NCBI RefSeq assembly: GCF_001458255.1
Contig: NZ_CYSB01000038.1
Span: 124,001 to 188,000, forward strand
DNA from: Thalassovita autumnalis
GTDB lineage: Bacteria > Pseudomonadota > Alphaproteobacteria > Rhodobacterales > Rhodobacteraceae
Reading direction: 5' to 3'
DNA: 64,000 nucleotides
Positions 1 through 64,000 of this stretch are shown one piece after another (the first letter of the stretch is position 1; every line of letters begins with the position of its first letter). The translations under genes and the position numbers were made by a program. The notes below the pieces were generated by a model. It saw nothing but the letters and a program-made list of their open reading frames with translations. It was not told where the DNA came from and did not search any database.

Positions 1-78
1 GATGGCCTCGGGCGCCTCGGCGATCACGCCGCGGCCAAAACGGATCCGTCCGGCGCTGGCGAAATCGAAGGGGCTCAT
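1..78 (-). CDS. Iron-containing alcohol dehydrogenase, N-terminus only
   Basis: Only the first 26 codons lie in the window; the gene runs off the left edge. The reading begins [17 protein letters not shown], which resembles the N-terminus of group III iron-dependent alcohol dehydrogenases, where an F-x-x-A-x-x-I-x-F-G-x-G motif leads into the nucleotide-binding domain. Its ATG overlaps the TGA of the glycerol kinase gene by four bases (ATGA), so the two are translationally coupled. This suggests the enzyme works on glycerol, dihydroxyacetone or a short polyol. The exact substrate cannot be read from 26 residues. Confidence 0.6.
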
Positions 79-1565
79 ACGCTAAGGGTTGCCTGAACCG
101 CGCGCTGCCAGCCGGCGTAGCGTTCATCGCGCGCCTCAGCCGCCATGTCCGGGGTGAAGCGGTTTTCCAGCGCCCAGCTATCTGCAAAGCCTGCCATGTC
201 AGGGTAGATCCCCGCCTGCATACCGGCCAGCCAGGCCGCACCTAGGGCTGTGGTTTCCAGAACCTCAGGCCGGTCCACCGGGGCGCCAAGAATGTCGGAC
301 AGGAACTGCATTGCCCAGTCCGAGGCACTCATGCCGCCGTCTACCCGCAGCACCTGTTCGCCGCCCTCATGACCAGCCCAGTCGGCGGTCATTGCTTCCA
401 GCAGATCGCGGGTCTGGTAGCCGACGCTCTCCAGCGCCGCCTTGGCAAATTCCGCCGGGCCGGAGTTGCGCGTCAGCCCGTAAACCGCACCGCGACATTC
501 GGCGTTCCAATAGGGGGCACCCAGGCCGGTGAAGGCGGGCACCATGATGACGTTCTGCGCTGGATCGGCACTTTCGGCGAGGGGCTGGGTTTCCTTGGCT
601 TCGCGGATGATCTTCAGCCCATCCCGCAGCCATTGCACCACGGCGCCTGCGATAAAGATCGATCCTTCCAGCGCATAGGTCGGCTTGCCATCCAGCTGGT
701 AGGCGATGGTGGTCAGCAGGCGGTTGTTTGACTGCACCGGCGTGTCGCCGGTGTTCAGCAGGGCAAAGCAGCCGGTGCCATAGGTCGATTTCAACATGCC
801 GGGCTGGAAGCAGGCCTGACCCACCGTGGCGGCCTGCTGATCGCCAGCCACCCCGGTGATCGGGATTTCGCGCCCAAAGAGATCGGCGCGGGTGACACCG
901 AAATCGGCGGCGCAATCCTTGACCTCGGGCAGCATCTGCATCGGGATGTTGAGCAGATCACAGATTGTCCGGCTCCAACGGCCTTTGCGGATATCGTAAA
1001 GCAGGGTGCGCGCGGCATTGGTGGCATCGGTGGCATGCACCTTGCCGCCGGTCAGTTTCCAGATCAGGAAGCTGTCCACGGTGCCAAACAGCAATTCACC
1101 CGCCTCGGCGCGGGCCCGCGCACCCTCCACATTGTCCAGCAGCCAGGCCAGTTTGGTGCCTGAGAAATACGGATCCAGCAGCAGGCCGGTGCGGTCGGTG
1201 AACATCGCCTCATGACCCGCCTCACGCAGGGCGGCGCAGGTATCGGCGGTGCGCCGGTCCTGCCAGACAATGGCGTTGTGGATCGGTTTGCCGGTGGCCT
1301 TGTCCCAGACCACGGTGGTTTCGCGCTGGTTGGTGATGCCGATGGCGGTGATGTCTTCGGGCGCGAGGCCCGCGCGTTCGATGGCGGCGCGGCAGGTGCC
1401 GGCGGTGGTGGACCACAAATCGGCCGGGTCATGTTCCACCCAGCCCGAGGCAGGGAAATGCTGCGGGAATTCTTCCTGCGCTGAGGCGGTGATCTTCAGA
1501 TCTTTGTCAAACAGGATCGCCCGCGATGACGTGGTGCCCTGATCGATGGCCAATACATATGTCAT
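75..1565 (-). CDS. glpK: Glycerol kinase
   Basis: A 496-residue FGGY-family kinase that phosphorylates glycerol to sn-glycerol 3-phosphate in the cytoplasm. The N-terminus [15 protein letters not shown] carries the phosphate-1 ATP-binding loop, [13 protein letters not shown] follows, and the second ATPase half contains [18 protein letters not shown] and GGMSASDW; length is normal for GlpK. The ATG at 1565 was chosen because a GGGGGGA ribosome binding site sits just upstream and known homologs begin at this methionine; a TTG four codons earlier is less likely. The gene lies downstream of glpD on the same strand and ends in a 4-bp overlap with an alcohol dehydrogenase gene. No glycerol facilitator or ABC transporter is adjacent in the window. 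Confidence 0.95.
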
Positions 1566-1626
1566 GTGTCCCCCCAAGGCAGCCTATCCATCTGGCTGCC
1601 GGTAGCTGTGCACTCTCATTTCTTTG

Positions 1627-1679
1627 CGTTGCGCCCAAGGTCCCCGGCATTCGGGGTCTCCACCCTGTGGGGCGCAACG
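1627..1679 (-). other. Structured glpD-glpK intercistronic element
   Basis: The 212-base gap between glpD and glpK holds a nested inverted repeat. A perfect 10-bp outer stem (CGTTGCGCCC at 1627-1636 with GGGCGCAACG at 1670-1679) encloses an inner hairpin CCCCG-GCATT-CGGGG (1642-1656) and a short CAC-CCT-GTG hairpin. A further GGGGCC-ATGAC-GGCCCC hairpin lies at 1733-1749. None is followed by a T-run on the minus strand, so a simple intrinsic terminator is unlikely. It may tune the ratio of glpD to glpK mRNA or be a dispersed palindromic repeat. Confidence 0.45.
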
Positions 1680-1777
1680 GGTTCTGGCCAGAGTGGCCGG
1701 AATTCTTAATCCGTTTCAAGCCGTGTTTATACGGGGCCATGACGGCCCCAATACGGCCCTAACATCTCCTGCGGCGG

Positions 1778-3358
1778 TTAGGCGCGGGTGGCCTGCATCC
1801 AGTCCTGCAGGGTGGCCACCTGATCCTTGTCCAGCCGCAGCCCCAGTTTGGAGCGGCGCCAGATCACATCTGCGGCCTCCACCGCAAATTCGCGATCCAT
1901 CAGCCAGCGCACCTCACGTTCGGTCAGGGTGGCGCCAAAATCCTGGCCCAGATCCGCAGCGCTTTCGGCGCCGTTCAGGATCTGCGCGGCTTCGGTGCCA
2001 TAGGCTTTGATCAGGCGCAGGGCCCATTTCTGGGTCAGGAACGGATAGTTGCGCTGCAGATCCTCCACCAGGAAATCGCGGTTCTTCACCTCAAAGTTCC
2101 CGCCCGGCAAAGGCACGCCTGCGGTCCAGTCGCCCTGACGGGTGGGCAGGTGTTTGTTGATCTTTTCCAGCGCGCTTTCGGCCAGTTTGCGATAGGTGGT
2201 GATCTTGCCGCCAAAGACGTTCAGCAAGGGCGCACCGCCGGTGGCATCCACCGTCAGCGTGTAGTCGCGCGTGGCTGCAGTGGCCGAGCTGGCACCGTCA
2301 TCATAAAGCGGGCGCACACCGGAATAGGTCCAGACCACATCGTCGCGGCTGACCGGCTGTTTGAAGTAACGGCTGGCAAAGGCGCAGAGGTAATCCTGTT
2401 CCGCTTCGGTGCAGACCGGCGGGTTTGACGGATCCTCATGGTCCTGATCGGTGGTGCCAATCAGGGTGAAGTCATTCTCATAGGGAATGGCAAAAATGAT
2501 GCGGCCGTCTTCGCCCTGGAAGAAGTAGCATTTGTCGTGATCGTAGAGCTTCTTGGTCACGATATGGCTGCCGCGCACCAGCCGGACCCCTTCGGTCGAG
2601 TTGCTGCGGATTTTCTGTCGGATGATGTCACCGACCCAGGGGCCGCCGGCATTGACCAGCATCCGGGCCTGATGGGTGATCTCTTCGCCGCTGTCGCGAT
2701 CGCGGGTGGTGACGCGCCACAGATCGCCGCTGCGTTCGGCGTTCAGCACTTCGGTGCGGGTCATCACCTTGGCACCGCGCGCTTCTGCGTCGCGGGCATT
2801 CAGCACCACCAGACGGCTGTCTTCGATCCAGCAGTCCGAATATTCAAACGCTTTGGCAAAACGCTGCTGCAATGGCGCCCCTTCCGGACCATTGCTGAGG
2901 TCAACAGAACGGGTGCCGGGCAGGATTTCACGGCCACCCAGATTGTCATACATGAACAGGCCCAGACGGATCAGCCAGGCCGGGCGGCGCCCTTTCATCC
3001 ACGGCATGACAAAACTCAGCAGGCGCGAGGTGGGCGTTTCAGATTCAAACCGCATATCAGGGTGATAGGGCAGCACAAACCGCATCGGCCAGGAAATGTG
3101 CGGCATGGCCTTCAGCAGGGTTTCACGCTCAATCAGCGCTTCGCGCACCAGCCGAACCTCAAAGTATTCCAGATAGCGCAGCCCGCCATGAAACAGTTTG
3201 GTTGAGGCCGAAGAGGTGGCCGAGGCCAGATCGTTCATCTCAGCCAGTTTCACGCTCAACCCGCGGCCTGCTGCGTCCCGGGCGATGCCGCACCCGTTGA
3301 TGCCCCCTCCGATGACGAAAAGGTCGGTGATCTCGGGTTTGGTTTCATGCACGGACAC
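1778..3358 (-). CDS. glpD: Aerobic glycerol-3-phosphate dehydrogenase
   Basis: A 526-residue FAD-dependent dehydrogenase that oxidises sn-glycerol 3-phosphate to dihydroxyacetone phosphate at the inner membrane and passes electrons to quinone. The dinucleotide-binding motif VIGGGINGCGIARDAAGRG lies near residues 14-32, followed by the family block SATSSASTKLFHGGLRYLE. The C-terminal DAO domain includes GGKITTYRKLAE. The GTG at 3358 is preferred because GGAGAAGCGCCC immediately precedes it and it gives a normal N-terminus; the upstream TTG at 3415 would add 19 unconserved residues. It is the first gene of the glpD-glpK operon, divergent from glpR. Confidence 0.94.
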   Translation of the reverse strand: MSVHETKPEITDLFVIGGGINGCGIARDAAGRGLSVKLAEMNDLASATSSASTKLFHGGLRYLEYFEVRLVREALIERETLLKAMPHISWPMRFVLPYHPDMRFESETPTSRLLSFVMPWMKGRRPAWLIRLGLFMYDNLGGREILPGTRSVDLSNGPEGAPLQQRFAKAFEYSDCWIEDSRLVVLNARDAEARGAKVMTRTEVLNAERSGDLWRVTTRDRDSGEEITHQARMLVNAGGPWVGDIIRQKIRSNSTEGVRLVRGSHIVTKKLYDHDKCYFFQGEDGRIIFAIPYENDFTLIGTTDQDHEDPSNPPVCTEAEQDYLCAFASRYFKQPVSRDDVVWTYSGVRPLYDDGASSATAATRDYTLTVDATGGAPLLNVFGGKITTYRKLAESALEKINKHLPTRQGDWTAGVPLPGGNFEVKNRDFLVEDLQRNYPFLTQKWALRLIKAYGTEAAQILNGAESAADLGQDFGATLTEREVRWLMDREFAVEAADVIWRRSKLGLRLDKDQVATLQDWMQATRA

Positions 3359-3420
3359 GGGCGCTTCTCCTGACTGTCTGAAAATGGGGAATACTCTTTT
3401 GCCCAGCGGAGTCAACGTAA

Positions 3421-3450
3421 TTTTTCGTTTGTGTTCGTTTGTGTTCGCAT
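3421..3450. promoter_or_regulatory. Candidate GlpR operator: tandem GTGTTCG direct repeats
   Basis: The 266-base glpD/glpR divergent region contains three 10-bp direct repeats: TTTTTCGTTT, GTGTTCGTTT and GTGTTCGCAT. A further ATGTTCGTTT lies near 3541-3550. TTCGTTT-type direct repeats are the kind of sites bound by DeoR/GlpR repressors of proteobacteria, and the cluster is about 60-90 bases upstream of the chosen glpD start. Assignment to this GlpR is inferred from position and motif type. Confidence 0.55.
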
Positions 3451-3624
3451 GTGCGTGCCGCGAAGATCCTTCTGTATCCGGCCCTATAGAGGCGCCGAGG
3501 CGTTGCGGGTGCGCTCTGGATCGGGGTGCGACTGCGCTGAAATGTTCGTTTTTTCTCTTTGCCGTTCGCCTGCTTGCACCGGCGCGCAGTTTCGCGCACT
3601 GTCGGCAAAACAGTTGGGGGCCGG

Positions 3625-4395
3625 ATGAAACTCTCTTTTCGTCAGTCAGATATCTTGGAAATTGCCCGGGTCGAAGGGCGTGTGGTGGTGGAAAATCTGG
3701 CCGACCGGTTTGGTGTCACCGTGCAGACCATTCGCCGTGACCTGTCCGAACTGGCGGATGCCGGCAAATTGGAACGGGTGCATGGCGGGGCGGTGCTGCC
3801 CTCAGGCGTGACCAACCTGCACTATGAAGACCGGCGCGCGCTGAGTGCGGAGGCAAAAACGCGTATCGCCCGCGCCTGTGCGGCCGATATTCCCGATGGC
3901 GCGTCGCTGTTTTTGAACATCGGCACCACAACCGAAGCCGTGGCGCGGGAGTTGTTGAGCCACCGCAACCTGATGGTGGTGACCAACAATATCAACATCG
4001 CCAACATCCTCGTGGCCAATGAAAGCTGCGATATCGTGGTGACCGGCGGCAGCCTGCGCCGGGTGGACGGTGGCCTGCTGGGGGACCTGGCGGTGACCAC
4101 CATTCGGCAGTTCAAGTTTGATCTGGCGGTGATCGGCTGTTCAGCGGTGGATGCCAGTGGGGACCTGCTGGATTATGATCTGCAAGAGGTCAGCACCAGC
4201 CGCGCCATCCTCGAATCAGCGCGCTCTGCCTGGCTGGTGGCCGATCACAGCAAGTTCCAAAGACAGGCCCCGGCGCGTATCGCATCCCTCAGTCAGATCG
4301 ATCGTTTTTATACTGACGTTGCGTTGCCACAGCCCCTGTCGCAGCAGTGTTCTGAGTGGGATACACAGCAAGTTGTGGTGTCTAACCCCTCGTAA
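3625..4395 (+). CDS. glpR: DeoR-family repressor of glycerol catabolism (GlpR-like)
   Basis: A 256-residue DeoR-family regulator. The N-terminal winged helix-turn-helix reads VVVENLADRFGVTVQTIRRDLSELADAGKLERVHGGAV, the family hallmark. The C-terminal sugar-phosphate sensor domain contains DGASLFLNIGTTTEAVARELL and the late D-block WLVADHSKFQR. The ATG at 3625 follows GGGGGCCGG; an in-frame upstream start would add 22 residues with no similarity to the family. It is divergent from glpD-glpK, consistent with repression relieved by glycerol 3-phosphate, as known for GlpR proteins. Direct TTCG-type repeats in the shared promoter fit this role. Confidence 0.85.
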   Translation: MKLSFRQSDILEIARVEGRVVVENLADRFGVTVQTIRRDLSELADAGKLERVHGGAVLPSGVTNLHYEDRRALSAEAKTRIARACAADIPDGASLFLNIGTTTEAVARELLSHRNLMVVTNNINIANILVANESCDIVVTGGSLRRVDGGLLGDLAVTTIRQFKFDLAVIGCSAVDASGDLLDYDLQEVSTSRAILESARSAWLVADHSKFQRQAPARIASLSQIDRFYTDVALPQPLSQQCSEWDTQQVVVSNPS

Positions 4396-4533
4396 TCGTA
4401 CACAAACCCACAAAATGAGGGGTGCGACGATAAAACCAAGCGGTTTTGCAAGAACCATACCAATGGCTATCTAAAATCGCGCATTTGGAGGGGCGGCGCC
4501 TATTTCTGCAAGGAAACAGGTAAACTAGCCGCC

Positions 4534-4845
4534 ATGAAAGCTTTGCCTGCATATTGTCTCATGGCTGGTGGCGTCCTGACCGTACTGGGTCTGGAGGTCG
4601 CCGGATTCGCCATGGCTGCCGAAATGGTCCCGGGTGAACCGGTCCTGGTGGTGGCACCGCCGTGGTCCGGTGGGGCCGAGGCTGTTGTCGCGTCAGCAGG
4701 TGGCGCAATTGTGGGGCCGACACAGGCCCCCCTTTCCGTTCTTGCAACGGGCGCAAGTGAAGAAGCTTTCCGCGAGAGTGGCGCCTGGTTCCTGCTGAGC
4801 CCAAGCGCCCTTAGCTTTTTCTGTGTAACGAAGGATACGGTATAA
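4534..4845 (+). CDS. Small exported or membrane-anchored protein of unknown function
   Basis: A 103-residue protein not recognised as a named family. Residues 1-29 form one hydrophobic segment ending AGFAMAAEM, so it is probably either secreted or anchored by one span. The remainder has a short beta-like stretch ([23 protein letters not shown]) and a hydrophobic C-terminal part. Its TAA overlaps the ATG of the chemoreceptor gene by one base (TAATG), which implies coupled translation. A receptor partner or periplasmic sensor is therefore conceivable, but that is inferred from context alone. Confidence 0.6.
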
Positions 4846-6131
4846 TGTCGGTTAATAAACAGGAGAAATCGAAGGATTTCTCGGGCACGGCCCGTCTGGT
4901 GGCCCTGGGGATGATGCCCCTTGGGCCAATTTCTGCGTTTGCGGTGGGTGGACCACTGCTGACGGTGGTGGCTGCGGCCCTGATCTTTGCGGGTCTGGCG
5001 CTGATCGCCCCCAAGCTGGATGGTAAAACGCGCCCGATGATGATTGCGGTGGCGCTGATCGGTCAATGTGTGGCCTTCACCTCAGCCTTCTCGGGCCATG
5101 CCTGGCAAATCGACACACATATGATGTTCTTCGCCGTACTGGCGATTGTTGCAACCATGGGCTCACTGCCCGCGCTGATCGTGGGTGTCGCGGTCACCGC
5201 CGTGCATCACCTCAGCTTTGGCCTGTTCCTGCCGTCACTGGTGTTCCCGGAGATGTCTCTGGTTGAAACGCTGGGTCGTGTTGTGCTGCACGCCGTGATT
5301 GTTCTGTTCGAAGCGGGCATTCTGGCCTGGTCGATGATCCGTTCTGCTGCCGCTGACGCGGAAATCCGTCAGGCCCGCGAAGATCTGGCTGAAAGCGTTG
5401 CTCAGGCGGAGCAGGCGCAGGTTGATGCAGAAGAGGCCCGCGAAGCTGCTGTGGCTGTGGCCGATCGCACCCGTCGCGAAGGTCAGCGTGCGGCAACGGC
5501 TGTTGAACAGATCGCCTCGGCTGCAAACGCCGCCGCCGATCATGCGGGCAGCGCCCAGAATGTGATGGCCCGCACCCGCGAAGAGGCGGAACGTTCCAGC
5601 GGTGTTGTAACCCGTGCCCATGACGCCATGGATGCGATCAAGGCCAGCTCGGAGAAAATCACCACCATCATTGGTGTGATTGATGAAATCGCCCGTCAGA
5701 CCGACCTTCTGGCGCTGAACGCAGCTGTTGAATCGGCCCGTGCCGGCGAAGCAGGTCGCGGCTTTGCCGTGGTGGCCACCGAGGTGCGCAAACTGGCGCA
5801 GCGCTCGGCCGATGCCAGCAAGGAAATTCGCGAGTTGGTCATCACCTCGTCTGAGCAGGTGGATCACGGTGTGGAACTGGTTGGTGAAACCGGCAGCGCC
5901 CTGACCCGTATCGCTGACGCGGTGGCTGAGCTGAACGAAGTTCTGACCGAAATCGCTGCAGGTGCTGCGGATCAGTCCGAAGGTCTGGCCCAGGTGAACA
6001 TCGCCATCTCGCGCATCGATACCCTACGTGATGAAAGCGAGGTTCCAGCCGGGGAAGAGGTGCCAAGCTTTGACCTCAGCATGGACGATGATGATGGGGA
6101 AGAGGTGGATTTCACCGCCAAAGCGGCCTGA
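4845..6131 (+). CDS. Methyl-accepting chemotaxis protein with polytopic N-terminal membrane domain
   Basis: A 428-residue chemoreceptor. Residues about 16-165 form roughly six membrane spans with almost no periplasmic loop, and include [17 protein letters not shown], a histidine-containing motif within the membrane region. From about residue 170 a long coiled coil leads to the conserved cytoplasmic tip [36 protein letters not shown], which contacts CheA/CheW. There is no recognisable HAMP or Cache domain. The returning helix is short and ends in an acidic tail (SMDDDDGEE) instead of a CheR/CheB pentapeptide. Signal sensing by the membrane domain itself, perhaps of redox state or a lipophilic ligand, is an inference. 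No other chemotaxis gene is nearby. A strong terminator follows. Confidence 0.88.
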
Positions 6132-6164
6132 TCCAACCCTCAAATCCCTGACCCCGTATCAAGG

Positions 6165-6192
6165 AAACGCCTCACGCAAGTGGGGCGTTTTC
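6165..6192 (+). terminator. Rho-independent terminator after the chemoreceptor gene
   Basis: Arms AAACGCCTCAC (6165-6175) and GTGGGGCGTTT (6180-6190) form an 11-bp stem with one G-T pair and a GCAA tetraloop, followed by TTCTT. It lies 34 bases after the chemoreceptor stop codon and separates that unit from the inositol locus. Confidence 0.85.
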
Positions 6193-6251
6193 TTGTGTTT
6201 TCGGCAGGGGTCTGCAGTGCGGGAGATGGTTGCACCCGTCTTGCAATATGA

Positions 6252-6267
6252 TTGCAACCGGTTGCAA
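6252..6267. promoter_or_regulatory. LacI-type operator upstream of iolG-iolB
   Basis: A perfect 16-bp palindrome, TTGCAACCGGTTGCAA, with the central C-G step typical of LacI-family operators. An identical copy sits at 12045-12060 in the iolE/iolD divergent promoter, and a LacI-family gene is at 8367. A TTGACG hexamer at 6275-6280 just downstream may be a -35 element. Control of the inositol genes through this site is inferred from the two identical copies and the neighbouring regulator. Confidence 0.82.
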
Positions 6268-6403
6268 ATTTTGCTTGACGCTGTCCGGTCAAACCGGCAC
6301 CCTAACGAAAACGCTCAGCACCTGCGGAACGGAATCCCCGTACCGCTACCACTGGGTTGGACTAGGGAAGGGGCCGCCAGAAGAGGCGGCCAAAGGAATG
6401 AAT

Positions 6404-7414
6404 ATGTCTGTGAAATTTGCCGTTTTGGGGGCGGGCCGTATTGGTCAGGTCCACGCGTCGACCATTGCTGCCGTGCCGGGGGCTGAACTTGTCGCAGTGG
6501 CTGATGCAATGCCCGCCGCCGCTGCCGCAGTTGCTGCTGCCCATGGCTGTGACGTGAAAACCATCGATGACATTGCGGCAGATGCCGGGGTGGATGCCGT
6601 GATCATTGGCACCCCAACGGACACTCATGCCGATCTGATAGAACAGTTCGTGCGCGCCGGCAAAGCTGTGTTCTGCGAAAAACCGGTCGACCTCAGCCTT
6701 GAACGGGTGAAATCCTGTCTGGAGGTTGTACAGGCTGAGGGTGGCAAGCTGATGGTGGGCTTCAACCGCCGCTTTGATCCCGATTTCCGCGCCGCCCATG
6801 CCGCCATTCAGCAGGGCCGCATCGGCAAGGTTGAGATGGTCACCATCACCAGCCGCGATCCCGGCGCGCCGCCGCCGGAATATATCACCCGCTCTGGCGG
6901 GATTTTCCGCGATATGACTATTCATGATTTCGATATGGCGCGTTGGCTGCTGGGCGAAGAGGTGACTACGGTTCAGGCGGCAGCCTCGGTTCTGGTCGAT
7001 CCTGAGATTGGCAAACTGGGGGATTACGACAGCGCCAATGTGATCCTGACCACCGCTTCGGGTCAGCAATGTGTCATCACCAATTCCCGTCGCGCGACCT
7101 ATGGCTATGACCAGCGCATTGAGGTGCATGGCTCCGAAGGATCGGTGACGGCGGAAAACCAGCGGGAGGCACGCATTGAGATTGCGGATGAAAAGGGTGC
7201 GCATCGCCCGCCTTTGCTGAACTTCTTCATGACCCGCTACACGGCAGCCTATGCCAATGAAATCGCCGAATTTGTTGATGCGCTCAACACCGGCGGCGCG
7301 ATGCCCACCACGGGGCACGATGGGCTGATGGCGCTGGCGCTGGCAGATGCCGCGCTGTTGTCCGTGGCTGAGGGCCGTGTGGTCCAGGTGTTGGAGGTGC
7401 TGGGCGATGGCTGA
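6404..7414 (+). CDS. iolG: Inositol 2-dehydrogenase
   Basis: A 336-residue Gfo/Idh/MocA oxidoreductase, most likely converting myo-inositol to scyllo-inosose with NAD. The Rossmann motif GAGRIG occupies residues 9-14, the EKP motif is at 92-94 with K93, and RDMTIHDFDMARW supplies D169 and H173, matching the Lys-Asp-His catalytic triad known in IolG. The ATG at 6404 was preferred over the ATG two codons earlier because AAAGGA then has normal spacing. It overlaps iolB by 8 bp and is preceded by a LacI-type operator. Specificity towards a stereoisomer cannot be fixed by sequence alone. Confidence 0.88.
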   Translation: MSVKFAVLGAGRIGQVHASTIAAVPGAELVAVADAMPAAAAAVAAAHGCDVKTIDDIAADAGVDAVIIGTPTDTHADLIEQFVRAGKAVFCEKPVDLSLERVKSCLEVVQAEGGKLMVGFNRRFDPDFRAAHAAIQQGRIGKVEMVTITSRDPGAPPPEYITRSGGIFRDMTIHDFDMARWLLGEEVTTVQAAASVLVDPEIGKLGDYDSANVILTTASGQQCVITNSRRATYGYDQRIEVHGSEGSVTAENQREARIEIADEKGAHRPPLLNFFMTRYTAAYANEIAEFVDALNTGGAMPTTGHDGLMALALADAALLSVAEGRVVQVLEVLGDG

Positions 7415-8213
7415 TCTTCTGCGCAAACCCAATGGCGCAACCGGCAAGGTGCATGACATTTCCCCGGGCGATGCGGGGTGGTCTTATGTCGGCTTCACCC
7501 TCTACCGGTTGCACCCCGGCGACAGCGCGTCAGAATACACCGGATCCGAAGAGGTCATATTGGTTCTCGTCGAAGGCAAGGCCGCGATCCAAGCCGCCGG
7601 TCAGGACTTTGGCGTGCTGGGCGATCGCATGAACGTTTTTGAAAAGACGCCGCCGCATTGTGTCTACGTGCCCGGCGCCAGTGATTGGTCCGCCGTGGCT
7701 GAAACAGATTGCACCCTTGCCGTCTGCAAGGCGCCCGCCCGCGGGGACTATCCGGTACAGCAGATCGGTCCGGCAGATATCGCCTTGGAAGAGCGCGGCA
7801 CCGGCACCAACCTGCGCCATATCAACAACATCGCCATGGAAGGCCGGGACGTGGCCGGCAGCCTGTTGGTGACCGAGGTGTTCACCCCCGCAGGCCATTG
7901 GTCCAGCTATCCGCCGCACCGTCATGACGAAGATAACTTCCCTGAGATGACCTATCTTGAGGAAACCTATTATCACCGCCTGAACCCCGATCAGGGCTTT
8001 GGCATTCAGAGGGTCTATACCGAAGATGGGGCTCTGGATGAAACCATGGCGGTCAGCTCGCATGATGTGGTGCTGGTGCCCAAAGGCCACCACCCCTGCG
8101 GATCACCCTATGGCTATGAGATGTATTACCTCAACGTGATGGCCGGTCCGCTGCGCAAATGGCGGTTTGAAAACGATCCGGCACATCACTGGATCTATGA
8201 ACGGGACAATTGA
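7407..8213 (+). CDS. iolB: 5-deoxy-glucuronate isomerase
   Basis: A 268-residue bicupin that isomerises 5-deoxy-D-glucuronate to 2-deoxy-5-keto-D-gluconate in inositol catabolism. The characteristic metal-binding region SSYPPHRHDEDNFPEMTYLEE lies in the C-terminal half, followed by LVPKGHHPCGSPYGYEMYYLNVMAG, both hallmarks of IolB. The start at 7407 has GGAGGTG upstream and gives an 8-bp overlap with iolG; the upstream in-frame start would lie inside iolG and add unconserved residues. The enzyme acts directly after IolD. Confidence 0.93.
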   Translation: MADLLRKPNGATGKVHDISPGDAGWSYVGFTLYRLHPGDSASEYTGSEEVILVLVEGKAAIQAAGQDFGVLGDRMNVFEKTPPHCVYVPGASDWSAVAETDCTLAVCKAPARGDYPVQQIGPADIALEERGTGTNLRHINNIAMEGRDVAGSLLVTEVFTPAGHWSSYPPHRHDEDNFPEMTYLEETYYHRLNPDQGFGIQRVYTEDGALDETMAVSSHDVVLVPKGHHPCGSPYGYEMYYLNVMAGPLRKWRFENDPAHHWIYERDN

Positions 8214-8315
8214 GCCGCAGTTCAGCGGTGAAAACGGTGCAAAAGGGCAGGTTGCCTTGAAATACGGATCTGAATGGGGTTGAACGCAGAGAAAGGATAG
8301 GCGGGCGCTGGTGCG

Positions 8316-8331
8316 GACGGTTGAAACCGTC
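8316..8331. promoter_or_regulatory. Palindrome upstream of the LacI-type regulator
   Basis: GACGGTTGAAACCGTC is a 7-bp inverted repeat with a two-base centre, 35 bases before the regulator's ATG. It differs from the TTGCAACCGGTTGCAA operators of the structural genes but shares the GGTT/AACC core. It could be an autoregulatory site or the target of another regulator. Confidence 0.4.
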
Positions 8332-8366
8332 AGATACAACAGCGGTCCGGATAAGATGAGGTCACG

Positions 8367-9374
8367 ATGGGTGTCACACTGAAGGAAGTTGCCGAACGCG
8401 CCGGGGTCTCCCGGTCGGCTGTGTCGCGCACTTTCACTGATGGTGCCTCTGTCTCGGACAAGATGCGGCGCAAGGTCGAAAAGGCGGCGGCGGATCTGGG
8501 CTATCACCCCAATGCGCTGGCCTCAAGCCTGACCACCGGGCGCACCAAGTTGATTGGTCTTGTCTCCAACAACTTCCACAACCCGCTGTTTCTGGAAATC
8601 TTTGATCTCTTCACCCGGGGCCTGCAGGACAAGGGCCTGCGCCCGCTGCTGGTGAACCTCTCGGATGAAACCGATCCGCAGAATTCGGTCCGGATGCTGC
8701 GGCAGTATTCGGTGGATGGGGTTGTTGTGGCCTCCTCCACATTGCCCCCCAGTTTTGCCCAGGCCTTCCGCGATGCAGGCGTGCCGGTGGTGCACAGCTT
8801 CGGCCGCTCCTCCGCAGCGACGCAGGTGCATGTGGTCGGCATCGACAACGTCGAGTGCGGCCGGATGGCGGCACGTACCCTGGTCGAACGCGGTTACGGC
8901 AGCGTCGGCTTTCTGGGCGGTCCTGTCACCGCGACCTCGACCCAGGACCGTCTGACCGGGTTTCTGGAACAGATGGAAAACTACCCGGATGTGGCGCACA
9001 GCCATTCCTATGCTGAGGCTTATTCGTTTGAGGCCGGGCGCGCAGAAATGCAGCGGTTGCTGGCCAGCGGCGCCCGCGCCGATGCGTATTTCTGTGGCGA
9101 CGATGTTCTGTCAATCGGTGCCCTGTCCGCAGTGGCCGATGCCGGGCTGAAAGTGCCCGAAGAGATCGGGATCATTGGCCTCAACGATATGGAAATGGCG
9201 GCCTGGGAAAACATCGACCTGACCACGATCCGCCAGCCGATCAAGGAAATCGTCAGCGCCTCCATCGAGATGATGAGCGCCATGCTGGATGATCCCAGCC
9301 GCTACCCCGAAGCGCGGATTTTCCCCTGCTCCGTCGTAGAACGCGGCACGCTACGGCGGGGGCAGTCAGGGTGA
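8367..9374 (+). CDS. LacI-family regulator of the inositol locus
   Basis: A 335-residue LacI/GalR-type transcription factor. The N-terminal helix-turn-helix VTLKEVAERAGVSRSAVSRTF is followed by the hinge helix region NALASSLTTGRTKLIGLV and a periplasmic-binding-protein-like sensor domain ending AAWENIDLTTIRQPIKEIV. GATGAGGTCACG precedes the ATG. The gene lies between iolB and iolE, and two identical 16-bp LacI-type palindromes flank the locus, so it is the likely inositol-pathway repressor. The ligand is probably inositol or a pathway intermediate. This is inference; the family is certain. Confidence 0.87.
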   Translation: MGVTLKEVAERAGVSRSAVSRTFTDGASVSDKMRRKVEKAAADLGYHPNALASSLTTGRTKLIGLVSNNFHNPLFLEIFDLFTRGLQDKGLRPLLVNLSDETDPQNSVRMLRQYSVDGVVVASSTLPPSFAQAFRDAGVPVVHSFGRSSAATQVHVVGIDNVECGRMAARTLVERGYGSVGFLGGPVTATSTQDRLTGFLEQMENYPDVAHSHSYAEAYSFEAGRAEMQRLLASGARADAYFCGDDVLSIGALSAVADAGLKVPEEIGIIGLNDMEMAAWENIDLTTIRQPIKEIVSASIEMMSAMLDDPSRYPEARIFPCSVVERGTLRRGQSG

Positions 9375-9439
9375 CACGCCGGGCGCGAAGCAACATTGCC
9401 TGATCTTGCCTGATCCGGGCTGCGCGTTAAGGTGCCGGC

Positions 9440-9862
9440 ATGAAACCTGAGTTTACCGGAAGATGCCTTTGTGGCGCATTGCAGTTCAACGTGACCGCCG
9501 CGCCCGTTGTTGTGGCGCAATGCCATTGTGAGGAATGCCGCCGCCTGTCCGGCACCGGCCATAGCATTGGCGCGATGTTTCCGCGTGCGGGTGTTCAGAT
9601 CGAAGGCGAGATTGCCGAACACAGCTATAAAGGCGCGTTAGGGGCGACGGTGACGAAGGGGTTCTGCCCCCGCTGCGGCAGCCCGATATTCGGACGCAAT
9701 ACCCGGGCGCCGGATCATATCACCCTGCCGCTGGGCGCTTTTGAAGATGCGACGGATCTGTCGGTGCAGGTGGTGATCTTTGAACGGGATCGGCCGCATT
9801 GGGACCAGCTGGGGCCGGGGGTTGCCCGGTTTGATACGCAGCCCGATTGGACGCCGAATTGA
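9440..9862 (+). CDS. GFA-family zinc-binding protein
   Basis: A 140-residue GFA/CENP-V family protein. The cysteine sets expected for two zinc sites are visible: C9 and C11 in GRCLCGALQF, C28, C30 and C33 in CHCEECRRLSG, and C76 and C79 in GFCPRCGSPIFG. Some family members were reported as glutathione-dependent formaldehyde-activating enzymes, but most lack a proven activity and this name should be used cautiously. The gene lies 65 bases behind the LacI-type regulator and faces the next gene across a shared terminator. Confidence 0.85.
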   Translation: MKPEFTGRCLCGALQFNVTAAPVVVAQCHCEECRRLSGTGHSIGAMFPRAGVQIEGEIAEHSYKGALGATVTKGFCPRCGSPIFGRNTRAPDHITLPLGAFEDATDLSVQVVIFERDRPHWDQLGPGVARFDTQPDWTPN

Positions 9863-9863
9863 A

Positions 9864-9889
9864 AAAGGCCGGGGGGTTCCCCGGCCTTT
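9864..9889. terminator. Bidirectional terminator between convergent genes
   Basis: An 11-bp perfect stem AAAGGCCGGGG / CCCCGGCCTTT with a GGTT loop. A run of five A on the left gives a T-run for the minus strand, so it best serves the dehydrogenase gene ending at 9913, while TTTG follows on the plus strand after the GFA gene. Confidence 0.85.
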
Positions 9890-9912
9890 GATGTCGTCAG
9901 TCTCGTAGGCGA

Positions 9913-11046
9913 TCAGCGGAACATTGGCGGGCGCGCGTCCATCCAACTACCGTCAGCCTTGGCTGAGGCCACCGCGGTTTCCACCGCCGCCATGGAGCGC
10001 AGACCATCCGCGGCACCGGGCAACCCGTCGCGCACCTCACCCGCAATTGCATCGGCCAGATCGCAGTAGATGTTGGCCACCGCCAGCGGGAACCCTTCGG
10101 GGTGGGCGATGGCGACGCGGCTAAGGCGCTGAGCGTCTTCGTAAAGCCCACCTTCGCCTTTTTCGATCACCTGCGTGCGGCCGCCAACCGGGGTATAGAT
10201 CAGCTGGTTCGGCTGTTCAGAGGCCCAGCGTAGACCGCCGGTTTCGCCAAAAACCTGAATGTCAAACCCATGCTGCCGCCCGATCGCCACCGAAGAGGTC
10301 CAGAGCCGCCCAACCGTGCCGCCGCTCATGCGGAAGTTCAGCATGGCGTCATCTTCCAACTCACGCGAGGCGATGGTGGAGGCAAAATCGGCCGAGAGTT
10401 TTTCAACCTCATCATCACAGATGAAGCTGGCCATATGCAGCGCGTGGATGCCGCAATCGGCAAACTGGCCCGAGACGCCGGCCATCGCCGGATCATAACG
10501 CCAGCGCACCCGCGGATTGTCCGCATCCGTGGCATCGCCGTGGTGGCCGTGGGCAAAGTTGGTCACCACAAGCCGCACCTTGCCGATCTCACCGGCGCGC
10601 ACCATCGCGCGGGCCTGACGCACCATCGGGTAGGCGGAATAGCAGTAGTTCACCGCGCAGATCTTGCCGGTCTTTTCGGCAACCTTCACGATCTCTTCGC
10701 CTTCCTCAACCGTCATGGTCATCGGCTTTTCGCACAGCACGTTGAAACCCGCCTCAAGGAAGGCTTTGGTGATTTCAAAGTGTGTTGCATTGGGCGTGGC
10801 CACGGTGACCAGATCAATCCGATCCTCGCGTGTTTTTTCACCGGCCAGCATGTCCTGCCAGTCGCCATAGGCGCGGTCTGCAGCGATTCCCAGACGTTGC
10901 GCATAGTCGCGCCCCACCTCTGGGCGGTGATCCAGCGCGCCGGCCACCATTTCAAAACGGCCATCCGCCAGGGCGCCCAGACGGTGGGCCGGGCCGATCT
11001 GGCTGCCTTCGCCGCCGCCGATCATGCCCCATTTTAATTTGGTCAT
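9913..11046 (-). CDS. Gfo/Idh/MocA dehydrogenase of the inositol locus
   Basis: A 377-residue NAD(P)-dependent oxidoreductase. It has the N-terminal motif GMIGGGEGSQIGPAHR, LCEKPMTMTVEEGE with the EKP lysine, and a later GQFADCGIHALHMASF segment supplying the catalytic acid and histidine. GAGGGAGGACACCTC precedes the ATG at 11046. It is followed by a terminator and lies 48 bases downstream of iolE on the same strand, so it is probably transcribed with iolE. A second inositol-type dehydrogenase (for scyllo- or D-chiro-inositol, or for an inositol derivative) is the likely role, but substrate is not determined by sequence. Confidence 0.8.
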   Translation of the reverse strand: MTKLKWGMIGGGEGSQIGPAHRLGALADGRFEMVAGALDHRPEVGRDYAQRLGIAADRAYGDWQDMLAGEKTREDRIDLVTVATPNATHFEITKAFLEAGFNVLCEKPMTMTVEEGEEIVKVAEKTGKICAVNYCYSAYPMVRQARAMVRAGEIGKVRLVVTNFAHGHHGDATDADNPRVRWRYDPAMAGVSGQFADCGIHALHMASFICDDEVEKLSADFASTIASRELEDDAMLNFRMSGGTVGRLWTSSVAIGRQHGFDIQVFGETGGLRWASEQPNQLIYTPVGGRTQVIEKGEGGLYEDAQRLSRVAIAHPEGFPLAVANIYCDLADAIAGEVRDGLPGAADGLRSMAAVETAVASAKADGSWMDARPPMFR

Positions 11047-11094
11047 GAGGTGTCCTCCCTCAGGTGTCGATCTTCTAAGTCTTGTGCAAAAGCT

Positions 11095-11988
11095 TCAGGT
11101 GAAGCCGATGCTTTCCAGATATTCACGGTTCACTTTGGCATCGCTCACAGGATCAGGATCCAACAGCGGATCGCAGTCCTGTTCAACTGTGCACCAGCCT
11201 TCAAACCCGCTGTCCAGCAGCAGCTGCCGCACGGCCGGGAAGTCCACGTCGCCATCGCCAAGGTTACAGAAAATCCCCTGACCACAGGCATCATAGAAAC
11301 CGGTGCGGTTGGCGATCACTTCGGCCTTTACCTTGGGATCGATGTCTTTGAAGTGCATGTAAGAGATGCGGTCGATATAGCGCTTCATGAAAGCAACCGG
11401 ATCAAAGCCCGCGTAGGAATGGTGGCCGGTGTCAAAGCAGATCTTCAGGATCTTTTCGTCAACCTCATTCAGCAGACGCTCCAGCTCGGGCTCAAAATCC
11501 ATGAAGCCGGCTGCATGGGCGTGGATGCCGACGGTCAGGCCATATTCCTCGGTGCCGATGCGGGCGCTTTCGGCCAGACGGTCGCGGAAGGCAGTCCATT
11601 CGGCCTTGTCCATCTGCTCGGCCTCAGCCGCGCGACCCGCGGTGGGGGCGCGCCGTTCTGAGATCGAGTCAATCAGCACCAGATGTTTGGCACCATGCGC
11701 CACCAGCGCCTTACAGGTGCGGTGAGTGCCGTCCAGCACATCGTCCCATTGGGCGGGATCGTGATAGGCGCGGAACACCACGCCGCCGATCAGCTCCAGA
11801 TCATGTTCTGCCAATGCCTCACCCAGCACGGCCGGATCTTCGGGCATGAAGCCAACAGGGCCCAGTTCGATGCCCTTATAGCCTGCGGCAGCGCAGTCTT
11901 TCAGCACCGACTGCCAGCTGGGATTGCGCGGATCGTTGGGGAATTCCACACCCCAGGAACAGGGGGCGTTGCCAATGCGGATACTCAT
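11095..11988 (-). CDS. iolE: Myo-inosose-2 dehydratase
   Basis: A 297-residue TIM-barrel protein of the xylose-isomerase-like fold. It dehydrates scyllo-inosose to 3D-trihydroxycyclohexane-1,2-dione. The N-terminus IRIGNAPCSWGVEF is diagnostic for IolE, and metal-binding blocks are visible at VGIHAHAAGFM, CFDTGHHSYAG, YMHFKDID and GWCTVEQD. Length is standard. The gene is divergent from iolD, and the shared promoter contains a copy of the 16-bp LacI-type operator. Confidence 0.94.
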   Translation of the reverse strand: MSIRIGNAPCSWGVEFPNDPRNPSWQSVLKDCAAAGYKGIELGPVGFMPEDPAVLGEALAEHDLELIGGVVFRAYHDPAQWDDVLDGTHRTCKALVAHGAKHLVLIDSISERRAPTAGRAAEAEQMDKAEWTAFRDRLAESARIGTEEYGLTVGIHAHAAGFMDFEPELERLLNEVDEKILKICFDTGHHSYAGFDPVAFMKRYIDRISYMHFKDIDPKVKAEVIANRTGFYDACGQGIFCNLGDGDVDFPAVRQLLLDSGFEGWCTVEQDCDPLLDPDPVSDAKVNREYLESIGFT

Positions 11989-12044
11989 GGTCAGGATCTC
12001 TGTAAGTGGTTTTCAGGGGTTTCTGTGACGGCCGACAAATCACT

Positions 12045-12060
12045 TTGCAACCGGTTGCAA
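12045..12060. promoter_or_regulatory. LacI-type operator in the iolE/iolD divergent promoter
   Basis: TTGCAACCGGTTGCAA, identical in all 16 positions to the palindrome upstream of iolG at 6252-6267. It lies 57 bases before the iolE start and 94 bases before the iolD start, placed to control both directions. Confidence 0.85.
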
Positions 12061-12153
12061 AAAACTGTAGCTTGGGATTCGAAAACGCGCAAGCGGCAAT
12101 CGGCATGGTCGGATAAATGGGAGTTCCGGCGATGACATCGGGAGGACATAACG

Positions 12154-14022
12154 GTGAGTGACAAGACGGTTCAGCTGACCACGGCGCAAGCCATCATTCG
12201 CTGGCTGGAAAACCAGTATATCGTGATCGACGGGCAGGAAATGCGTCTGTGCGGCGGTGGCTTTGGCATCTTCGGGCATGGCAATGTGACCTGTCTGGGG
12301 GAGGCCCTGCATGAGGTGCAGGAAGAACTGCCGCTTTATCGCGGCCAGAATGAGCAGAGCATGGGCTTTGCTGCCGCCGCTTATGCGAAACAATGGCTGC
12401 GTCAGCGGTTCATGTTCTGCACCGCCTCGGCGGGGCCGGGCACGGCGAACCTTGTGACCTCGGCTGCATTGGCGCATGCCAACCGGCTGCCGATGCTGAT
12501 GCTGTGCGGCGATACCTTCATCACCCGCCTGCCGGATCCGGTGTTGCAGCAACTGGAACACTTTGGCGATCCCACCTACGGGGTCAACGACGCCTTCAAA
12601 CCGGTGGTGCGCTACTGGGATCGGATCACCCATCCGGCGCAGATCATCCAATCGCTGCCCAATGCCATTGCCACCATGCTGGACCCTGCTGATTGTGGCC
12701 CGGCGTTCCTGGGGCTGCCGCAGGATGTGCAGGGCTGGACCTATGACTATCCTGAGGTCTTCTTTGAAAAGAAGGTGCACCGCATTCGCCGTCAATCCAC
12801 CGATGTGGCCGAATTGGCCGATGCGGCGGCGTTGCTGAAATCGGCAAAACGACCGATGATCATCGCCGGCGGCGGTGTGCAATATTCCGGCGCGGTTGCG
12901 GAGCTTACAGCCTTTGCTGAGGCGCACCAAATCCCGGTGGTGGAAACCATCGCCGGTCGCGCCAACCTGCTGGATACGCATGTGCTGAACATCGGGCCGA
13001 TCGGGGTCACCGGATCGGACTCGGCCAACACCATCGCCGAAGAGGCCGATGTGATTGTCGCCGTTGGCACCCGTCTGCAGGATTTCACCACCGGTTCCTG
13101 GACCGCCTTTGCCAAAAGCGCGCGGTTCATTTCGGTGAACGCGGCCCGTCATGATGCAGGCAAACACCGGTCGCTGCCGGTGGTGGGCGATGCCAAATTG
13201 GCGCTGCCTGCGCTGAATGCCGCCTGCGCCGGATATGTCGCGCCGCAAGAATGGGTCGATCACGCCAAGGCACAGCGGGCGAAATGGGTGGATTATGTCG
13301 CTGACAATGTCAGCTATGGCGACAATCGCCCGAACTCCTACGCGCAGGCCATCGGTGTGGTGAACGCGCTCTGTGATTCGCGCGACCGGGTGGTTGCTGC
13401 GGCGGGGGGGCTGCCGGCTGAGGTCACCGCCAACTGGCGCACGCTGGATCAGGGCACCGTGGATGTGGAGTTCGGTTTCTCCTGCATGGGGTATGAGATT
13501 GCTGGCGGCTGGGGTGCGCGGATTGCGCAGGCCCAGCGGGAGCCGGACAAAGACACCATCGTGTTTACCGGTGATGGCTCTTACCTGTTGATGAACTCGG
13601 ACATTTATTCCTCCGTCCTCAGCCAGAAGAAGATGATCGTCTTGGTGCTGGATAACGGTGGCTTTGCCGTCATCAACAAACTGCAGAACAACACCGGCAA
13701 CGAAAGTTTCAACAACCTGCTGGCCGATTGCCCCACGGTGCCGCAGCCCTTTGCGGTGGATTTCGCAGCCCACGCCGCGTCGATGGGCGCCACATCTGAA
13801 AAAGTGGCAAACCCTGCGGAGCTGGGTGAAGCATTCAAACGCGCCAAGGCCAGTGACAAGACCTATGTGATCGTGATGGACGTCGACCCTTATGAGGGCT
13901 GGACCACCGAAGGCCACGCCTGGTGGGAGGTTGGCACGCCGCATGTCACCAAGTCGGATCGCGTGCGCGAGGCACATGTGGATTGGGAAAGCTCCCGCAG
14001 CCGTCAGCGGAAGGGCGTGTGA
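12154..14022 (+). CDS. iolD: 3D-trihydroxycyclohexane-1,2-dione hydrolase
   Basis: A 622-residue thiamine-diphosphate enzyme that opens the cyclohexanedione ring to 5-deoxy-glucuronate. The N-terminal PYR domain contains YRGQNEQSMGFAAAAYAKQ with the conserved ThDP glutamate and TASAGPGTANLVTSA. The C-terminal PP domain has the GDGSYLLMNSDIYSS...DNGGFAVIN metal/ThDP-binding motif. The GTG at 12154 has GGAGG eight bases upstream. The TGA overlaps the iolC ATG by one base. Length and motifs match IolD rather than acetolactate synthase. Confidence 0.95.
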   Translation: MSDKTVQLTTAQAIIRWLENQYIVIDGQEMRLCGGGFGIFGHGNVTCLGEALHEVQEELPLYRGQNEQSMGFAAAAYAKQWLRQRFMFCTASAGPGTANLVTSAALAHANRLPMLMLCGDTFITRLPDPVLQQLEHFGDPTYGVNDAFKPVVRYWDRITHPAQIIQSLPNAIATMLDPADCGPAFLGLPQDVQGWTYDYPEVFFEKKVHRIRRQSTDVAELADAAALLKSAKRPMIIAGGGVQYSGAVAELTAFAEAHQIPVVETIAGRANLLDTHVLNIGPIGVTGSDSANTIAEEADVIVAVGTRLQDFTTGSWTAFAKSARFISVNAARHDAGKHRSLPVVGDAKLALPALNAACAGYVAPQEWVDHAKAQRAKWVDYVADNVSYGDNRPNSYAQAIGVVNALCDSRDRVVAAAGGLPAEVTANWRTLDQGTVDVEFGFSCMGYEIAGGWGARIAQAQREPDKDTIVFTGDGSYLLMNSDIYSSVLSQKKMIVLVLDNGGFAVINKLQNNTGNESFNNLLADCPTVPQPFAVDFAAHAASMGATSEKVANPAELGEAFKRAKASDKTYVIVMDVDPYEGWTTEGHAWWEVGTPHVTKSDRVREAHVDWESSRSRQRKGV

Positions 14023-15002
14023 TGGTCGATCTGATCTCTGCCATCAAAGGCAATCGCTTTGCCGTCTTCGGGCGCGCGGGCATGGATGTCTTCGCAACGC
14101 CCATCGGCGTAAAAAGCGAAGATGCCGATATGTTCGCCGCCGACCTTGGCGGTTCTTCTGCCAACATCTGTGTCGGGTTGGTGAAGTTCGGCGGCAGCGC
14201 AACACTGGTCACCTCGGTCTCAGACGATGCGGTGGGGCGGTTCTGTGTTAACCGGCTGAAGGACTACGGCGTCGACACCAGCTATGTCCGGTCTGTCGGG
14301 GGCGAAGCCCGCACCTCGCTTGCGGTGTACGAAAGCTGCATCGAGGATTTCCAGAACGTGATCTATCGTAACGGTGCTGCCGACTTTCAGGTGACGCCCG
14401 AGGAGATGGATCAGGTGAATTACGCCGACTGGTCGGCGCTGATCACCGCCGGCACGGTCTTTGCGGCTGAGCCTTCGCGCTCGGCCACCTTCCGGGCGTT
14501 TGAAAACGCGCGGAAGGCGGGGCTGCCGGTGATCTTTGACATCGACTATCGCCCTTATAGCTGGCCCTCACCCGAAGTTGCCGCCGAGGTGCTGAGCCGC
14601 GCCGGTGAAGAGAGCGACATGATCGTTGGCAATGACGAAGAGTTCGGTTTCATGGCAGGCGGCATGGACAAGGGCCTCGACATGGCGCGGCGGTTGGCGG
14701 AACGCGATGGGCGCATCGTGATTTACAAGATGGGCGCGGAGGGCGCGATCACTTTGCATGGCGGCGAAGAGATCCGCACCGGCATCTACCCGGTGGAGGC
14801 AGTGAAACCAAACGGCGCGGGCGACAGTTTCCTATCAGGTCTGTTGTCGGCCATCGCGCAGGGGCATTCTTTGCGCGATGCGGTGCTGCGCGGATCAGCC
14901 TGCGCCTCGATCGTGGTGTCCAAGCCCGGCTGCGCCGGCGCCATGCCCGACCTCGCTGGGTTGGAGGCCTTCCTTGCCTCACATCCGGGATCGGCGGGAT
15001 AA
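14022..15002 (+). CDS. iolC: 5-dehydro-2-deoxygluconokinase
   Basis: A 326-residue PfkB-family sugar kinase that phosphorylates 2-deoxy-5-keto-D-gluconate. The N-terminal substrate motif DLGGSSANICVGLVKFGG and the C-terminal ATP/catalytic motif KPNGAGDSFLSGLL, with the GAGD anion hole and catalytic Asp, are intact. The ATG at 14022 overlaps the iolD stop by one base and is preceded by GGAAGG; upstream in-frame starts lie inside iolD. Some bacteria fuse this kinase to a DUF2090 aldolase domain, but here the kinase stands alone. Confidence 0.93.
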   Translation: MVDLISAIKGNRFAVFGRAGMDVFATPIGVKSEDADMFAADLGGSSANICVGLVKFGGSATLVTSVSDDAVGRFCVNRLKDYGVDTSYVRSVGGEARTSLAVYESCIEDFQNVIYRNGAADFQVTPEEMDQVNYADWSALITAGTVFAAEPSRSATFRAFENARKAGLPVIFDIDYRPYSWPSPEVAAEVLSRAGEESDMIVGNDEEFGFMAGGMDKGLDMARRLAERDGRIVIYKMGAEGAITLHGGEEIRTGIYPVEAVKPNGAGDSFLSGLLSAIAQGHSLRDAVLRGSACASIVVSKPGCAGAMPDLAGLEAFLASHPGSAG

Positions 15003-15098
15003 ATAGGCGTAGAAAATCTGTCGCTACTTTTGCTTGGCTTAACACGGCTAGGCGCAACTGAATGCGGCTATAGGGCTGCGCAACAGGTGGGATCAAAC

Positions 15099-15929
15099 AT
15101 GCCTCTGGTCACTTTGGCGGATGTGCTGCAACCGGCGCTCAAGGGAAACTATGCGGTGGCGGGACTTGTCACGCTGGGATGGGAAGACATGCGCGCCTAT
15201 GTGGCCGCGGCCGAGGAAGAGGGCGTGCCGGTGATCCTGCAGGCCGGCCCCAGCTGCCGCGCCCACACGCCGCTGCCGGTGCTGGGCAAGATGTTTCGGC
15301 ATCTGGCCGAAGGCGCCGCGGTCCCGGTGGTGGCGCATCTGGATCACGGCTACACGTTTGAGGAATGTAGGGAGGCACTGGACAGCGGCTTCACCTCTTT
15401 GATGTTCGATGGCTCGCGCAAGCCGCTGCAGCAGAACATCGAAGAGACCCGCGCCATTGTTGAGATGGCGCATGGGGCGGGGATTTCCTGCGAGGGTGAG
15501 ATCGGCTTCGTCGGCTATTCGGGCGGCGAAGGCTCTGCCGGGACCGATCCGGCGGAGGCGGCCCAGTTCGCGGCGGAGACCGGCGTGGATGCAATGGCCA
15601 TCTCGGTCGGGAATGTGCATCTGCAACAGGACAAAGAGGGCGGGTTGGATGAGCCGCGCATCCGCGCCATCGAGGCGCTGACCGAGGTGCCGCTGGTGAT
15701 CCACGGTGGATCCGGCGTGCCAGTAGCGCAGCGCACGGCGTTGGCGCGCGGGTCGAAGATCTGCAAGTTCAACATCGGCACAGAACTGCGCATGGCCTTT
15801 GGTCAGGCAATGCGTGCGGCGGTGAACGCTGACCCCGATAGGTTTGACCGCGTCACCATCCTGAAAGAAACCCACGACCCGGTTGTCACCGCGGCACGCC
15901 AGGTGCTGCGCGCCTTCAAGGCGGGGTGA
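15099..15929 (+). CDS. iolJ: Class II aldolase, probable 5-keto-6-phospho-2-deoxygluconate aldolase
   Basis: A 276-residue zinc-dependent aldolase of the fructose-bisphosphate/tagatose-bisphosphate aldolase family. Metal and phosphate ligands are visible in VVAHLDHGYTFEEC, FDGSRKPLQQNIEET, VIHGGSGVP and CKFNIGTELR. AGGTGG precedes the ATG at 15099; an upstream start would add 23 unconserved residues. By position behind iolC it most likely cleaves the 6-phosphate to dihydroxyacetone phosphate and malonate semialdehyde. The semialdehyde dehydrogenase iolA is absent from the window. A generic FBP or TBP aldolase activity is the main alternative. Confidence 0.82.
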   Translation: MPLVTLADVLQPALKGNYAVAGLVTLGWEDMRAYVAAAEEEGVPVILQAGPSCRAHTPLPVLGKMFRHLAEGAAVPVVAHLDHGYTFEECREALDSGFTSLMFDGSRKPLQQNIEETRAIVEMAHGAGISCEGEIGFVGYSGGEGSAGTDPAEAAQFAAETGVDAMAISVGNVHLQQDKEGGLDEPRIRAIEALTEVPLVIHGGSGVPVAQRTALARGSKICKFNIGTELRMAFGQAMRAAVNADPDRFDRVTILKETHDPVVTAARQVLRAFKAG

Positions 15930-16019
15930 TCCGTGCGGAGCGCATGCGCCCTAGCCACCTAGGCTGAGTGCGTGACCCCGCCACCACGGGAATTGTCTCG
16001 AAACAGACGCTCGAAAACA

Positions 16020-16050
16020 AAAGGGGCAGGCCGCGCGGGCTTGCCCCTTT
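16020..16050 (+). terminator. Terminator of the iolDCJ operon
   Basis: A 13-bp stem, AAAGGGGCAGGCC (16020-16032) with GGCTTGCCCCTTT (16038-16050), including one G-T pair and a 5-base loop. It ends in TTT and lies about 90 bases after the aldolase stop codon. Confidence 0.8.
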
Positions 16051-16110
16051 GCCGTTCTGCGCCAGTTCAATTGACATGCCAGCCCGTGGAAGCCACCGAA
16101 GGAGGACCTG

Positions 16111-17727
16111 ATGACGCCAGCTGAAGTTGCCCGCTATGAAGACTTGGAAGATCGCAAACCCGCCTATGCCCTTGTGGGGGAGGTGGATCTGGTGGTGGTG
16201 CGCTGGGATGACAGGGTGTCTGTGTTCTACGGCCGCTGCCTGCATCGCGGCGCGCTGATGGCGGATGGGTTTGTGCGCGGCAAGAACCTGTTTTGCGGCG
16301 TTCACTACTGGGATTACCGGTTGGACGGGGGCGTTTCAGGCTACAACAACGCCGAGGCGCTGCCAGAGTTCAAAGCCTGGGTGGAGGACGGGGTGGTTCG
16401 GGTGGATGCCGATGAAATCGCCGATTGGGCGCGGGCCAATCCACAGCCGTTTAACCGCGATGCCTATCTGGGCCTTTATGCCGATACCGGGCATGGTACG
16501 GCGGAGGAACCGCACAATCAGCTGATCCGACGCTATGCCAAACAGGGGGTGGCCAAAGCCGGGGCGCATGGGCAGACCGCCTCCATGGGGGTGCCGCGGG
16601 ACGCTTTGCCCACTTGGGACGATCTGCAACTGCTGACCGCGCAACTGCACCGGCTGCCCTTGTTGGAGGAGGACCCGGTTGGCACCGATGTGGTGATCGG
16701 GCCAAACGCCGCAAAGCCGTTGCAGTTGGACATACCGCTCTTTGTGTCAGACATGAGTTTCGGCGCCCTGTCGGAGCCTGCGAAACTGGCGCTGGCGGTG
16801 GGGGCTGAAAAAGCCGGGACCGGGATCTGTTCCGGTGAAGGGGGCATGCTGCCGGAAGAGCAGGCCGCGAACAGCCGGTATTTCTATGAACTGGCCTCAG
16901 GGCGGTTCGGGTTTTCCTGGGACAAACTGGCCAAGGTGCAGGCGTTTCATTTCAAAGGCGGGCAGGGGGCCAAAACCGGCACCGGCGGGCACCTGCCGGG
17001 GGCCAAGGTGAAAGGCAAAATTGCCGAGGTGCGCGATCTGCCCGAAGGCACCGCCGCGATTTCACCGCCGCGGTTTCCTGACTGGACCACCCTGCAGCAG
17101 ATCCGCGATTTCGCTGGGGAAGTACGTGAGCGGACCGGCGGTATTCCGATCGGCTACAAACTGTCCGCGCAGCATATTGAGAAGGACATTGATGCCGCGC
17201 TGGAGGTGGGGGTGGATTACATCATTCTGGATGGTCGCGGTGGCGGCACCGGGGCGGCACCGCTGATTTTCCGCGACAATATTTCGGTGCCCACCATCCC
17301 CGCCTTGGCACGGGCGCGACGGCATCTGGATCATCTGGGACGGCGTGATGTGACCTTGGTGATCACCGGCGGATTGCGCACGCCTGCCGATTTTATCAAG
17401 GCGATGGCGTTGGGGGCCGATGCGGTGGCCCTGTCCAATGCGGCGATGCAGGCGATTGGTTGCATCGCCATGCGCGCCTGTCACACCAACAACTGCCCGG
17501 TGGGGATCGCGACCCAGAAACCGGGATTGGTGCAGCGGCTGCAGGTAGAAAAATCTGCCGAGCAGCTGGCCAACTTCTTTGCGGTTTCGGTGCAGTTGAT
17601 GCAGGTGATGGCGCGCGCCTGCGGCCATCATCACCTGTCGGAGTTTACCATGGACGACCTGACGACATGGAAACGCGATATGGCCGCGCTGACCGGTGTG
17701 GCCTACGGCGGGGTTGGCCCTGTTTAG
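16111..17727 (+). CDS. Rieske domain fused to glutamate-synthase-like FMN/Fe-S oxidoreductase
   Basis: A 538-residue two-domain protein. Residues about 1-110 are a Rieske [2Fe-2S] domain with C43-x-H45 and C62-x2-H65, the full ligand set. Residues about 170-538 match the FMN-binding synthase domain of GltB: GICSGEGGMLPEEQ, FHFKGGQGAKTGTGGHLPG, ILDGRGGGTGAAP and ALGADAVALSNAAMQ. The final C451-x5-C457-x4-C462 set would bind a 3Fe-4S cluster. There is no class II glutaminase domain, so it is not a complete glutamate synthase. GGAGGACCTG precedes the ATG. It stands alone between terminators. A redox enzyme in which the Rieske centre feeds FMN is a reasonable model; the substrate is unknown. Confidence 0.85.
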   Translation: MTPAEVARYEDLEDRKPAYALVGEVDLVVVRWDDRVSVFYGRCLHRGALMADGFVRGKNLFCGVHYWDYRLDGGVSGYNNAEALPEFKAWVEDGVVRVDADEIADWARANPQPFNRDAYLGLYADTGHGTAEEPHNQLIRRYAKQGVAKAGAHGQTASMGVPRDALPTWDDLQLLTAQLHRLPLLEEDPVGTDVVIGPNAAKPLQLDIPLFVSDMSFGALSEPAKLALAVGAEKAGTGICSGEGGMLPEEQAANSRYFYELASGRFGFSWDKLAKVQAFHFKGGQGAKTGTGGHLPGAKVKGKIAEVRDLPEGTAAISPPRFPDWTTLQQIRDFAGEVRERTGGIPIGYKLSAQHIEKDIDAALEVGVDYIILDGRGGGTGAAPLIFRDNISVPTIPALARARRHLDHLGRRDVTLVITGGLRTPADFIKAMALGADAVALSNAAMQAIGCIAMRACHTNNCPVGIATQKPGLVQRLQVEKSAEQLANFFAVSVQLMQVMARACGHHHLSEFTMDDLTTWKRDMAALTGVAYGGVGPV

Positions 17728-17750
17728 CGCCAACCCGTTGTTTTAATGTC

Positions 17751-18812
17751 TTAACGCAGACGCTGTTCGGTCTTGGGGTCAAAGAACATCGCCGTGCCTT
17801 CGGCGATGCTCAGCGTGACCGAAGCCCCTGTTGGGATGTCTTCATCGCCGCGGGTTTCCACCACCAGCGCTTCGCCGGTTGGGGTGGTCAGGTAGTCATA
17901 AGCCACCCCGCCCAGACGTTCGCGAATGTCCACAGACAGCGGGCTGTCCCCGGCCGCAACGGCCAGGTGTTGCGGGCGCAGGCCAACAGTGATCTTGGCG
18001 CCATCCGCAGGCAGGGCAACGTCCGTTTCGATCAGCTGATCGCCAAGGGCTGCCACCCGGACCTTGCCTGCCTCAACCACACCTTCGAGGAAGTTCATCG
18101 AGGGGGAGCCGATGAAACCGGCGACGAATTTATTGTCCGGGTTCTGATACAGCTCCATTGGTGAGCCGACCTGTTCGATGTGACCGGCGCGCAGCACCAC
18201 GATCTTGTCGGCCAGCGTCATCGCCTCAACCTGATCGTGGGTCACATAGATCATTGTGGCGCCGATTTCTTTGTGCAGGCGGGCGATTTCCACCCGCATG
18301 TCGACGCGCAATTCAGCATCAAGGTTCGACAGCGGTTCATCGAACAGGAATACCTCGGGGCCGCGGACAATGGCACGGCCGATGGCCACACGCTGACGCT
18401 GACCGCCGGACAGAGCCTTGGGTTTGCGCTGCAGATAGTCGCCCAGCTGCAGGATCTCCGCCGCCTCATCCACCTTGGCTTTGATCTGGTCCTTGGGAAC
18501 TTTGTTCATCTTCAGACCAAAGCCCATGTTCTCCTCCACCGTCATATGCGGGTAGAGCGCGTAGGTCTGAAACACCATCGCCACGCCGCGATCGGCCGGA
18601 TCCGCGCGGGTCACGTCGCGGGCGCCGATCTGGATGGCGCCATCGGTGGTTTCCTCCAGACCTGCGACCATGCGCAGAAGGGTGGATTTGCCACAGCCCG
18701 ACGGGCCGACGAAGACGCAGAACTCGCCGTCTTCGATTTCCAGATCCACACCGTGGATGACCTGCACATCACCGTATTTCTTGACGACTTTGTCGAGCGT
18801 GACACCTGACAT
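17751..18812 (-). CDS. Sugar ABC importer, ATP-binding subunit (UgpC/MalK type)
   Basis: A 353-residue ATPase of the CUT1 sugar-importer class. Walker A GPSGCGKST is at residues 36-44, with the signature LSGGQRQRVAIGRA, Walker B VFLFDEPLSNLD and switch histidine in YVTHDQVEAMTLAD. The C-terminal 110 residues form the regulatory MOBE/TOBE domain usual in MalK. The gene lies 35 bases behind the IclR regulator and is transcribed away from the binding protein and permeases, so the importer's parts are split across a divergent promoter. It probably energises uptake of galactosides. Confidence 0.92.
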   Translation of the reverse strand: MSGVTLDKVVKKYGDVQVIHGVDLEIEDGEFCVFVGPSGCGKSTLLRMVAGLEETTDGAIQIGARDVTRADPADRGVAMVFQTYALYPHMTVEENMGFGLKMNKVPKDQIKAKVDEAAEILQLGDYLQRKPKALSGGQRQRVAIGRAIVRGPEVFLFDEPLSNLDAELRVDMRVEIARLHKEIGATMIYVTHDQVEAMTLADKIVVLRAGHIEQVGSPMELYQNPDNKFVAGFIGSPSMNFLEGVVEAGKVRVAALGDQLIETDVALPADGAKITVGLRPQHLAVAAGDSPLSVDIRERLGGVAYDYLTTPTGEALVVETRGDEDIPTGASVTLSIAEGTAMFFDPKTEQRLR

Positions 18813-18847
18813 GTGAGTATTCCTTCAAGCGAATGGTCGGGCGGATC

Positions 18848-19627
18848 TTAGGACGGGAACTGCCAGGCCGAAGCGGCCGCGCCGATTTGGGTGGTGGTTT
18901 CGATGAGACGTTCCCGGTGGGCCGAGAGCGTCTCGATGGAATTGCGGTTGGTGGAGGAGGCGATGGAGACCGCGCCGATCACTTTGCCCGCATCGGTAAA
19001 GATCGGGGCGGCGATCGAGATGATGCCTTCTTCGTGTTCTTCGCGGTCATAGGCCACACCATCGGCGCGGATCTGATCGAACTCGGCGATCATCGTTTCG
19101 GCATCGGGGTGTGTGGTGGCGGTGTAGCGCATGAAGCTTTGCTGCTTCAGGGCGCGTTCCAGCCGTTCCGGCGTCATGAAGGCAAGGATTGCCTTACCAA
19201 CACCGGTGCAATGGGCCGGGGCAACACGACCTGCCTGGGCAAGCGTGTCAAACCGGTCCGTGGTTTTGCGTTTGTCGACAAACAGAACCTGCCCGTTTTC
19301 CATCTGCGCCAGGTGTATCGTTTCGCCCACTTCTGCGGCCAGCTGATCCAGCAAAGGCTGCGCCAGAGGCGCCAGACTGGATTGCTGCCAGGCGGAATGG
19401 GCCAAGCGCACAAGGCGCAGCCCTAACGAGTAGCACTGCCGGTCTTCGTCGTAAGACAGCATGCCTTGATTCGTCAGGGTCTGCAGAAAACGGTAGAGCG
19501 TGGCCTTGGGGTGGGGGCTGTCCTCCAGCAGTTCAGAAAACCGAACAGGGCGGCCAACTTGGGCCACCGCATCCAAAATTTCCAAAGCTTTTCCGACAGT
19601 TCCGTCGCCCTTAACCGGCTTGTTCAT
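18848..19627 (-). CDS. IclR-family regulator of the galactoside locus
   Basis: A 259-residue IclR-type regulator. The N-terminal winged helix contains VGKALEILDAVAQVGRPVRFSELLE and ATLYRFLQTLTNQGMLSYDEDRQCYSLG; the C-terminal effector domain includes CTGVGKAILAFM and REEHEEGIISIAAPIF. The ATG at 19627 has GGGAGGAG upstream at good spacing; the upstream in-frame methionine adds 21 unconserved residues. It is divergent from the ABC importer and galactose-degradation genes, and IclR-like inverted repeats lie in the shared promoter. Confidence 0.9.
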   Translation of the reverse strand: MNKPVKGDGTVGKALEILDAVAQVGRPVRFSELLEDSPHPKATLYRFLQTLTNQGMLSYDEDRQCYSLGLRLVRLAHSAWQQSSLAPLAQPLLDQLAAEVGETIHLAQMENGQVLFVDKRKTTDRFDTLAQAGRVAPAHCTGVGKAILAFMTPERLERALKQQSFMRYTATTHPDAETMIAEFDQIRADGVAYDREEHEEGIISIAAPIFTDAGKVIGAVSIASSTNRNSIETLSAHRERLIETTTQIGAAASAWQFPS

Positions 19628-19719
19628 CAAGGTCTCCTCCCAGCGACGCAGCCCAAAAGGCAACGAAGCTGTTGACTCGTTTAGCTGCATTAGGCAGAAT
19701 TTTCAATATTTGAGATTAA

Positions 19720-19759
19720 GTTCCACTATTTGGAACAGGTGTCAACTCCATAATTGGAG
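19720..19759. promoter_or_regulatory. Paired IclR-type inverted repeats
   Basis: Two inverted repeats sit between the IclR gene and the binding-protein gene. GTTCCA-CTATT-TGGAAC spans 19720-19736, and CTCCA-TAAT-TGGAG spans 19746-19759. A weaker TCAA-TAT-TTGA lies at 19703-19713. All share the TCCA/TGGA-type core seen in IclR-family operators, and their centres are roughly two helical turns apart. Binding by the adjacent regulator is inferred. Confidence 0.65.
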
Positions 19760-19775
19760 CAACAGGGAGGAAGCC

Positions 19776-21014
19776 ATGTTCCATCACCCCAAGAAACTGG
19801 TCGCGGGTATTCTGGCCTCGACCATGCTGGCAGGTGCATCATTTGCTGGTGAATTGGTTATCAACACCGATACGTCGGACCCGGCGCCCAAAGCCGCCTT
19901 TGAGGCGCTGATCGCGGGCTTTGAGGCAGAAAACCCCGACGTTAAAGTCACCTGGAATCTGTTCGATCACGAAGGGTACAAAACCTCGATCCGTAACTTC
20001 TTGACTGCCGACGCGCCGGATCTGGCCAACTGGTATGCAGGCAACCGGATGCTGCCCTACGTCAACGCTGGCCTGTTTGAGCCGGTAGATGATGTCTGGG
20101 AAGAAAACGGCCTGACCGAATCTCTGGCCTCGGCGCAGGGATCGATGACCATAGACGGCAAAATCTGGGGTGTGCCCTATACCTACTACCAGTGGGGCGT
20201 TTACTACCGCAAAGACATCTTTGAAAACCTCGGCATCGCCGTGCCCACCAACTGGGATGAGTTCAAAGCCGCCGGTAAGACCCTCACCGACAATGGCGTG
20301 ACCCCGATCACCATCGGCACCAAGTATCTGTGGACCGCAGGTGGCGTGTTTGACTACCTGAACCTGCGCACCAACGGTTATGATTTCCACATGGCGCTGA
20401 CCAAAGGTGAGGTCGCCTGGACCGACGAACGTGTGGTCGCCACCATGAACAACTGGAAAGAGCTGATCGATGCTGGCTTCTTCCTGGAAAACCACGCCGC
20501 CTACAGCTGGCAGGAAGCACTGGCACCGATGGTGCAGGGTGATGCGGCCATGTATGTGATGGGCAACTTCGCCGTTGCGCCGCTGAAAGAAGCGGGGCTG
20601 ACCGATGACACGCTGGGCTTCTTCCAGTTCCCAGTCATCAACCCGGATGTGCCGCTGGCAGAAGAAGCGCCCACCGATACCATCCACATCCCGGCCAACG
20701 CCAAAAACAAAGAAGACGCCAAGAAGTTCCTGGCCTACCTGGCCCGTGCAGACGTTCAGACTCAGATCAACGACACCCTGGGTCAGCTGCCGATCAACAA
20801 GGACTCCGAGGTTGGCGACGACAAGTTCCTGCAGGCTGGTTACCAGATGCTGTCCTCGACCACCGGCGGTATCGCCCAGTTCTTTGACCGTGACGCCCCG
20901 GCGGAAATGGCCAAAGCAGGCATGGAAGGCTTCCAGGAATTCATGGTGAAGCCTGAGCGTATGGACAAGATCCTTGAGCGCCTCGAGAAGGTGCGCGGTC
21001 GGGTTTACAAATAA
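19776..21014 (+). CDS. Sugar ABC importer, periplasmic binding protein
   Basis: A 412-residue solute-binding protein of the CUT1 (family 1, MalE-like) type. A standard Sec signal peptide covers about residues 1-24 (KKLVAGILASTMLAGASFA). The mature part shows family features such as AFEALIAGFEAENPDVKVTW, GVPYTYYQWGVYYRKDIFENLGI and MVQGDAAMYVMGNF. There is no lipobox cysteine. GGGAGGAAGCC precedes the ATG at 19776. It heads the divergent operon with two permeases and galactose enzymes, so alpha- or beta-galactosides, or galactosyl-glycerol, are the probable ligands. Confidence 0.92.
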   Translation: MFHHPKKLVAGILASTMLAGASFAGELVINTDTSDPAPKAAFEALIAGFEAENPDVKVTWNLFDHEGYKTSIRNFLTADAPDLANWYAGNRMLPYVNAGLFEPVDDVWEENGLTESLASAQGSMTIDGKIWGVPYTYYQWGVYYRKDIFENLGIAVPTNWDEFKAAGKTLTDNGVTPITIGTKYLWTAGGVFDYLNLRTNGYDFHMALTKGEVAWTDERVVATMNNWKELIDAGFFLENHAAYSWQEALAPMVQGDAAMYVMGNFAVAPLKEAGLTDDTLGFFQFPVINPDVPLAEEAPTDTIHIPANAKNKEDAKKFLAYLARADVQTQINDTLGQLPINKDSEVGDDKFLQAGYQMLSSTTGGIAQFFDRDAPAEMAKAGMEGFQEFMVKPERMDKILERLEKVRGRVYK

Positions 21015-21036
21015 ACCCTTAGGATCGCTGCATTGC

Positions 21037-21065
21037 GCCCCGGGGGATCTGACCCCGGGGCCTTT
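21037..21065 (+). other. Intercistronic hairpin between binding protein and permease
   Basis: A 9-bp GC stem GCCCCGGGG (21037-21045) / CCCCGGGGC (21053-21061) with a 7-base loop, then CTTTG. Only a weak T-run follows. Such structures commonly stabilise the 3' end of binding-protein mRNA and lower permease expression. Confidence 0.55.
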
Positions 21066-21126
21066 GCCCATCCCCTAATGAGAGGCCCCGAACCAACTGG
21101 GGCAGCTTTCAGCAAAGAGGCCAATC

Positions 21127-22014
21127 ATGGGCACATATTGGAAAAAGAACCAGCAACGTCTGGCGCCTTGGCTGTTCCTGGCCCCCGGCATCGCGATGTT
21201 TGCGCTCTATGTGATCATCCCGATCTTTCAATCGATGAACATCAGCTTTTACGAATGGGACGGTCTGGGCGATCGCACCTGGGTCGGCATGAACAACTAT
21301 GTTGAGCTGATGGACGATGAGGCCTTCTATACCTCGCTGAAAAACAACGTGATCTGGCTGGTGCTTTATATGCTGGCGATCCCGGCTGGTCTGTTTGTGG
21401 CGCTGTTCCTCAATCAGACGGTGCGCGGCATCCGGATCTATAAATCGCTTTTCTTCTTCCCCTTCGTGATCAGCCAGGTTGTGGTTGGTCTGGTCTTCTC
21501 GTGGTTTTATGACCCCAGTTTTGGCCTCCTCAATATTGCGCTGATGTCGCTTGGGTTTGAGGCCATTCCAGTGCTGGCGGATGAAACCTGGGTGACCTAT
21601 GGCATTATCGCCGCCGGCCTCTGGCCGCAGACGGCCTATTGCATGATCCTCTACCTCACTGGTCTGAACGCCGTGGATCCCGAACAGATCGAAGCGGCGC
21701 GCCTCGACAATGCCAAGGGTTTGAAAATGCTCTGGTATGTGGTGTTGCCACAGTTGAAGCCCGCGACCTTTATCGCGGTTGTTGTCACCGTGATTGGCGC
21801 GCTGCGGTCGTTTGACCTGGTGTCGATCATGACCGATGGCGGGCCCTGGGGCTCCAGCCGTGTTCTGGCCTTTTACATGTATGAACAGGCCTTTGGTGAA
21901 TATGGCTTCCGCATGGGCTACGGCGCGGCGATCGCTGTGATCCTCTTCCTGATCATGATGGTCTATATCTCGGCCTTCCTGTTCAAAATGTACCGTGATG
22001 AGAAAGGGCGCTAA
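21127..22014 (+). CDS. Sugar ABC importer, permease (MalF/UgpA type)
   Basis: A 295-residue inner-membrane permease with about six spans. The first span starts near residue 13 (APWLFLAPGIAMFALYVIIPIF). The cytoplasmic EAA loop reads EAARLDNAKGLKMLWYVVLPQLKP near residues 192-215 and docks on the ATPase. AGCAAAGAGGCCAATC precedes the start. It is followed after two bases by the second permease. With that protein it forms the channel of a CUT1 importer. Confidence 0.93.
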   Translation: MGTYWKKNQQRLAPWLFLAPGIAMFALYVIIPIFQSMNISFYEWDGLGDRTWVGMNNYVELMDDEAFYTSLKNNVIWLVLYMLAIPAGLFVALFLNQTVRGIRIYKSLFFFPFVISQVVVGLVFSWFYDPSFGLLNIALMSLGFEAIPVLADETWVTYGIIAAGLWPQTAYCMILYLTGLNAVDPEQIEAARLDNAKGLKMLWYVVLPQLKPATFIAVVVTVIGALRSFDLVSIMTDGGPWGSSRVLAFYMYEQAFGEYGFRMGYGAAIAVILFLIMMVYISAFLFKMYRDEKGR

Positions 22015-22016
22015 GG

Positions 22017-22865
22017 ATGTTTCCGACCCCGATTGAGAAAACCTCGCCCGCGTCGCAATGGATCTACAAGGTGGCCCTGCCCATTGCGCTGATCCTGTGG
22101 TTGCTGCCCCTGCTGGCGGTCGCCATGACCTCGGTCCGTTCCGCCGGTGATATCAACGCTGGCAACTACTGGGGCTGGCCCACCAGCTTTAACCTGATGG
22201 CCAACTACACGGCGATCTTTGAAAACACGCCGATTGGCCAATACATCATGAACAGCTTCAAGGTGACGATCCCGACCGTGATCGGCGCTGTGGCCCTCAG
22301 CTGCATGACCGGTTTTGCGCTGGGCGTTTACAAGTTCAAAGCCAACCTTTTGTTGTTCTTCATGTTTGTTGCTGGGAATTTCGTGCCTTTCCAGATCCTG
22401 ATGGTGCCGGTGCGTGACCTGACGCTGAACATGGGGCTGTACAACACCATCTCGGGCCTCGCGCTGTTTCACATCGCGTTCCAGACCGGGTTCTGTACGC
22501 TGTTCATGCGCAACTTCATCAAGGCGCTGCCCTTTGAGTTGATTGAGGCGGCGCGGGTCGAAGGGGTCTCGGAAATCCGCATCTTCTGGTTTGTGGTCAT
22601 TCCGCTGATGCGGCCCGCGATCGCGGCGCTGTCGGTGCTGATCTTTACCTTTATTTGGAATGATTACTTCTGGGCGACGGTGTTGACCCAAGGGGCGGAA
22701 ACCCAACCGATCACCGCCGGTCTCTACTCATTGAACGGTCAGTGGGTCGCGGCGTGGCATTTGGTTTCGGCAGGCTCCATCGTGGCGGCATTGCCCCCCG
22801 TGCTGATGTTCTTCCTGATGCAGAAACACTTCATCGCTGGTCTGACCCTGGGGGCCGTGAAGTGA
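22017..22865 (+). CDS. Sugar ABC importer, permease (MalG/UgpE type)
   Basis: A 282-residue permease with six predicted spans, the first near residues 19-40 (VALPIALILWLLPLLAVAMTSV). The EAA loop is EAARVEGVSEIRIFWFVVIPLMRP. Its TGA overlaps the GTG of the alpha-galactosidase gene (GTGA), tying transport to hydrolysis of the imported sugar. Confidence 0.93.
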   Translation: MFPTPIEKTSPASQWIYKVALPIALILWLLPLLAVAMTSVRSAGDINAGNYWGWPTSFNLMANYTAIFENTPIGQYIMNSFKVTIPTVIGAVALSCMTGFALGVYKFKANLLLFFMFVAGNFVPFQILMVPVRDLTLNMGLYNTISGLALFHIAFQTGFCTLFMRNFIKALPFELIEAARVEGVSEIRIFWFVVIPLMRPAIAALSVLIFTFIWNDYFWATVLTQGAETQPITAGLYSLNGQWVAAWHLVSAGSIVAALPPVLMFFLMQKHFIAGLTLGAVK

Positions 22866-24925
22866 GCGATTTGCACACATGGCGGTTTGACAGCACCGGG
22901 CAAAGCCTGGTGCTGGCGTCAAACGGTGGTGTTCCCATGGTCTGCTACTGGGGGGCACCATTGCCTGCAGATGCAGACCTTGGGGCCATCGCCGCCGCAA
23001 TAACGCCGGATGTCACCGGCGGCATGATGGATGAGATCGCACCGATCACCCTTTGCCCGCTGGCGCGCGATAGTTTTGCGGGCCAACCCGGCCTTGTGGT
23101 CTATCGTGACGGGGCGGAGCTGCATCCGAAGCTGAAACTCACCGCGTCAGATGCGACTGGCATTCAGGTGTCAGATTCCGATCTGGGCCTCAGCCTGCGG
23201 TTTGAGTTTACGGTGGTTGATCAGATGATTTCCACCCGCACTGTTCTGGAGTCTGAGGCGCCGATCACCCTGCATTGGCTGGCAGCACCAGTGATGCCCG
23301 GGCCGCAACTGGCTGAAGAGATGATCGATTTCTCCGGCCGTTGGATTGGGGAATTTCAACAGGTTAAGACCCCGTGGCGTCGGGGTGCCCATCTGCGAGA
23401 GGCACGTGGTGGGCGATCCGGCCATGAACATCCGCCTTTTGCACTGTTCCCGGAAGCCGGATGTCGCAACACTGCGGGCACCAGCTTTGCCATGCATTAC
23501 GGCTGGTCGGGGGGGCATCGTTTGATCGCCGAAGAGCTGCCCGATGGCCGTCGCCAGATCCAATGGGGCCATGCGGCCGGAACCTGTGGCACGGGCACCC
23601 GGTTTGAGACCGCGCCGCTGCTGCTGGCGCGTTCTGACCGTGGGTTCAACGGCACTGCAGTGGCCTTCCAACGCTACATCCGCGACCACCTGGTGGACTG
23701 GCCACACCCCGATCGTCCCCGCCCGGTGCATTACAACTGCTGGGAAGCTATCTACTTCGACCACGATCTTGAGGCCTTGAAAGATATCGCAGCGATCGCT
23801 GCGGATCTGGGTGCAGAACGTTTTGTGCTGGATGACGGCTGGTTTGGCCGCCGCGATGATGACACCTCCAGCTTGGGCGATTGGCAGATTGACCCGCGCA
23901 AATGGCCGGAAGGTTTTGCACCACTGATCGATCATGTGCATGGTCTTGGCATGCGCTTTGGCCTTTGGTTTGAGCCGGAAATGGTCAACCTCAACAGCGA
24001 TCTGGCCCGCGCTCATCCCGACTGGATCCTTGGCCCCGCCGATCAGGTGGAGGGCCGCCAGCAACGGGTTCTGGACATGAGCAATCCGGCGGTGCGTTCA
24101 TATCTGTTTACACAGATGAACGAGGTATTGGCCGCCCATGACATCGACTATGTCAAATGGGATCACAACCGCCTGCTGCCGATCCCCGATGCTGCGCAGT
24201 GCACTTGCACCTATCAGCTGCTGGCAGAGCTGCGCGCGGCCCATCCCGGGGTGGAGTTCGAAAGCTGCGCCTCGGGCGGGGGCCGGATTGACGCAGGCGT
24301 CTTGCAGCATACCCAACGTGTCTGGCTGTCTGACAGCAACGACGCGCTGGAACGTCAGCGGATCCAGCATGATGCTGCGCTGTTCCTGCCGGCTGCAATC
24401 ACCGGCAGCCACGTCGGGCCGCGCCATTGCCATACCTCGTGGCGGGTACTGCCGATGCCTTTGCGCGCCTGGACGGCGGCGCAGCGGCATATGGGTTTCG
24501 AAATGGACCCGCGTGAATTGAGCGCTGAGGAAGCGGCAGTGCTGAAAGAGGTCACCAGTTGGTGGAAGGCCAATCGTGATTGGATGCGCCAGGCCGATAT
24601 CCTGCGTCTGGATCACATCGATCCGGCGGTGATCGCTGAACAGCAGCTGTGCCCGCCAGGCGATCAGTTTGTGGTTTTTGCAGCGCAGGTTGCGGCCTCG
24701 GACCAAATCCTGCCACGCCCGTTGCGCCTGACCCAGCTGACGCCGGACGCGCAATATGAAATCAACCTCCGCACCCGCGATGGCCTGCCGGGCCTGTCGC
24801 GCGGCACCCCCGCCCTGAAGCAGGGTCCGGTGCTGCTCAGCGGACAATACCTCATGTCCCACGGGCTGACGTTGCCCTGGGATTTCCCGGACACGATCCG
24901 GGTCATCGAAGGAAGACGCCTATGA
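22862..24925 (+). CDS. Alpha-galactosidase, GH36
   Basis: A 687-residue cytoplasmic glycosidase that releases terminal alpha-galactose. The GH36 barrel is marked by VLDDGWFGRRDDDTSSLGDW, FGLWFEPEMVNLNSDL, the nucleophile motif VKWDHNR (D434) and ESCASGGGRID, with the acid/base Asp in LSDSND (D491). The GTG at 22862 overlaps the permease stop; in-frame codons further upstream lie inside the permease gene and are excluded. There is no signal peptide, so oligosaccharides must be imported first. Raffinose-type sugars, melibiose, floridoside and digalactosylglycerol are all possible substrates. Confidence 0.92.
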   Translation: MSDLHTWRFDSTGQSLVLASNGGVPMVCYWGAPLPADADLGAIAAAITPDVTGGMMDEIAPITLCPLARDSFAGQPGLVVYRDGAELHPKLKLTASDATGIQVSDSDLGLSLRFEFTVVDQMISTRTVLESEAPITLHWLAAPVMPGPQLAEEMIDFSGRWIGEFQQVKTPWRRGAHLREARGGRSGHEHPPFALFPEAGCRNTAGTSFAMHYGWSGGHRLIAEELPDGRRQIQWGHAAGTCGTGTRFETAPLLLARSDRGFNGTAVAFQRYIRDHLVDWPHPDRPRPVHYNCWEAIYFDHDLEALKDIAAIAADLGAERFVLDDGWFGRRDDDTSSLGDWQIDPRKWPEGFAPLIDHVHGLGMRFGLWFEPEMVNLNSDLARAHPDWILGPADQVEGRQQRVLDMSNPAVRSYLFTQMNEVLAAHDIDYVKWDHNRLLPIPDAAQCTCTYQLLAELRAAHPGVEFESCASGGGRIDAGVLQHTQRVWLSDSNDALERQRIQHDAALFLPAAITGSHVGPRHCHTSWRVLPMPLRAWTAAQRHMGFEMDPRELSAEEAAVLKEVTSWWKANRDWMRQADILRLDHIDPAVIAEQQLCPPGDQFVVFAAQVAASDQILPRPLRLTQLTPDAQYEINLRTRDGLPGLSRGTPALKQGPVLLSGQYLMSHGLTLPWDFPDTIRVIEGRRL

Positions 24926-26631
24926 CAAAAGAACGCAGAAACCGCGCGTGGTACGGCAAGCAGGATCGCGATGGCTTTATCCATCGCTCCTGGATGAAAA
25001 ATCAGGGCTTCCCGGACCATGCCTTTGATGGCCGTCCGGTGATCGGCATTTGCAACACCTGGTCGGAATTAACGCCGTGTAACAGCGGCTTACGCGATTT
25101 GGCCGAAGGCGTGAAACGCGGCGTCTGGGAGGCTGGCGGCTTCCCGGTGGAATTTCCGGTGATGTCGCTGGGCGAAACCCAGATGAAGCCGACAGCGATG
25201 TTGTTTCGCAACCTCCTGGCCATGGATGTGGAGGAATCGATCCGCGCCTATGGCATGGACGGTGTTGTGCTACTGGGGGGGTGTGACAAGACCACCCCGG
25301 GTCAGCTGATGGGCGCGGCCTCGGTCGATTTGCCGACCATCGTGGTGTCCTCAGGTCCGATGCTGAACGGCAAATGGCAGGGCAAAGACATCGGGTCAGG
25401 CACAGATGTGTGGAAATTCTCCGAGGCCGTGCGCGCCGGTGATATGACCCTGAAGGATTTCATGGCGGCGGAAAGCGGCATGAGCCGGTCCAAAGGCGTT
25501 TGCATGACGATGGGCACGGCCTCAACCATGGCATCGCTGGTCGAAGCGATGGGGATGAGCCTGCCCACCAATGCCGCCCTGCCTGCAGTGGATGCGCGCC
25601 GGATGGCGCTGGCCCATATGACGGGCAAGCGTATCGTGGAAATGGTTGAAGAAGAGTTAAAGCTGTCCGATGTCATGACCCGCGAAAGCTTTGAAAACGC
25701 GATCATGGCCAATGCTGCGGTGGGCGGTTCCACCAATGCGGTGGTGCACCTGCTGGCAATCGCCGGTCGTGTGGGCATCGATCTGACGCTCGATGATTTC
25801 CTGCTTGGCAGCGATATCCCTTTACTGGTGAACTGCATGCCCTCCGGCAAATACCTGATGGAGGATTTCTGCTACGCGGGCGGCATGCCTGTGGTGCTGA
25901 AGGAGCTGGGCGATCGCCTGCGCTCTGCCCGCACAGTGCTTGGCGGTGACATCAAAGTTTACGCTGATGAGGCCGAGTGTTGGAACGACGATGTGATCCG
26001 GCCCTTTGACAACCCGCTGAAACCTGCGGCGGGTCTGAAAGTGCTGCGCGGAAATCTCGCCCCCAAAGGGGCGATCATCAAACCCTCAGCCGCCTCGGAC
26101 CACCTGCTGGACCATGAGGGTGAGGCCTATGTGTTTGAAACCATTGAAGACCTGCGTGCCAATATCAACCGTGATGATCTGCCGGTGACCGCTGATACAA
26201 TCCTGGTGCTGAAAGGCTGTGGTCCGAAGGGCTATCCGGGCATGCCAGAAGTGGGCAATATGCCGATCCCGTCGAAATTGGTGAAACAGGGGGTGCGGGA
26301 CATGGTGCGGATTTCCGATGCGCGCATGTCCGGTACGGCCTATGGCACAGTGGTGCTGCACGTCAGCCCCGAGGCCCAGGCCGGCGGCCCGCTGGCGCTG
26401 GTGAAAACCGGTGACCGCATCCGTATGTCTGTGACCGAGGGCACCCTGGATCTGCTGATCCCGGCTGAAGAACTGGCCGAGCGTCAGGCCGCCTGGACGC
26501 CAGAACCCCCTCATTACACCCGCGGCTACGCCAAGATGTATGTCGATCACGTGCTGCAGGCGGATCAGGGGGCCGACCTTGATTTCCTTGTTGGCAAAGA
26601 CACACGTCCTGTGACCCGCGAAAGTCACTGA
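24922..26631 (+). CDS. IlvD/Edd-family sugar-acid dehydratase, probable galactonate dehydratase
   Basis: A 569-residue iron-sulfur dehydratase. C53, C121 (GGCDKTTPG) and C194 (KGVCMTMG) occupy the positions that bind the cluster in sugar-acid members such as L-arabinonate dehydratase, and RMSGTAYGT carries the catalytic serine. Residues and length fit the pentonate/hexonate group rather than branched-chain IlvD. It overlaps the GH36 gene by 4 bp. The next genes encode a KDGal kinase and KDPGal aldolase, so the expected reaction is D-galactonate to 2-keto-3-deoxygalactonate. It would replace the enolase-type DgoD used by enterobacteria. L-arabinonate or D-fuconate dehydration is the alternative. 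Confidence 0.85.
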   Translation: MTKERRNRAWYGKQDRDGFIHRSWMKNQGFPDHAFDGRPVIGICNTWSELTPCNSGLRDLAEGVKRGVWEAGGFPVEFPVMSLGETQMKPTAMLFRNLLAMDVEESIRAYGMDGVVLLGGCDKTTPGQLMGAASVDLPTIVVSSGPMLNGKWQGKDIGSGTDVWKFSEAVRAGDMTLKDFMAAESGMSRSKGVCMTMGTASTMASLVEAMGMSLPTNAALPAVDARRMALAHMTGKRIVEMVEEELKLSDVMTRESFENAIMANAAVGGSTNAVVHLLAIAGRVGIDLTLDDFLLGSDIPLLVNCMPSGKYLMEDFCYAGGMPVVLKELGDRLRSARTVLGGDIKVYADEAECWNDDVIRPFDNPLKPAAGLKVLRGNLAPKGAIIKPSAASDHLLDHEGEAYVFETIEDLRANINRDDLPVTADTILVLKGCGPKGYPGMPEVGNMPIPSKLVKQGVRDMVRISDARMSGTAYGTVVLHVSPEAQAGGPLALVKTGDRIRMSVTEGTLDLLIPAEELAERQAAWTPEPPHYTRGYAKMYVDHVLQADQGADLDFLVGKDTRPVTRESH

Positions 26632-26679
26632 CCCCTGACATTCGGCCGCCACTGCGCGCCACCTAAGAAGGAGCCAGCC

Positions 26680-27453
26680 ATGGCTGACACCACAGCAACA
26701 TTTCACGACCTGACCGGCGCCAGCGTTTTTATCACCGGTGGCGGGTCCGGCATTGGCGCGGACCTGACCGAAGGATTTCTGAAACAGGGCGCAAAAGTTG
26801 CCTTTGTCCAGCGGTCTGACGCCTCAGGGTTCGCTGAGGGGATGGCCGAAAAACACGGGGTAAAACCCTTGTTTATTCAATGTGATGTGACGGATATTCC
26901 CAAATTGCAGGCGGCGATTGAACAAGCTTCGGCCGCGCATGGTCCAGTGACCGTGATGGTCAACAACGCAGCCAACGATCAGCGCCATGCCACATTGGAT
27001 GTGGATGAGGCGTTCTGGGATTGGAGCCAGGACATCAACCTCAAAAGCTACTTCTTTGGCTGCCAGGCCGCAATCCGCCAGATGCAGCAGGCGGGCCATG
27101 GTTCCATCATCAACATCTCCTCTATCAGCTACATGATGGGCAATGCAGGCTACCCGGCCTATACCACTGCAAACGCGGGGATAAATGGCATGACCCGATC
27201 GCTGGCACGTGAGTTTGGCCCCGATAAAATCCGGGTAAACGCGCTGGCACCGGGTTGGGTTCTCACCCAGAAGCAGCTTGATATGTGGGCGGACCCCGAG
27301 GCGCTGGCTGCCCATCTTGAGCGGCAATGCCTGAAGGAACATTTGGTGCCGCAGGACATGGTGGATGCGGTGCTGTTTTTGGCCTCCAACGCCAGCCGGA
27401 TGATGACGGGCCAGATGATGGTCGTCGACGGCGGCGTGGTAACCACGGGGTAA
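26680..27453 (+). CDS. SDR dehydrogenase, probable galactose dehydrogenase, with atypical active site
   Basis: A 257-residue classical short-chain dehydrogenase. The cofactor motif FITGGGSGIG, VNNAAND, the NISSIS serine and Y161 in YPAYTTAN are present. The lysine expected four residues after the tyrosine is asparagine (N165, codon AAC), so the usual YxxxK pair is broken. The rest of the fold is intact through PGWVLT and MMVVDGG, so it does not look like a decayed gene. AAGAAGGAG precedes the ATG. By position it should oxidise D-galactose to galactonolactone. The altered active site makes activity uncertain. Confidence 0.8.
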   Translation: MADTTATFHDLTGASVFITGGGSGIGADLTEGFLKQGAKVAFVQRSDASGFAEGMAEKHGVKPLFIQCDVTDIPKLQAAIEQASAAHGPVTVMVNNAANDQRHATLDVDEAFWDWSQDINLKSYFFGCQAAIRQMQQAGHGSIINISSISYMMGNAGYPAYTTANAGINGMTRSLAREFGPDKIRVNALAPGWVLTQKQLDMWADPEALAAHLERQCLKEHLVPQDMVDAVLFLASNASRMMTGQMMVVDGGVVTTG

Positions 27454-27481
27454 AGACGTGCATACCGAGACAGAGGGCAAG

Positions 27482-28396
27482 ATGCCGGCGGAGTGGGTCG
27501 CAGTGGACTGGGGCACCAGTCACCTGCGCGCCTGGGTGATGCAGGGGGATCAGCCGGTTCAGGCGCTGCAGTCGGATCAGGGGATGGGGCGGCTCAGCCC
27601 TGCGGAGTTTGAGCCGGCATTGCTTGCCTTGATTGACCCATATTTGGACCCGGAACAAAGGACGATGGTCCTGTGCTGCGGGATGGTGGGCGCAGCGCAG
27701 GGCTGGCAGGATGCAGGCTATCGCGCGGTGCCTTGCCCGCCGGTGGTTGCGGGTCAGGCGATTTCCGTTGCTGCAAGTGACACGCGGTTGGACGTGCGGA
27801 TTTTGCCGGGGGTGAAACAGGCGGAACCTGCTGATGTCATGCGGGGGGAAGAGACGCAGATCTCCGGTTTTCTGGCTGATCAACCTGAGTTTTCCGGCGT
27901 CCTGTGCCTGCCCGGGACCCATAGCAAATGGGTGCAGATCGCGGACGGGCAAGTCACCCGGTTTACCAGCTTCATGACTGGGGAGGTTTTTGCGCTGCTG
28001 GCGGGGCATTCTGTCCTGCGCCATTCTGTGGGCACAGCAGATGATTGGGATGAGGCGCAGTTTCTTGCTGCTGTAGGTGAAAGCTTGAAACAGCCCGAGG
28101 CTTTGCTTGGCGATCTCTTTGCCGTGCGGGCGGGTATGTTGCTCCATGGGGCGGGCGCGGGGCAGGGCCGTGCGCATCTGTCTGGCCGCTTGCTGGGGCA
28201 AGAATTGGCCGGCGCTGCGGCCTATTGGCGGGAACAGGAGGTCGTGCTGATCGGCGCGATGGCCTTGTGCCAGCATTACCAACTGGCCCTTGCCGAGGCC
28301 GGGGCGACAGTGCGCCGGGTTGTTGGCGATGCATTGGTGCTTGCCGGGTTGACCCGGGCGCGCCACGATCTCACGACATTTATCAAAGAGGGCTGA
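27482..28396 (+). CDS. dgoK: 2-dehydro-3-deoxygalactonokinase
   Basis: A 304-residue DgoK-family sugar-acid kinase that makes 2-keto-3-deoxy-6-phosphogalactonate. The N-terminal phosphate loop VAVDWGTSHLRAW, the central CCGMVGAAQGW, and LCLPGTHSKWV with FTSFMTGEVFALL are family hallmarks. The ATG at 27482 (with AGAGGG upstream) starts where DgoK proteins normally start; a GTG at 27458 would add eight residues and cannot be excluded. The aldolase gene starts two bases after its stop. Confidence 0.9.
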   Translation: MPAEWVAVDWGTSHLRAWVMQGDQPVQALQSDQGMGRLSPAEFEPALLALIDPYLDPEQRTMVLCCGMVGAAQGWQDAGYRAVPCPPVVAGQAISVAASDTRLDVRILPGVKQAEPADVMRGEETQISGFLADQPEFSGVLCLPGTHSKWVQIADGQVTRFTSFMTGEVFALLAGHSVLRHSVGTADDWDEAQFLAAVGESLKQPEALLGDLFAVRAGMLLHGAGAGQGRAHLSGRLLGQELAGAAAYWREQEVVLIGAMALCQHYQLALAEAGATVRRVVGDALVLAGLTRARHDLTTFIKEG

Positions 28397-28397
28397 G

Positions 28398-29003
28398 ATG
28401 AGCCGTAACATCATTGCAATCCTGCGCGGGATCACCCCGCCTGAAGCTGTGGACATTGCTGGCCGCCTGATTGACGCGGGTATCACCCGGATCGAGGTGC
28501 CGCTCAACTCCCCCGATCCGCTGCAGTCGATCGCCTCCATGGTTGAGGCACATGGGGACAAGGCCCTGTTTGGGGCGGGCACGGTTTTGCAGCCGGAGCA
28601 AGTGGCTGATGTCGCTGCCGCAGGGGGCCGTCTGATCGTGTCGCCAGATTGCCATGTGCCGGTGATTGAGGCGACCAAACGTCTGAACATGCTGAGCTAT
28701 CCTGGCGTGATGACACCAAGCGAGGCCTTTACTGCCTGGCGTGCAGGGGCTGACGGATTGAAGTTTTTCCCGGCCAGCCTGATCGGTCCGGCGGGGCTGA
28801 AAGCCTACCGGGCGGTTCTGCCGAAAGATTTGCCCTGCTATGCTGTGGGCGGTGCGGGGCCTGATAACTTTGCAGAATGGCGCGCTGCGGGGGCAGATGG
28901 GTTTGGCATTGGAACAGCCCTTTATAAACCGGGTGAGTCGCCAGGTAGCATCAGCCAGAAAGCTGAAAAAATCGTTAAGTCCTACGATGAGGCAATGACA
29001 TGA
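28398..29003 (+). CDS. dgoA: 2-dehydro-3-deoxy-6-phosphogalactonate aldolase
   Basis: A 201-residue class I aldolase of the KDPG/KDPGal family. It splits KDPGal into pyruvate and glyceraldehyde 3-phosphate. E33 in RIEVPLNSP and the Schiff-base lysine K122 in DGLKFFPAS are present, with GAGTV and the phosphate-binding VGGAGPDN. The IEVPLNSPDP segment is the DgoA form; typical Eda proteins read IEVTLRT here. It overlaps the SMP-30 gene by 4 bp. Confidence 0.92.
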   Translation: MSRNIIAILRGITPPEAVDIAGRLIDAGITRIEVPLNSPDPLQSIASMVEAHGDKALFGAGTVLQPEQVADVAAAGGRLIVSPDCHVPVIEATKRLNMLSYPGVMTPSEAFTAWRAGADGLKFFPASLIGPAGLKAYRAVLPKDLPCYAVGGAGPDNFAEWRAAGADGFGIGTALYKPGESPGSISQKAEKIVKSYDEAMT

Positions 29004-29851
29004 GCGCCGAAGTCTTTGACAATCGAAGCTGTACCTTGGGCGAGGGGCCGCTTTGGCACCCGTTGCGCAAGCAGTTGTTTTGGTTTGATATTCTGGGTAA
29101 AAAGCTGCTCTCCCAACAGGATGGGCGGCCGCTGGAATGGCGGTTTCGCGATCATGTGTCCGCCGCTGGCTGGATCAGCAAGGACGAGTTGCTACTGGCC
29201 TCGGAAACTGGTCTGTCGCGGTTCAATCTGAACAGCGGTGAGCGTCAGCACCTTGTGGATATGGAAGCGGACAATCCCAAAACACGTTCAAACGACGGGC
29301 GTGCGGACCCTTTTGGTGGCTTTTGGATTGGCACAATGGGCTTTCAGGCAGAGCCTGGGGCAGGGGCGATTTACCGGTTTTATCAGGGTAAGCTGACCCG
29401 GTTGTTTGATAATATCACCATTTCCAACGCCATCTGTTTTGCGCCTGATGGCAGCTGCTCCTATTTCACCGATACGGTAACCAAGATGATCATGAAGCAG
29501 CCCCTGGATTCAGAAGGTTGGCCGCTGGGTGCGTCAGAAGTGTTCATCGATCTTAACGCCGGAAACCTGAACCCCGATGGCGCTGTTGTGGATGCGGAGG
29601 GTCGTTTGTGGAACGCGCAATGGGGGGCGTCGCGCGTGGCGTGTTACGGGCCGGATGGGGCGTTTCAACGTGCGGTGGAGGTTGGCGCGACACAGGCGTC
29701 TTGCCCTTCTTTCGGGGGCGCGGATCTGAACCAACTGTTTGTCACAACCGCAGCAGAAGGCCTGCCCGCTAACAGCGATCCGCTGAAGGGGCAAGTCTTT
29801 GTTACGAAAATGAATATCACCGGTCAGCCGGAACATCAGGTGAAAGTCTGA
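29000..29851 (+). CDS. SMP-30/gluconolactonase-family lactonase, probable galactonolactonase
   Basis: A 283-residue six-bladed beta-propeller lactonase. Divalent-metal ligands fit E15 in LGEGPLW, the asparagine in ISNAICFAPDGS and the aspartate in NPDGAVVDAEG. Placement between the KDPGal aldolase and beta-galactosidase genes suggests hydrolysis of galactono-lactone to galactonate, closing the step between the SDR and the dehydratase. Family members are promiscuous, so gluconolactone and arabinonolactone are also possible. Confidence 0.87.
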   Translation: MSAEVFDNRSCTLGEGPLWHPLRKQLFWFDILGKKLLSQQDGRPLEWRFRDHVSAAGWISKDELLLASETGLSRFNLNSGERQHLVDMEADNPKTRSNDGRADPFGGFWIGTMGFQAEPGAGAIYRFYQGKLTRLFDNITISNAICFAPDGSCSYFTDTVTKMIMKQPLDSEGWPLGASEVFIDLNAGNLNPDGAVVDAEGRLWNAQWGASRVACYGPDGAFQRAVEVGATQASCPSFGGADLNQLFVTTAAEGLPANSDPLKGQVFVTKMNITGQPEHQVKV

Positions 29852-29854
29852 GAC

Positions 29855-31789
29855 ATGAAACGTACGCTTGGCACTTGCTACTATCCCGAACATTGGCCGC
29901 GTGAGATCTGGCGCGAAGATGCGCGCCGGATGGCCGAAATTGGCCTCACCTGGGTCAGGATTGGTGAGTTCAGCTGGTCGCGGCTGGAGCCACGGCCGGG
30001 CGAGTTGCAGTTTGGCTGGCTGGATGAGGCGATCGAGGTGCTGGGCGCCGCTGGTCTGCGCGTTGTTTTGGGCACGCCAACCGCGACACCGCCGCGCTGG
30101 ATGCTGGACCGTCATCCCGACATGCTGGCGGTGGATGCCGAGGGGCGACTGCGGAAATTTGGCTCCCGTCGACATTATTGTTTCAGTCATGAGGGGTATA
30201 AGCAGGAGTGCGCCCGGATCGTGACGCTTATGGCGGAAAGATATGGGCGCAACCCGCATGTGGCGGCCTGGCAGACGGACAATGAATATGGCTGTCACGA
30301 TACCACGATTTCCTATTCTGATGCTGCACGACAGGGATTTCAGCGCTGGCTGGCGCAGCGTTATCAAAATATTCATGATTTGAACCGAGACTGGGGCAAT
30401 GTCTTCTGGTCGATGGAGTATGATTGTTTTGAAAACATAGACTTACCAAACCTAACGGTGACAGAGCCCAACCCGGCGCATAGCCTGGCGTTCCGGCGCT
30501 TTGCCTCGGATCAGGTGGTTGCGTTCAATCGTCTGCAGGTGGAGATCATCCGGCAGCATTCCGCCGCGCCGATTGCGCATAACTACATGGGGCGGATCAC
30601 GGATTTTGATCACTTCAAGGTCGGCGATGATCTGGAAATTGCCAGCTGGGATAGCTATCCGCTGGGCTTCCTGGAGGATCGCGTTGGCGCGGATGCGGAC
30701 CGACAGCGCAAATATGCCCAACAGGGGGATCCAGACTTTCAGGCTTTCCACCACGATCTTTACCGCGCTGTTGGCAGGGGCCGTTGGTGGGTGATGGAAC
30801 AGCAACCCGGGCCGGTCAACTGGGCACCTTACAATCCGGCACCCTTGCCGGGGATGGTGCGGCTTTGGTCGTGGGAGGCGTTTGCCCACGGCGCTGAGGC
30901 TGTGTGCTATTTCCGCTGGCGGCAGGCGCCGATGGCGCAGGAGCAGATGCATGCCGGCATGTTGCGGCCGGATTCCGTTGACGCCCCCGCGGCGGAGGAG
31001 GCGCGTGTGGTTGCAGCTGAACTGGTCGATGCGCCGGAGGTTTCAACCGGTCAGGCCCGGGTGGGGCTGATCTTTGACTATGATGCGGATGCCGCCTGGG
31101 CGGTGCAGCCGCATGGTGCAGGGCTGAGCTACTTTGGCGTGGTCTTTGACTGTTACCGTGCGCTGCGCAGCCTGGGGCTTTCGGTTGATATTCTGCGGCC
31201 TGAAACCGTGGATTTCTCGGGCTATCAGCTGGTGCTTGCGCCCGGCCAGATGCATATGCCTGAAGCGTTGAAAGCAGCCTTGGCAGAGCATGCCGGGCAG
31301 GCGCAGGTGTTGATTGGGCCGCGTTCGGGGGCGCGGGATCAGGATATGAACCTGCCCAATCCGCTGCCGCCAGCGATGCCGGGGTTGGATGTGACGGTTG
31401 CGCGGGTCGAAAGCCTGCGGCCAGATCTGCCAAGGAGCCTCGCCGCCAATGATGCCGGGATGGTTGGCCAGATCGAAGGCTATCAAGAGGTGCTGGAAGG
31501 TAGCGCTGAGGTCACCCTGCGGGACGCCAACGGTGCGCCTGTTGCGATGCGCGCGGGCAATGGCACCGGTGCGCTGACCTATCTTGGCGCCCTGTTGGAT
31601 CAAGCGGGCTGGCTGCGGGTGATTGCACCGCTGTGTCAGGCCGCTGGGATTGAGACGGAGGCGTTGCCAGATGGGCTGCGCCGCCGCGATTGTGGCGAAG
31701 AACGGTTCTGGTTCAATCACTTGCCGGAAGAAATCACCCTTAACGGGCGCAAGTTTGCGCCGCTTTCGGTGACACGCGAAGAGATCTGA
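29855..31789 (+). CDS. Beta-galactosidase, GH42
   Basis: A 644-residue GH42 enzyme. The catalytic barrel begins GTCYYPEHWP; the acid/base E144 lies in TDNEYGCH and the nucleophile E315 in VMEQQPGPVNW. From about residue 390 a glutamine-amidotransferase-like trimerisation domain follows (RVGLIFDYDADAAWAVQPHG), then a C-terminal beta domain. There is no signal peptide, so it acts in the cytoplasm. It closes the galactoside operon and is followed by a terminator. With GH36 it covers alpha- and beta-linked galactose. Confidence 0.93.
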   Translation: MKRTLGTCYYPEHWPREIWREDARRMAEIGLTWVRIGEFSWSRLEPRPGELQFGWLDEAIEVLGAAGLRVVLGTPTATPPRWMLDRHPDMLAVDAEGRLRKFGSRRHYCFSHEGYKQECARIVTLMAERYGRNPHVAAWQTDNEYGCHDTTISYSDAARQGFQRWLAQRYQNIHDLNRDWGNVFWSMEYDCFENIDLPNLTVTEPNPAHSLAFRRFASDQVVAFNRLQVEIIRQHSAAPIAHNYMGRITDFDHFKVGDDLEIASWDSYPLGFLEDRVGADADRQRKYAQQGDPDFQAFHHDLYRAVGRGRWWVMEQQPGPVNWAPYNPAPLPGMVRLWSWEAFAHGAEAVCYFRWRQAPMAQEQMHAGMLRPDSVDAPAAEEARVVAAELVDAPEVSTGQARVGLIFDYDADAAWAVQPHGAGLSYFGVVFDCYRALRSLGLSVDILRPETVDFSGYQLVLAPGQMHMPEALKAALAEHAGQAQVLIGPRSGARDQDMNLPNPLPPAMPGLDVTVARVESLRPDLPRSLAANDAGMVGQIEGYQEVLEGSAEVTLRDANGAPVAMRAGNGTGALTYLGALLDQAGWLRVIAPLCQAAGIETEALPDGLRRRDCGEERFWFNHLPEEITLNGRKFAPLSVTREEI

Positions 31790-31818
31790 TAGGGCGCATT
31801 GCGTGTGATCATATTTGG

Positions 31819-31850
31819 AAGGCGGGTGAGAGAAATCGCACCCGCCTTTC
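31819..31850 (+). terminator. Terminator of the galactoside operon
   Basis: A 10-bp stem AAGGCGGGTG (31819-31828) / CACCCGCCTT (31839-31848) with a 10-base loop, followed by TCT. It lies 30 bases after the beta-galactosidase stop and just before the 3' end of the convergent peroxidase gene. Confidence 0.8.
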
Positions 31851-31864
31851 TGATTGTCTTGGGG

Positions 31865-33157
31865 TTATTGATCCAGCGGCAGCTTGCTGGGCACTTCACT
31901 TGGGATTTCAAAGCTTTGAGCCGCCGCCGCGGTGCCGGTCAGGCTGTCCAGAAAGGCGAGGATATCCTCAACCTCATCTTCGGAAAGGCGTGGCAGATCA
32001 ATCTCTTGGCTGGCAGCGAGGCGGGCCATTTCCAGCCGGTCGGCCTGTGCCACAAAATCGATTGGCGCGAGCCATGGGGCAGACACCAGTTGCGCATCCT
32101 CTGGCTGCCAATCCGCGCGCATGCCACTGGGGTCCAGGTGGTGGGCCAGCATCTGGCGCAGGGTTTGATAGGCGCCGTTGTGACCGTAAGGGGCCGTCAG
32201 CGCGACGTTGCGCAGGGGCGGGGTGCGGAAGCGGTAGGCGTCTTCCAACCGATCACTTTCGCCCATGCGGCCAACATCGCGCACCATCGGATCAAACCGG
32301 CGGGTCCGACCAGGGCCAAAGGCGGGCAGGGCGAGGGCGTGGAATTTCTGATCGCTAAGCAGCGGGCCTGAGTGGCAGCTGGCGCAGACCGCCTTGCCGT
32401 AAAACAGATCCATGCCGCGTTCGGCGGCGGGGGTTAGTGCTGTCTTGTCCCCAGAAAGATAACGATCTAACGCGCTGTCATAGCTGCGAAATTCAGTGCC
32501 GACAAAGGCGGCCAGCGCGTTGGCAATCTCGGTAATTGTGACCTGATCGGGGGTCTTAATATGGTCGAAGGCCTCAATGAACATCTCCCCATATTGCGGC
32601 AGGGTGCGGACCCGTTTGGCAACGATGGGCCAGCCGTAATCGATCCGGTCATTGACCGCGCCTGCAACCTCATTTTCTTCAGACCCGCCCGCCATTTCGG
32701 TAGCTGAGGTCAGCGGAAACAGCGCCTGTGCTGCCAAAAGTGAATTCAGCCCCTCGGGCAGCCATTCCTCACCCGGGGTGTTGAAGCCATTTTCATAGTC
32801 ATCCCCGATCGAAATCCGACCGTCATGCATCAGGATCGAGACCTCTTTGGCCCCAAGGTTCCACAGCGCCGGCGCGTTGCGCGGCACCCGTTTTTCGATC
32901 CGGGCCGCCCCTGTGCCGCTGGTGCGTTTTGGACCCAGTCCAACACCGCCTTCACCGACCCCAAGTGACAGGCCGTCAGAGGTGCCAAGACTGGGGTGGT
33001 GACAGGTGGAGCAGCTGATATTTTTGTTTCCTGACAATATTTTATCAAAAAACAATAGGCGGCCAATCTCTGCTTGCTTTGCGTCGAATTCTATAAAATC
33101 CTGTGGTCCAAGCGGCACCGGTCCGGCCTCGGAATGGGCGGGATGTGACAGTGCCAA
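31865..33157 (-). CDS. Di-haem cytochrome c peroxidase / MauG family, start uncertain
   Basis: A periplasmic di-haem protein with two c-type haem sites, ISCSTCHHP and VCASCHSGP, and the family segments RNAPALWNLG, SATEMAGG, TPPLRNVALTAPYGHNGAYQTL and VEDILAFLDSLTG. It would reduce hydrogen peroxide or oxidise a protein partner. The start is a problem. A signal-peptide-like stretch HWGLLLGFGSLLALSHPAHSEA is encoded between about 33190 and 33128, but the only start codon there is the TTG at 33157, which removes half of it. The next in-frame ATG (33433) lies well inside the opposite-strand Sel1 gene. The coordinates give the minimum reading. A rare start codon, an overlapping long leader or a sequence error are possible. 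Confidence 0.75.
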   Translation of the reverse strand: MALSHPAHSEAGPVPLGPQDFIEFDAKQAEIGRLLFFDKILSGNKNISCSTCHHPSLGTSDGLSLGVGEGGVGLGPKRTSGTGAARIEKRVPRNAPALWNLGAKEVSILMHDGRISIGDDYENGFNTPGEEWLPEGLNSLLAAQALFPLTSATEMAGGSEENEVAGAVNDRIDYGWPIVAKRVRTLPQYGEMFIEAFDHIKTPDQVTITEIANALAAFVGTEFRSYDSALDRYLSGDKTALTPAAERGMDLFYGKAVCASCHSGPLLSDQKFHALALPAFGPGRTRRFDPMVRDVGRMGESDRLEDAYRFRTPPLRNVALTAPYGHNGAYQTLRQMLAHHLDPSGMRADWQPEDAQLVSAPWLAPIDFVAQADRLEMARLAASQEIDLPRLSEDEVEDILAFLDSLTGTAAAAQSFEIPSEVPSKLPLDQ

Positions 33158-33187
33158 AAGCGACCCGAACCCGAGGAGAAGACCCCA

Positions 33188-33658
33188 ATGCGCCGCCTGA
33201 TTTTTGCCCTTGCGCTTGCTGCCACCCCTGCCGTTGCCGAGATCGAAAAAGCGCGAGATCTGATGGAGGCGGGGGAATTCCCGGCCGCCTATGATGCGCT
33301 GTGGCCGGCGGCGCGGTCGGGCAATGCCGATGCGGAAGAGCTGATCGGCATCATGTATGCCATGGGACTGGGGGTTGAGCGCGATGATGAGCGGGCGTTT
33401 GAATGGTATTTGCGCAGCGCGATGAAGGGCCATCCCGGCGCGCAGTCGGGGGTGGGCTGGTATTATGAGATCGGGCGCGGCATGCCCACGCCGGATCTGA
33501 CCCGCGCCTATATGTGGTATACGCTCAGCGCGATTGGCGGCGATCCCGACGCGGCGATCAGCCTGGAAGAAGTGATTAAGAAGATGACGCCGGAGCAGAT
33601 TGAAAAAGCGCATATCTTGGTCGCCGATTATAGGGCCTGGATGTATCCGTTCCGTTAA
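33188..33658 (+). CDS. Exported Sel1-repeat protein
   Basis: A 156-residue protein with a Sec signal peptide (MRRLIFALALAATPAVAEIE) and about three Sel1-like repeats. Examples are AARSGNADAEELIGIMYAMGLGV, YLRSAMKGHPGAQSGVGWYYEIG and YMWYTLSAIGGDPDAA. Sel1 repeats are alpha-solenoid protein-protein interaction modules. GGAGAAGACCCCA precedes the ATG. It is head to head with the peroxidase, and its 5' end overlaps the peroxidase signal region. Function is unknown; a periplasmic scaffold is plausible. Confidence 0.85.
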   Translation: MRRLIFALALAATPAVAEIEKARDLMEAGEFPAAYDALWPAARSGNADAEELIGIMYAMGLGVERDDERAFEWYLRSAMKGHPGAQSGVGWYYEIGRGMPTPDLTRAYMWYTLSAIGGDPDAAISLEEVIKKMTPEQIEKAHILVADYRAWMYPFR

Positions 33659-33680
33659 CAGACGAAACGGGTGATAGAAA

Positions 33681-33706
33681 AAGGGCGGCCCCGAGGAGCC
33701 GCCCTT
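33681..33706 (-). terminator. Terminator of the TRAP/monooxygenase operon
   Basis: A 9-bp stem AAGGGCGGC (33681-33689) / GCCGCCCTT (33698-33706) with an 8-base loop. On the minus strand it is followed by TTTTCT, nine bases after the TRAP binding-protein stop. It may also end the convergent Sel1 transcript. Confidence 0.83.
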
Positions 33707-33714
33707 GTCTTTGC

Positions 33715-34776
33715 TTATTGCAGGTCAGCGTCGCGGGCGCCGTTGATGTCTGCCTCAGCCGCGGCAACCGCTTCGGTCAGCGCGTTGAAGGCCATCTCAC
33801 CCTTGTCGACGTTGGTTTTGAACCAGTCGTAAACGGGCGAAGCGGCTTCTTTGAAGGCCGCTTTCTGGGCCGGGGTCGGCACGTAAAGGTCCCCGCCACC
33901 AGCAACGAACTCTTCATAGGCGGCGATGGATTTACGCTTGGGCGAGGCAAAGGTTGCCTGTTGCAGCGCGTAGAAGCCATCCACCACCACGCGGCGCATA
34001 TCTTCGGGCATGCCGGTGAAGGTTTCGTTACTCATCCACCACAGCGCACCCATGTAGGCGTGGCCGTCCAGGGTGACATACTGCAGGCCGGCATCGGGGA
34101 ATTTCATGCCCATGATGTCGGTGATGCCGTTTTTAGACCCTTCAACCACACCGGTCTGGAACGAGGTGAACAGTTCAGGCCACGGGATCGGGGTGGGCGA
34201 GGCGCCCAGTGCCTTAACCAGTTCCTGCGGCAGGTCGGCAACCACGGTACGGATCTTCAGACCTTCCATATCGGCAGGTTCCGCCACGCGGCGTTTGGTG
34301 TTGGCAAAGTTGCGCCAGCCGCCGGTGTTGCCGATGGTCATCAGGCGGATGGTGTCGCCGCTGTCTGCCAGCGCCATCTGGCGCAGGGTGCGGGTGAACT
34401 CACCCGACAGCACATGTTCCGCAACACGGTCGTCCGCCATCAGGTAAGGCAGGTCCAGCACCTGAACATAGGGGAATAGGCCAGCGGCCCCGCCCGAGGT
34501 CGAGATGTAGACGTCGATCGAACCGTCAGCCACACCCTGCAGACATTCCGCACCGTTCGAGCACAGCTGGGTGCCGATGAACAGCTCTACCTCGATGGCG
34601 CCGTTGGAGGCAGCCTCGACGTAGTTTTTGAACACGACCAGACCGTCATAGTCTTCGTCGTTTTCGTTCGAGTTGGCGGTGGCCCGGATGGTGTAATCCG
34701 CAGCCTGCGCCGCAGAGAGTGCGGTGCCAGCCATCAGGCCCGCGAGGGCCAGGGTTTTCAGTGTTTTCTTGAGCAT
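33715..34776 (-). CDS. TRAP transporter solute-binding protein (DctP family)
   Basis: A 353-residue periplasmic binding protein with a Sec signal peptide (LKKTLKTLALAGLMAGTALSAAQA). Family landmarks include EVELFIGTQLCSNGAECLQGVADGSIDV, the arginine-bearing substrate loop MEGLKIRTVVADLPQELVKALG and PWPELFTSFQTGVVEGSKNGI. GGGAGGAACACGC precedes the ATG at 34776. It is the last gene of a six-gene operon headed by a flavin monooxygenase. TRAP systems for sulfonates such as isethionate and taurine are known, so an organosulfonate ligand is a reasonable prediction. The specific ligand is inferred. Confidence 0.9.
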   Translation of the reverse strand: MLKKTLKTLALAGLMAGTALSAAQAADYTIRATANSNENDEDYDGLVVFKNYVEAASNGAIEVELFIGTQLCSNGAECLQGVADGSIDVYISTSGGAAGLFPYVQVLDLPYLMADDRVAEHVLSGEFTRTLRQMALADSGDTIRLMTIGNTGGWRNFANTKRRVAEPADMEGLKIRTVVADLPQELVKALGASPTPIPWPELFTSFQTGVVEGSKNGITDIMGMKFPDAGLQYVTLDGHAYMGALWWMSNETFTGMPEDMRRVVVDGFYALQQATFASPKRKSIAAYEEFVAGGGDLYVPTPAQKAAFKEAASPVYDWFKTNVDKGEMAFNALTEAVAAAEADINGARDADLQ

Positions 34777-34823
34777 GCGTGTTCCTCCCTGAGTGCTCAT
34801 ATTTTGTCTGAAATGGTTAAGGT

Positions 34824-36113
34824 TTAATTGGCGAACCCCGTCAGACGCGGGATCGTCATGGAGATTGCGGGGAAGAAGGTGATCAGGAAGATCACCACCA
34901 CCTCCACCGCAAGGAAAGGCAGAATGGCGCGGGCAATGGTGGTCACCCGTTCACCGGAAACGGCGGAGGCCACAAACAGCACCAGCCCCATCGGCGGTGT
35001 CGCCAGACCGACGGTCAGGTTCACACACATGATGATGGCAAAGTGGATGCTGTCGACGCCAAGGCCGGCAAAGACGGGGCCCAGGATCGGGCCCAGAATG
35101 ATGATCGCGGGGCCTGCGTCCAGGAACATGCCGACGACAAACAGCAAGAGGTTGATCAGGAACAGCAAAAGCAGCGGGTTCTCTGTCAGTGCCAGAATAA
35201 AGGCGGCCAACTGTTCAGGCGCATGGCTGAGCGACACAACGGTTTTGAACGACATGGCCGCGCCCACCAACAAGAGCACCACGGCTGAGGTCAGGCCAGC
35301 GCGGGTCAGCACATCGGGCAGTTCCGAGAACTTCAGCGTCTTGATCACGAAGAGGCCGATGAACAGCGCATAGGCCACGGCCACAGCGGCGGCTTCGGTC
35401 GGGGTGAAGACGCCAGCCAGGATACCGCCCAGAATGATCACCGGGGTCAGCAGCGGGAAAAACGCCTTGAGGCTGGCCTGACCACGTTCGCCCCAAGTCG
35501 CCTTTTGTGAGGCAACGGGGAAGTCATAGCGGTCTGCCATGACCTTGATCATCACCATCAAGCCAATGCCAACCATCACACCGGGCACGATGCCGGCCAG
35601 GAACAGCGCGGCGACGCTTTCGCCCATGACATAGGCGTAGATGATCATGATGCCCGAGGGTGGGATGATCGGGCCGATCACCGAACTTGCGGCGGTGATG
35701 GCGGCGGCAAACTTGCGGCTGTAGCCCTGTTTTTCCATCGCGGGGATCAGCATCGATCCCAGCGCCGAGGTATCCGCCACGGCAGAGCCGGAGAGGCCTG
35801 CAAACAGGATCGAGGACAGCACGTTCACGTGCGCCAGTCCACCGCGAAGGTGCCCCATCAGGGCCTGTGAAAACTCCACTAGCCGCAGTGTGATGCCACC
35901 GCGGTTCATCAACTCACCCGCCAGCATGAAGAAGGGGATCGCCATCAGCGGGAAGCTGTCCATTCCGTTGTAAAGGTTGCGGTACAGCAGCGTGATGTCA
36001 CGCTCTTGCCCGTTCAGCCACAGCAGCGCGCCGGGGGCGAACAACAGGGCAAAGAACACCGGTAGACCGATGAGAAGAAGCGCCAGAAAGAGGGGCAGGA
36101 ACCAGATGAGCAT
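34824..36113 (-). CDS. TRAP transporter large membrane subunit (DctM family)
   Basis: A 429-residue, roughly 12-span sodium-coupled membrane subunit. It begins MLIWFLPLFLALLLIGLPVF, and contains LSGSAVADTSALGSMLIPAM and PPSGIMIIYAYVMGESVAALF, typical DctM signatures. The ATG at 36113 overlaps the DctQ stop by one base (TAATG) with GGAGG upstream. An upstream in-frame start would lie inside DctQ and is rejected. Confidence 0.93.
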   Translation of the reverse strand: MLIWFLPLFLALLLIGLPVFFALLFAPGALLWLNGQERDITLLYRNLYNGMDSFPLMAIPFFMLAGELMNRGGITLRLVEFSQALMGHLRGGLAHVNVLSSILFAGLSGSAVADTSALGSMLIPAMEKQGYSRKFAAAITAASSVIGPIIPPSGIMIIYAYVMGESVAALFLAGIVPGVMVGIGLMVMIKVMADRYDFPVASQKATWGERGQASLKAFFPLLTPVIILGGILAGVFTPTEAAAVAVAYALFIGLFVIKTLKFSELPDVLTRAGLTSAVVLLLVGAAMSFKTVVSLSHAPEQLAAFILALTENPLLLLFLINLLLFVVGMFLDAGPAIIILGPILGPVFAGLGVDSIHFAIIMCVNLTVGLATPPMGLVLFVASAVSGERVTTIARAILPFLAVEVVVIFLITFFPAISMTIPRLTGFAN

Positions 36114-36703
36114 TATTCGGCGCCTCCCGAGACGACATGGGGCAGGGCAGGCAGCGCGTCGCCGCGGCCCAACAGGCGGATAAATCCGCGCAGGATAAGT
36201 TCGATGTTCACAGCAATAAGCATCGCCACCCCAATAAGGAGCGACAGCATCATCCAGCTGCGGGGGATGCGGTACCAACTGTCAAAGCTGAGCGAAGTCG
36301 GCAGGTAGAGCGAGGCGGTGGCGAAACGGCCGCCGATGCCGGTGACCTCTTTGTAGCCGATTTGCACAGCGATCACCAAAACGGTGAGGGACACGCACAG
36401 CAGCGCCAGCGACAGCAGGCGAATGGCGGTTTTGGGCAGCAGGGCCTCGATCGTATCAATCGCCACAAAACTGCCAGCGCGAAACGCGGTGGGCGCCATC
36501 AGGCCAGCCATCCACAACATGCAGAAACGCGCGGCCTCATCCGGCCAGGGCAGGGCGTTGTTCAGCACATAGCGGCAGAACACCTGCACCAGAATGACCA
36601 CCACCATCGTGGCAATCGCAAACACGCCAATCCAGCGCCCCAGCGCAAGCAGGGGCGTGAGTATCCCGTTAAAGACGCGGGCAAGCGTGATCAGTGCGCC
36701 CAT
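36113..36703 (-). CDS. TRAP transporter small membrane subunit (DctQ family)
   Basis: A 196-residue four-span protein. It shows the DctQ pattern: VILVQVFCRYVLNNALPWPDEAARFCMLWMAG in the first half, then two further hydrophobic segments. GGGAGGAACTGC precedes the ATG at 36703. It lies 84 bases behind the flavin reductase and is coupled to DctM. Confidence 0.9.
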   Translation of the reverse strand: MGALITLARVFNGILTPLLALGRWIGVFAIATMVVVILVQVFCRYVLNNALPWPDEAARFCMLWMAGLMAPTAFRAGSFVAIDTIEALLPKTAIRLLSLALLCVSLTVLVIAVQIGYKEVTGIGGRFATASLYLPTSLSFDSWYRIPRSWMMLSLLIGVAMLIAVNIELILRGFIRLLGRGDALPALPHVVSGGAE

Positions 36704-36787
36704 GCAGTTCCTCCCTTGCCGGGCCTCATTGGACCCTGGCATTTCGCCTCAGCTGTTGGCCCCGCTCCGCAACAGGGCCAGCGCGTT

Positions 36788-37306
36788 TTAATTCGTGGCC
36801 ATTTTGCCCATCTGACCCTTGAAGAAGGTCAGGGCGTCGCCGTCGTCACGCATCTCAGCGCGCAGCACCTCGCCCAGAACGATGGCGTGGTCGCCACCTT
36901 CGTAGATGGCGGTCTGGCGGCATTCGAAACGGGCCAGACATCCATCCAGCACCGGCACACCTTCGTTGTTCAGTTTCAGGCTTTCGCCTTTCAGCCCGGC
37001 AACATCCTTGGCCACGCGCCAGCACAGCTCATCCTGATCAGCGGCCAGAATGTGGATCGCGTAGTGCTGGGCCTTCTCAAAGAAGGGGAAGCGGCGCGAG
37101 TTCTTGTCGGGCGACCACAGCACCAGCGGCGGATCCAGCGAGACGCTGGAAAAGCTGTTGGCGGTGATGGCAACCGGTCCGGCCTCAGACGGGGCGGTGA
37201 CGATGGTCACGCCGGTGGCAAAGCGGCCAAAGGCATCGCGCAGCAGGCGGGTGTTGTTGGGATCAGGCACAAAGCTCTGGCCTGAGGGGGCGAAATCCAT
37301 ATGCAT
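36788..37306 (-). CDS. Flavin reductase, SmoA-like partner of the monooxygenase
   Basis: A 172-residue flavin-reductase-domain protein that supplies reduced FMN from NAD(P)H to a two-component monooxygenase. Visible motifs are RDAFGRFATGVTIVTA, ITANSFSSVSLDPPLVLWS and the C-terminal GGDHAIVLGEV. Its ATG overlaps the aldo/keto reductase stop by one base. Together with the reductase and SsuD-like genes it matches the flavin reductase, aldo/keto reductase and monooxygenase trio of the sulfo-SMO pathway. That assignment depends on gene context. Confidence 0.85.
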   Translation of the reverse strand: MHMDFAPSGQSFVPDPNNTRLLRDAFGRFATGVTIVTAPSEAGPVAITANSFSSVSLDPPLVLWSPDKNSRRFPFFEKAQHYAIHILAADQDELCWRVAKDVAGLKGESLKLNNEGVPVLDGCLARFECRQTAIYEGGDHAIVLGEVLRAEMRDDGDALTFFKGQMGKMATN

Positions 37307-38196
37307 CAGGGCACCTCCGTTCCCAGTGCGGCCTCATAAAGCAGGAACCAGGTTTCCCGATCCAACTGCACCTTCAGCGCGTCGGAAATGGTCTTGATCC
37401 GGTCCAGATTGTTGGTGCCCATCACCGGCAGGATCTTGGCCGGATGACGCAGCAGGAAGGCCACCGCCACCGCAGCGCGGTCGACACCCTGATCGGCGGC
37501 AATTGCGTCCAGACGCTGGGCCAATGGGCTGTCCCCGGTCATCAGGCTGCCACCGCCCAAGGGCGACCATGCCATCAGCGGTGTTGCCTCTTTCTGGTGG
37601 AAGGCCAGATCGCCATTGGTGAAGGGGCTGATTTCGGCCAGCGAAATTTCAATCTGGTTGGTGACCAGCGTGGTTTTCATCGCCGATTGCAGCAGCTCCC
37701 AGTCCCAGGGGCGGAAGTTGGACACCCCGACCGAACGCACCTTGCCTGATGCGACCAGATCATCCAGCGCGGCGCCGGTTTCATTGTGGTCCATCAGCGG
37801 GTCCGGGCGGTGGATCAGCAGCAGATCGATATGGTCAATCGCCATATCCCGCAGCGACATCTCAACCGAGGCTTCGATATGCGCGCGCGAAGTGTCGTAG
37901 TATTTCACCTTCTTATCCGCGTAACGGCCGATCGGCGCGACGATGTCACATTTGGTGACGATCTCCATCTGGTTGCGCAGGCCCGGGTTGGCTTTCAGCG
38001 CGCCGCCCAGGATCGCCTCGGCGACATAGCCGCCGTAGATGTCGGCCTGGTCAAAGGTGGTGATGCCCTGATCCAGACAGGCCTGGATTTTGGCCTCAAC
38101 CGTGGCGGGCGAGGTGTCTTCGACATCGCCGATGCGCCACATGCCGTAAATCAGCTGGCTAAAGGACAGATCAGAGGTGAGGGAAATGCGGTCCAT
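37306..38196 (-). CDS. Aldo/keto reductase, SmoB-like
   Basis: A 296-residue NAD(P)H-dependent reductase. The catalytic tetrad is complete: D49 and Y54 in FDQADIYGG, K82 in IVTKCD and H129 in LLIHRPDP. The cofactor region reads PVMGTNNLDRI. In the sulfo-SMO pathway such an enzyme reduces 6-oxo-glucose, released by desulfonation of sulfoquinovose, to glucose. Its gene overlaps those of the monooxygenase and flavin reductase by one base each, which argues for a shared pathway. Detoxification of another aldehyde product is the alternative. Confidence 0.88.
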   Translation of the reverse strand: MDRISLTSDLSFSQLIYGMWRIGDVEDTSPATVEAKIQACLDQGITTFDQADIYGGYVAEAILGGALKANPGLRNQMEIVTKCDIVAPIGRYADKKVKYYDTSRAHIEASVEMSLRDMAIDHIDLLLIHRPDPLMDHNETGAALDDLVASGKVRSVGVSNFRPWDWELLQSAMKTTLVTNQIEISLAEISPFTNGDLAFHQKEATPLMAWSPLGGGSLMTGDSPLAQRLDAIAADQGVDRAAVAVAFLLRHPAKILPVMGTNNLDRIKTISDALKVQLDRETWFLLYEAALGTEVP

Positions 38197-39350
38197 TAGC
38201 GACGAACTCCTGCGCCAAGGGGGGTGAGGGGGGTAGCGGCCGGAACCCGGCCATATTCATGCGGCAGCGAACAGGTTTTGAGGTTCGGCAGAACCCGCTG
38301 GCCAAAGTGTTTCGCTTCTTCTTCATGCGGATACCCCGACAGGATGAAGGCCCGGATGCCCATTTTCTGATAGGCTTCCAGCTTTGACATAACCTGATCG
38401 GTGGAGCCGACAAGCGCCGCACCGCAGCCCGAACGGGCCCGGCCAACGCCAGTCCAGAGGTTGGGCTCGATGTAGCCGTCATCATCAGCGATATCGCGGT
38501 TCTTGGCCTGATGGCTGACACCCAACGATTTGGCGTCCAGCGCCCGTTCCCGGATCGCCTTGCCCTGATCGTCATCCAGTTTGGAGACGATGTAATCGGC
38601 GTATTCGCGCGCCTCTGCCTCGGTGTCGCGCACGATCACATGGACACGCAGACCGTAGTCCAGCGTGCGGCCGTGTTTCTCGGCAACGGCGTGGACGGCC
38701 TTCATCCGGCCTTCCAGCTCTTCCATCTTTTCCGGCCACATCAGGTAGACGTCGCAATGTTCGCCACACAGCTCCAGCGCGTCGGGCGAATAGCCCCCGA
38801 AGTAGAGCAGCGGACCGCCGGTCTGATAGGGGCGCACCGGATCCGTGGTCAGGCCGGAGAAGTTATAGACCTGACCGGCGTGGTTGATCTCATCCAGGGT
38901 CCAAGCCTGTTTCAGGATCTCCACCACTTCACGCGAACGCTGGTAACGGTAGGGGCTGTCAGCTTTTTCACCGGGGAAGTCCGAGGAGATGATGTTGACC
39001 GTCAGGCGGCCTTCCAGCATGTGATCCAGCGTTGCGATGGTGCGGGCCAGCATGATCGGCTGCATCTCACCGCAGCGCACCGCGGCCAGCATGTTGATCT
39101 TTTCGGTGATCGGTGCACAGCCCGCGACAAAGCTGAGCGTGTCCTGACCCACCTGATAGGACGAGGGGCACAGGATATTGCGGAAGCCCTGCGCCTCGGC
39201 GGTTTTTACGATGTCTGAGCAATGCGACCAGGATGACCGCAGGTCCCCCTCAGGCACGCCCAGAAACTGATAGTCGTCGGAACAGAGTGCGGCGAACCAA
39301 GAAACCTCGGCCGCATCCAGGCCAGCTGAGGTGATTGGGACAACTGTCAT
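38196..39350 (-). CDS. SsuD/luciferase-like FMN monooxygenase, candidate sulfoquinovose monooxygenase
   Basis: A 384-residue group C flavin monooxygenase. SsuD-like features include FRNILCPSSYQVGQDTLSFVAG, INMLAAVRCGEMQPIMLARTIATLDHML, GRLTVNIISSDFPGEKADSPYRYQRSREVV and LLYFGGYSPDALELCGEHCDVYLMW. GGGAGGAATTCGC precedes the ATG. It heads the operon and is followed, with one-base overlaps, by an aldo/keto reductase and a flavin reductase. That trio matches sulfo-SMO, where the enzyme removes sulfite from sulfoquinovose. A plain alkanesulfonate monooxygenase would not need the reductase. No ssuABC or ssuE gene is adjacent. Confidence 0.85.
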   Translation of the reverse strand: MTVVPITSAGLDAAEVSWFAALCSDDYQFLGVPEGDLRSSWSHCSDIVKTAEAQGFRNILCPSSYQVGQDTLSFVAGCAPITEKINMLAAVRCGEMQPIMLARTIATLDHMLEGRLTVNIISSDFPGEKADSPYRYQRSREVVEILKQAWTLDEINHAGQVYNFSGLTTDPVRPYQTGGPLLYFGGYSPDALELCGEHCDVYLMWPEKMEELEGRMKAVHAVAEKHGRTLDYGLRVHVIVRDTEAEAREYADYIVSKLDDDQGKAIRERALDAKSLGVSHQAKNRDIADDDGYIEPNLWTGVGRARSGCGAALVGSTDQVMSKLEAYQKMGIRAFILSGYPHEEEAKHFGQRVLPNLKTCSLPHEYGRVPAATPLTPLGAGVRR

Positions 39351-39416
39351 GCGAATTCCTCCCGAGATTTCGCGGTTATTCGTTTTCGTTCGATTTGCCC
39401 TTGCATAGCAATCGCT

Positions 39417-39441
39417 TTGATGTAGATCAATGGTGCATCAA
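39417..39441. promoter_or_regulatory. Candidate GntR operator in the divergent promoter
   Basis: A palindrome TTGAT-GTAG-ATCAA occupies 39417-39430. Its first half-site TTGATG recurs inverted as CATCAA at 39436-39441. It sits 32 bases before the GntR start and 67 bases before the monooxygenase start, well placed to control both. Recognition by the adjacent regulator is inferred. Confidence 0.5.
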
Positions 39442-39472
39442 TTTTCCTGAGACGAGGGAGGAAGGTCACAGG

Positions 39473-40183
39473 ATGTATGAGAAAGGCGATCGGCCCTCTG
39501 CGCTGCCGATCTATCTGCAAATCTCTGAAGTGCTGATCCGTGAGATCGCTGCGGGCCGCCTGGTAGATGGCTCACGCCTGCCGCCGGAACGTGAATTGGC
39601 CAAGCAACATGGGACCACCGTACGGACCCTACGGAAGGCGCTTGCAGAGCTAGAGAAACAAGGCCTGTTGGAACGGGTCCAGGGTTCGGGCAATTATGTC
39701 CGGGCGGGCGGTGATGTGGACAGCGTCTATTCGATGTTCCGGCTGGAACTTGTCAGCGGCGGTGGCCTGCCCACGGCGGACATTCTGTCGATCGAGGAAT
39801 GTGATAAAAGCGAAAGTTTCCGCACATTCGGGACGTCAAAACGCGGCACGCGAATCAGACGCCTGCGATTCTTGGACAAGCGTCCCATCGCGGTGGAGGA
39901 GATCTGGCTGGACCGGGATGCCGGGGCGGTGGAGCCCGCCCATGTCTCAGATTCGCTATATCGCTACTACAAGATGAAGCTGGGGTTCTGGGTCACCCGG
40001 GCCGAGGATTACGTCAGCATTGGTACCACGCCGGATTGGGCGCCCGCAGGGTTTGGCAAACCGGCCGGGGCGCCGGTGGGCTATATCGAACGGTTGAGTT
40101 GGGCGCAGGCGCCCGCGCCGGTCGAATTTTCGCGAACATGGTTTGACACGGATGTTGCGCATTACGTGCAGCGTCTGAAATGA
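39473..40183 (+). CDS. GntR-family (HutC/UTRA) regulator of the monooxygenase locus
   Basis: A 236-residue regulator. The N-terminal GntR winged helix reads LPIYLQISEVLIREIAAGRLVDGSRLPPERELAKQHGTTVRTLRKALAELEKQGLLERVQGSGNYV. The C-terminal UTRA domain includes RIRRLRFLDKRPIAVEEIWLDRDAG and YIERLSWAQAPAPVEFSRTWF. The ATG at 39473 has GGGAGGAAGG upstream; in-frame codons before it overlap the divergent gene and are not conserved. UTRA domains usually bind sugar phosphates or similar small polar ligands, which would fit a sulfosugar or its product. Confidence 0.88.
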   Translation: MYEKGDRPSALPIYLQISEVLIREIAAGRLVDGSRLPPERELAKQHGTTVRTLRKALAELEKQGLLERVQGSGNYVRAGGDVDSVYSMFRLELVSGGGLPTADILSIEECDKSESFRTFGTSKRGTRIRRLRFLDKRPIAVEEIWLDRDAGAVEPAHVSDSLYRYYKMKLGFWVTRAEDYVSIGTTPDWAPAGFGKPAGAPVGYIERLSWAQAPAPVEFSRTWFDTDVAHYVQRLK

Positions 40184-40192
40184 GGAAGACAA

Positions 40193-41299
40193 ATGAAGAA
40201 ACAGGTTAACTACGGCATCATCGGCTGCGGCATGATGGGGCAGGAACATCTGCGCAATATCGCACTTTTGGAGGGGGCAGAGGTCGCTGTGATCTTTGAA
40301 CCCGATGCCGAGATGGCCGCGAAATCGCAGGCCATCGCGCCAAAGGCGCGGATGGCGGCGGATGTGGTCGATCTGCTGTCTGAGCCGGATTTGGATTGCG
40401 TGCTGATCGCCAGCCCGAACTACCGCCATGTTGAGCAGTTGGAACAGATGGCGGCTGAGCGTCCGGTGCCTGTGCTGGTGGAAAAACCCCTGTTCACCGA
40501 TCCCGCGGATGTGGCCCGGCTGGACCAGTTTATTGCGACCTATCCCGCGCCGGTCTGGGTGGCGATGGAATACCGTTATATGCCGCCCATCGCGGCCCTG
40601 CTAGAGGCGGCAAAAGGCGCAACCGGGGGCATCAAAATGCTGACCATCCGCGAACACCGATTCCCGTTTCTGGAAAAAGTTGGCGATTGGAATCGATTCA
40701 ACCGCTACACTGGTGGCACCTTCGTGGAAAAATGCTGCCACTTCTTTGACTTGATGCGTCTGGTTCTAGGGGCGGAGCCGATCCGCGTGATGGCGTCGGG
40801 CGGTCAGGATGCCAATCACTTGATTGAGGAATATGAAGGCGAGCGCCCCGATATCCTTGATAATGGCTATGTCATTGTGGACTTCGCCGGCGGCGCCCGC
40901 GCCATGCTGGAACTGTGCATGTTCGCCGAAGGCTCCCGCTATCAGGAAGAGGTCAGCGCGGTTGGCCCTGAAGGCAAGATTGAAGCGCTGGTGCCCGGGC
41001 CAGGCCGGTTCTGGCCGGACCACCTGGGCGCCCCGCCTGTGCCGCAACTGATTGAGAGCCCACGTGATCCCAAAGGCCCTGTTGTGCGGGAAATCCCAGT
41101 GGACCCGGAACTGCTGGAAGCGGGCGATCACAACGGCTCGACCTTCTATCAGCACCAGAAGTTCCTGGAACTGGTGCGCGGTGAACGTGACGGGCCCGAG
41201 GTCAGCTTCAACGACGGCAAAATGGCCGTACTGATGGGGATGGCTGCCCAAATCTCGATGAAAGAGGGCCGCGTGGTGGAGATGGCTGAGCTGCTGTGA
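40193..41299 (+). CDS. Gfo/Idh/MocA-fold protein, candidate NAD-dependent sulfoquinovosidase
   Basis: A 368-residue protein with an N-terminal Rossmann domain (YGIIGCGMMGQEHL), VLVEKPLFTDPADV with the EKP lysine, and EYRYMPP and REHRFPFLEKVGDWNRFN in the substrate domain, followed by TFVEKCCHFFDLMRL. It lies nine bases behind the GntR gene, divergent from the monooxygenase operon. Two readings are possible. It may be an ordinary sugar dehydrogenase. Or it may belong with the GH188 NAD-dependent sulfoquinovosidases, which share this fold and would free sulfoquinovose from its glycerol glycoside; no GH31 sulfoquinovosidase is present in the window. The second reading rests on context. Confidence 0.75.
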   Translation: MKKQVNYGIIGCGMMGQEHLRNIALLEGAEVAVIFEPDAEMAAKSQAIAPKARMAADVVDLLSEPDLDCVLIASPNYRHVEQLEQMAAERPVPVLVEKPLFTDPADVARLDQFIATYPAPVWVAMEYRYMPPIAALLEAAKGATGGIKMLTIREHRFPFLEKVGDWNRFNRYTGGTFVEKCCHFFDLMRLVLGAEPIRVMASGGQDANHLIEEYEGERPDILDNGYVIVDFAGGARAMLELCMFAEGSRYQEEVSAVGPEGKIEALVPGPGRFWPDHLGAPPVPQLIESPRDPKGPVVREIPVDPELLEAGDHNGSTFYQHQKFLELVRGERDGPEVSFNDGKMAVLMGMAAQISMKEGRVVEMAELL

Positions 41300-41323
41300 G
41301 CCAGCTCCCGCGTTAAGACAACA

Positions 41324-41352
41324 AAAGCCGCCCCTCAAGGGCGGCTTTCTTT
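41324..41352 (+). terminator. Terminator after the Gfo/Idh/MocA gene
   Basis: A perfect 10-bp stem AAAGCCGCCC (41324-41333) / GGGCGGCTTT (41339-41348) with a CTCAA loop, followed by CTTTG, 25 bases after the stop codon. Confidence 0.85.
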
Positions 41353-41435
41353 GTTCCGAGGGGATCTGATTTGGCTGCGCCCGTATCGCGCCCACGGGGC
41401 GGGTGTGACGCAGGCTCAAAGGCGAGCCTTTGCCA

Positions 41436-44435
41436 TCAAACCTCGCTCAGGATCTGGTCCAAGGCGTCGAGGATCATCTCGATCCCTTCTGCGTCGACAG
41501 ACAGGGGCGGGCGGATTTTCAGGATGTTGTCCTTCGGCCCTTCGCTGCCCAAGAGGATCCGATGCGCCCGCATGCGGTTCTTGACGTAAGAAGCAATCTC
41601 GGTCCCTTCACGGCGGCTGTCTGCGTCGGTGATCAGCTCCACGCCAACAAACAGGCCCATGCCGCGCACGTCGCCCACGACCTCATACTTGGCTTCCAGC
41701 GCCTTCAGCCCCATCATCAGCTTGTCGCCCATGGCCTTGGCGTTCGCTTGCAGTCCTTCGTCATCGACGATGTCCAGAACCTCCTTGCCGATGCGGCAGG
41801 ACAGGTTGGAGCCGCCGAAGGTTGAGAAGAACTCAGGTCCCTCAGCGAAGCTTTCGGCGATGGCTTTGGTGGTGACCAACACGCCCAGCGGATGGCCGTT
41901 GCCGATCGGTTTTCCCATGACCACGATGTCGGGCAGGGCGCCCTGATGTTCAAAACCAAAGTAGTAGTCACCCAGACGGCCCAGCCCGGTCTGCACCTCA
42001 TCGGCAATACAGACCCCGCCAGCGGCACGGATTTTCTCATAGACCGCAGGCAGGTAGCCCTTGGGCGGGATGATCTGCCCACCGACGGAGGGGAAGGTTT
42101 CCGCGATAAAGCCCGCAACGCCATGGCCCTTGTCCTGCAGCGCGGCAATCGCGGGATCAACCAGATCGGCGTATTTCTGGGCGCGGTCTGCGTCATCCCG
42201 ACCAAAGCGGCCGCGATAGTCATCAGCGACCTCAACAAGTTCCACCCAGTCAGACTGCCCAACGCCGCCCTTGGCGTTGAATTTATAGGCCGAGATATCG
42301 ATCACCCCGGTGGTGTTGCCATGATAGCCGTGATCGGGCGTCACCATGCCCTTCGCACCGGTGTGGGCGCGGGCCAGACGCAGGGCTAGCTCATTAGCCT
42401 CTGTGCCGGAGTTCACAAAGAAACAGACCTCAAACGGTTCCGGCAGTTTCGACAGCACTTTTTCGGCAAAGGCGGTCTGTGCAGGATGCAGATAGCGGGT
42501 GTTGGAGTTCATCCGCTTCAGCTGATCTGCTGCCACGGCCTGAATGCGCGGATGGGCATGGCCCACATGTGGCACGTTGTTATAGGCATCCAGATAGGGG
42601 CGGCCCCATTCGTCAAACAGGTGGTGTTTCCAACCACGCACCAGCATCACCGGATCCTTGTAGGTCAGGCTGAGGTTGCCGCCGAAATGCGCTTTGCGAC
42701 CGGCCAGAACTTCGGCCTTGTTGGTCGGCTCATAGCGCACCTTGTCCGCCGGCAGATTGAGCAGCGCAGCCGGGTTGGGGCAGACCCCTTCCCACAGGTA
42801 CATCTCATCCGGATCGCCCACACCGGGCCAGTCATGGCCCATGCCGTCGGTGGTCAGCGCCAGCTGGAAATGGATATGTGGCGCCCAACCGCCGTTCTGG
42901 CTGGGGTCACCAAGGCGGGCAAACACCTCACCCTTGGTCAGCTCCTGCCCGATGGTCAGCGTGTCGACCACATCCGCGGCCAGATGGCCATAGAGCGTGT
43001 AAAACGTATCGCCCTCAGGCGTTTCATGGCTGAGGATCACCACCCCGCCATAATCCAGATGGCCGGTGCGGTTTTCCACCACATGCACCTTGGCCGCCAT
43101 CGGCGTGGCCACGGGGGTGCCTGCGGGCGCAAAGACATCCACCGCCAGATGCACCGTGCGCCGGTTCGAAGCCTTCCACGGCCCTTTGCGGAAGGCGGGT
43201 TCGGCGTAGATCAGGCGTGGTTCGTTGTAGTAGCCGATCCACCAGCCGTCCTGGTCGCCATACTCTGCGCCCAGCTGGGCGGCTTCCTCAATCGGCATAT
43301 CAAAGGGGTTCTGCGGCTCCGCGCAGTTTTCAACTGAGAGGGAGCCCATCGGCACATCGGTTAGATCGCGGCCCATAACAGGGGCAAAATTGCCCTGTTC
43401 GGCGGCCAGGAAGGCATGGATGCGCTCGGCCGCATTGGTTACCGGCAGGCCACAAGCAGCGCGAAGGCGGGCCTTCAGCAGGCCGGGGTGTTCATTGTCA
43501 CGCTCCAGATAGCGCCAGGCCGGGGCCTGCGAGATGGTCACATAAGGATCATCGGGGTTGTCTGCCGCCTCAATGGTGGAGTTCACGACCGAAACCGCCA
43601 GCCGCAACCGCAAGAGCGGCTCGACCATGTCGACCTCGGCCGCGCTCAGCGGGTTTTGGATGTGATAGCCTGCCACCAGATGGGCCAGCGCCACCTCAGG
43701 CGCGGGATGATCCAGCACGATATAGGCGGCGGCAATGGCAAGGTTGCAGATCCGCGGCGCGGCGCACATATCGCCAAAGTCGATCACGCCTGACACCTGT
43801 AGTGGTTCATAGGCGCCGCCGGTGACCAACACATTATAATCATTGACGTCGTTGTGGATCGCCTGTTTCGGCAGGGTCATCAGGCGCGGCCAGATCAGCG
43901 CCACGTCAGACAGGATGCCATGCAGAATACCCTGACGTGTTAGGTCACTGATAACCTGCGTGTGCCCGCCGATCCATTGGCCCTGCATCAGATCCCATTT
44001 GAAATCACGCGTCAGCGCCGGGTGCTGGAAATCCGCCATCGCCAGATCGGTCGCGCCCAGGATCTGGCCCAACTCCTCGATCAGTTCGGGTGTCTTGGGG
44101 CTGTGTTTGGCGTAGCACTGGCCCGGCAGCTTCTCCAGCAGCCAGCACAGGCGATCCTGGCCCTGTTCATCCTGCAGCGTGGCAATGGTGGCGCCGTCTT
44201 TGGTGGCGATCACCTTGGGGTAGGGCAGGGCATCGGATTTTTCGGCAATATGGGCCATGGCGGCGACCTGCATCTCAATCAGATCGGCCGCACAACCGGG
44301 GCGCATGACCTTCAGCACAAAATCGCCCCGCGCGCCGGCCTCAGCCAGAATGTTCAGGTCATATTCACCGTCGAGCCCAGTCAGCTCAGCCTCAATACCC
44401 CAGGCCGCTTTCAGGGCCGCTTGCCAATGTGTCAT
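41436..44435 (-). CDS. Three-domain fusion: APH-type kinase, M23 peptidase-like, class III aminotransferase
   Basis: A 999-residue fusion. Residues about 1-350 form an aminoglycoside-phosphotransferase-like kinase with the Brenner motif HNDVNDYN (H194, D196, N201) and VIDFGDM. Residues about 400-570 match M23/LytM peptidases with a full zinc set, H429-x3-D433 and H520-x-H522. Residues about 590-999 are a class III PLP aminotransferase with NSGTEANELALRLAR, IADEVQTGLGR and the PLP lysine K842 in MGKPIGNG. Known relatives pair such kinases with phospho-lyases acting on phosphoethanolamine or phosphohydroxylysine. There is no signal peptide, so the peptidase-like part should be cytoplasmic. AGGAGGATGGC fixes the ATG at 44435. 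The substrate is unknown. Confidence 0.88.
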   Translation of the reverse strand: MTHWQAALKAAWGIEAELTGLDGEYDLNILAEAGARGDFVLKVMRPGCAADLIEMQVAAMAHIAEKSDALPYPKVIATKDGATIATLQDEQGQDRLCWLLEKLPGQCYAKHSPKTPELIEELGQILGATDLAMADFQHPALTRDFKWDLMQGQWIGGHTQVISDLTRQGILHGILSDVALIWPRLMTLPKQAIHNDVNDYNVLVTGGAYEPLQVSGVIDFGDMCAAPRICNLAIAAAYIVLDHPAPEVALAHLVAGYHIQNPLSAAEVDMVEPLLRLRLAVSVVNSTIEAADNPDDPYVTISQAPAWRYLERDNEHPGLLKARLRAACGLPVTNAAERIHAFLAAEQGNFAPVMGRDLTDVPMGSLSVENCAEPQNPFDMPIEEAAQLGAEYGDQDGWWIGYYNEPRLIYAEPAFRKGPWKASNRRTVHLAVDVFAPAGTPVATPMAAKVHVVENRTGHLDYGGVVILSHETPEGDTFYTLYGHLAADVVDTLTIGQELTKGEVFARLGDPSQNGGWAPHIHFQLALTTDGMGHDWPGVGDPDEMYLWEGVCPNPAALLNLPADKVRYEPTNKAEVLAGRKAHFGGNLSLTYKDPVMLVRGWKHHLFDEWGRPYLDAYNNVPHVGHAHPRIQAVAADQLKRMNSNTRYLHPAQTAFAEKVLSKLPEPFEVCFFVNSGTEANELALRLARAHTGAKGMVTPDHGYHGNTTGVIDISAYKFNAKGGVGQSDWVELVEVADDYRGRFGRDDADRAQKYADLVDPAIAALQDKGHGVAGFIAETFPSVGGQIIPPKGYLPAVYEKIRAAGGVCIADEVQTGLGRLGDYYFGFEHQGALPDIVVMGKPIGNGHPLGVLVTTKAIAESFAEGPEFFSTFGGSNLSCRIGKEVLDIVDDEGLQANAKAMGDKLMMGLKALEAKYEVVGDVRGMGLFVGVELITDADSRREGTEIASYVKNRMRAHRILLGSEGPKDNILKIRPPLSVDAEGIEMILDALDQILSEV

Positions 44436-44538
44436 GCCATCCTCCTGACATCTGCCCAATGCCGGAGTGTGCGGCGGATTTGGGCAAAACCTCTTTGGCC
44501 ACTTGGTAGACGGTTTTGTAAACGATCCCAAGGCAGAA

Positions 44539-44553
44539 TGGATAAAATATCCA
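44539..44553. promoter_or_regulatory. Palindrome upstream of the fusion gene
   Basis: TGGATA-AAA-TATCCA, a 6-bp inverted repeat about 105 bases before the fusion gene start and 45 bases after the permease 3' end. TGGATA recurs in the promoter of the nearby GntR gene (47998-48003), so it may be that regulator's site. Confidence 0.35.
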
Positions 44554-44597
44554 CCAAGCACTGTGCGATTTGATCAAAGCACCGTGGAGGGCGCGGA

Positions 44598-45407
44598 TCA
44601 GATCCGCCAGCCCAGCAACCGCCGTTCAATCCAGCCGATGACGGTCGAGACGACAACCCCCAAAAGCGACAGGATCACCACCCCGGCAAAGAGCCGTTCC
44701 AGATCGTAAAGCGAACCGGCCTCAAGGATATAGGCACCAATGCCGTATTCCGCGCCCAGCATTTCGGCGGCGACCAGCAGGATGATCGCGATTGCCAGCG
44801 AAATGCGCAGCCCCGACAGGATGCCGGGCATGGCGCCGGGCAGGACAATCTTACGCACGATGCTTTGCCAGCTGAGGCCAAAGCTCTGCCCCATGCGGAT
44901 CAGCGAACGGTCCACATTGTCCACCGCGCCATAGGTGGCCACCACGGTGGGGGTGAAGGTGCCAAAGGCGATCAGCGCATATTTGGAGCCTTCATCAATG
45001 CCGAACCAGATCACAAACAGCGGCAGAAGCGCGATTTTCGGGATCGGGAAGATCGCCGCCACCAAGGGCACCAACCCGGCGCGGATGTAGCTGGACAGGC
45101 CGATGAGGATGCCGACCGACACCCCAACCGAGGCGCCAATGGCCGCGCCCACCGCCAGCCGGGTGAGGGAGGGCGCCAGATGTTTGAACAACATGCCGGT
45201 CGACCAGAGATCCTGAAACGTTGCCAGCACATCCGACGGGCGCGGCAATGTCAGCGCGGAAATCCAGCCACTGCGCGTGCCCCATTCCATCAGCGCAATC
45301 AGCACAACAAACACCAAGGGGCCAACCCAGCGGCGGGATTTGGGGGCAAATCCACCGCCGCGGAACCGCACTTCGATGCCGCTTTGGGGTTTCATTTGTT
45401 CAGACAT
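44598..45407 (-). CDS. ABC importer permease (SsuC/TauC type)
   Basis: A 269-residue permease with about six spans, starting near residue 30 (WVGPLVFVVLIALMEWG). The BPD-transport EAA-like loop contains LPGAMPGILSGLRISLAIAIILLVAAEMLG. The ATG at 45407 has GAGGAACTG upstream and overlaps the ATPase gene by 8 bp. The family serves taurine, alkanesulfonates, nitrate, bicarbonate and thiamine precursors, so the ligand is not set by the permease. Confidence 0.9.
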   Translation of the reverse strand: MSEQMKPQSGIEVRFRGGGFAPKSRRWVGPLVFVVLIALMEWGTRSGWISALTLPRPSDVLATFQDLWSTGMLFKHLAPSLTRLAVGAAIGASVGVSVGILIGLSSYIRAGLVPLVAAIFPIPKIALLPLFVIWFGIDEGSKYALIAFGTFTPTVVATYGAVDNVDRSLIRMGQSFGLSWQSIVRKIVLPGAMPGILSGLRISLAIAIILLVAAEMLGAEYGIGAYILEAGSLYDLERLFAGVVILSLLGVVVSTVIGWIERRLLGWRI

Positions 45408-46167
45408 CCAACAGTTCCTCATCCGCGGCGCGGGCCTCATCGCGCATCAGGGTCCAGAGGTGTTTTTGCACCTCTTCCAGATCGCGGTCGCCATAGCCAC
45501 GCTCCGCCAGGGGTTTGTCGATTTCAACCACCTCGCGGATTTCGCCGGGGCGGCGGGATAGCACCACGATGGCATGGCCCAGGCGCACCGCCTCGGCCAG
45601 ATTGTGGGTGACATAGACAGCGGTAAACGGTTGCCGCGTCCAGAGCGCCACCAGATCGTCCATCAGCAATTCACGGGTCTGGCTGTCCAGCGCCGACAGC
45701 GGCTCATCCATCAGCATCACCGAAGGGTTCACCGCCAGCGCCCGGGCGATCGCCACCCGCTGCTTCATGCCGCCCGACAGCTGTTTGGGCAGCGCCTTGG
45801 CAAAATCGCTGAGCTTGGTGCGGGCCAGCACATCCTCGATGATCTGATCCGCCGCCGCACCCTTGATGCCGTGATCTTCCAGCACGAGGGAGATATTGCC
45901 GCGCACCGACCGCCAGGGCAGCAGAGCGAAATCCTGAAATACATAAGTCAGAGGGTTCAGGCTGTCCTTGGGCGGCTCCCCAACCTGTAACACCCTGCCA
46001 GCGCTGGGCCGTTCCAACCCGCCGATCATCCGCAGCAATGTGGATTTGCCACAGCCCGACGGGCCGACAAGGCAGATGATGCGCCCCTGCGGGATCTCAA
46101 GTGAGATATCGCGCAGCACTTCGGTGTCGCCATAGGCATGGCAGATCCGGTCCAGTTGCAGATCCAT
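45400..46167 (-). CDS. ABC importer ATPase (SsuB/TauB type)
   Basis: A 255-residue ATPase with Walker A GPSGCGKST, Q-loop YVFQDFALLPWRSV, signature LSGGMKQRVAIARALA, Walker B VMLMDEPLSALD and switch YVTHNLAEAVRLG. It sits between the binding protein and permease genes on the same strand. Confidence 0.92.
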   Translation of the reverse strand: MDLQLDRICHAYGDTEVLRDISLEIPQGRIICLVGPSGCGKSTLLRMIGGLERPSAGRVLQVGEPPKDSLNPLTYVFQDFALLPWRSVRGNISLVLEDHGIKGAAADQIIEDVLARTKLSDFAKALPKQLSGGMKQRVAIARALAVNPSVMLMDEPLSALDSQTRELLMDDLVALWTRQPFTAVYVTHNLAEAVRLGHAIVVLSRRPGEIREVVEIDKPLAERGYGDRDLEEVQKHLWTLMRDEARAADEELLDV

Positions 46168-46240
46168 AGGGACGCATCCTTTGCGTTATACATCTGCGCC
46201 CGGCCATTTCCGTGAGCGGTGGGGCCGGGCGCAGCGGGGG

Positions 46241-47272
46241 TCAAGCTTCAAACGTGTCGACGTAGCTGGTGTCCACCAGCGTCTCCAGCGTGATGCTGTC
46301 TTTGACCAGGCCTTCGCTCTGGAACCAGTTCAGCTGATCGGCCACCGAGGCGACGTTCAACTTGGAACCTTCGTTCAGGCGCATGGTGCCATTGATGATC
46401 GACGGTGCTGCCTTTTCGCGCGGCCGGTCAGTGTAGACGTATTTGTGGATCAGATCGACCATCTCATCGACACCGGCATCGCCGCCAGCGCGGTCGATCA
46501 TGGTGCTGTTGTAGTCGCTGACACCTTTGCCAAACCCGGCAAGGAAATCAGCGGTCTGGCCGCGTTCATCCGCCGCGTTTTTCGCAGAGGTGAAGACGGT
46601 GGTGACCTGATAATGCGGCAGGTAATCCGACACATTGCCGATGATATGCACGGCGCCAGACCCCGCCAGCGGCTTGGCGATATGGGGCACGATGGACCAG
46701 GCATCGATTTGGCCGGATTTCAGCGCACCGATGATGGCGCCCACCTTCTGCAGCGGTTTGAAGGACATCTCAACGCCTTCAGCGGCCGCAACCTTGGAGC
46801 CCATGTAGTGGAAGCTGGACCCGGCGGTGGACATGCCAAAGGTCTTGCCCCCCAGCGCCGCTGGTGAGGTCAGGCCCGCTTGATAGGCCGCATCCGAGGC
46901 CAGGATCTTCTGGCCGTCAATGCCTGGCTCTTCGCTCAGCGCGCCACCGATCACTTTGATCGCGCCTTTGTCAGCGAGTGAGATCAGGCCACCGGAAATC
47001 GCGGTCACCGCATAGTCCACATCGCCTGATGCAATGGCCACGGCCATCGGCTGTGCGGCCTGGAAGAACTTCAGCTCAACATCCAGACCCGCTTCGGCGA
47101 AATAGTTGCGTTCCTGCGCGATGAAGCTGCCGGAATGTGAGGTGAAGCGCAACGCGCCCACGGTGATCTTCTTGTTCATGGCAATGGCCGGGGCGGCCAG
47201 GCTGCTGGCCGCAGCAGCACCGGCGAGGCCCCCGAAAAGGCCCAATGTCTGACGACGGTTGAATTTGGTCAT
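46241..47272 (-). CDS. ABC importer binding protein (NMT1/SsuA type), Tat-exported
   Basis: A 343-residue periplasmic protein of the NMT1/THI5-like fold. The leader MTKFNRRQTLGLFGGLAGAA carries a twin-arginine pair and a hydrophobic core ending AAPAIA, so export by Tat is likely. Family features are VGALRFTSHSGSFIAQERNYFAEAGLDVELKFF and VAIASGDVDYAVTAISGGLISLADKG. GAGGAGATC precedes the ATG at 47272. The ligand is unknown; a nitrogen-containing substrate of the neighbouring kinase-aminotransferase fusion is a guess. Confidence 0.87.
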   Translation of the reverse strand: MTKFNRRQTLGLFGGLAGAAAASSLAAPAIAMNKKITVGALRFTSHSGSFIAQERNYFAEAGLDVELKFFQAAQPMAVAIASGDVDYAVTAISGGLISLADKGAIKVIGGALSEEPGIDGQKILASDAAYQAGLTSPAALGGKTFGMSTAGSSFHYMGSKVAAAEGVEMSFKPLQKVGAIIGALKSGQIDAWSIVPHIAKPLAGSGAVHIIGNVSDYLPHYQVTTVFTSAKNAADERGQTADFLAGFGKGVSDYNSTMIDRAGGDAGVDEMVDLIHKYVYTDRPREKAAPSIINGTMRLNEGSKLNVASVADQLNWFQSEGLVKDSITLETLVDTSYVDTFEA

Positions 47273-47295
47273 GATCTCCTCCCTCATTGACCCTG

Positions 47296-47976
47296 TCACA
47301 GGTGCGATGCACCCAAATCTTCGATGATATCCTGTTCCAACAGATGCAGCGCGGCGGCGCTGTTGCGCGCCAGCACGGCCTCCTGCAGGGCGCGTGCGCG
47401 GTCGCTGCGGGCGGTAAAATCGATCCGCCCTTCGCGCAGACGTGCCAGCCGGAAGCGGCGCGATTGATTGTAAAACTGATCCGCCATCGCCATCAGCCGG
47501 GGTGAGTCTGAGGCGGAAATCAGCGCGCTTGACAGCGTGTGACAGGCCTCATCCCAGGTCAGTGCCGTCAGATCATCCGGGCTGGCCTGCACCTCAGCCT
47601 CGGCACGGCTCAGGGCGTGAAAGGCTGCTACCACGCGGGTTTCCCAGGCGATATCGCCGGCCTTCATCGACCGCTCCAGCCCCAGCTTTTCGCATTCCAG
47701 CCGCATCAGCAGGATGTCGCGCAGATCTTCCTCGGTGGCGGAGGTGACGCGAAACCCGCGCTGTGAGGTCGCTTCGACCATGCCTTCAGCCGCCAGCATC
47801 CGCAGGCATTCACGCATGGAGTGGTTGGAACCACCGTAGCTTTGGCGCAGCTGGTCGATCTTCAGCTTCTGATCCGGCGCCAGCACCGCAAAGGAAATGT
47901 CGCGCCTTATGGCCGATGCCAGCATGGCCACCACGGTCTCCTCTGTCTTTTTGCTTTTGCCGAACAGCACCATCAT
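47296..47976 (-). CDS. GntR-family (FCD) regulator
   Basis: A 226-residue FadR/FCD-type regulator. The winged helix includes LAPDQKLKIDQLRQSYGGSNHSMRECLRMLAAEGMVEATSQRGFRVTSA, and the all-helical FCD domain follows with DILLMRLECEKLGLERSMKAGD and CHTLSSALISA. It lies 23 bases upstream of the binding-protein gene on the same strand and so probably controls the importer and perhaps the fusion gene. Two ATG codons are adjacent; the first was taken. Confidence 0.88.
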   Translation of the reverse strand: MMVLFGKSKKTEETVVAMLASAIRRDISFAVLAPDQKLKIDQLRQSYGGSNHSMRECLRMLAAEGMVEATSQRGFRVTSATEEDLRDILLMRLECEKLGLERSMKAGDIAWETRVVAAFHALSRAEAEVQASPDDLTALTWDEACHTLSSALISASDSPRLMAMADQFYNQSRRFRLARLREGRIDFTARSDRARALQEAVLARNSAAALHLLEQDIIEDLGASHL

Positions 47977-47987
47977 GCCTCGTTTTC

Positions 47988-48006
47988 AAAAATGTTGGAT
48001 ATTTTT
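47988..48006. promoter_or_regulatory. Inverted repeat upstream of the GntR gene
   Basis: AAAAAT-GTTGGAT-ATTTTT, a 6-bp inverted repeat 12 bases before the GntR start. It is a candidate autoregulatory site and lies in the divergent promoter shared with the lytic transglycosylase gene. Confidence 0.4.
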
Positions 48007-48172
48007 GCGCTTGTTGGAGGTGTTGAGTCAATACGGTGAAACTCCGTGCCTCCACTTCATTGTCAGCGCCGCCTTTCAATGTTCCCAAAATACTCCCGCC
48101 GGAGGCGTTGCTCTGGCCATCCCGGCCAGCGTAGGATTGGCGTGTTTCACATCGCCCCCAACAGGTTTTCCA

Positions 48173-49405
48173 ATGATCCGCCGATTTGCCCTTGCTGTGA
48201 CCGCCGCGCTGTTGCTGAACCCTCAAGCCGCCCAAGCGGATGCCAAGCTGGAAAAACAGTTCCAGGTCTGGCTGCAGCAGGAGGTCTGGCCAGAGGCCAA
48301 GGCGGCAGGTGTGCGGCGCAAAACCTTTCAGGCGGCCTTCAAGGGGGTGACGCTGAAGCTGGATCTGCCGGATCTGGTGATCCCCAGCAAAAAGGCCGAA
48401 CAACAGGTGCAAAAACAGGCCGAGTTCGGTCGCCCCGCGCGGTATTTCACCCGCCAGACGCTGGAGTACAACACCCGGGTGGGCAAGGAGCTGCGCGCGA
48501 AACACAGCGCACTTCTGTCCCGGCTGGAGAAACAGACCGGCGTGCCGGGGCGGATCCTGCTGGCGATCTGGGGCCGGGAAAGCGGCTTTGGCCGGGTGGC
48601 GATCAAACATGATGCGCTGCAGGTCTTGGGGACCAAAGGGTTCCTGTCGACCCGCGCGGATTATTTCACGGATGAGCTGATCGCGGCGCTTCAACTGATT
48701 GAGGCCGGCCACGCCAGTCCACGGGGGCTGAAATCCAGCTGGGCCGGGGCGTTGGGGCAGCCGCAGTTCATGCCGTCAAATGTTATGAAATACGGCGCTG
48801 ATGGTGATGGCAATGGCACGGTGGATCTGTTCCGGTCTGAGGCTGACACGCTGGCCTCCATCGCGCGATATCTCGCTGACCATGGTTGGGTTGCGGGCCG
48901 CGACTGGGGTTTTGAGGTCAAGGTGCCTGCCAGCCTGTCCTGCGCGCTGGAGGGGCCGGATCAGGGGCGCAGCATCGCAGATTGGGCTGCACTGGGCGTC
49001 ACCCGCATCAACGGGCGTGCCTTCCCCGCGCATGAGGCCAAAGGGCAGGGCTATCTGATGTTGCCTTCCGGGCGGCACGGTCCGGCCTTCCTGGTGACGC
49101 CGAATTTCTACGTGCTGAAAGACTATAACGAAAGTGACCTCTACGCGCTGTTCGTCGGCCATGTCGGTGATCGGGTGCGCTACAACATGGGCGATTTCAA
49201 GGTCGGCTGGGGCAAGACGGACAGCCTGCTGCGTTCAGAAGTGGCGGCGATGCAGCGCGGGTTGGAGGCCCTGGGCCATGACGTGGGTGGCGCTGATGGT
49301 CTGGCCGGCTCCCGCACCCGCCGCTCCATCGGCCGCTGGCAAGAGGCGCAGGGTCAGACCCCCACCTGCTGGCCCAGCAAGGCGATTGTGCGGCAGTTGA
49401 AATAA
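48173..49405 (+). CDS. Lytic murein transglycosylase, MltB type
   Basis: A 410-residue peptidoglycan lytic transglycosylase. A signal peptide covers about residues 1-22 (MIRRFALAVTAALLLNPQAAQA). The SLT_2 domain has the catalytic glutamate in AIWGRESGFGR, then ALGQPQFMPSNVMKYGADGDGNG and a Cys-containing C-terminal part. The last 60 residues form a PG_binding_1 domain (MQRGLEALGHDVGGADGLAGSRTRRSIGRWQ). The ATG at 48173 has only a weak AGG upstream; the long in-frame extension before it is non-coding. There is no lipobox, so it is probably soluble in the periplasm. Confidence 0.92.
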   Translation: MIRRFALAVTAALLLNPQAAQADAKLEKQFQVWLQQEVWPEAKAAGVRRKTFQAAFKGVTLKLDLPDLVIPSKKAEQQVQKQAEFGRPARYFTRQTLEYNTRVGKELRAKHSALLSRLEKQTGVPGRILLAIWGRESGFGRVAIKHDALQVLGTKGFLSTRADYFTDELIAALQLIEAGHASPRGLKSSWAGALGQPQFMPSNVMKYGADGDGNGTVDLFRSEADTLASIARYLADHGWVAGRDWGFEVKVPASLSCALEGPDQGRSIADWAALGVTRINGRAFPAHEAKGQGYLMLPSGRHGPAFLVTPNFYVLKDYNESDLYALFVGHVGDRVRYNMGDFKVGWGKTDSLLRSEVAAMQRGLEALGHDVGGADGLAGSRTRRSIGRWQEAQGQTPTCWPSKAIVRQLK

Positions 49406-49457
49406 GCGAGACCCCGAAACATCGTAGCGATATTCCGGGGCCCAATTGGTTTTGGGA

Positions 49458-51767
49458 TCAGACAAAATCCACGTAATTGGCGAAGGGCATTTCCCGCAAG
49501 CGGGTGCCGGTCGCAGCAAAGATCGCATTGGCCAATGCGGCGGGTGCTGGCGGCACTGGCGGCTCACCGATGCCTTTGATCTTGTCGCCGTTTTCCAGCC
49601 CCTTGATGAAGATCTCAGGGCATTGATAGAGGCGCATCGCCTCGGCACTGTCAAAGTTTGACTGTTCGGCCATCCCGTCGGAATAGGTGATCTCACAGTT
49701 CATTGCGTGGCCCAGGCCCCAGACAACGCCGCCCTGCATCAGGTTTTCAAAGTTCACCGGATCAATGATCTGACCAACATCGGCGACCACAAAGGCCTTG
49801 TCGATCTTGATGCCGTCTTCTGTGGCGGTGACCTCAATCACCTCGGCGGTGGGCACGCCGAAGCTCTCGACCATGGCGATGCCGCGGCCGCGGTTCGGGC
49901 CCAGTTCACTGCCCCAGTTGGACATGTCTGCGACGGTTTCCAGCACTTTGCGGTGGATCGGGTTGTTGACCAGCCGCAGCCGTTCCATCATCGGGTCGGC
50001 ACCTGCGGCATGGCACAATTCGTCAAAGAACCCTTCGGCAAAGAACCCGTTGGATGAGGCCCCGACCGACCGCCAGGAGCTGATCGGCGCCAGCGCAGGC
50101 GCTTTGTAGCCACGTACCCGCAGGTTCGGGATGTCAAAGGGCATGTTCCACGCGCCCGAGATGATCTGCGCATCCGGGCCTACGACGGGCTGTTCCAGAC
50201 GCGCGCCTTGTGAGGCCAGAACCGAGGGCATGGCGATCTGCAGATCCCAGGCATCCACCTTGCCGTCCTTCACCGCACCACGGGACCGCGACATTGCGAT
50301 CTGGCGCGGGAAATCATGGGCAAAGTCCTCTTCGCGTGAATAGGTCAGTTTCACCGGCACGCCGGGCAATTGCCGGGCGATTTCCGTGGCGACCATGATG
50401 TTTTCAAACTCCAGCCGGTGGCCAAAGCTGCCGCCGATGAACTGGTTGTGAAAGGTGACTTTTTCCTGATCATCCAGCCCCAATGCGCCGGCAACTTTCA
50501 TCTGCAGGAAACGTGGCATCTGGTGGCCGGCCCAGATTTCGGCGCCGTCACTGTCGACCCGCACAATTGCGCTCAGCGGCTCCAGCGGCGCATGGGCCAC
50601 ATAGGGCGCGCGGTATTCCGCCTCCAAGACCTCAGCCCCCTCAAGAGCGGCATCAACATCGCCGTCTTTGCGCCAATCGGTGTCCAGCCGCTCCTCGGTG
50701 AAACTGTCAGACAGCACCTGCCAATGGCCGTCCATTTCAGCCGGGTAGGGGGCTTTGCCCCACTCGATGTCAATCGCCTCCAAGGCCTGGAAAGCGCGCC
50801 AGGTGTTGTTGGCGATCACCGCCACGCCTACTGGTCCACTCCGTGTCGTCAGGCTGCCATCGGCGGCGCGCTCGGTGATTGGTCCTTGCACCTCGATGAC
50901 CTGCTGGACGCCGGGCATATCCTTGGCGGCTGAGGCATCAAACCCCAGCATGGCGCCGCCCTGACGCGGGTTTACTTTGGCCGCGGCGTGGACCATGCCG
51001 TCGATCTTTAGGTCGATGCCATAGGTCAGGGTGCCAGTGGATTTGGCAACGATATCCGTCCGCTGCATCGGTTTGCCGATCAAACGCCAGTCTTTGGGAT
51101 CGCGCAGAGTGACCTCGGTCACGGGATCAAGATCCGCTGCGGCCCCGGCCAGCGCGGTATAGGCCAGTTCCGTGCCGTCGGGCAGCTGTACGGCCCCACG
51201 CGCTGTTTTCAGCTGGGCGACTGGCACGCCAGAAACCTTTGCGGCGGCCGCCTTCAGCGTTTCGCGGGCCACGGCCCCTGCGGCGCGCAGCTTTTCATAT
51301 TGGTCGGGCATCGAGGACGACCCGCCCGTGCCCTGCAGCCCCATGACCTTGGTCACCGCCCCCAATGCACTGCGGGTGGTGCGGGCGGCGAAACCCTCAT
51401 CAAAGCTCATGAAGGGGGCCAGCTCCCCGGCCATAGCGGTGTTCCAATAGGCGGCGGCTGGCTTGCCAAAGCTGATTTCAACCTGATCCAGCTCCACATC
51501 CAGCTCTTCGGCGATCAGCGCAGCCTGGGCGGATTGCACGCCTTGGCCCTTGTCAGCATGGGGCGCGATCAGGGTGATCTTGTTGCTGGTGATTTTCACG
51601 AACGGGTTGATCGCCGCTTCACCCGCGGCCAGATCGGCCTCCAGCGGATTGTCATGCGGGCGCTTCAAGGCGTAGGTGCCAAAGGCCACACCGCCAACGA
51701 TGGCGGTGGCCCCGATCAGGAAGGCGCGGCGGGAATATTTGCGCAAACGGGACTGCGGTTTGTTCAT
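49458..51767 (-). CDS. Molybdenum hydroxylase large subunit (IorB type), Tat-exported
   Basis: A 769-residue molybdopterin-binding subunit of the aldehyde oxidase/isoquinoline 1-oxidoreductase group. A Tat leader (YSRRAFLIGATAIVGGVAFG) precedes it. Family landmarks are APHADKGQGVQSAQAALIAEEL, FHNQFIGGSFGHRLEFENI, PISSWRSVGASSNGFFAEGF and the catalytic glutamate block KGIGEPPVPP near the C-terminus. AGGAGG precedes the ATG at 51767. With the adjacent 2Fe-2S subunit it forms a two-subunit enzyme without an FAD subunit, which usually passes electrons to cytochromes. The substrate, an aldehyde or N-heterocycle, is unknown. Confidence 0.88.
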   Translation of the reverse strand: MNKPQSRLRKYSRRAFLIGATAIVGGVAFGTYALKRPHDNPLEADLAAGEAAINPFVKITSNKITLIAPHADKGQGVQSAQAALIAEELDVELDQVEISFGKPAAAYWNTAMAGELAPFMSFDEGFAARTTRSALGAVTKVMGLQGTGGSSSMPDQYEKLRAAGAVARETLKAAAAKVSGVPVAQLKTARGAVQLPDGTELAYTALAGAAADLDPVTEVTLRDPKDWRLIGKPMQRTDIVAKSTGTLTYGIDLKIDGMVHAAAKVNPRQGGAMLGFDASAAKDMPGVQQVIEVQGPITERAADGSLTTRSGPVGVAVIANNTWRAFQALEAIDIEWGKAPYPAEMDGHWQVLSDSFTEERLDTDWRKDGDVDAALEGAEVLEAEYRAPYVAHAPLEPLSAIVRVDSDGAEIWAGHQMPRFLQMKVAGALGLDDQEKVTFHNQFIGGSFGHRLEFENIMVATEIARQLPGVPVKLTYSREEDFAHDFPRQIAMSRSRGAVKDGKVDAWDLQIAMPSVLASQGARLEQPVVGPDAQIISGAWNMPFDIPNLRVRGYKAPALAPISSWRSVGASSNGFFAEGFFDELCHAAGADPMMERLRLVNNPIHRKVLETVADMSNWGSELGPNRGRGIAMVESFGVPTAEVIEVTATEDGIKIDKAFVVADVGQIIDPVNFENLMQGGVVWGLGHAMNCEITYSDGMAEQSNFDSAEAMRLYQCPEIFIKGLENGDKIKGIGEPPVPPAPAALANAIFAATGTRLREMPFANYVDFV

Positions 51768-51772
51768 AGTCT

Positions 51773-52237
51773 TCAGGCCTCCTGCAGGGTCTGAGCGGCG
51801 GTTTTCACCGCGGCGCGGATGCGCGGGTAGGTGCCACACCGGCAGAGGTTGCCGCTCATCGCGTCATCGATGTCTTCATCCGTCGGGTTCGGGATCTCAG
51901 CGAGCAACGCGGCGGCCTGCATGATCTGGCCGGACTGGCAATAGCCACATTGCGCCACCTGATGTTCGACCCAGGCCGATTGCACCGCATGCAGGGCCGG
52001 CGGGGTGCCAAGGCCCTCGATGGTGGTGATTTCCATACCGTCTTCCAGCGTGTCGGCGGTCACCTGACAGCTGCGCATGGCTTCGCCGTCGACATGGACG
52101 GTGCAGGCGCCACAGGCGGCGATGCCGCAGCCGTATTTCACACCGGTGATGCCCAGCTCATCCCTGAGAATCCACAGCAGGGGCATGTCATCTTCGACCT
52201 CCACCTGCCGTTCAGTGCCGTTCACAATCAGTTTCAT
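51773..52237 (-). CDS. Molybdenum hydroxylase 2Fe-2S subunit (IorA type)
   Basis: A 154-residue protein with two [2Fe-2S] domains. The plant-type site reads [20 protein letters not shown] with a later Cys in [10 protein letters not shown]; the C-terminal four-helix site has [17 protein letters not shown] and [26 protein letters not shown] fixes the ATG at 52237. It has no leader and would be exported piggy-back with the Tat-tagged large subunit, whose gene follows after five bases. Confidence 0.92.
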
Positions 52238-52388
52238 GCTGCAATCTCCTTGGTGGCGCCCCGGCTGCGTTGGGCTGTCTTGAGCTGCCTTAGATAGGTC
52301 AATGGTAAGCCGCCCCTTGTTGATGGCCAGAAAAGGTCGGCGGTGCTGACCGATTTGGGCATCTGTACACGAGTCGTCTTTGTGTCCA

Positions 52389-52419
52389 ATATTGACACTT
52401 GGCCGTTTTTTGTCAATAT
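52389..52419. promoter_or_regulatory. TetR-type inverted repeat overlapping a divergent promoter
   Basis: ATATTGACA (52389-52397) and TGTCAATAT (52411-52419) form a perfect 9-bp inverted repeat with a 13-base spacer. Each arm holds a TTGACA -35 hexamer for one direction. Binding would block both the TetR gene and the molybdenum hydroxylase genes. Confidence 0.7.
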
Positions 52420-52426
52420 GCCCATT

Positions 52427-52987
52427 ATGAGTGACAGCAAGATCGAAATCCTTGAGGCTGCGATGCGGGTGTTCACCCGGTTTGGCCTGAAAAAAACCAC
52501 CATGAAGGACATTGCCGAAGAGGCCGGTGTGGCCCGCCAGACGGTCTACAACGCCTTTTCCAGCAAGGATGTGCTGCTGTGCGATTTGATCCGACACGCC
52601 GGGGTCCAGATCGAAGAGCAGACCCGCGCGCAATGGGCGGAAACGCCTGCGCTAGCGGATAAGCTGGATATCTTTTTTGAGATTGCCCTGGTGCAGCCGT
52701 TTCGGATCATGACCGCCTCACCCGAGGTGGAAACGCTGGAGGAAAGCCTCAGTGCTGCCGGGCATCGGGCGATGTCCGAGGTGGATGCCATCAAGGAGGC
52801 CTTGCTGCTGGATCTTTTTGCAGATCAGTCAGCCGCCTTGGCGCAGCATGATCTGACGGTCGAACAGATGGCGGAATGGGTCAGGGTCACCTGTGTCGGC
52901 TATAAATCCCAAGCCAAGAGCGAGACGCAATTGCGTCAACTGTTGTCCGTGGTGCGTCACATGGTGGGGCTGGTCTGCGCGCCCTGA
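52427..52987 (+). CDS. TetR-family regulator
   Basis: A 186-residue TetR regulator. The helix-turn-helix reads [44 protein letters not shown]; the rest is an all-helical ligand domain. No ribosome binding site is visible before either candidate ATG (52418 or 52427), and the upstream ATG lies inside the operator. With -35 TTGACA at 52392-52397 and a -10 near 52415-52420, transcription would begin at about 52427, so the mRNA may be leaderless. It is divergent from the iorA/iorB-type genes and is their likely repressor. Confidence 0.88.
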
Positions 52988-53033
52988 TCTGGGCGCGCTG
53001 AGGTCCGATAGGGCAGGACAGTTAAGAACAGGC

Positions 53034-53687
53034 TCAAATCCGGAAAATCGGCTGGAACAAGCGCGGCATGAATTCGTTGAACCGCAGCGGCGCATCCGTG
53101 GCTGCCAGACAGATGCAGGGATCGCCCGCATCCGCCACCGGTGTGTGATCCAGATCTTCGTCTGCCACTTCGATGTCACCGGGGCCAAAACGGCCGGTTT
53201 CGTCGCTAAAGCTGCCTTGCAGCACCAGCGTCAGCTCCATCCCGTTGTGGCCGTGGTCCGGAACCGCCTGTCCCGGCGGGATGTGCAGCAACCGCACCGA
53301 GCCGTGCGCATCGGCGCTGATGATGGCCTGTTTCATGCCCAGTCCCAGCGAGCGCCAGCGCGGGGGCTTGTTTTTCAGCGCCTCCATCAAAGGGCCGGGG
53401 TAAATGCCGTTGGCCGCAGCGGGTTTGGGCAGATCGCGCGGCAGGGCCGCCTCTGGCGCCATATCCAGCTTGGCAAAGATGTCTGATTTCACGCTGTCGC
53501 TCAGTGCAATGGCATCGGTGGCATCCAGCAGCGCACCGCCGATGGCCTGATGGCTTTCGTAGGCGGCACGGCAGGTTTCGCACATGGAGATGTGCGTGGC
53601 CACCACAAGCGAGAACACGGGCGATAGGCTACCGGAAGCGTAAGCAGCCAAAAGCGCGTCGGGGGTATGTTGGGTAATTGCGGTCAT
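53034..53687 (-). CDS. chrR: ChrR-type zinc anti-sigma factor
   Basis: A 217-residue ChrR-like anti-sigma factor. The N-terminal zinc anti-sigma domain contains H-x3-C-x2-C in THISMCETC plus an N-terminal histidine (TQHTPDALLAAYASG). The C-terminal cupin domain contains PDHGHNGMELTLVLQGSFSDE. In Rhodobacter-type bacteria this protein holds RpoE inactive until singlet oxygen or organic peroxide triggers release. Its ATG comes one base after the sigma-factor stop codon, so the two are co-translated. Confidence 0.92.
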   Translation of the reverse strand: MTAITQHTPDALLAAYASGSLSPVFSLVVATHISMCETCRAAYESHQAIGGALLDATDAIALSDSVKSDIFAKLDMAPEAALPRDLPKPAAANGIYPGPLMEALKNKPPRWRSLGLGMKQAIISADAHGSVRLLHIPPGQAVPDHGHNGMELTLVLQGSFSDETGRFGPGDIEVADEDLDHTPVADAGDPCICLAATDAPLRFNEFMPRLFQPIFRI

Positions 53688-53688
53688 C

Positions 53689-54282
53689 TTAGCGCATTGC
53701 CTTGAGATCGTGGCGCAGTCGTTCCAGCCCAAGCCGGATGCGTGATTTGATCGTGCCAAGGGGCAGGCCTGTGGCCTTGCTGATGTCCTGATGGCTCAGC
53801 TCACCCAAGTAGGCTTTCTCGATCATTTCACGCTGGTTCGGCGCAAGGCGCGACAGCGCGTCTTTCAATTGAGTGGTTTCCTGCTGCACCGCGAGGATCT
53901 GGCTGGCGTCGGGTTCCAGGCCCGGCTCTTCCTTCAGCTCTTCGGGCACGGGGCGGCCCAGTTTACGATGCAGGTCGATTTGACGGTTGCGGGCGATTTG
54001 GTAGATCCACGCCGAAACCTGGGCCCGGTGCGGGTCAAACTGATCCGCCTTGTGCCAAACGGTCAACATGACGTCCTGCACAATTTCCTCCGCCTGCGCC
54101 GGATTGCAGCCAGAGCGGATCACAAACCCTTTCAGGCGTGGCGCAAAATGGTCAAACAAGCGCGCGAAGGCCGGTTTGTCGCGTTGATCGCGGACAGCCA
54201 ACATCCACTGCGTTTCAGGTGCGATTTGCACCTCAGTCGCAGCGGGCTTTTGACAGCCGTCATCCCCTGGCGCTGACGTCAC
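53689..54282 (-). CDS. rpoE: ECF sigma factor RpoE (ECF11 type)
   Basis: An ECF sigma factor with region 2 (FARLFDHFAPRLKGFVIRSG, AEEIVQDVMLTVWHKADQFDP, SAWIYQIARNRQIDLHRK) and region 4 (LSRLAPNQREMIEKAYLGELSHQDISKATGLPLGTIKSRIRLGLERL). The GTG at 54282 has GGGAGCGC upstream and gives 197 residues, close to Rhodobacterales RpoE proteins. An ATG at 54369 would add 29 residues and lies at the transcription start predicted from the -10 element, so a leaderless longer form is possible. The gene is co-transcribed with chrR and divergent from its probable target operon. Confidence 0.9.
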   Translation of the reverse strand: MTSAPGDDGCQKPAATEVQIAPETQWMLAVRDQRDKPAFARLFDHFAPRLKGFVIRSGCNPAQAEEIVQDVMLTVWHKADQFDPHRAQVSAWIYQIARNRQIDLHRKLGRPVPEELKEEPGLEPDASQILAVQQETTQLKDALSRLAPNQREMIEKAYLGELSHQDISKATGLPLGTIKSRIRLGLERLRHDLKAMR

Positions 54283-54375
54283 TTTCTTGCGCTCCCTGCG
54301 GGCCACCGAAGCCCCGAGCGTGGCACGGGGGCGAAGGGTGGCGATGTCTTCGTAACTTTTTGTCAGCATAGCCCT

Positions 54376-54403
54376 GTTACGGGACGTCTGAAAAGTTGGA
54401 TCA
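54376..54403 (-). promoter_or_regulatory. RpoE-type promoter of rpoE-chrR
   Basis: On the minus strand TGATCC (54403-54398), a 16-base spacer and CGTAAC (54381-54376). This matches the known form of ECF11/RpoE promoters in Rhodobacter-type bacteria and implies autoregulation. Confidence 0.85.
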
Positions 54404-54420
54404 TTCTTTTTTCATTTAAG

Positions 54421-54448
54421 TGATCCGATGGCGTTGTTGAGGCGTAAC
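54421..54448 (+). promoter_or_regulatory. RpoE-type promoter of the lipid operon
   Basis: TGATCC (54421-54426), 16 bases, then CGTAAC (54443-54448). It is identical in both elements and spacing to the divergent rpoE promoter. Transcription would start about 32 bases before the FAD oxidoreductase ATG. Confidence 0.87.
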
Positions 54449-54486
54449 ACCCTCAAATAACTCAGGCAAACCTAACAGGAGATCTC

Positions 54487-55800
54487 ATGTCGTTTGACGC
54501 TCTACCCGTTGTTCCGCAGCGCATCGCCGTGATTGGCGGCGGCATTTCCGGTCTCGCTTCGGCCTACCTGCTGGCGGGCCAGCATGAGGTGACCCTGTTC
54601 GAAGCAGCGCCGCGGCTGGGCGGGCATGCACGCACTATTCAGGCTGGGATCACTGGTCAGCAGCCGGTGGATACCGGGTTTATCGTTTTCAACTACGCCA
54701 ACTATCCGCACCTGACCCGGATGTTTAAGGATCTGGATGTCCCGGTCTGCAAAAGCGACATGAGCTTTGGCGCCTCGATTAATGAGGGTGAGGTGGAATA
54801 CGGGTTGCGCAACATCAAGGCCTTGCTGGCGCAGAAGCGCAACGTGTTGCGTCCCAGTTTTGTGCGGATGCTGCGCGATGTGATGCGCTTCAATGCCCGC
54901 GCTGAAGCATTGGCCGACAATGATGACAGCACCATCGCTGATTTGATGGCCGATCTGAACCTCGGGGATTGGTTCCAGCGGTACTACCTGATGCCGCTAT
55001 GTGGCGCGATCTGGTCAACGCCGCCGTCTGAAATTCGCAGCTTCCCAGCCAAATCGCTGGTGCAGTTCTTCCGCAACCATGCCCTATTGTCGGCCAGCGG
55101 TCAGCACCAATGGTGGACGGTGGATGGCGGCAGCATCGAATATGTCACCCGGTTGGAACGTCACCTGACCCGCACCGGCGTGTCGCTGCGCAAGGCCACA
55201 CCGGTTTCGGCCGTCAAACGGGATGGCATCGCCGCGACGGTTTTCGCCGATGGGATGGAGCCGGAACGGTTCGATCAGGTGATCTTTGCCTGCCATTCGG
55301 ATCAGGCATTGCGCCTGCTGGCCAACCCCACGTCTGAGGAACAGGCGGTTCTGGGCGCGATGCGTTTCCAGGACAATCAGATGATCCTGCACCGTGACGT
55401 CAGCCAGATGCCTGAGCGCCGTGCGGTCTGGTCCTCCTGGGTGTACAAGGCCGATACCCGCCTGCCGGAGCCCAGCATTGGCGTCACCTATTGGATGAAC
55501 CGGCTGCAAAACATTGATGAAAGTGATCCGCTGTTTGTCTCACTCAACCCGGCAACCCCGGTGCCGGATCACATGATTTACGATCAGACCGATTTCCGTC
55601 ACCCGGTGTTTGACCGTGCGGCGCTGGCGGCGCAGCAGCAGTTGCGGCAGATGCAGAGGCAGAACCAGACCTGGTTCGCTGGCGCCTACACCCGCCATGG
55701 CTTCCACGAAGATGGCTTTGCCAGCGCTGTGCGTGTCGCGCGCGAACTGGCGCAGAACGCCCAGGCCGCGGGGCCAGAGCTGCGGGCACAATATGCATGA
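54487..55800 (+). CDS. FAD-dependent oxidoreductase of the RpoE lipid operon
   Basis: A 437-residue flavin amine-oxidase/phytoene-desaturase-like protein. The dinucleotide motif IAVIGGGISGLASAYLLAGQHEVTLFEA is at the N-terminus, followed by RLGGHARTI and the C-terminal FAD-contact region AGAYTRHGFHEDGFASA. AGGAGATCTC precedes the ATG. Homologs occupy the same place beside Cfa and DUF1365 genes, and a Rhodobacter homolog has been linked to desaturation of methylated fatty acids on the way to furan fatty acids. The overlap with the next gene is 4 bp. Confidence 0.88.
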   Translation: MSFDALPVVPQRIAVIGGGISGLASAYLLAGQHEVTLFEAAPRLGGHARTIQAGITGQQPVDTGFIVFNYANYPHLTRMFKDLDVPVCKSDMSFGASINEGEVEYGLRNIKALLAQKRNVLRPSFVRMLRDVMRFNARAEALADNDDSTIADLMADLNLGDWFQRYYLMPLCGAIWSTPPSEIRSFPAKSLVQFFRNHALLSASGQHQWWTVDGGSIEYVTRLERHLTRTGVSLRKATPVSAVKRDGIAATVFADGMEPERFDQVIFACHSDQALRLLANPTSEEQAVLGAMRFQDNQMILHRDVSQMPERRAVWSSWVYKADTRLPEPSIGVTYWMNRLQNIDESDPLFVSLNPATPVPDHMIYDQTDFRHPVFDRAALAAQQQLRQMQRQNQTWFAGAYTRHGFHEDGFASAVRVARELAQNAQAAGPELRAQYA

Positions 55801-56576
55801 GTGCAGAGTACAAGAGTAACCAAGGTATGGACCAAGTTCAGCACATTCAAGGCGTGACCACCCACACCCGGCGCGGGGCGCATCGCAATGCCTTCCGCTA
55901 CAGTGTCGACTTCCTTATGCTGGACCCGGAGGCAACAGGCCCAACGCCAAGGCTGTTCAGCCGCAACCGGTTCAATCTGGCGGCGGTGCATGACCGGGAT
56001 CATGGCGGTGTTATTGGTGAAGGGCAGGGCGCCCCCTGGGCCCGTGAGGTGCTGGAACAACATGGGCTGACGACAGAGGTCACGCTAAGGCTGCTGACGC
56101 AGCCGCGTTGGCTGGGCTACGGGTTCAACCCGGTCAGTTTCTGGCTGGCCTATCACAATGACGATCTGCTGGCGGTGATTGCTGAGGTCTCCACCCCCTT
56201 CAACGACCGCCATTCTTACCTGTGTCACGCGGAGGACTTTGCGCCGATCACCCGCGAAACCCAGCTGAGCAAATCTAAACGACTGCATGTCTCGCCCTTT
56301 CAGGAGATTAAGGGCGGCTATGACTTCCGCTTTGATATCCGCCCCGATCAGATCGCCATCCAGATCCTGCACCGCAACGGTGAGGAGGGTGTGATGGCCA
56401 CCCTTTCTGGGCAATGCCAGCCGCTGACCAATCGGGGCCTCATGCGGGCCAGCCTGCGCCGCCCGATGGGCGGTCTGCGCACCATGGCGCTGATCCATTG
56501 GCAGGCGCTGATCCTGAAACTCAAAGGCGCGCGCTACCGCACCCGCCCTACACCCCCAACACATGAGGTGTCTTGA
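55797..56576 (+). CDS. DUF1365 protein
   Basis: A 259-residue DUF1365 protein, marked by GVTTHTRRGAHRNAFRYSVDFLMLD, LLTQPRWLGYGFNPVSFWLAYH, STPFNDRHSYLCH and SKRLHVSPFQEIKGGYDFRF. DUF1365 genes typically stand between an FAD oxidoreductase and a Cfa-type methyltransferase, as here, and are thought to act on membrane lipids. Its biochemical role is not proven. An ATG at 55827 is an alternative start. Confidence 0.87.
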   Translation: MSAEYKSNQGMDQVQHIQGVTTHTRRGAHRNAFRYSVDFLMLDPEATGPTPRLFSRNRFNLAAVHDRDHGGVIGEGQGAPWAREVLEQHGLTTEVTLRLLTQPRWLGYGFNPVSFWLAYHNDDLLAVIAEVSTPFNDRHSYLCHAEDFAPITRETQLSKSKRLHVSPFQEIKGGYDFRFDIRPDQIAIQILHRNGEEGVMATLSGQCQPLTNRGLMRASLRRPMGGLRTMALIHWQALILKLKGARYRTRPTPPTHEVS

Positions 56577-57734
56577 ATGCTGTTCCTAAGCAACCGTGTC
56601 AAAGCAGACTTTCTGGCAACCTGCGAACGGATCGACCGTGGCACCCTGCATCTGCGCACCCCTGAGGGGGAACGCTACACCTTCGGGGCAGGCGCGCCTG
56701 AGGCAGAGATGGACATCAAGGACTGGTCGGTTGTGACGACGATTGCCAGCAGGGGCGATATTGGTCTGGGCGAAACCTATGTGGCGGGCCTGTGGGAAAC
56801 CCCCTCGATTGAGGTGCTGACCAAAGTGGCGCTGATGAACCTCGAACAGTTCACCGGCTATGCCTATGCCGGGTTCTGGCAGACGCTGAAATTCCGCGTG
56901 GTGGACCGGCTGCTGCGGGCAAACTCCCGCCGGGGTGCCGCGCGCAACATCAAAGCGCACTACGATGTCGGCAATGAATTCTACCAGCTGTGGCTGGATG
57001 ACACGATGACCTATTCCTCAGCGCTGTTTGCGCCGGGCGATAATGACCTGTCCCGCGCACAGACCCGCAAATATGATCGGATCCTTGATCGTCTGGGCCA
57101 AGGCGAAAACATTCTGGAGATCGGCTGCGGTTGGGGCGGCTTTGCGGAACGTGCCGCAGAACAAGGGCGTCGTGTTACCGGGGTGACCATTTCACCCAGC
57201 CAGAAAGGCTATGCTGATGCCCGGCTTGATGGCCGCGCAGACATCCGGCTGCAAGATTACCGCGCGGTGCAGGGTCAGTTCGACAACATCGTGTCGATTG
57301 AGATGATTGAGGCGGTGGGCGAACGCTACTGGCCGACCTATTTTTCCACCCTGAAACAGCGTTTGGCGCAGGGCGGGCGCGCGGTCATTCAGGCGATCAC
57401 CGTGCAGGATGATTACTTTGACACCTACCGCAACAGCTCGGACTACATCCGGCAATACACCTTTCCCGGCGGCATGCTGCTGAGCACACAAAAGATCACC
57501 GAACAGGCCCATCAGGCCGGTCTACAGGTGCGCGGCAGCCATGGCTTCGGCATCGATTACGCACGCACCTGCGCGATGTGGGATGAACGGCTGGTGGAAC
57601 AGTCAAACCGGATCCGCCGCCTTGGCTATGACGAAGGTTTCCTGCGCAACTGGCGCTATTACCTTGGGATCTGCGCGGCCTCCTTCGCGGTGGGGCAGAC
57701 CGATGTGGTGCAGGTGGAGCTGGCCCATGCCTGA
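56577..57734 (+). CDS. Cyclopropane-fatty-acid-synthase-family methyltransferase
   Basis: A 385-residue SAM-dependent lipid methyltransferase. KAHYDVGNEFYQLWLDDTMTYSSALF, the SAM motif ILEIGCGWGGFAERAAEQG, and YIRQYTFPGGMLLS match Cfa. It methylates unsaturated acyl chains in phospholipids. Control by RpoE and the flanking FAD oxidoreductase suggest a product made under singlet-oxygen stress, either a cyclopropane or a methyl-branched fatty acid that is further oxidised. It starts directly after the DUF1365 stop codon. Confidence 0.9.
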   Translation: MLFLSNRVKADFLATCERIDRGTLHLRTPEGERYTFGAGAPEAEMDIKDWSVVTTIASRGDIGLGETYVAGLWETPSIEVLTKVALMNLEQFTGYAYAGFWQTLKFRVVDRLLRANSRRGAARNIKAHYDVGNEFYQLWLDDTMTYSSALFAPGDNDLSRAQTRKYDRILDRLGQGENILEIGCGWGGFAERAAEQGRRVTGVTISPSQKGYADARLDGRADIRLQDYRAVQGQFDNIVSIEMIEAVGERYWPTYFSTLKQRLAQGGRAVIQAITVQDDYFDTYRNSSDYIRQYTFPGGMLLSTQKITEQAHQAGLQVRGSHGFGIDYARTCAMWDERLVEQSNRIRRLGYDEGFLRNWRYYLGICAASFAVGQTDVVQVELAHA

Positions 57735-58497
57735 AGGACGACGATCCGGCGGGCCTAACCCGCGCCGGTCCGAACGGATCTGGCTGATCGGTGCGTCTGA
57801 GGGCATCGGTGAGGCACTGGCGCGTGCCTATGCCGATCGCGGGGATAGCCTGATCCTGAGCGCGCGCACCGAAGCGCGGCTGCATGTGCTGGCGGAAACA
57901 CTGCCCGGAAGTCACGATGTTTTGCCGTTGGATATTGGTGACGATCAATCAATCGCGCAGGCCCAGCTGGCAATGCGGTCGATCGGGCCGGTGGACCGGG
58001 TGATCAACATGGCGGCGCTTTATGATCCCGGTCAGGTGGAGGAGCTGGATTTGCAGCGGGCCTCTGACATTGTGCGTGTGAACCTGGTTGGCACACTGAT
58101 GGTCGCGCGCGCGGCTGTGTCGGTGTTGCGACCGGCAGGTCAACTGGCGCTCTGTGGCAGTGTCGCGGGCTATTTTGGTCTGCCGCAGGGGCAGATCTAT
58201 TCCGCCACCAAGGCGGCGGTGATCAATCTGGCGGAAAGCCTGCGGATTGAACTGTCCGGCCGCTTTGACGTGCGCCTGTTGTCGCCGGGGTTTGTTGACA
58301 CCCGTCTGACCCAAAAAAACGCCTTTGCCATGCCCGGGCTGATGACACCCGAAGGTGCAGCGCAGGCGATTGTGCGCGGGCTGGATCGCCGCCCGTTCGA
58401 AGTACACTTTCCCCGCCGCCTGACCCTACCCCTGAAGCTGCTGCGCCTCCTGCCCTATGCGCTGGCGTTCCCCTTAACCCGTAGGTTACTGCGCTGA
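57727..58497 (+). CDS. SDR oxidoreductase of the lipid operon
   Basis: A 256-residue short-chain dehydrogenase. The cofactor motif LIGASEGIGEALARAYADRG, NMAALYDPG, the CGSVAG serine and the intact YSATK catalytic motif are visible; the C-terminus is basic and hydrophobic and may touch membrane (RRLTLPLKLLRLLPYALAFPL). The ATG at 57727 overlaps the methyltransferase gene by 8 bp; upstream in-frame starts lie inside that gene. The substrate is unknown. Confidence 0.87.
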   Translation: MPEGRRSGGPNPRRSERIWLIGASEGIGEALARAYADRGDSLILSARTEARLHVLAETLPGSHDVLPLDIGDDQSIAQAQLAMRSIGPVDRVINMAALYDPGQVEELDLQRASDIVRVNLVGTLMVARAAVSVLRPAGQLALCGSVAGYFGLPQGQIYSATKAAVINLAESLRIELSGRFDVRLLSPGFVDTRLTQKNAFAMPGLMTPEGAAQAIVRGLDRRPFEVHFPRRLTLPLKLLRLLPYALAFPLTRRLLR

Positions 58498-58527
58498 GCG
58501 CGGCTTGTTCTAAGAAAGAAGAGCCTC

Positions 58528-58926
58528 ATGAATATCGTCTTCCTCTACCTAGCCACCGCGTTGATTTTCTTTGTGGTCGATGTGATCGGATTGAAGCTGT
58601 TCATCAAACCGGTGTTTGAACAACATGTGGGTCACCTCTTTGCCGAGGATTTCCGGCTGGGGGCGGCAGGGTTGTTCTATCTGGGCTATGTGGCCGGGAT
58701 TGTCTGGTTCGTTTCACTGCCGGCCATGCGGGCTGATGATCCTTCGGCGGCGCTGATTGGGGGGATTTTGCTGGGGCTGATGGCCTATGGCACCTATGAG
58801 TTCACAAATTACGCCACGTTGAAGGACTGGACGATGCAGCAGGTGGTGCTGGACACCATTTGGGGGGCGGCGCTGACTGGCGTGGCGGCCTGGGGTGGCG
58901 TCAGCATGCTGCGCGCCATCGGTTAA
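58528..58926 (+). CDS. DUF2177 membrane protein
   Basis: A 132-residue integral membrane protein with about four spans. FFVVDVIGLKLFIKPVFEQHVGHL near the start and LLGLMAYGTYEFTNYATLKDWTMQQVVLDTIWGAALT are DUF2177 hallmarks. It is the last gene of the RpoE-controlled operon. Its function is unknown; a role in handling modified lipids is a guess. Confidence 0.87.
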   Translation: MNIVFLYLATALIFFVVDVIGLKLFIKPVFEQHVGHLFAEDFRLGAAGLFYLGYVAGIVWFVSLPAMRADDPSAALIGGILLGLMAYGTYEFTNYATLKDWTMQQVVLDTIWGAALTGVAAWGGVSMLRAIG

Positions 58927-58943
58927 AGCTTTAGGTTATTACG

Positions 58944-59474
58944 TTAGGTAAGTGCAGCGAGGCAGGCTGCGGTGACCTGTTCCAGATCGCCATCGATTGA
59001 AACAGTGACATGCGCCTCATCCGCTTGCGGCGTCTCCAGCGTGGCAAACTGACTGTCCAGCAGGCTGGTGGGCATGAAGTGGTTTTGCCGCGCCGCCATA
59101 CGGGCGGCAATCACCGCCTGATTGCCGCTTAAGTGTAGAAACACGGCGTCCGGCAGTTGGGTGCGGATCAGATCACGGTAGCTGCGTTTCAGCGCTGAGC
59201 AGGCCGTGAACACTTGCTGGTCAGGGTGGGCAGCCTGCTGGTCGGCCACATGCAACGCCAGCGCCCGCAGCCAGGGTAGGCGCATCGCATCACTCAGTGG
59301 TTGGCCGGCCGCCATATGGGCCACATTTTCTGCCGGGTGCAGCGCGTCTGCTTCAACGTAGATCCCATTGCGCGCCGCGGCCAGAGCGGCGGCGATACTG
59401 CTTTTGCCGCAGCCGCTGACCCCCATCACAAACAGCGCCGGTCTGCCGGGGAAAACAGGGCTGGGATGAGGCAT
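58944..59474 (-). CDS. gntK: Gluconokinase
   Basis: A 176-residue GntK-type kinase that makes 6-phosphogluconate from gluconate. The P-loop VMGVSGCGKSSIAAALA, ADALHPAENVAHMAAGQPLSDAMRLPWL, ACSALKRSYRDLIR and HFMPTSLLDSQFATLE are typical. The ATG at 59474 follows GAAAGGCCC; a start 12 codons earlier would add unconserved residues. It is convergent with the DUF2177 gene and has no clear pathway partner nearby. Confidence 0.93.
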   Translation of the reverse strand: MPHPSPVFPGRPALFVMGVSGCGKSSIAAALAAARNGIYVEADALHPAENVAHMAAGQPLSDAMRLPWLRALALHVADQQAAHPDQQVFTACSALKRSYRDLIRTQLPDAVFLHLSGNQAVIAARMAARQNHFMPTSLLDSQFATLETPQADEAHVTVSIDGDLEQVTAACLAALT

Positions 59475-59832
59475 GGCGGGCCTTTCGGTTGGCTGCAGGA
59501 GTTGCCGCAAATGATTGCGCTAACAGATTGGCCTGTGCAAGCCTTAAACACAGCACAGGGTCACGGGCGCCGTGGGGCCATTGGTCACTGATATCAGATG
59601 ATAAATCGTAAAACGTGAACTGGACGAAGCCTCTTCGCAGTTTACTTTGAATCCCACCTGTGGTCTGTTTGCGACATAGGCTCGGATTAATGTCGTTTTT
59701 GTTTCATTATTTGGTAACCGCTGTTTGGGTAAATTCTCCGAGCAAATCGCCTTCTCCGGGCGGTGCCGGATCGTGGTCGACGGGGCCATGGGCGGGGTCA
59801 ACTTGAACAAAGTCTTTGGGAGAAATCTGAAC
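59475..59832. promoter_or_regulatory. Divergent intergenic region gntK / betaine importer
   Basis: This 358-base stretch has no convincing gene. It must hold both divergent promoters. The clearest structure is an inverted repeat CGACAT (59672-59677) - 12 bases - ATGTCG (59690-59695), followed by an AT-rich part near 59696-59720. It may be the site of the GbdR/CdhR-like regulator at the end of the window, but this is unproven. A weak in-frame extension of the binding-protein gene from 59725 was judged non-coding. Confidence 0.5.
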
Positions 59833-60840
59833 ATGAAGAAATTTGCAGCGCTCGGCGCAGTGAGCATGGGTGTGTCGTTGATGATGGGGGGCGCGGCAGC
59901 CGCAGAGTGTGGCAACGTCACCATCGCGGAATGGAACTGGGCCTCGGGTGAGCTGATGGCCAATGTCGATAAGATCATCCTCGAAGAGGGCTACGGATGC
60001 GAAGTGGATCTGATCCCCGGCGCCACCACCACCACCTTTGCGTCGATGAACGAAAAGGGCGAACCGGATGTGGCAGGCGAACTGTGGATCAACGCCGTGC
60101 GCGATCCGCTGGCCAAAGCCACCGAAGAGGGGCGCCTGCATTCCGTTGTAAACGGCCCGATCACCGGTCTGGGGGAAGGTTGGTGGGTGTCGCCCGCCTT
60201 TGTCGAAGCCCATCCTGAGCTGAACACCGTGGAGAAGGTTCTGGCGCGTCCCGATCTGTTCCCCTACGTCGAAGATGAAAGCAAAGGCGCCTTCCTGGGC
60301 TGCCCTGCCGGCTGGGGCTGTCAGCTGTCAAACGCCAACCTGTTCCGCGCCTTTGACATGGAAGACAAAGGCTGGACGCTGGTTGATCCGGGTTCCGCCG
60401 CGGGTCTGGACGGCTCGATCGCCAAAGCGGTTGAACGTGGTGAAAACTGGTTTGGCTACTACTGGGCGCCGACCGCGATGATCGGCAAGTACAACCTGAC
60501 CCTGCTGGAATGGGAAACCGCTTGGGGTGGCTCGGAAAACTGGGACGGCTGCATCGTGAAGCCAGAACAGGAATGCCTGGACCCGCAGATGACCTCTTAC
60601 ACCGAATCTGAGGTGCATACCGTGGTCACCGACCGCTTCCTGAAAGAGGGTGGCGTGGCTGTTGATTACCTGAAGGAACGTGTGTTCCCCGGTGACGTCA
60701 TGAACACCATGCTGGTTTACATGAACGAAAATCAGGCCACCGGTGGTGACGCGGCCTGGTACTTCCTGGAGACCTATCCTGAGATCTGGGAAGCCTGGGT
60801 CAGCGAAGACGCTGCAACCGGCATCAAAAAAGAACTGTGA
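59833..60840 (+). CDS. Glycine-betaine/proline-type ABC binding protein (ProX/OpuAC)
   Basis: A 335-residue periplasmic binding protein. A Sec signal peptide (MKKFAALGAVSMGVSLMMGGAAAA) is followed by the OpuAC fold: VTIAEWNWASGELMANVDKIILEEGYGCEVDLIPG, GEGWWVSPAF and NWFGYYWAPTAMIG. Many tryptophans suit cation-pi binding of a quaternary amine. GGGAGAA precedes the ATG at 59833. It heads an importer operon, with glycine betaine or proline betaine as the likely ligand. Confidence 0.9.
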   Translation: MKKFAALGAVSMGVSLMMGGAAAAECGNVTIAEWNWASGELMANVDKIILEEGYGCEVDLIPGATTTTFASMNEKGEPDVAGELWINAVRDPLAKATEEGRLHSVVNGPITGLGEGWWVSPAFVEAHPELNTVEKVLARPDLFPYVEDESKGAFLGCPAGWGCQLSNANLFRAFDMEDKGWTLVDPGSAAGLDGSIAKAVERGENWFGYYWAPTAMIGKYNLTLLEWETAWGGSENWDGCIVKPEQECLDPQMTSYTESEVHTVVTDRFLKEGGVAVDYLKERVFPGDVMNTMLVYMNENQATGGDAAWYFLETYPEIWEAWVSEDAATGIKKEL

Positions 60841-60858
60841 TCTGACGGATCATACCTA

Positions 60859-60884
60859 GAACGGGGGGCACAGGCCCCCCGTTC
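60859..60884 (+). other. Intercistronic hairpin after the binding-protein gene
   Basis: A perfect 11-bp stem GAACGGGGGGC (60859-60869) / GCCCCCCGTTC (60874-60884) with an ACAG loop and no T-run. It probably protects the binding-protein mRNA and reduces read-through to the permease, as with the hairpin at 21037. Confidence 0.6.
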
Positions 60885-61038
60885 GCATGCCAAACCCACC
60901 GCCAAATCGATCGGGGGCGGCACATAAAGACCCCAAGCGGCCGATGGCCACGGGGCGTTCATCAAGGCCCGGGCCATAACGGCCCGCAAAAAGGGCCAGC
61001 TAACGGGCCATAAAGGCAAGACCGAAGGGAGGGGAACC

Positions 61039-61929
61039 ATGTGGGAGTTCCTGACCGAGTTTCCGTCACTGGGACGGCGTGACCTCGCAGATTTCAAAAA
61101 CACGATCGACAGTGCATTTCGCAATTTCTCGCGCGAATATGGCGAAGCACTGGAAGCATTCTTTTCACCGCTGCTGAAATTCCTCGTCTGGTTTGAGAAG
61201 CTGCTGCTGGCCACCCCCTGGCCGCTGATCATTGCCATTGTTGGCCTTCTGGCCTGGCTGGGCGCCCGCAGCTGGAAGGTGACCGCAGGCACAGTTGTTG
61301 CCTTTCTGGTGATCGGCTTCCTTGGCATGTGGGAAGATACCATGGCGACGTTGGCGATCATCTCGGTCGCGACGCTGCTGTGTATTCTGATCGGCATTCC
61401 CATCGGCATTCTGATGGCGCGTTCGGATCGGACGCAGGCGGCCATCACCCCTGTCTTGGATGTGATGCAGACCATTCCGTCCTTTGTTTACCTGATCCCG
61501 GTGGTGATGCTTCTGGGGATCGGCAAGGTGCCGGGGCTGCTGGCAGTGCTGATCTACGCCATCCCGCCGATTGTGCGCCTGACCAATCTTGGGATCCGTC
61601 TGGTCGACAAGGATGTGCTGGAGGCGGCTGATGCCTTTGGCGCCTCCCCACGGCAGAAACTCTTTGGTGTGCAGGTGCCGCTGGCGTTGCCCAATATTTT
61701 TGCCGGGGTGAACCAGACCATCATGATGGCGCTGTCCATGGTTGTGATCGCGTCGATGATCGGGGTGAAAGGGCTGGGCGTGCCGGTGCTGCGCGCCATC
61801 TCCAACCAATATCTGGCGCTGGGTCTGATGAATGGTCTGGCCATCGTGGCACTGGCCATCATTTTCGACCGTATTTCGCAAAGCTATGGCAAACGCCTGC
61901 AGGCACACCGGGGGCAGGGACATGGCTGA
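61039..61929 (+). CDS. Betaine ABC importer permease (ProW/OpuAB type)
   Basis: A 296-residue permease. After a 50-residue amphipathic N-terminus come six to seven spans. The conserved ProW block is MQTIPSFVYLIPVVMLLGIGKVPGLLAVLIYAIPPIVRLTNLGIR, then DVLEAADAFGASPRQKLFGVQVPLALPNIFAGVNQTIMMALSMVVIASMIG. GGGAGGGGAACC precedes the ATG. It overlaps the ATPase gene by 8 bp. Confidence 0.93.
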   Translation: MWEFLTEFPSLGRRDLADFKNTIDSAFRNFSREYGEALEAFFSPLLKFLVWFEKLLLATPWPLIIAIVGLLAWLGARSWKVTAGTVVAFLVIGFLGMWEDTMATLAIISVATLLCILIGIPIGILMARSDRTQAAITPVLDVMQTIPSFVYLIPVVMLLGIGKVPGLLAVLIYAIPPIVRLTNLGIRLVDKDVLEAADAFGASPRQKLFGVQVPLALPNIFAGVNQTIMMALSMVVIASMIGVKGLGVPVLRAISNQYLALGLMNGLAIVALAIIFDRISQSYGKRLQAHRGQGHG

Positions 61930-62947
61930 TCCGAAAATCAAGATTGAAAACCTCTACAAGATCTTTGGCTCCAACCCGAAGAAACATCTGCCCAAGGTGC
62001 AGCAGGGCATGACCAAGGATGAACTGCTGGAGAAGCACAACCACGTGCTGGGGGTCGATGATGTCTCGCTTGATATCATGCCGCGGCAAATTCAGGTGGT
62101 GATGGGCCTGTCGGGGTCCGGCAAGTCGACGCTGATCCGCCATATCAACCGGTTGATCGAACCCACCGGCGGTTCGCTGTCGATCGATGGCGAAGATGTG
62201 CTGGCGATGAATGAGGACCAGCTGCGGGATCTGCGCCGGCATAAGATGTCGATGGTGTTTCAGAAGTTTGCGCTGCTGCCGCATCGCACGGTGCGCGAAA
62301 ACGTCGGCTATGGTCTGGAGGTGCAGGGCGTTGAGGAGGGCGAGCGTGACCGCCGCAGTGCTCATTGGATCGATCGGGTGGGCCTGTCGGGCTATGAGGA
62401 TAAGTTCCCCGGCCAGCTGTCCGGCGGCATGCAGCAACGTGTGGGCCTGGCCCGTGGTCTGGCAACGGATGCGGATATCCTGCTGATGGATGAGGCGTTC
62501 TCGGCGCTTGATCCGCTGATCCGGTTTGACATGCAGTCGATCCTGCTGGAACTGCAGGAAGAACTGCACAAAACCATCGTTTTCATCACCCATGATCTGG
62601 ATGAGGCGCTGCGCCTTGGCGACAATATTGCCATTCTGCGCGATGGTGCCATGGTGCAGAAAGGTGACGCGCAGGAGATCGTGCTGAACCCGGCGGATGA
62701 CTACATCCGTGACTTCATCAAGGACATCAACCGCGGCCGGGTGATCCAGCTGCGCGCCATCACCGAACCCTTGCCTCAGGGCATGACCGCCAACGGGGCA
62801 CCGCAACTGGCGGGCAACACCGTGCTGGAGGACGCGCTGGCGCCGCTGTCTGAGGCGCCGGATCAGACCATCATGGTGACCGACAGCGCAGGGCAGGTGA
62901 CCGGATCCGTCTCGCTGACCCGGGCCATTCAGGCGCTGCACACCTGA
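61922..62947 (+). CDS. Betaine ABC importer ATPase (ProV/OpuAA type)
   Basis: A 341-residue ATPase. The extended N-terminus (IKIENLYKIFGSNPKKHLPKV) is typical of ProV. Walker A GLSGSGKST, signature LSGGMQQRVGLARGLA, Walker B ILLMDEAFSALDPLIR and switch FITHDLDEALRLGD are present. The C-terminus is shorter than in ProV: after NPADDYIRDFIKDINRGRV only one partial CBS-like unit remains (DQTIMVTDSAGQVTGSVS), so osmotic gating through tandem CBS domains may be lost or reduced. Confidence 0.93.
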   Translation: MADPKIKIENLYKIFGSNPKKHLPKVQQGMTKDELLEKHNHVLGVDDVSLDIMPRQIQVVMGLSGSGKSTLIRHINRLIEPTGGSLSIDGEDVLAMNEDQLRDLRRHKMSMVFQKFALLPHRTVRENVGYGLEVQGVEEGERDRRSAHWIDRVGLSGYEDKFPGQLSGGMQQRVGLARGLATDADILLMDEAFSALDPLIRFDMQSILLELQEELHKTIVFITHDLDEALRLGDNIAILRDGAMVQKGDAQEIVLNPADDYIRDFIKDINRGRVIQLRAITEPLPQGMTANGAPQLAGNTVLEDALAPLSEAPDQTIMVTDSAGQVTGSVSLTRAIQALHT

Positions 62948-62966
62948 GGGCTGCTAAGTTGAAGTT

Positions 62967-62997
62967 AAGGGGGCCGTCCTGCGGGGGCGGCCCCTTT
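62967..62997. terminator. Terminator at the end of the betaine importer operon
   Basis: A GC-rich stem GGGGCCG (62970-62976) / CGGCCCC (62988-62994), extended by A-T pairs, with an 11-base loop and TTTATT following. It lies between convergent genes. Confidence 0.78.
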
Positions 62998-63961
62998 ATT
63001 TGGCCAACTGCCGGGCCTGCCGGGGCGTGATCCCATATTCGGCGCCAAAGGCGCGGGCCATCGCCGTGGGGTCACGGTAGCCACAGCGCAGGGCGATCTC
63101 TGCCACGCTTTCGCGGGTCTGTTCCATCCTGCGACGTGCCTCTGCCAGGCGGATCCTGCGGTAGATCTTGCCGGGGCTGTCGCCGGTTTCGGCGCGGGCG
63201 ATTTGTTCCAGCCGGCGTTGGCTGATCTGCAGGTGTTCGGCCACAGCGGCAATGCTCAGCGGTTCCTCAATATGACGGCGCATCAGCGCGGCTGCGGCGT
63301 GCAGCAGCTGATCGTCGGGCCAGCGCCGCAGCGGGTTCATCTGCGGATCCCGTTCGCCAAACATGAACAGCGCCGCCACCTCCAGTGCCAGCGTTGCGCC
63401 ATGGTGGCGCTCAATCAGCTCCAGCATCATTTCCAGCGTGGTGGTGGCGCCGCCGCAGCTGGCGCGGGCGCCGTCAATCACCCAACGGGCATCGACCACA
63501 TCCACCTCGGGGAAGGCCTCGGCCAGTTCGCCCAGCGTGTCCCAATGAGCGGTGGCGCGATAGCCGTTTAACAACCCCGCCGCCGCCAGCAACCAGGACC
63601 CGGTATCCAGTCCCGCCAGCATCTGAAACCGCCCCGCCGCCGCGCGCAGGCTGCGGCGCAGGTCCGGCGTGTCCAGCTGGTGATAGCCATAGCTGGGCAT
63701 GATCAGCAGCGCCGCCCCCGCGGCCTCCCCCGTCAAGGGTTTGGGTTGCACTGGCAGCGCCGAGGAAGACTGCACCGTCTGGCTGCTGCGGCTGTAATAG
63801 GTCCAGTCATAAAGCGGGCGGCGGGCCAACGTATTGGCGGCGCGCAATGGTTCCACCGCATTGGCCAGACAGAGGTTTGAAAACCCCTCAAACAGCAGGA
63901 TGCCGATGTGTTTTGTCGTGATGTCTTTCGGTTTTGGCACGGTATTTTGCAAAATCTGCAA
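62996..63961 (-). CDS. GlxA-family AraC-type regulator (GbdR/CdhR-like)
   Basis: A 321-residue regulator with an N-terminal DJ-1/PfpI-like domain (GILLFEGFSNLCLANAVEPLRAAN, GLDTGSWLLAAAGLLNGYRATAHWDTL) and a C-terminal AraC DNA-binding domain (LSIAAVAEHLQISQRRLEQIARAETG, GYRDPTAMARAFGAEYG). The cysteine nucleophile of DJ-1 enzymes is replaced by Asp in GLDTGSW, as in non-enzymatic regulators of this family. GbdR and CdhR respond to betaine and carnitine derivatives, which fits the adjacent betaine importer. The start is uncertain: TTG at 63961, TTG at 63952 and GTG at 63940 are all possible and none has a good ribosome binding site. Confidence 0.85.
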   Translation of the reverse strand: MQILQNTVPKPKDITTKHIGILLFEGFSNLCLANAVEPLRAANTLARRPLYDWTYYSRSSQTVQSSSALPVQPKPLTGEAAGAALLIMPSYGYHQLDTPDLRRSLRAAAGRFQMLAGLDTGSWLLAAAGLLNGYRATAHWDTLGELAEAFPEVDVVDARWVIDGARASCGGATTTLEMMLELIERHHGATLALEVAALFMFGERDPQMNPLRRWPDDQLLHAAAALMRRHIEEPLSIAAVAEHLQISQRRLEQIARAETGDSPGKIYRRIRLAEARRRMEQTRESVAEIALRCGYRDPTAMARAFGAEYGITPRQARQLAK

Positions 63962-64000
63962 GGTTGATGCGAAAACCCTGCGCTAGCGTGCGCGAAAAGA

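Follow-up and report, generated by a model that had tools for sequence, protein, structure and literature searches.

Sulfoquinovose is a sulfur sugar that abounds in the membranes of plants and algae. In Agrobacterium, the sulfo-SMO pathway for its breakdown (SmoA, SmoB, and SmoC) reportedly operates with an ABC importer, SmoEFGH, and a GH31 enzyme, SmoI. The locus described here, from the window (i.e., the whole 64,000-nucleotide stretch of Thalassovita autumnalis DNA that was analysed), resembles the Agrobacterium system in that its SmoC and SmoB are plainly orthologous to the solved proteins and a flavin reductase stands in the operon, but differs in having a TRAP importer and a GH188 enzyme in place of the ABC importer and GH31 SmoI. 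Sulfoquinovose production has been put at ~10 billion tons/year, and the pairing of a GH188 sulfoquinovosidase with sulfo-SMO genes in Roseobacter-clade bacteria has already been published (PMC10755693). Our locus shares with those clusters the SMO genes and a GH188 sulfoquinovosidase without GH31, though the available part of that paper's text mentions no TRAP, MauG, or Sel1 component, which its figures or supplement may draw (PMC10755693). We consider a TRAP-type sulfo-SMO cluster, with uptake, GH188, and SMO steps, to be very probably the best explanation of this locus.

The preliminary description had placed six co-directional genes within 33715–39350, and all six open frames are present there on the minus strand; profile matches return the families it had named (SsuD-like Bac_luciferase, aldo/keto reductase, flavin reductase, DctQ, DctM, and DctP). 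The first gene, smoC (38196–39350), encodes the FMNH2-dependent sulfoquinovose monooxygenase, which shares 292/383 aligned residues with PDB 7OLF; its scores are 688 bits with 7OLF and 683 bits with 7OH2, both of which we take to be SmoC structures. Its neighbor smoB (37306–38196), for the 6-oxo-glucose reductase (an aldo/keto reductase), is 196/295 identical to PDB 7BBY (427 bits; next match 217) and keeps D49, Y54, K82, and H129, presumably the catalytic tetrad, which had been reported as complete. With SmoC and SmoB orthology clear by structure-sequence scores, the enzyme set is the sulfo-SMO set proposed earlier. The smoA-type flavin reductase (36788–37306) stands in the same operon and is assigned by family profile only (PF01613, 125.6 bits; NCBIfam FerA, 201 bits, below the cut-off of 260). 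The single-base overlaps noted among these three genes are likewise there (smoC/smoB, TAATG; smoB/smoA, TGATG), and the stop of dctQ (small permease, 36113–36742; PF04290, 77 bits) also shares one base with the start ATG of dctM (large permease, 34824–36113; TIGR00786, 430 bits, above the cut-off of 268) in a TAATG. The last gene, dctP (33715–34800; PF03480, 178 bits), encodes a TRAP solute-binding protein, a predicted binder of sulfoquinovose or sulfoquinovosyl-glycerol.

While these genes had been correctly placed, the borders drawn around them were too narrow: gntR and the GH188 gene lie on one side, and on the other a divergent Sel1/MauG-like pair (31865–33658) adjoins dctP and goes with the TRAP genes. 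Of the 80 nearest SmoC loci, 58 carry the same whole block (smoC-B-A-dctQ-M-P with gntR and GH188), counting pieces truncated at contig ends, and the arrangement is therefore not due to chance. Sequence comparison establishes the identities of SmoC, SmoB, and the GH188 enzyme, the gene order, and its conservation. As to linkage with the galactoside operon, its genes for GH42, lactonase, aldolase, kinase, dehydratase, and GH36 occurred in 0/80 named loci, most pieces of which end ~5 kb past dctP, so that only the nearest galactoside genes could be seen.

The gene for the GH188 NAD-dependent sulfoquinovosidase, sqgA (40193–41299, plus strand), adjoins the smo genes behind the divergent gntR, and its product matches 8ZN9 (566 bits) and two GH188 structures, 8QC2 and 8QC3 (359 bits), with the next match at 76. 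Eight of the nine published GH188 residues tried are matched: K98, Y127, R156, L160, K162, E179, H183, and H313 of SqgA correspond to the catalytic and sulfonate-binding residues K107, Y136, R166, L170, K172, E189, H193, and H321 of ArSqgA. The ninth, Glu163 as published, falls out of step with the numbering (ArSqgA itself has Val at that position); the Glu that comes one residue later is retained in SqgA. The earlier statement that no GH31 gene is present holds genome-wide—a GH31 model search found no GH31 enzyme in the genome, its one match, the GH36 gene at 22742–24925, being a weak cross-hit (24 bits vs. a cut-off of 23.5)—but a sulfoquinovosidase is not missing, since GH188 lies in the same cluster and supplies the enzyme (GH31 or GH188) that the sulfo-SMO pathway requires. 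The regulator gene gntR (39473–40183, plus strand, with an in-frame ATG at 39473), divergent from smoC, encodes a GntR/UTRA protein (PF00392 and PF07702). Between the two genes lies a conserved box, AAAATTGATGCACCATTGATCTACATCAA (39417–39445, minus strand), holding the gapped palindrome TTGAT-N4-ATCAA. This palindrome recurs in 53/81 smoC upstream regions and ATTGATAC in 64/81, the window carrying the variant ATTGATGC. The box is a candidate operator, through which GntR/UTRA likely controls both arms.

The importer is, as first described, of TRAP type, with DctP, DctQ, and DctM all present by family profile. Among the 80 nearest SmoC loci this is the commonest importer and not a rare arrangement (TRAP in 60, an ABC importer in 9); the ABC importer of TRAP-less loci had no SmoF entry among its 12 structure matches, scanned with what we take to be the SmoF entry codes. 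Our survey sample comprised 394 genomes of the family, with SmoC in 165, DctP in 144, and both in 110. Where both places were listed, the two lay within 8 kb in 92/99 genomes and on different contigs in the other 7. DctP occurred without SmoC in 34/394 genomes, and in 21 of these 34 loci it stood beside a sulfo-EMP-type kinase, aldolase, isomerase, and GH188, so that the TRAP genes are associated with two kinds of predicted sulfoquinovose cluster. The other 13 lack the full sulfo-EMP set: two hold part of it, one has just the kinase, five have SMO genes, one has gntR and GH188 alone, and four show no such set. Among these four bare loci, one is a 3.6-kb contig and one has a SmoA-like gene. In one sulfo-EMP-type locus (L086), the best structure match of the kinase was sulfofructose kinase (204 bits; next 160), other aldolases matched the aldolase better than did sulfofructosephosphate aldolase, and the isomerase had no structure match and only a fucose-isomerase C-terminal domain. 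Loci L097 and L116 had suggested a Rieske oxygenase as a general replacement for SmoC; this is unsupported because 10 loci keep both.

An alkanesulfonate (SsuD/MsuD-type) desulfonation operon that acquired an unrelated aldo/keto reductase might look similar at first, given that SmoC falls within the SsuD superfamily, the curated SsuD model giving it 246 bits. However, that score is far below the model's cut-off of 518, the monooxygenase reaches only 188–191 bits with SsuD/MsuD structures (less than a third of its SmoC-structure bits), and SmoB and GH188 are encoded in the same cluster. The SsuD model and structure scores rule such an operon out as barely credible; in the comparison of SmoC with SsuD that the preliminary description had proposed, the monooxygenase sides with SmoC, and the preference voiced there over a plain alkanesulfonate system stands. 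Judged from its genes, the operon is of true sulfo-SMO type. We also weighed whether the TRAP system has a different cargo (a sialic-acid-like compound, a dicarboxylate, or a short sulfonate) and sits beside SMO genes by coincidence. In favor of this, an uncharacterised TRAP protein scores highest with DctP (119 bits), ahead of sialic-acid proteins (106) and the isethionate protein 8T9T (95), and 4/34 SmoC-less DctP loci have no sulfoquinovose gene set in their neighborhood. Such a coincidence is quite improbable against the close linkage of DctP and SmoC in 92/99 genomes, the same DctP beside a different sulfoquinovose-type cluster with GH188 in 21/34 SmoC-less loci, and the 170 DctP positions kept at ≥95% in both the SMO-linked and the sulfo-EMP-linked groups. 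DctP belongs to the same protein family as SiaP (sialic acid) and 8T9T, and its R184, the same in all 57 orthologs linked to SMO genes and all 21 linked to sulfo-EMP genes, aligns with an arginine of SiaP that we take to be R147; yet it scores only 106 and 95 bits with them and forms a separate group tied to sulfoquinovose genes. Since the same DctP appears to serve two sulfoquinovose routes, gene association points to sulfoquinovose or its glycoside as the cargo. Among the papers searched, none connected a TRAP importer with sulfoquinovose.

Beyond dctP, sel1 (33188–33658, plus strand) encodes a Sel1-repeat protein (PF08238) with a signal-peptide-like start, whose predicted structure is a helical-repeat model (pLDDT 90) for which a fold search returned the Sel1-repeat fold only. 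Sel1 is associated with the TRAP genes: in the family survey it was found (E ≤ 1e-25) in 105/394 genomes, all 105 of which also have this DctP, in 0/250 genomes without DctP, and in 0/55 SmoC genomes without DctP. As 39 DctP genomes are without Sel1, it is not always needed, and as it lies within 8 kb of dctP in 85/105 genomes, joint transfer as a single locus accounts for some of this co-occurrence. A first tree run on the named loci gave only 2 supported pairs, too few for any result; on the SmoC-SmoB tree of 115 genomes, an average of 12 of 17 independent tree pairs agreed, 0 disagreed, and 5 were undecided (median p 0.0005, range 0.0002–0.002). The adjoining gene (31865–33205, minus strand, start codon provisional) encodes a MauG-like di-haem c-type enzyme which, like other CCP_MauG enzymes (MauG, MbnH, BthA, and cytochrome c peroxidase), has two CxxCH motifs (CSTCH and CASCH) and a CCP_MauG domain (PF03150, 119.5 bits; NCBIfam TIGR03981, 256 bits, below the cut-off of 340). 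It differs from them in its partners, a Sel1-repeat protein and a TRAP importer, and in the His found in 84/86 alignment rows at the putative six-coordinate haem ligand position, where bCCP has Met and MauG Tyr by an equivalence set by extending the alignment. It falls outside the MauG of TTQ biosynthesis, scoring 128 bits vs. a curated cut-off of 444 and having His, not Tyr, at the position judged equivalent; a structure model (pLDDT 59) was set aside.

This MauG-like/Sel1 pair could be a general peroxide defence or a passenger with no working link to TRAP, which would fit the wide spread of MauG-like relatives (202/394 genomes at E ≤ 1e-100, paralogs included) and the eight loci (L148–L151 and L153–L156) where a MauG-like paralog lacking a neighboring Sel1 gene adjoins smoA or a gene resembling it, 7/8 of these paralogs having Met where the window's protein has His. 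Against this, none of the 394 genomes has Sel1 but lacks this DctP, Sel1 still adjoins MauG in 6/6 inspected loci where it is far from dctP, and the tree pairs stand at about 12 to 0, leaving a passenger or defence role less likely than not. A more specific proposal is that TRAP is a dedicated sulfosugar importer serving both catabolic routes, and that in the periplasm the Sel1 partner (or DctP) receives from the MauG-like enzyme an oxidative modification on which sulfoquinovose uptake depends. We regard this as unlikely; if true, such transporter-linked maturation of a protein would be of a new kind.

In the scheme that we infer for the reactions in this organism, the DctP cargo, the operator, and what the Sel1/MauG-like pair does, DctPQM would carry sulfoquinovose or sulfoquinovosyl-glycerol into the cell, where GH188 SqgA would liberate sulfoquinovose from the glycoside in the cytoplasm. 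SmoA would supply FMNH2, with which SmoC and oxygen would convert sulfoquinovose to sulfite and 6-oxo-glucose, and SmoB would turn 6-oxo-glucose into glucose. GntR/UTRA would act on both arms via the candidate box, and the Sel1-repeat protein and MauG-like enzyme would be periplasmic members of the TRAP part.

The cluster most likely lets a marine-type bacterium import and degrade sulfoquinovose. While the sulfo-SMO pathway itself is known, the TRAP importer and the linked pair of periplasmic haem and repeat proteins may be newly recognised parts of it. If so, DctP would be a marker of sulfoquinovose uptake valid across pathways, and the MauG/Sel1 module would be a testable, as yet unexplained part in the use of a major sulfur sugar.

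The six frames (smoC-smoB-smoA-dctQ-dctM-dctP, minus strand, within 33715-39350) that the preliminary description likened, as a TRAP-linked operon, to the sulfoquinovose monooxygenase (sulfo-SMO) pathway are all real open frames in the window, and the single-base overlaps it described are confirmed for smoC/smoB and smoB/smoA; dctQ and dctM also share one base. The surrounding genome (4.36 Mb) has a completeness rating of 100%. In structure-sequence comparisons, the monooxygenase scored 688 bits against 7OLF (292 of 383 residues identical) and 683 against 7OH2, the next entry reaching 191 bits and E. coli-type SsuD 188. These two entries, labeled as methanesulfonate sulfonatase and alkanesulfonate monooxygenase, we take to be SmoC structures. 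Likewise, the aldo/keto reductase scored 427 bits against 7BBY and 7BBZ (presumably SmoB structures; next best 217), and the flavin reductase belongs with the FerA/HpaC enzymes. By its main enzymes the pathway assignment is clear, and the cluster is a variant, new in form, of a known pathway.

The gene behind gntR (40193-41299, plus strand) shows only Gfo/Idh/MocA domains in Pfam. Its protein scored 566 bits against 8ZN9 and 359 against the GH188 enzymes 8QC2 and 8QC3 (next best 76), and it matches eight of the nine GH188-paper residues tried; the exception is Glu163, whose numbering offset fails in ArSqgA itself, and an adjacent Glu is conserved in the window protein. The available text of one study reports GH188 genes as near-universal in marine Roseobacter-clade sulfo-SMO clusters (PMC10755693), so that the enzyme set as such was already known, and that of another terms sulfo-SMO prevalent in this clade (PMC13372026).

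We compared the window with the best 80 of at least 582 confirmed SmoC loci, which came from Rhodobacteraceae, other Roseobacter-type records and Roseibium/Labrenzia. GH188 is present in 77 of these 80; 60 carry TRAP genes, nine an ABC importer with a YeiH-like gene behind it, and 11 neither, with the contig stopping within ~2.2 kb in three of the 11. Importer state changed at least 13 times on the SmoC tree (94 rows, 89 labeled: these 80 loci, 13 further loci and the window). The ABC importer is sugar-type and stands with the YeiH-like exporter behind smoA, replacing TRAP, in loci L007, L013, L032, L034, L038, L039, L043 (where it is incomplete), L065 and L075. Some dctM orthologs (e.g., in L019, L021 and L031) have an apparent insertion relative to the window protein, the alignment spanning 106% of query length.

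Judged from sequence and gene context, the TRAP system is probably a sulfoquinovose importer. In a survey of 394 family genomes (393 genera, drawn evenly out of a larger group), SmoC was found in 165 and DctP orthologs in 144 (both at E<=1e-100), 110 of the latter also having SmoC (p 1.6e-26 by Fisher's test, without correction for descent); where both places were listed (99 of the 110), the two genes lie within 8 kb in 92 genomes and on different contigs in seven. We examined dctP surroundings in all 34 genomes with DctP and without SmoC, using query proteins for this count from L086 and L087, themselves among the 34. In 21, the TRAP genes have nearby a PfkB kinase, a LacD-type aldolase, GH188 and an isomerase that carries the C-terminal domain of fucose isomerase; two have kinase, isomerase and GH188, one the kinase only, five retain SMO genes, one has gntR and GH188, and four have none of these sets. 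The L086 kinase best matches sulfofructose kinase 7AG6 (204 bits; next 160) and its aldolase 8TNF (306 bits, with tagatose-bisphosphate aldolases up to 141 and sulfofructosephosphate aldolase at 66), while structure comparison gave no match for the isomerase. These clusters, we presume, fit a sulfo-EMP2-type route. The best evidence for sulfoquinovose as cargo is that one importer occurs with two cluster kinds that have this sugar in common.

Across the SMO-linked and sulfo-EMP-linked groups, 170 DctP positions are conserved at >=95% in both, including an arginine aligned to SiaP R147; the second SiaP arginine, R127, falls opposite W162 in the group alignment and opposite the neighboring R163 pairwise. 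Literature searches on sulfoquinovose with TRAP or tripartite transport, including the available text of PMC12421959, yielded no title about an importer for sulfoquinovose, though the arrangement may already be in print in the original Agrobacterium and Roseobacter papers. SmoB and TRAP genes also occur without SmoC in L090 (genome G040) and L106 (G226); L090 has smoA, gntR and GH188 too, with only ~280 bases between its smoB and gntR matches.

Left of dctP, beyond a terminator-like hairpin and T run (seen by eye), lie a Sel1-repeat protein gene with a signal-peptide-like start (33188-33658, plus strand) and, divergent from it, a di-heme CCP_MauG gene (31865 to about 33205, minus strand). Among the best 80 of at least 582 loci, 57 have full-length DctP and 50 of these both genes within the piece examined; none of the eight with a full-length ABC binding protein has the pair. 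Sel1 (E<=1e-25) occurs in 105 of the 394 genomes, all with a DctP ortholog, and in none of the 250 without one, 55 of which have SmoC; it accompanies DctP in 78/110 genomes with SmoC and 27/34 without. In 85 of the 105 it is at most 8 kb from dctP, and in 20 it is farther away or on another contig; MauG adjoins Sel1 in all six examined loci where Sel1 is remote from dctP.

This association was followed on a tree built from the SmoC and SmoB proteins of 115 genomes: the window's, 14 selected for other genes (ten for a Rieske gene, four for a MauG-like paralog) and 100 of 135 further SmoC genomes with listed places (46/46 without DctP, 54/89 with it). DctP and Sel1 co-occur in 54, DctP stands alone in 10 and 51 have neither; among 17 independent pairs taken from supported branches, on average 12 were the same, 0 opposite and 5 undecided (median p 0.0005). 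The tree reflects two cluster genes and not species, and joint transfer of the linked locus is part of this signal.

The MauG-like protein alone is not specific (202/394 genomes at E<=1e-100, paralogs included). A paralog (50-54% identity) lies directly 3' of smoA in L148-L151, from genomes without this DctP, and adjoins a smoA-like gene in L153-L156; in L148-L151 and L154, where TRAP and ABC importer queries found no match save a weak ATPase one, it is a candidate for a peroxidase that acts on hydrogen peroxide from flavin. The heme ligand is Met in bCCP and Tyr in MauG, according to the available text of PMC6405878. At the position of the cytochrome c peroxidase Met, reached by our two-residue extension of the alignment, His stands in 84/86 proteins from the other loci and Met in 2/86; the 14 paralogs have Met in eight and His in six, and those adjoining smoA or a smoA-like gene have Met in 7/8. 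Among curated models the best match is to the MauG-like protein from the His-Xaa-Ser system, whose 256 bits fall short of the model's cut-off of 340. A methanethiol oxidase operon of other bacteria also holds a MauG-like gene (PMC5739008, available text). Possible roles for the MauG-like/Sel1 pair are peroxide defense, protein maturation or direct oxidation of a periplasmic substrate; literature searches combining MauG with Sel1, or pairing terms from among sulfoquinovose, MauG, cytochrome c peroxidase and Sel1, gave no relevant title among the matches listed.

The gap between gntR and smoC holds a conserved box. Sulfite export and oxidation are possible, since the genome has ten TauE-type exporter matches, one YeiH-type gene and five molybdopterin oxidoreductase domain matches, one of the last lying ~1.3 kb from a TauE-type match on contig C37.

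Several neighboring genes were also observed. A Rieske oxygenase gene lies 3' of GH188 in 10 SMO loci (L128, L129, L131, L134, L137, L138, L142-L145), nine also having a dimethylglycine-dehydrogenase-like gene, and L097 and L116 combine it with SmoB and SmoA without SmoC; at E<=1e-100 the genome of the window gave no match to it. A single frame at 41436-44561 joins APH-type kinase, peptidase M23 and class-III aminotransferase domains, near an ABC ATPase and a THI5/NMT1-like binding protein. Adjoining the sulfoquinovose cluster, a De Ley-Doudoroff-type galactoside operon (17751-31789) encodes IclR, an ABC importer, GH36, a dehydratase, an SDR, DgoK, a KDPG-type aldolase, a lactonase and GH42; six of its genes were found in none of the best 80 of at least 582 loci, whose pieces extend only a few kb beyond dctP. 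Together, the operon and the sulfoquinovose cluster could use the main thylakoid glycolipid head groups.
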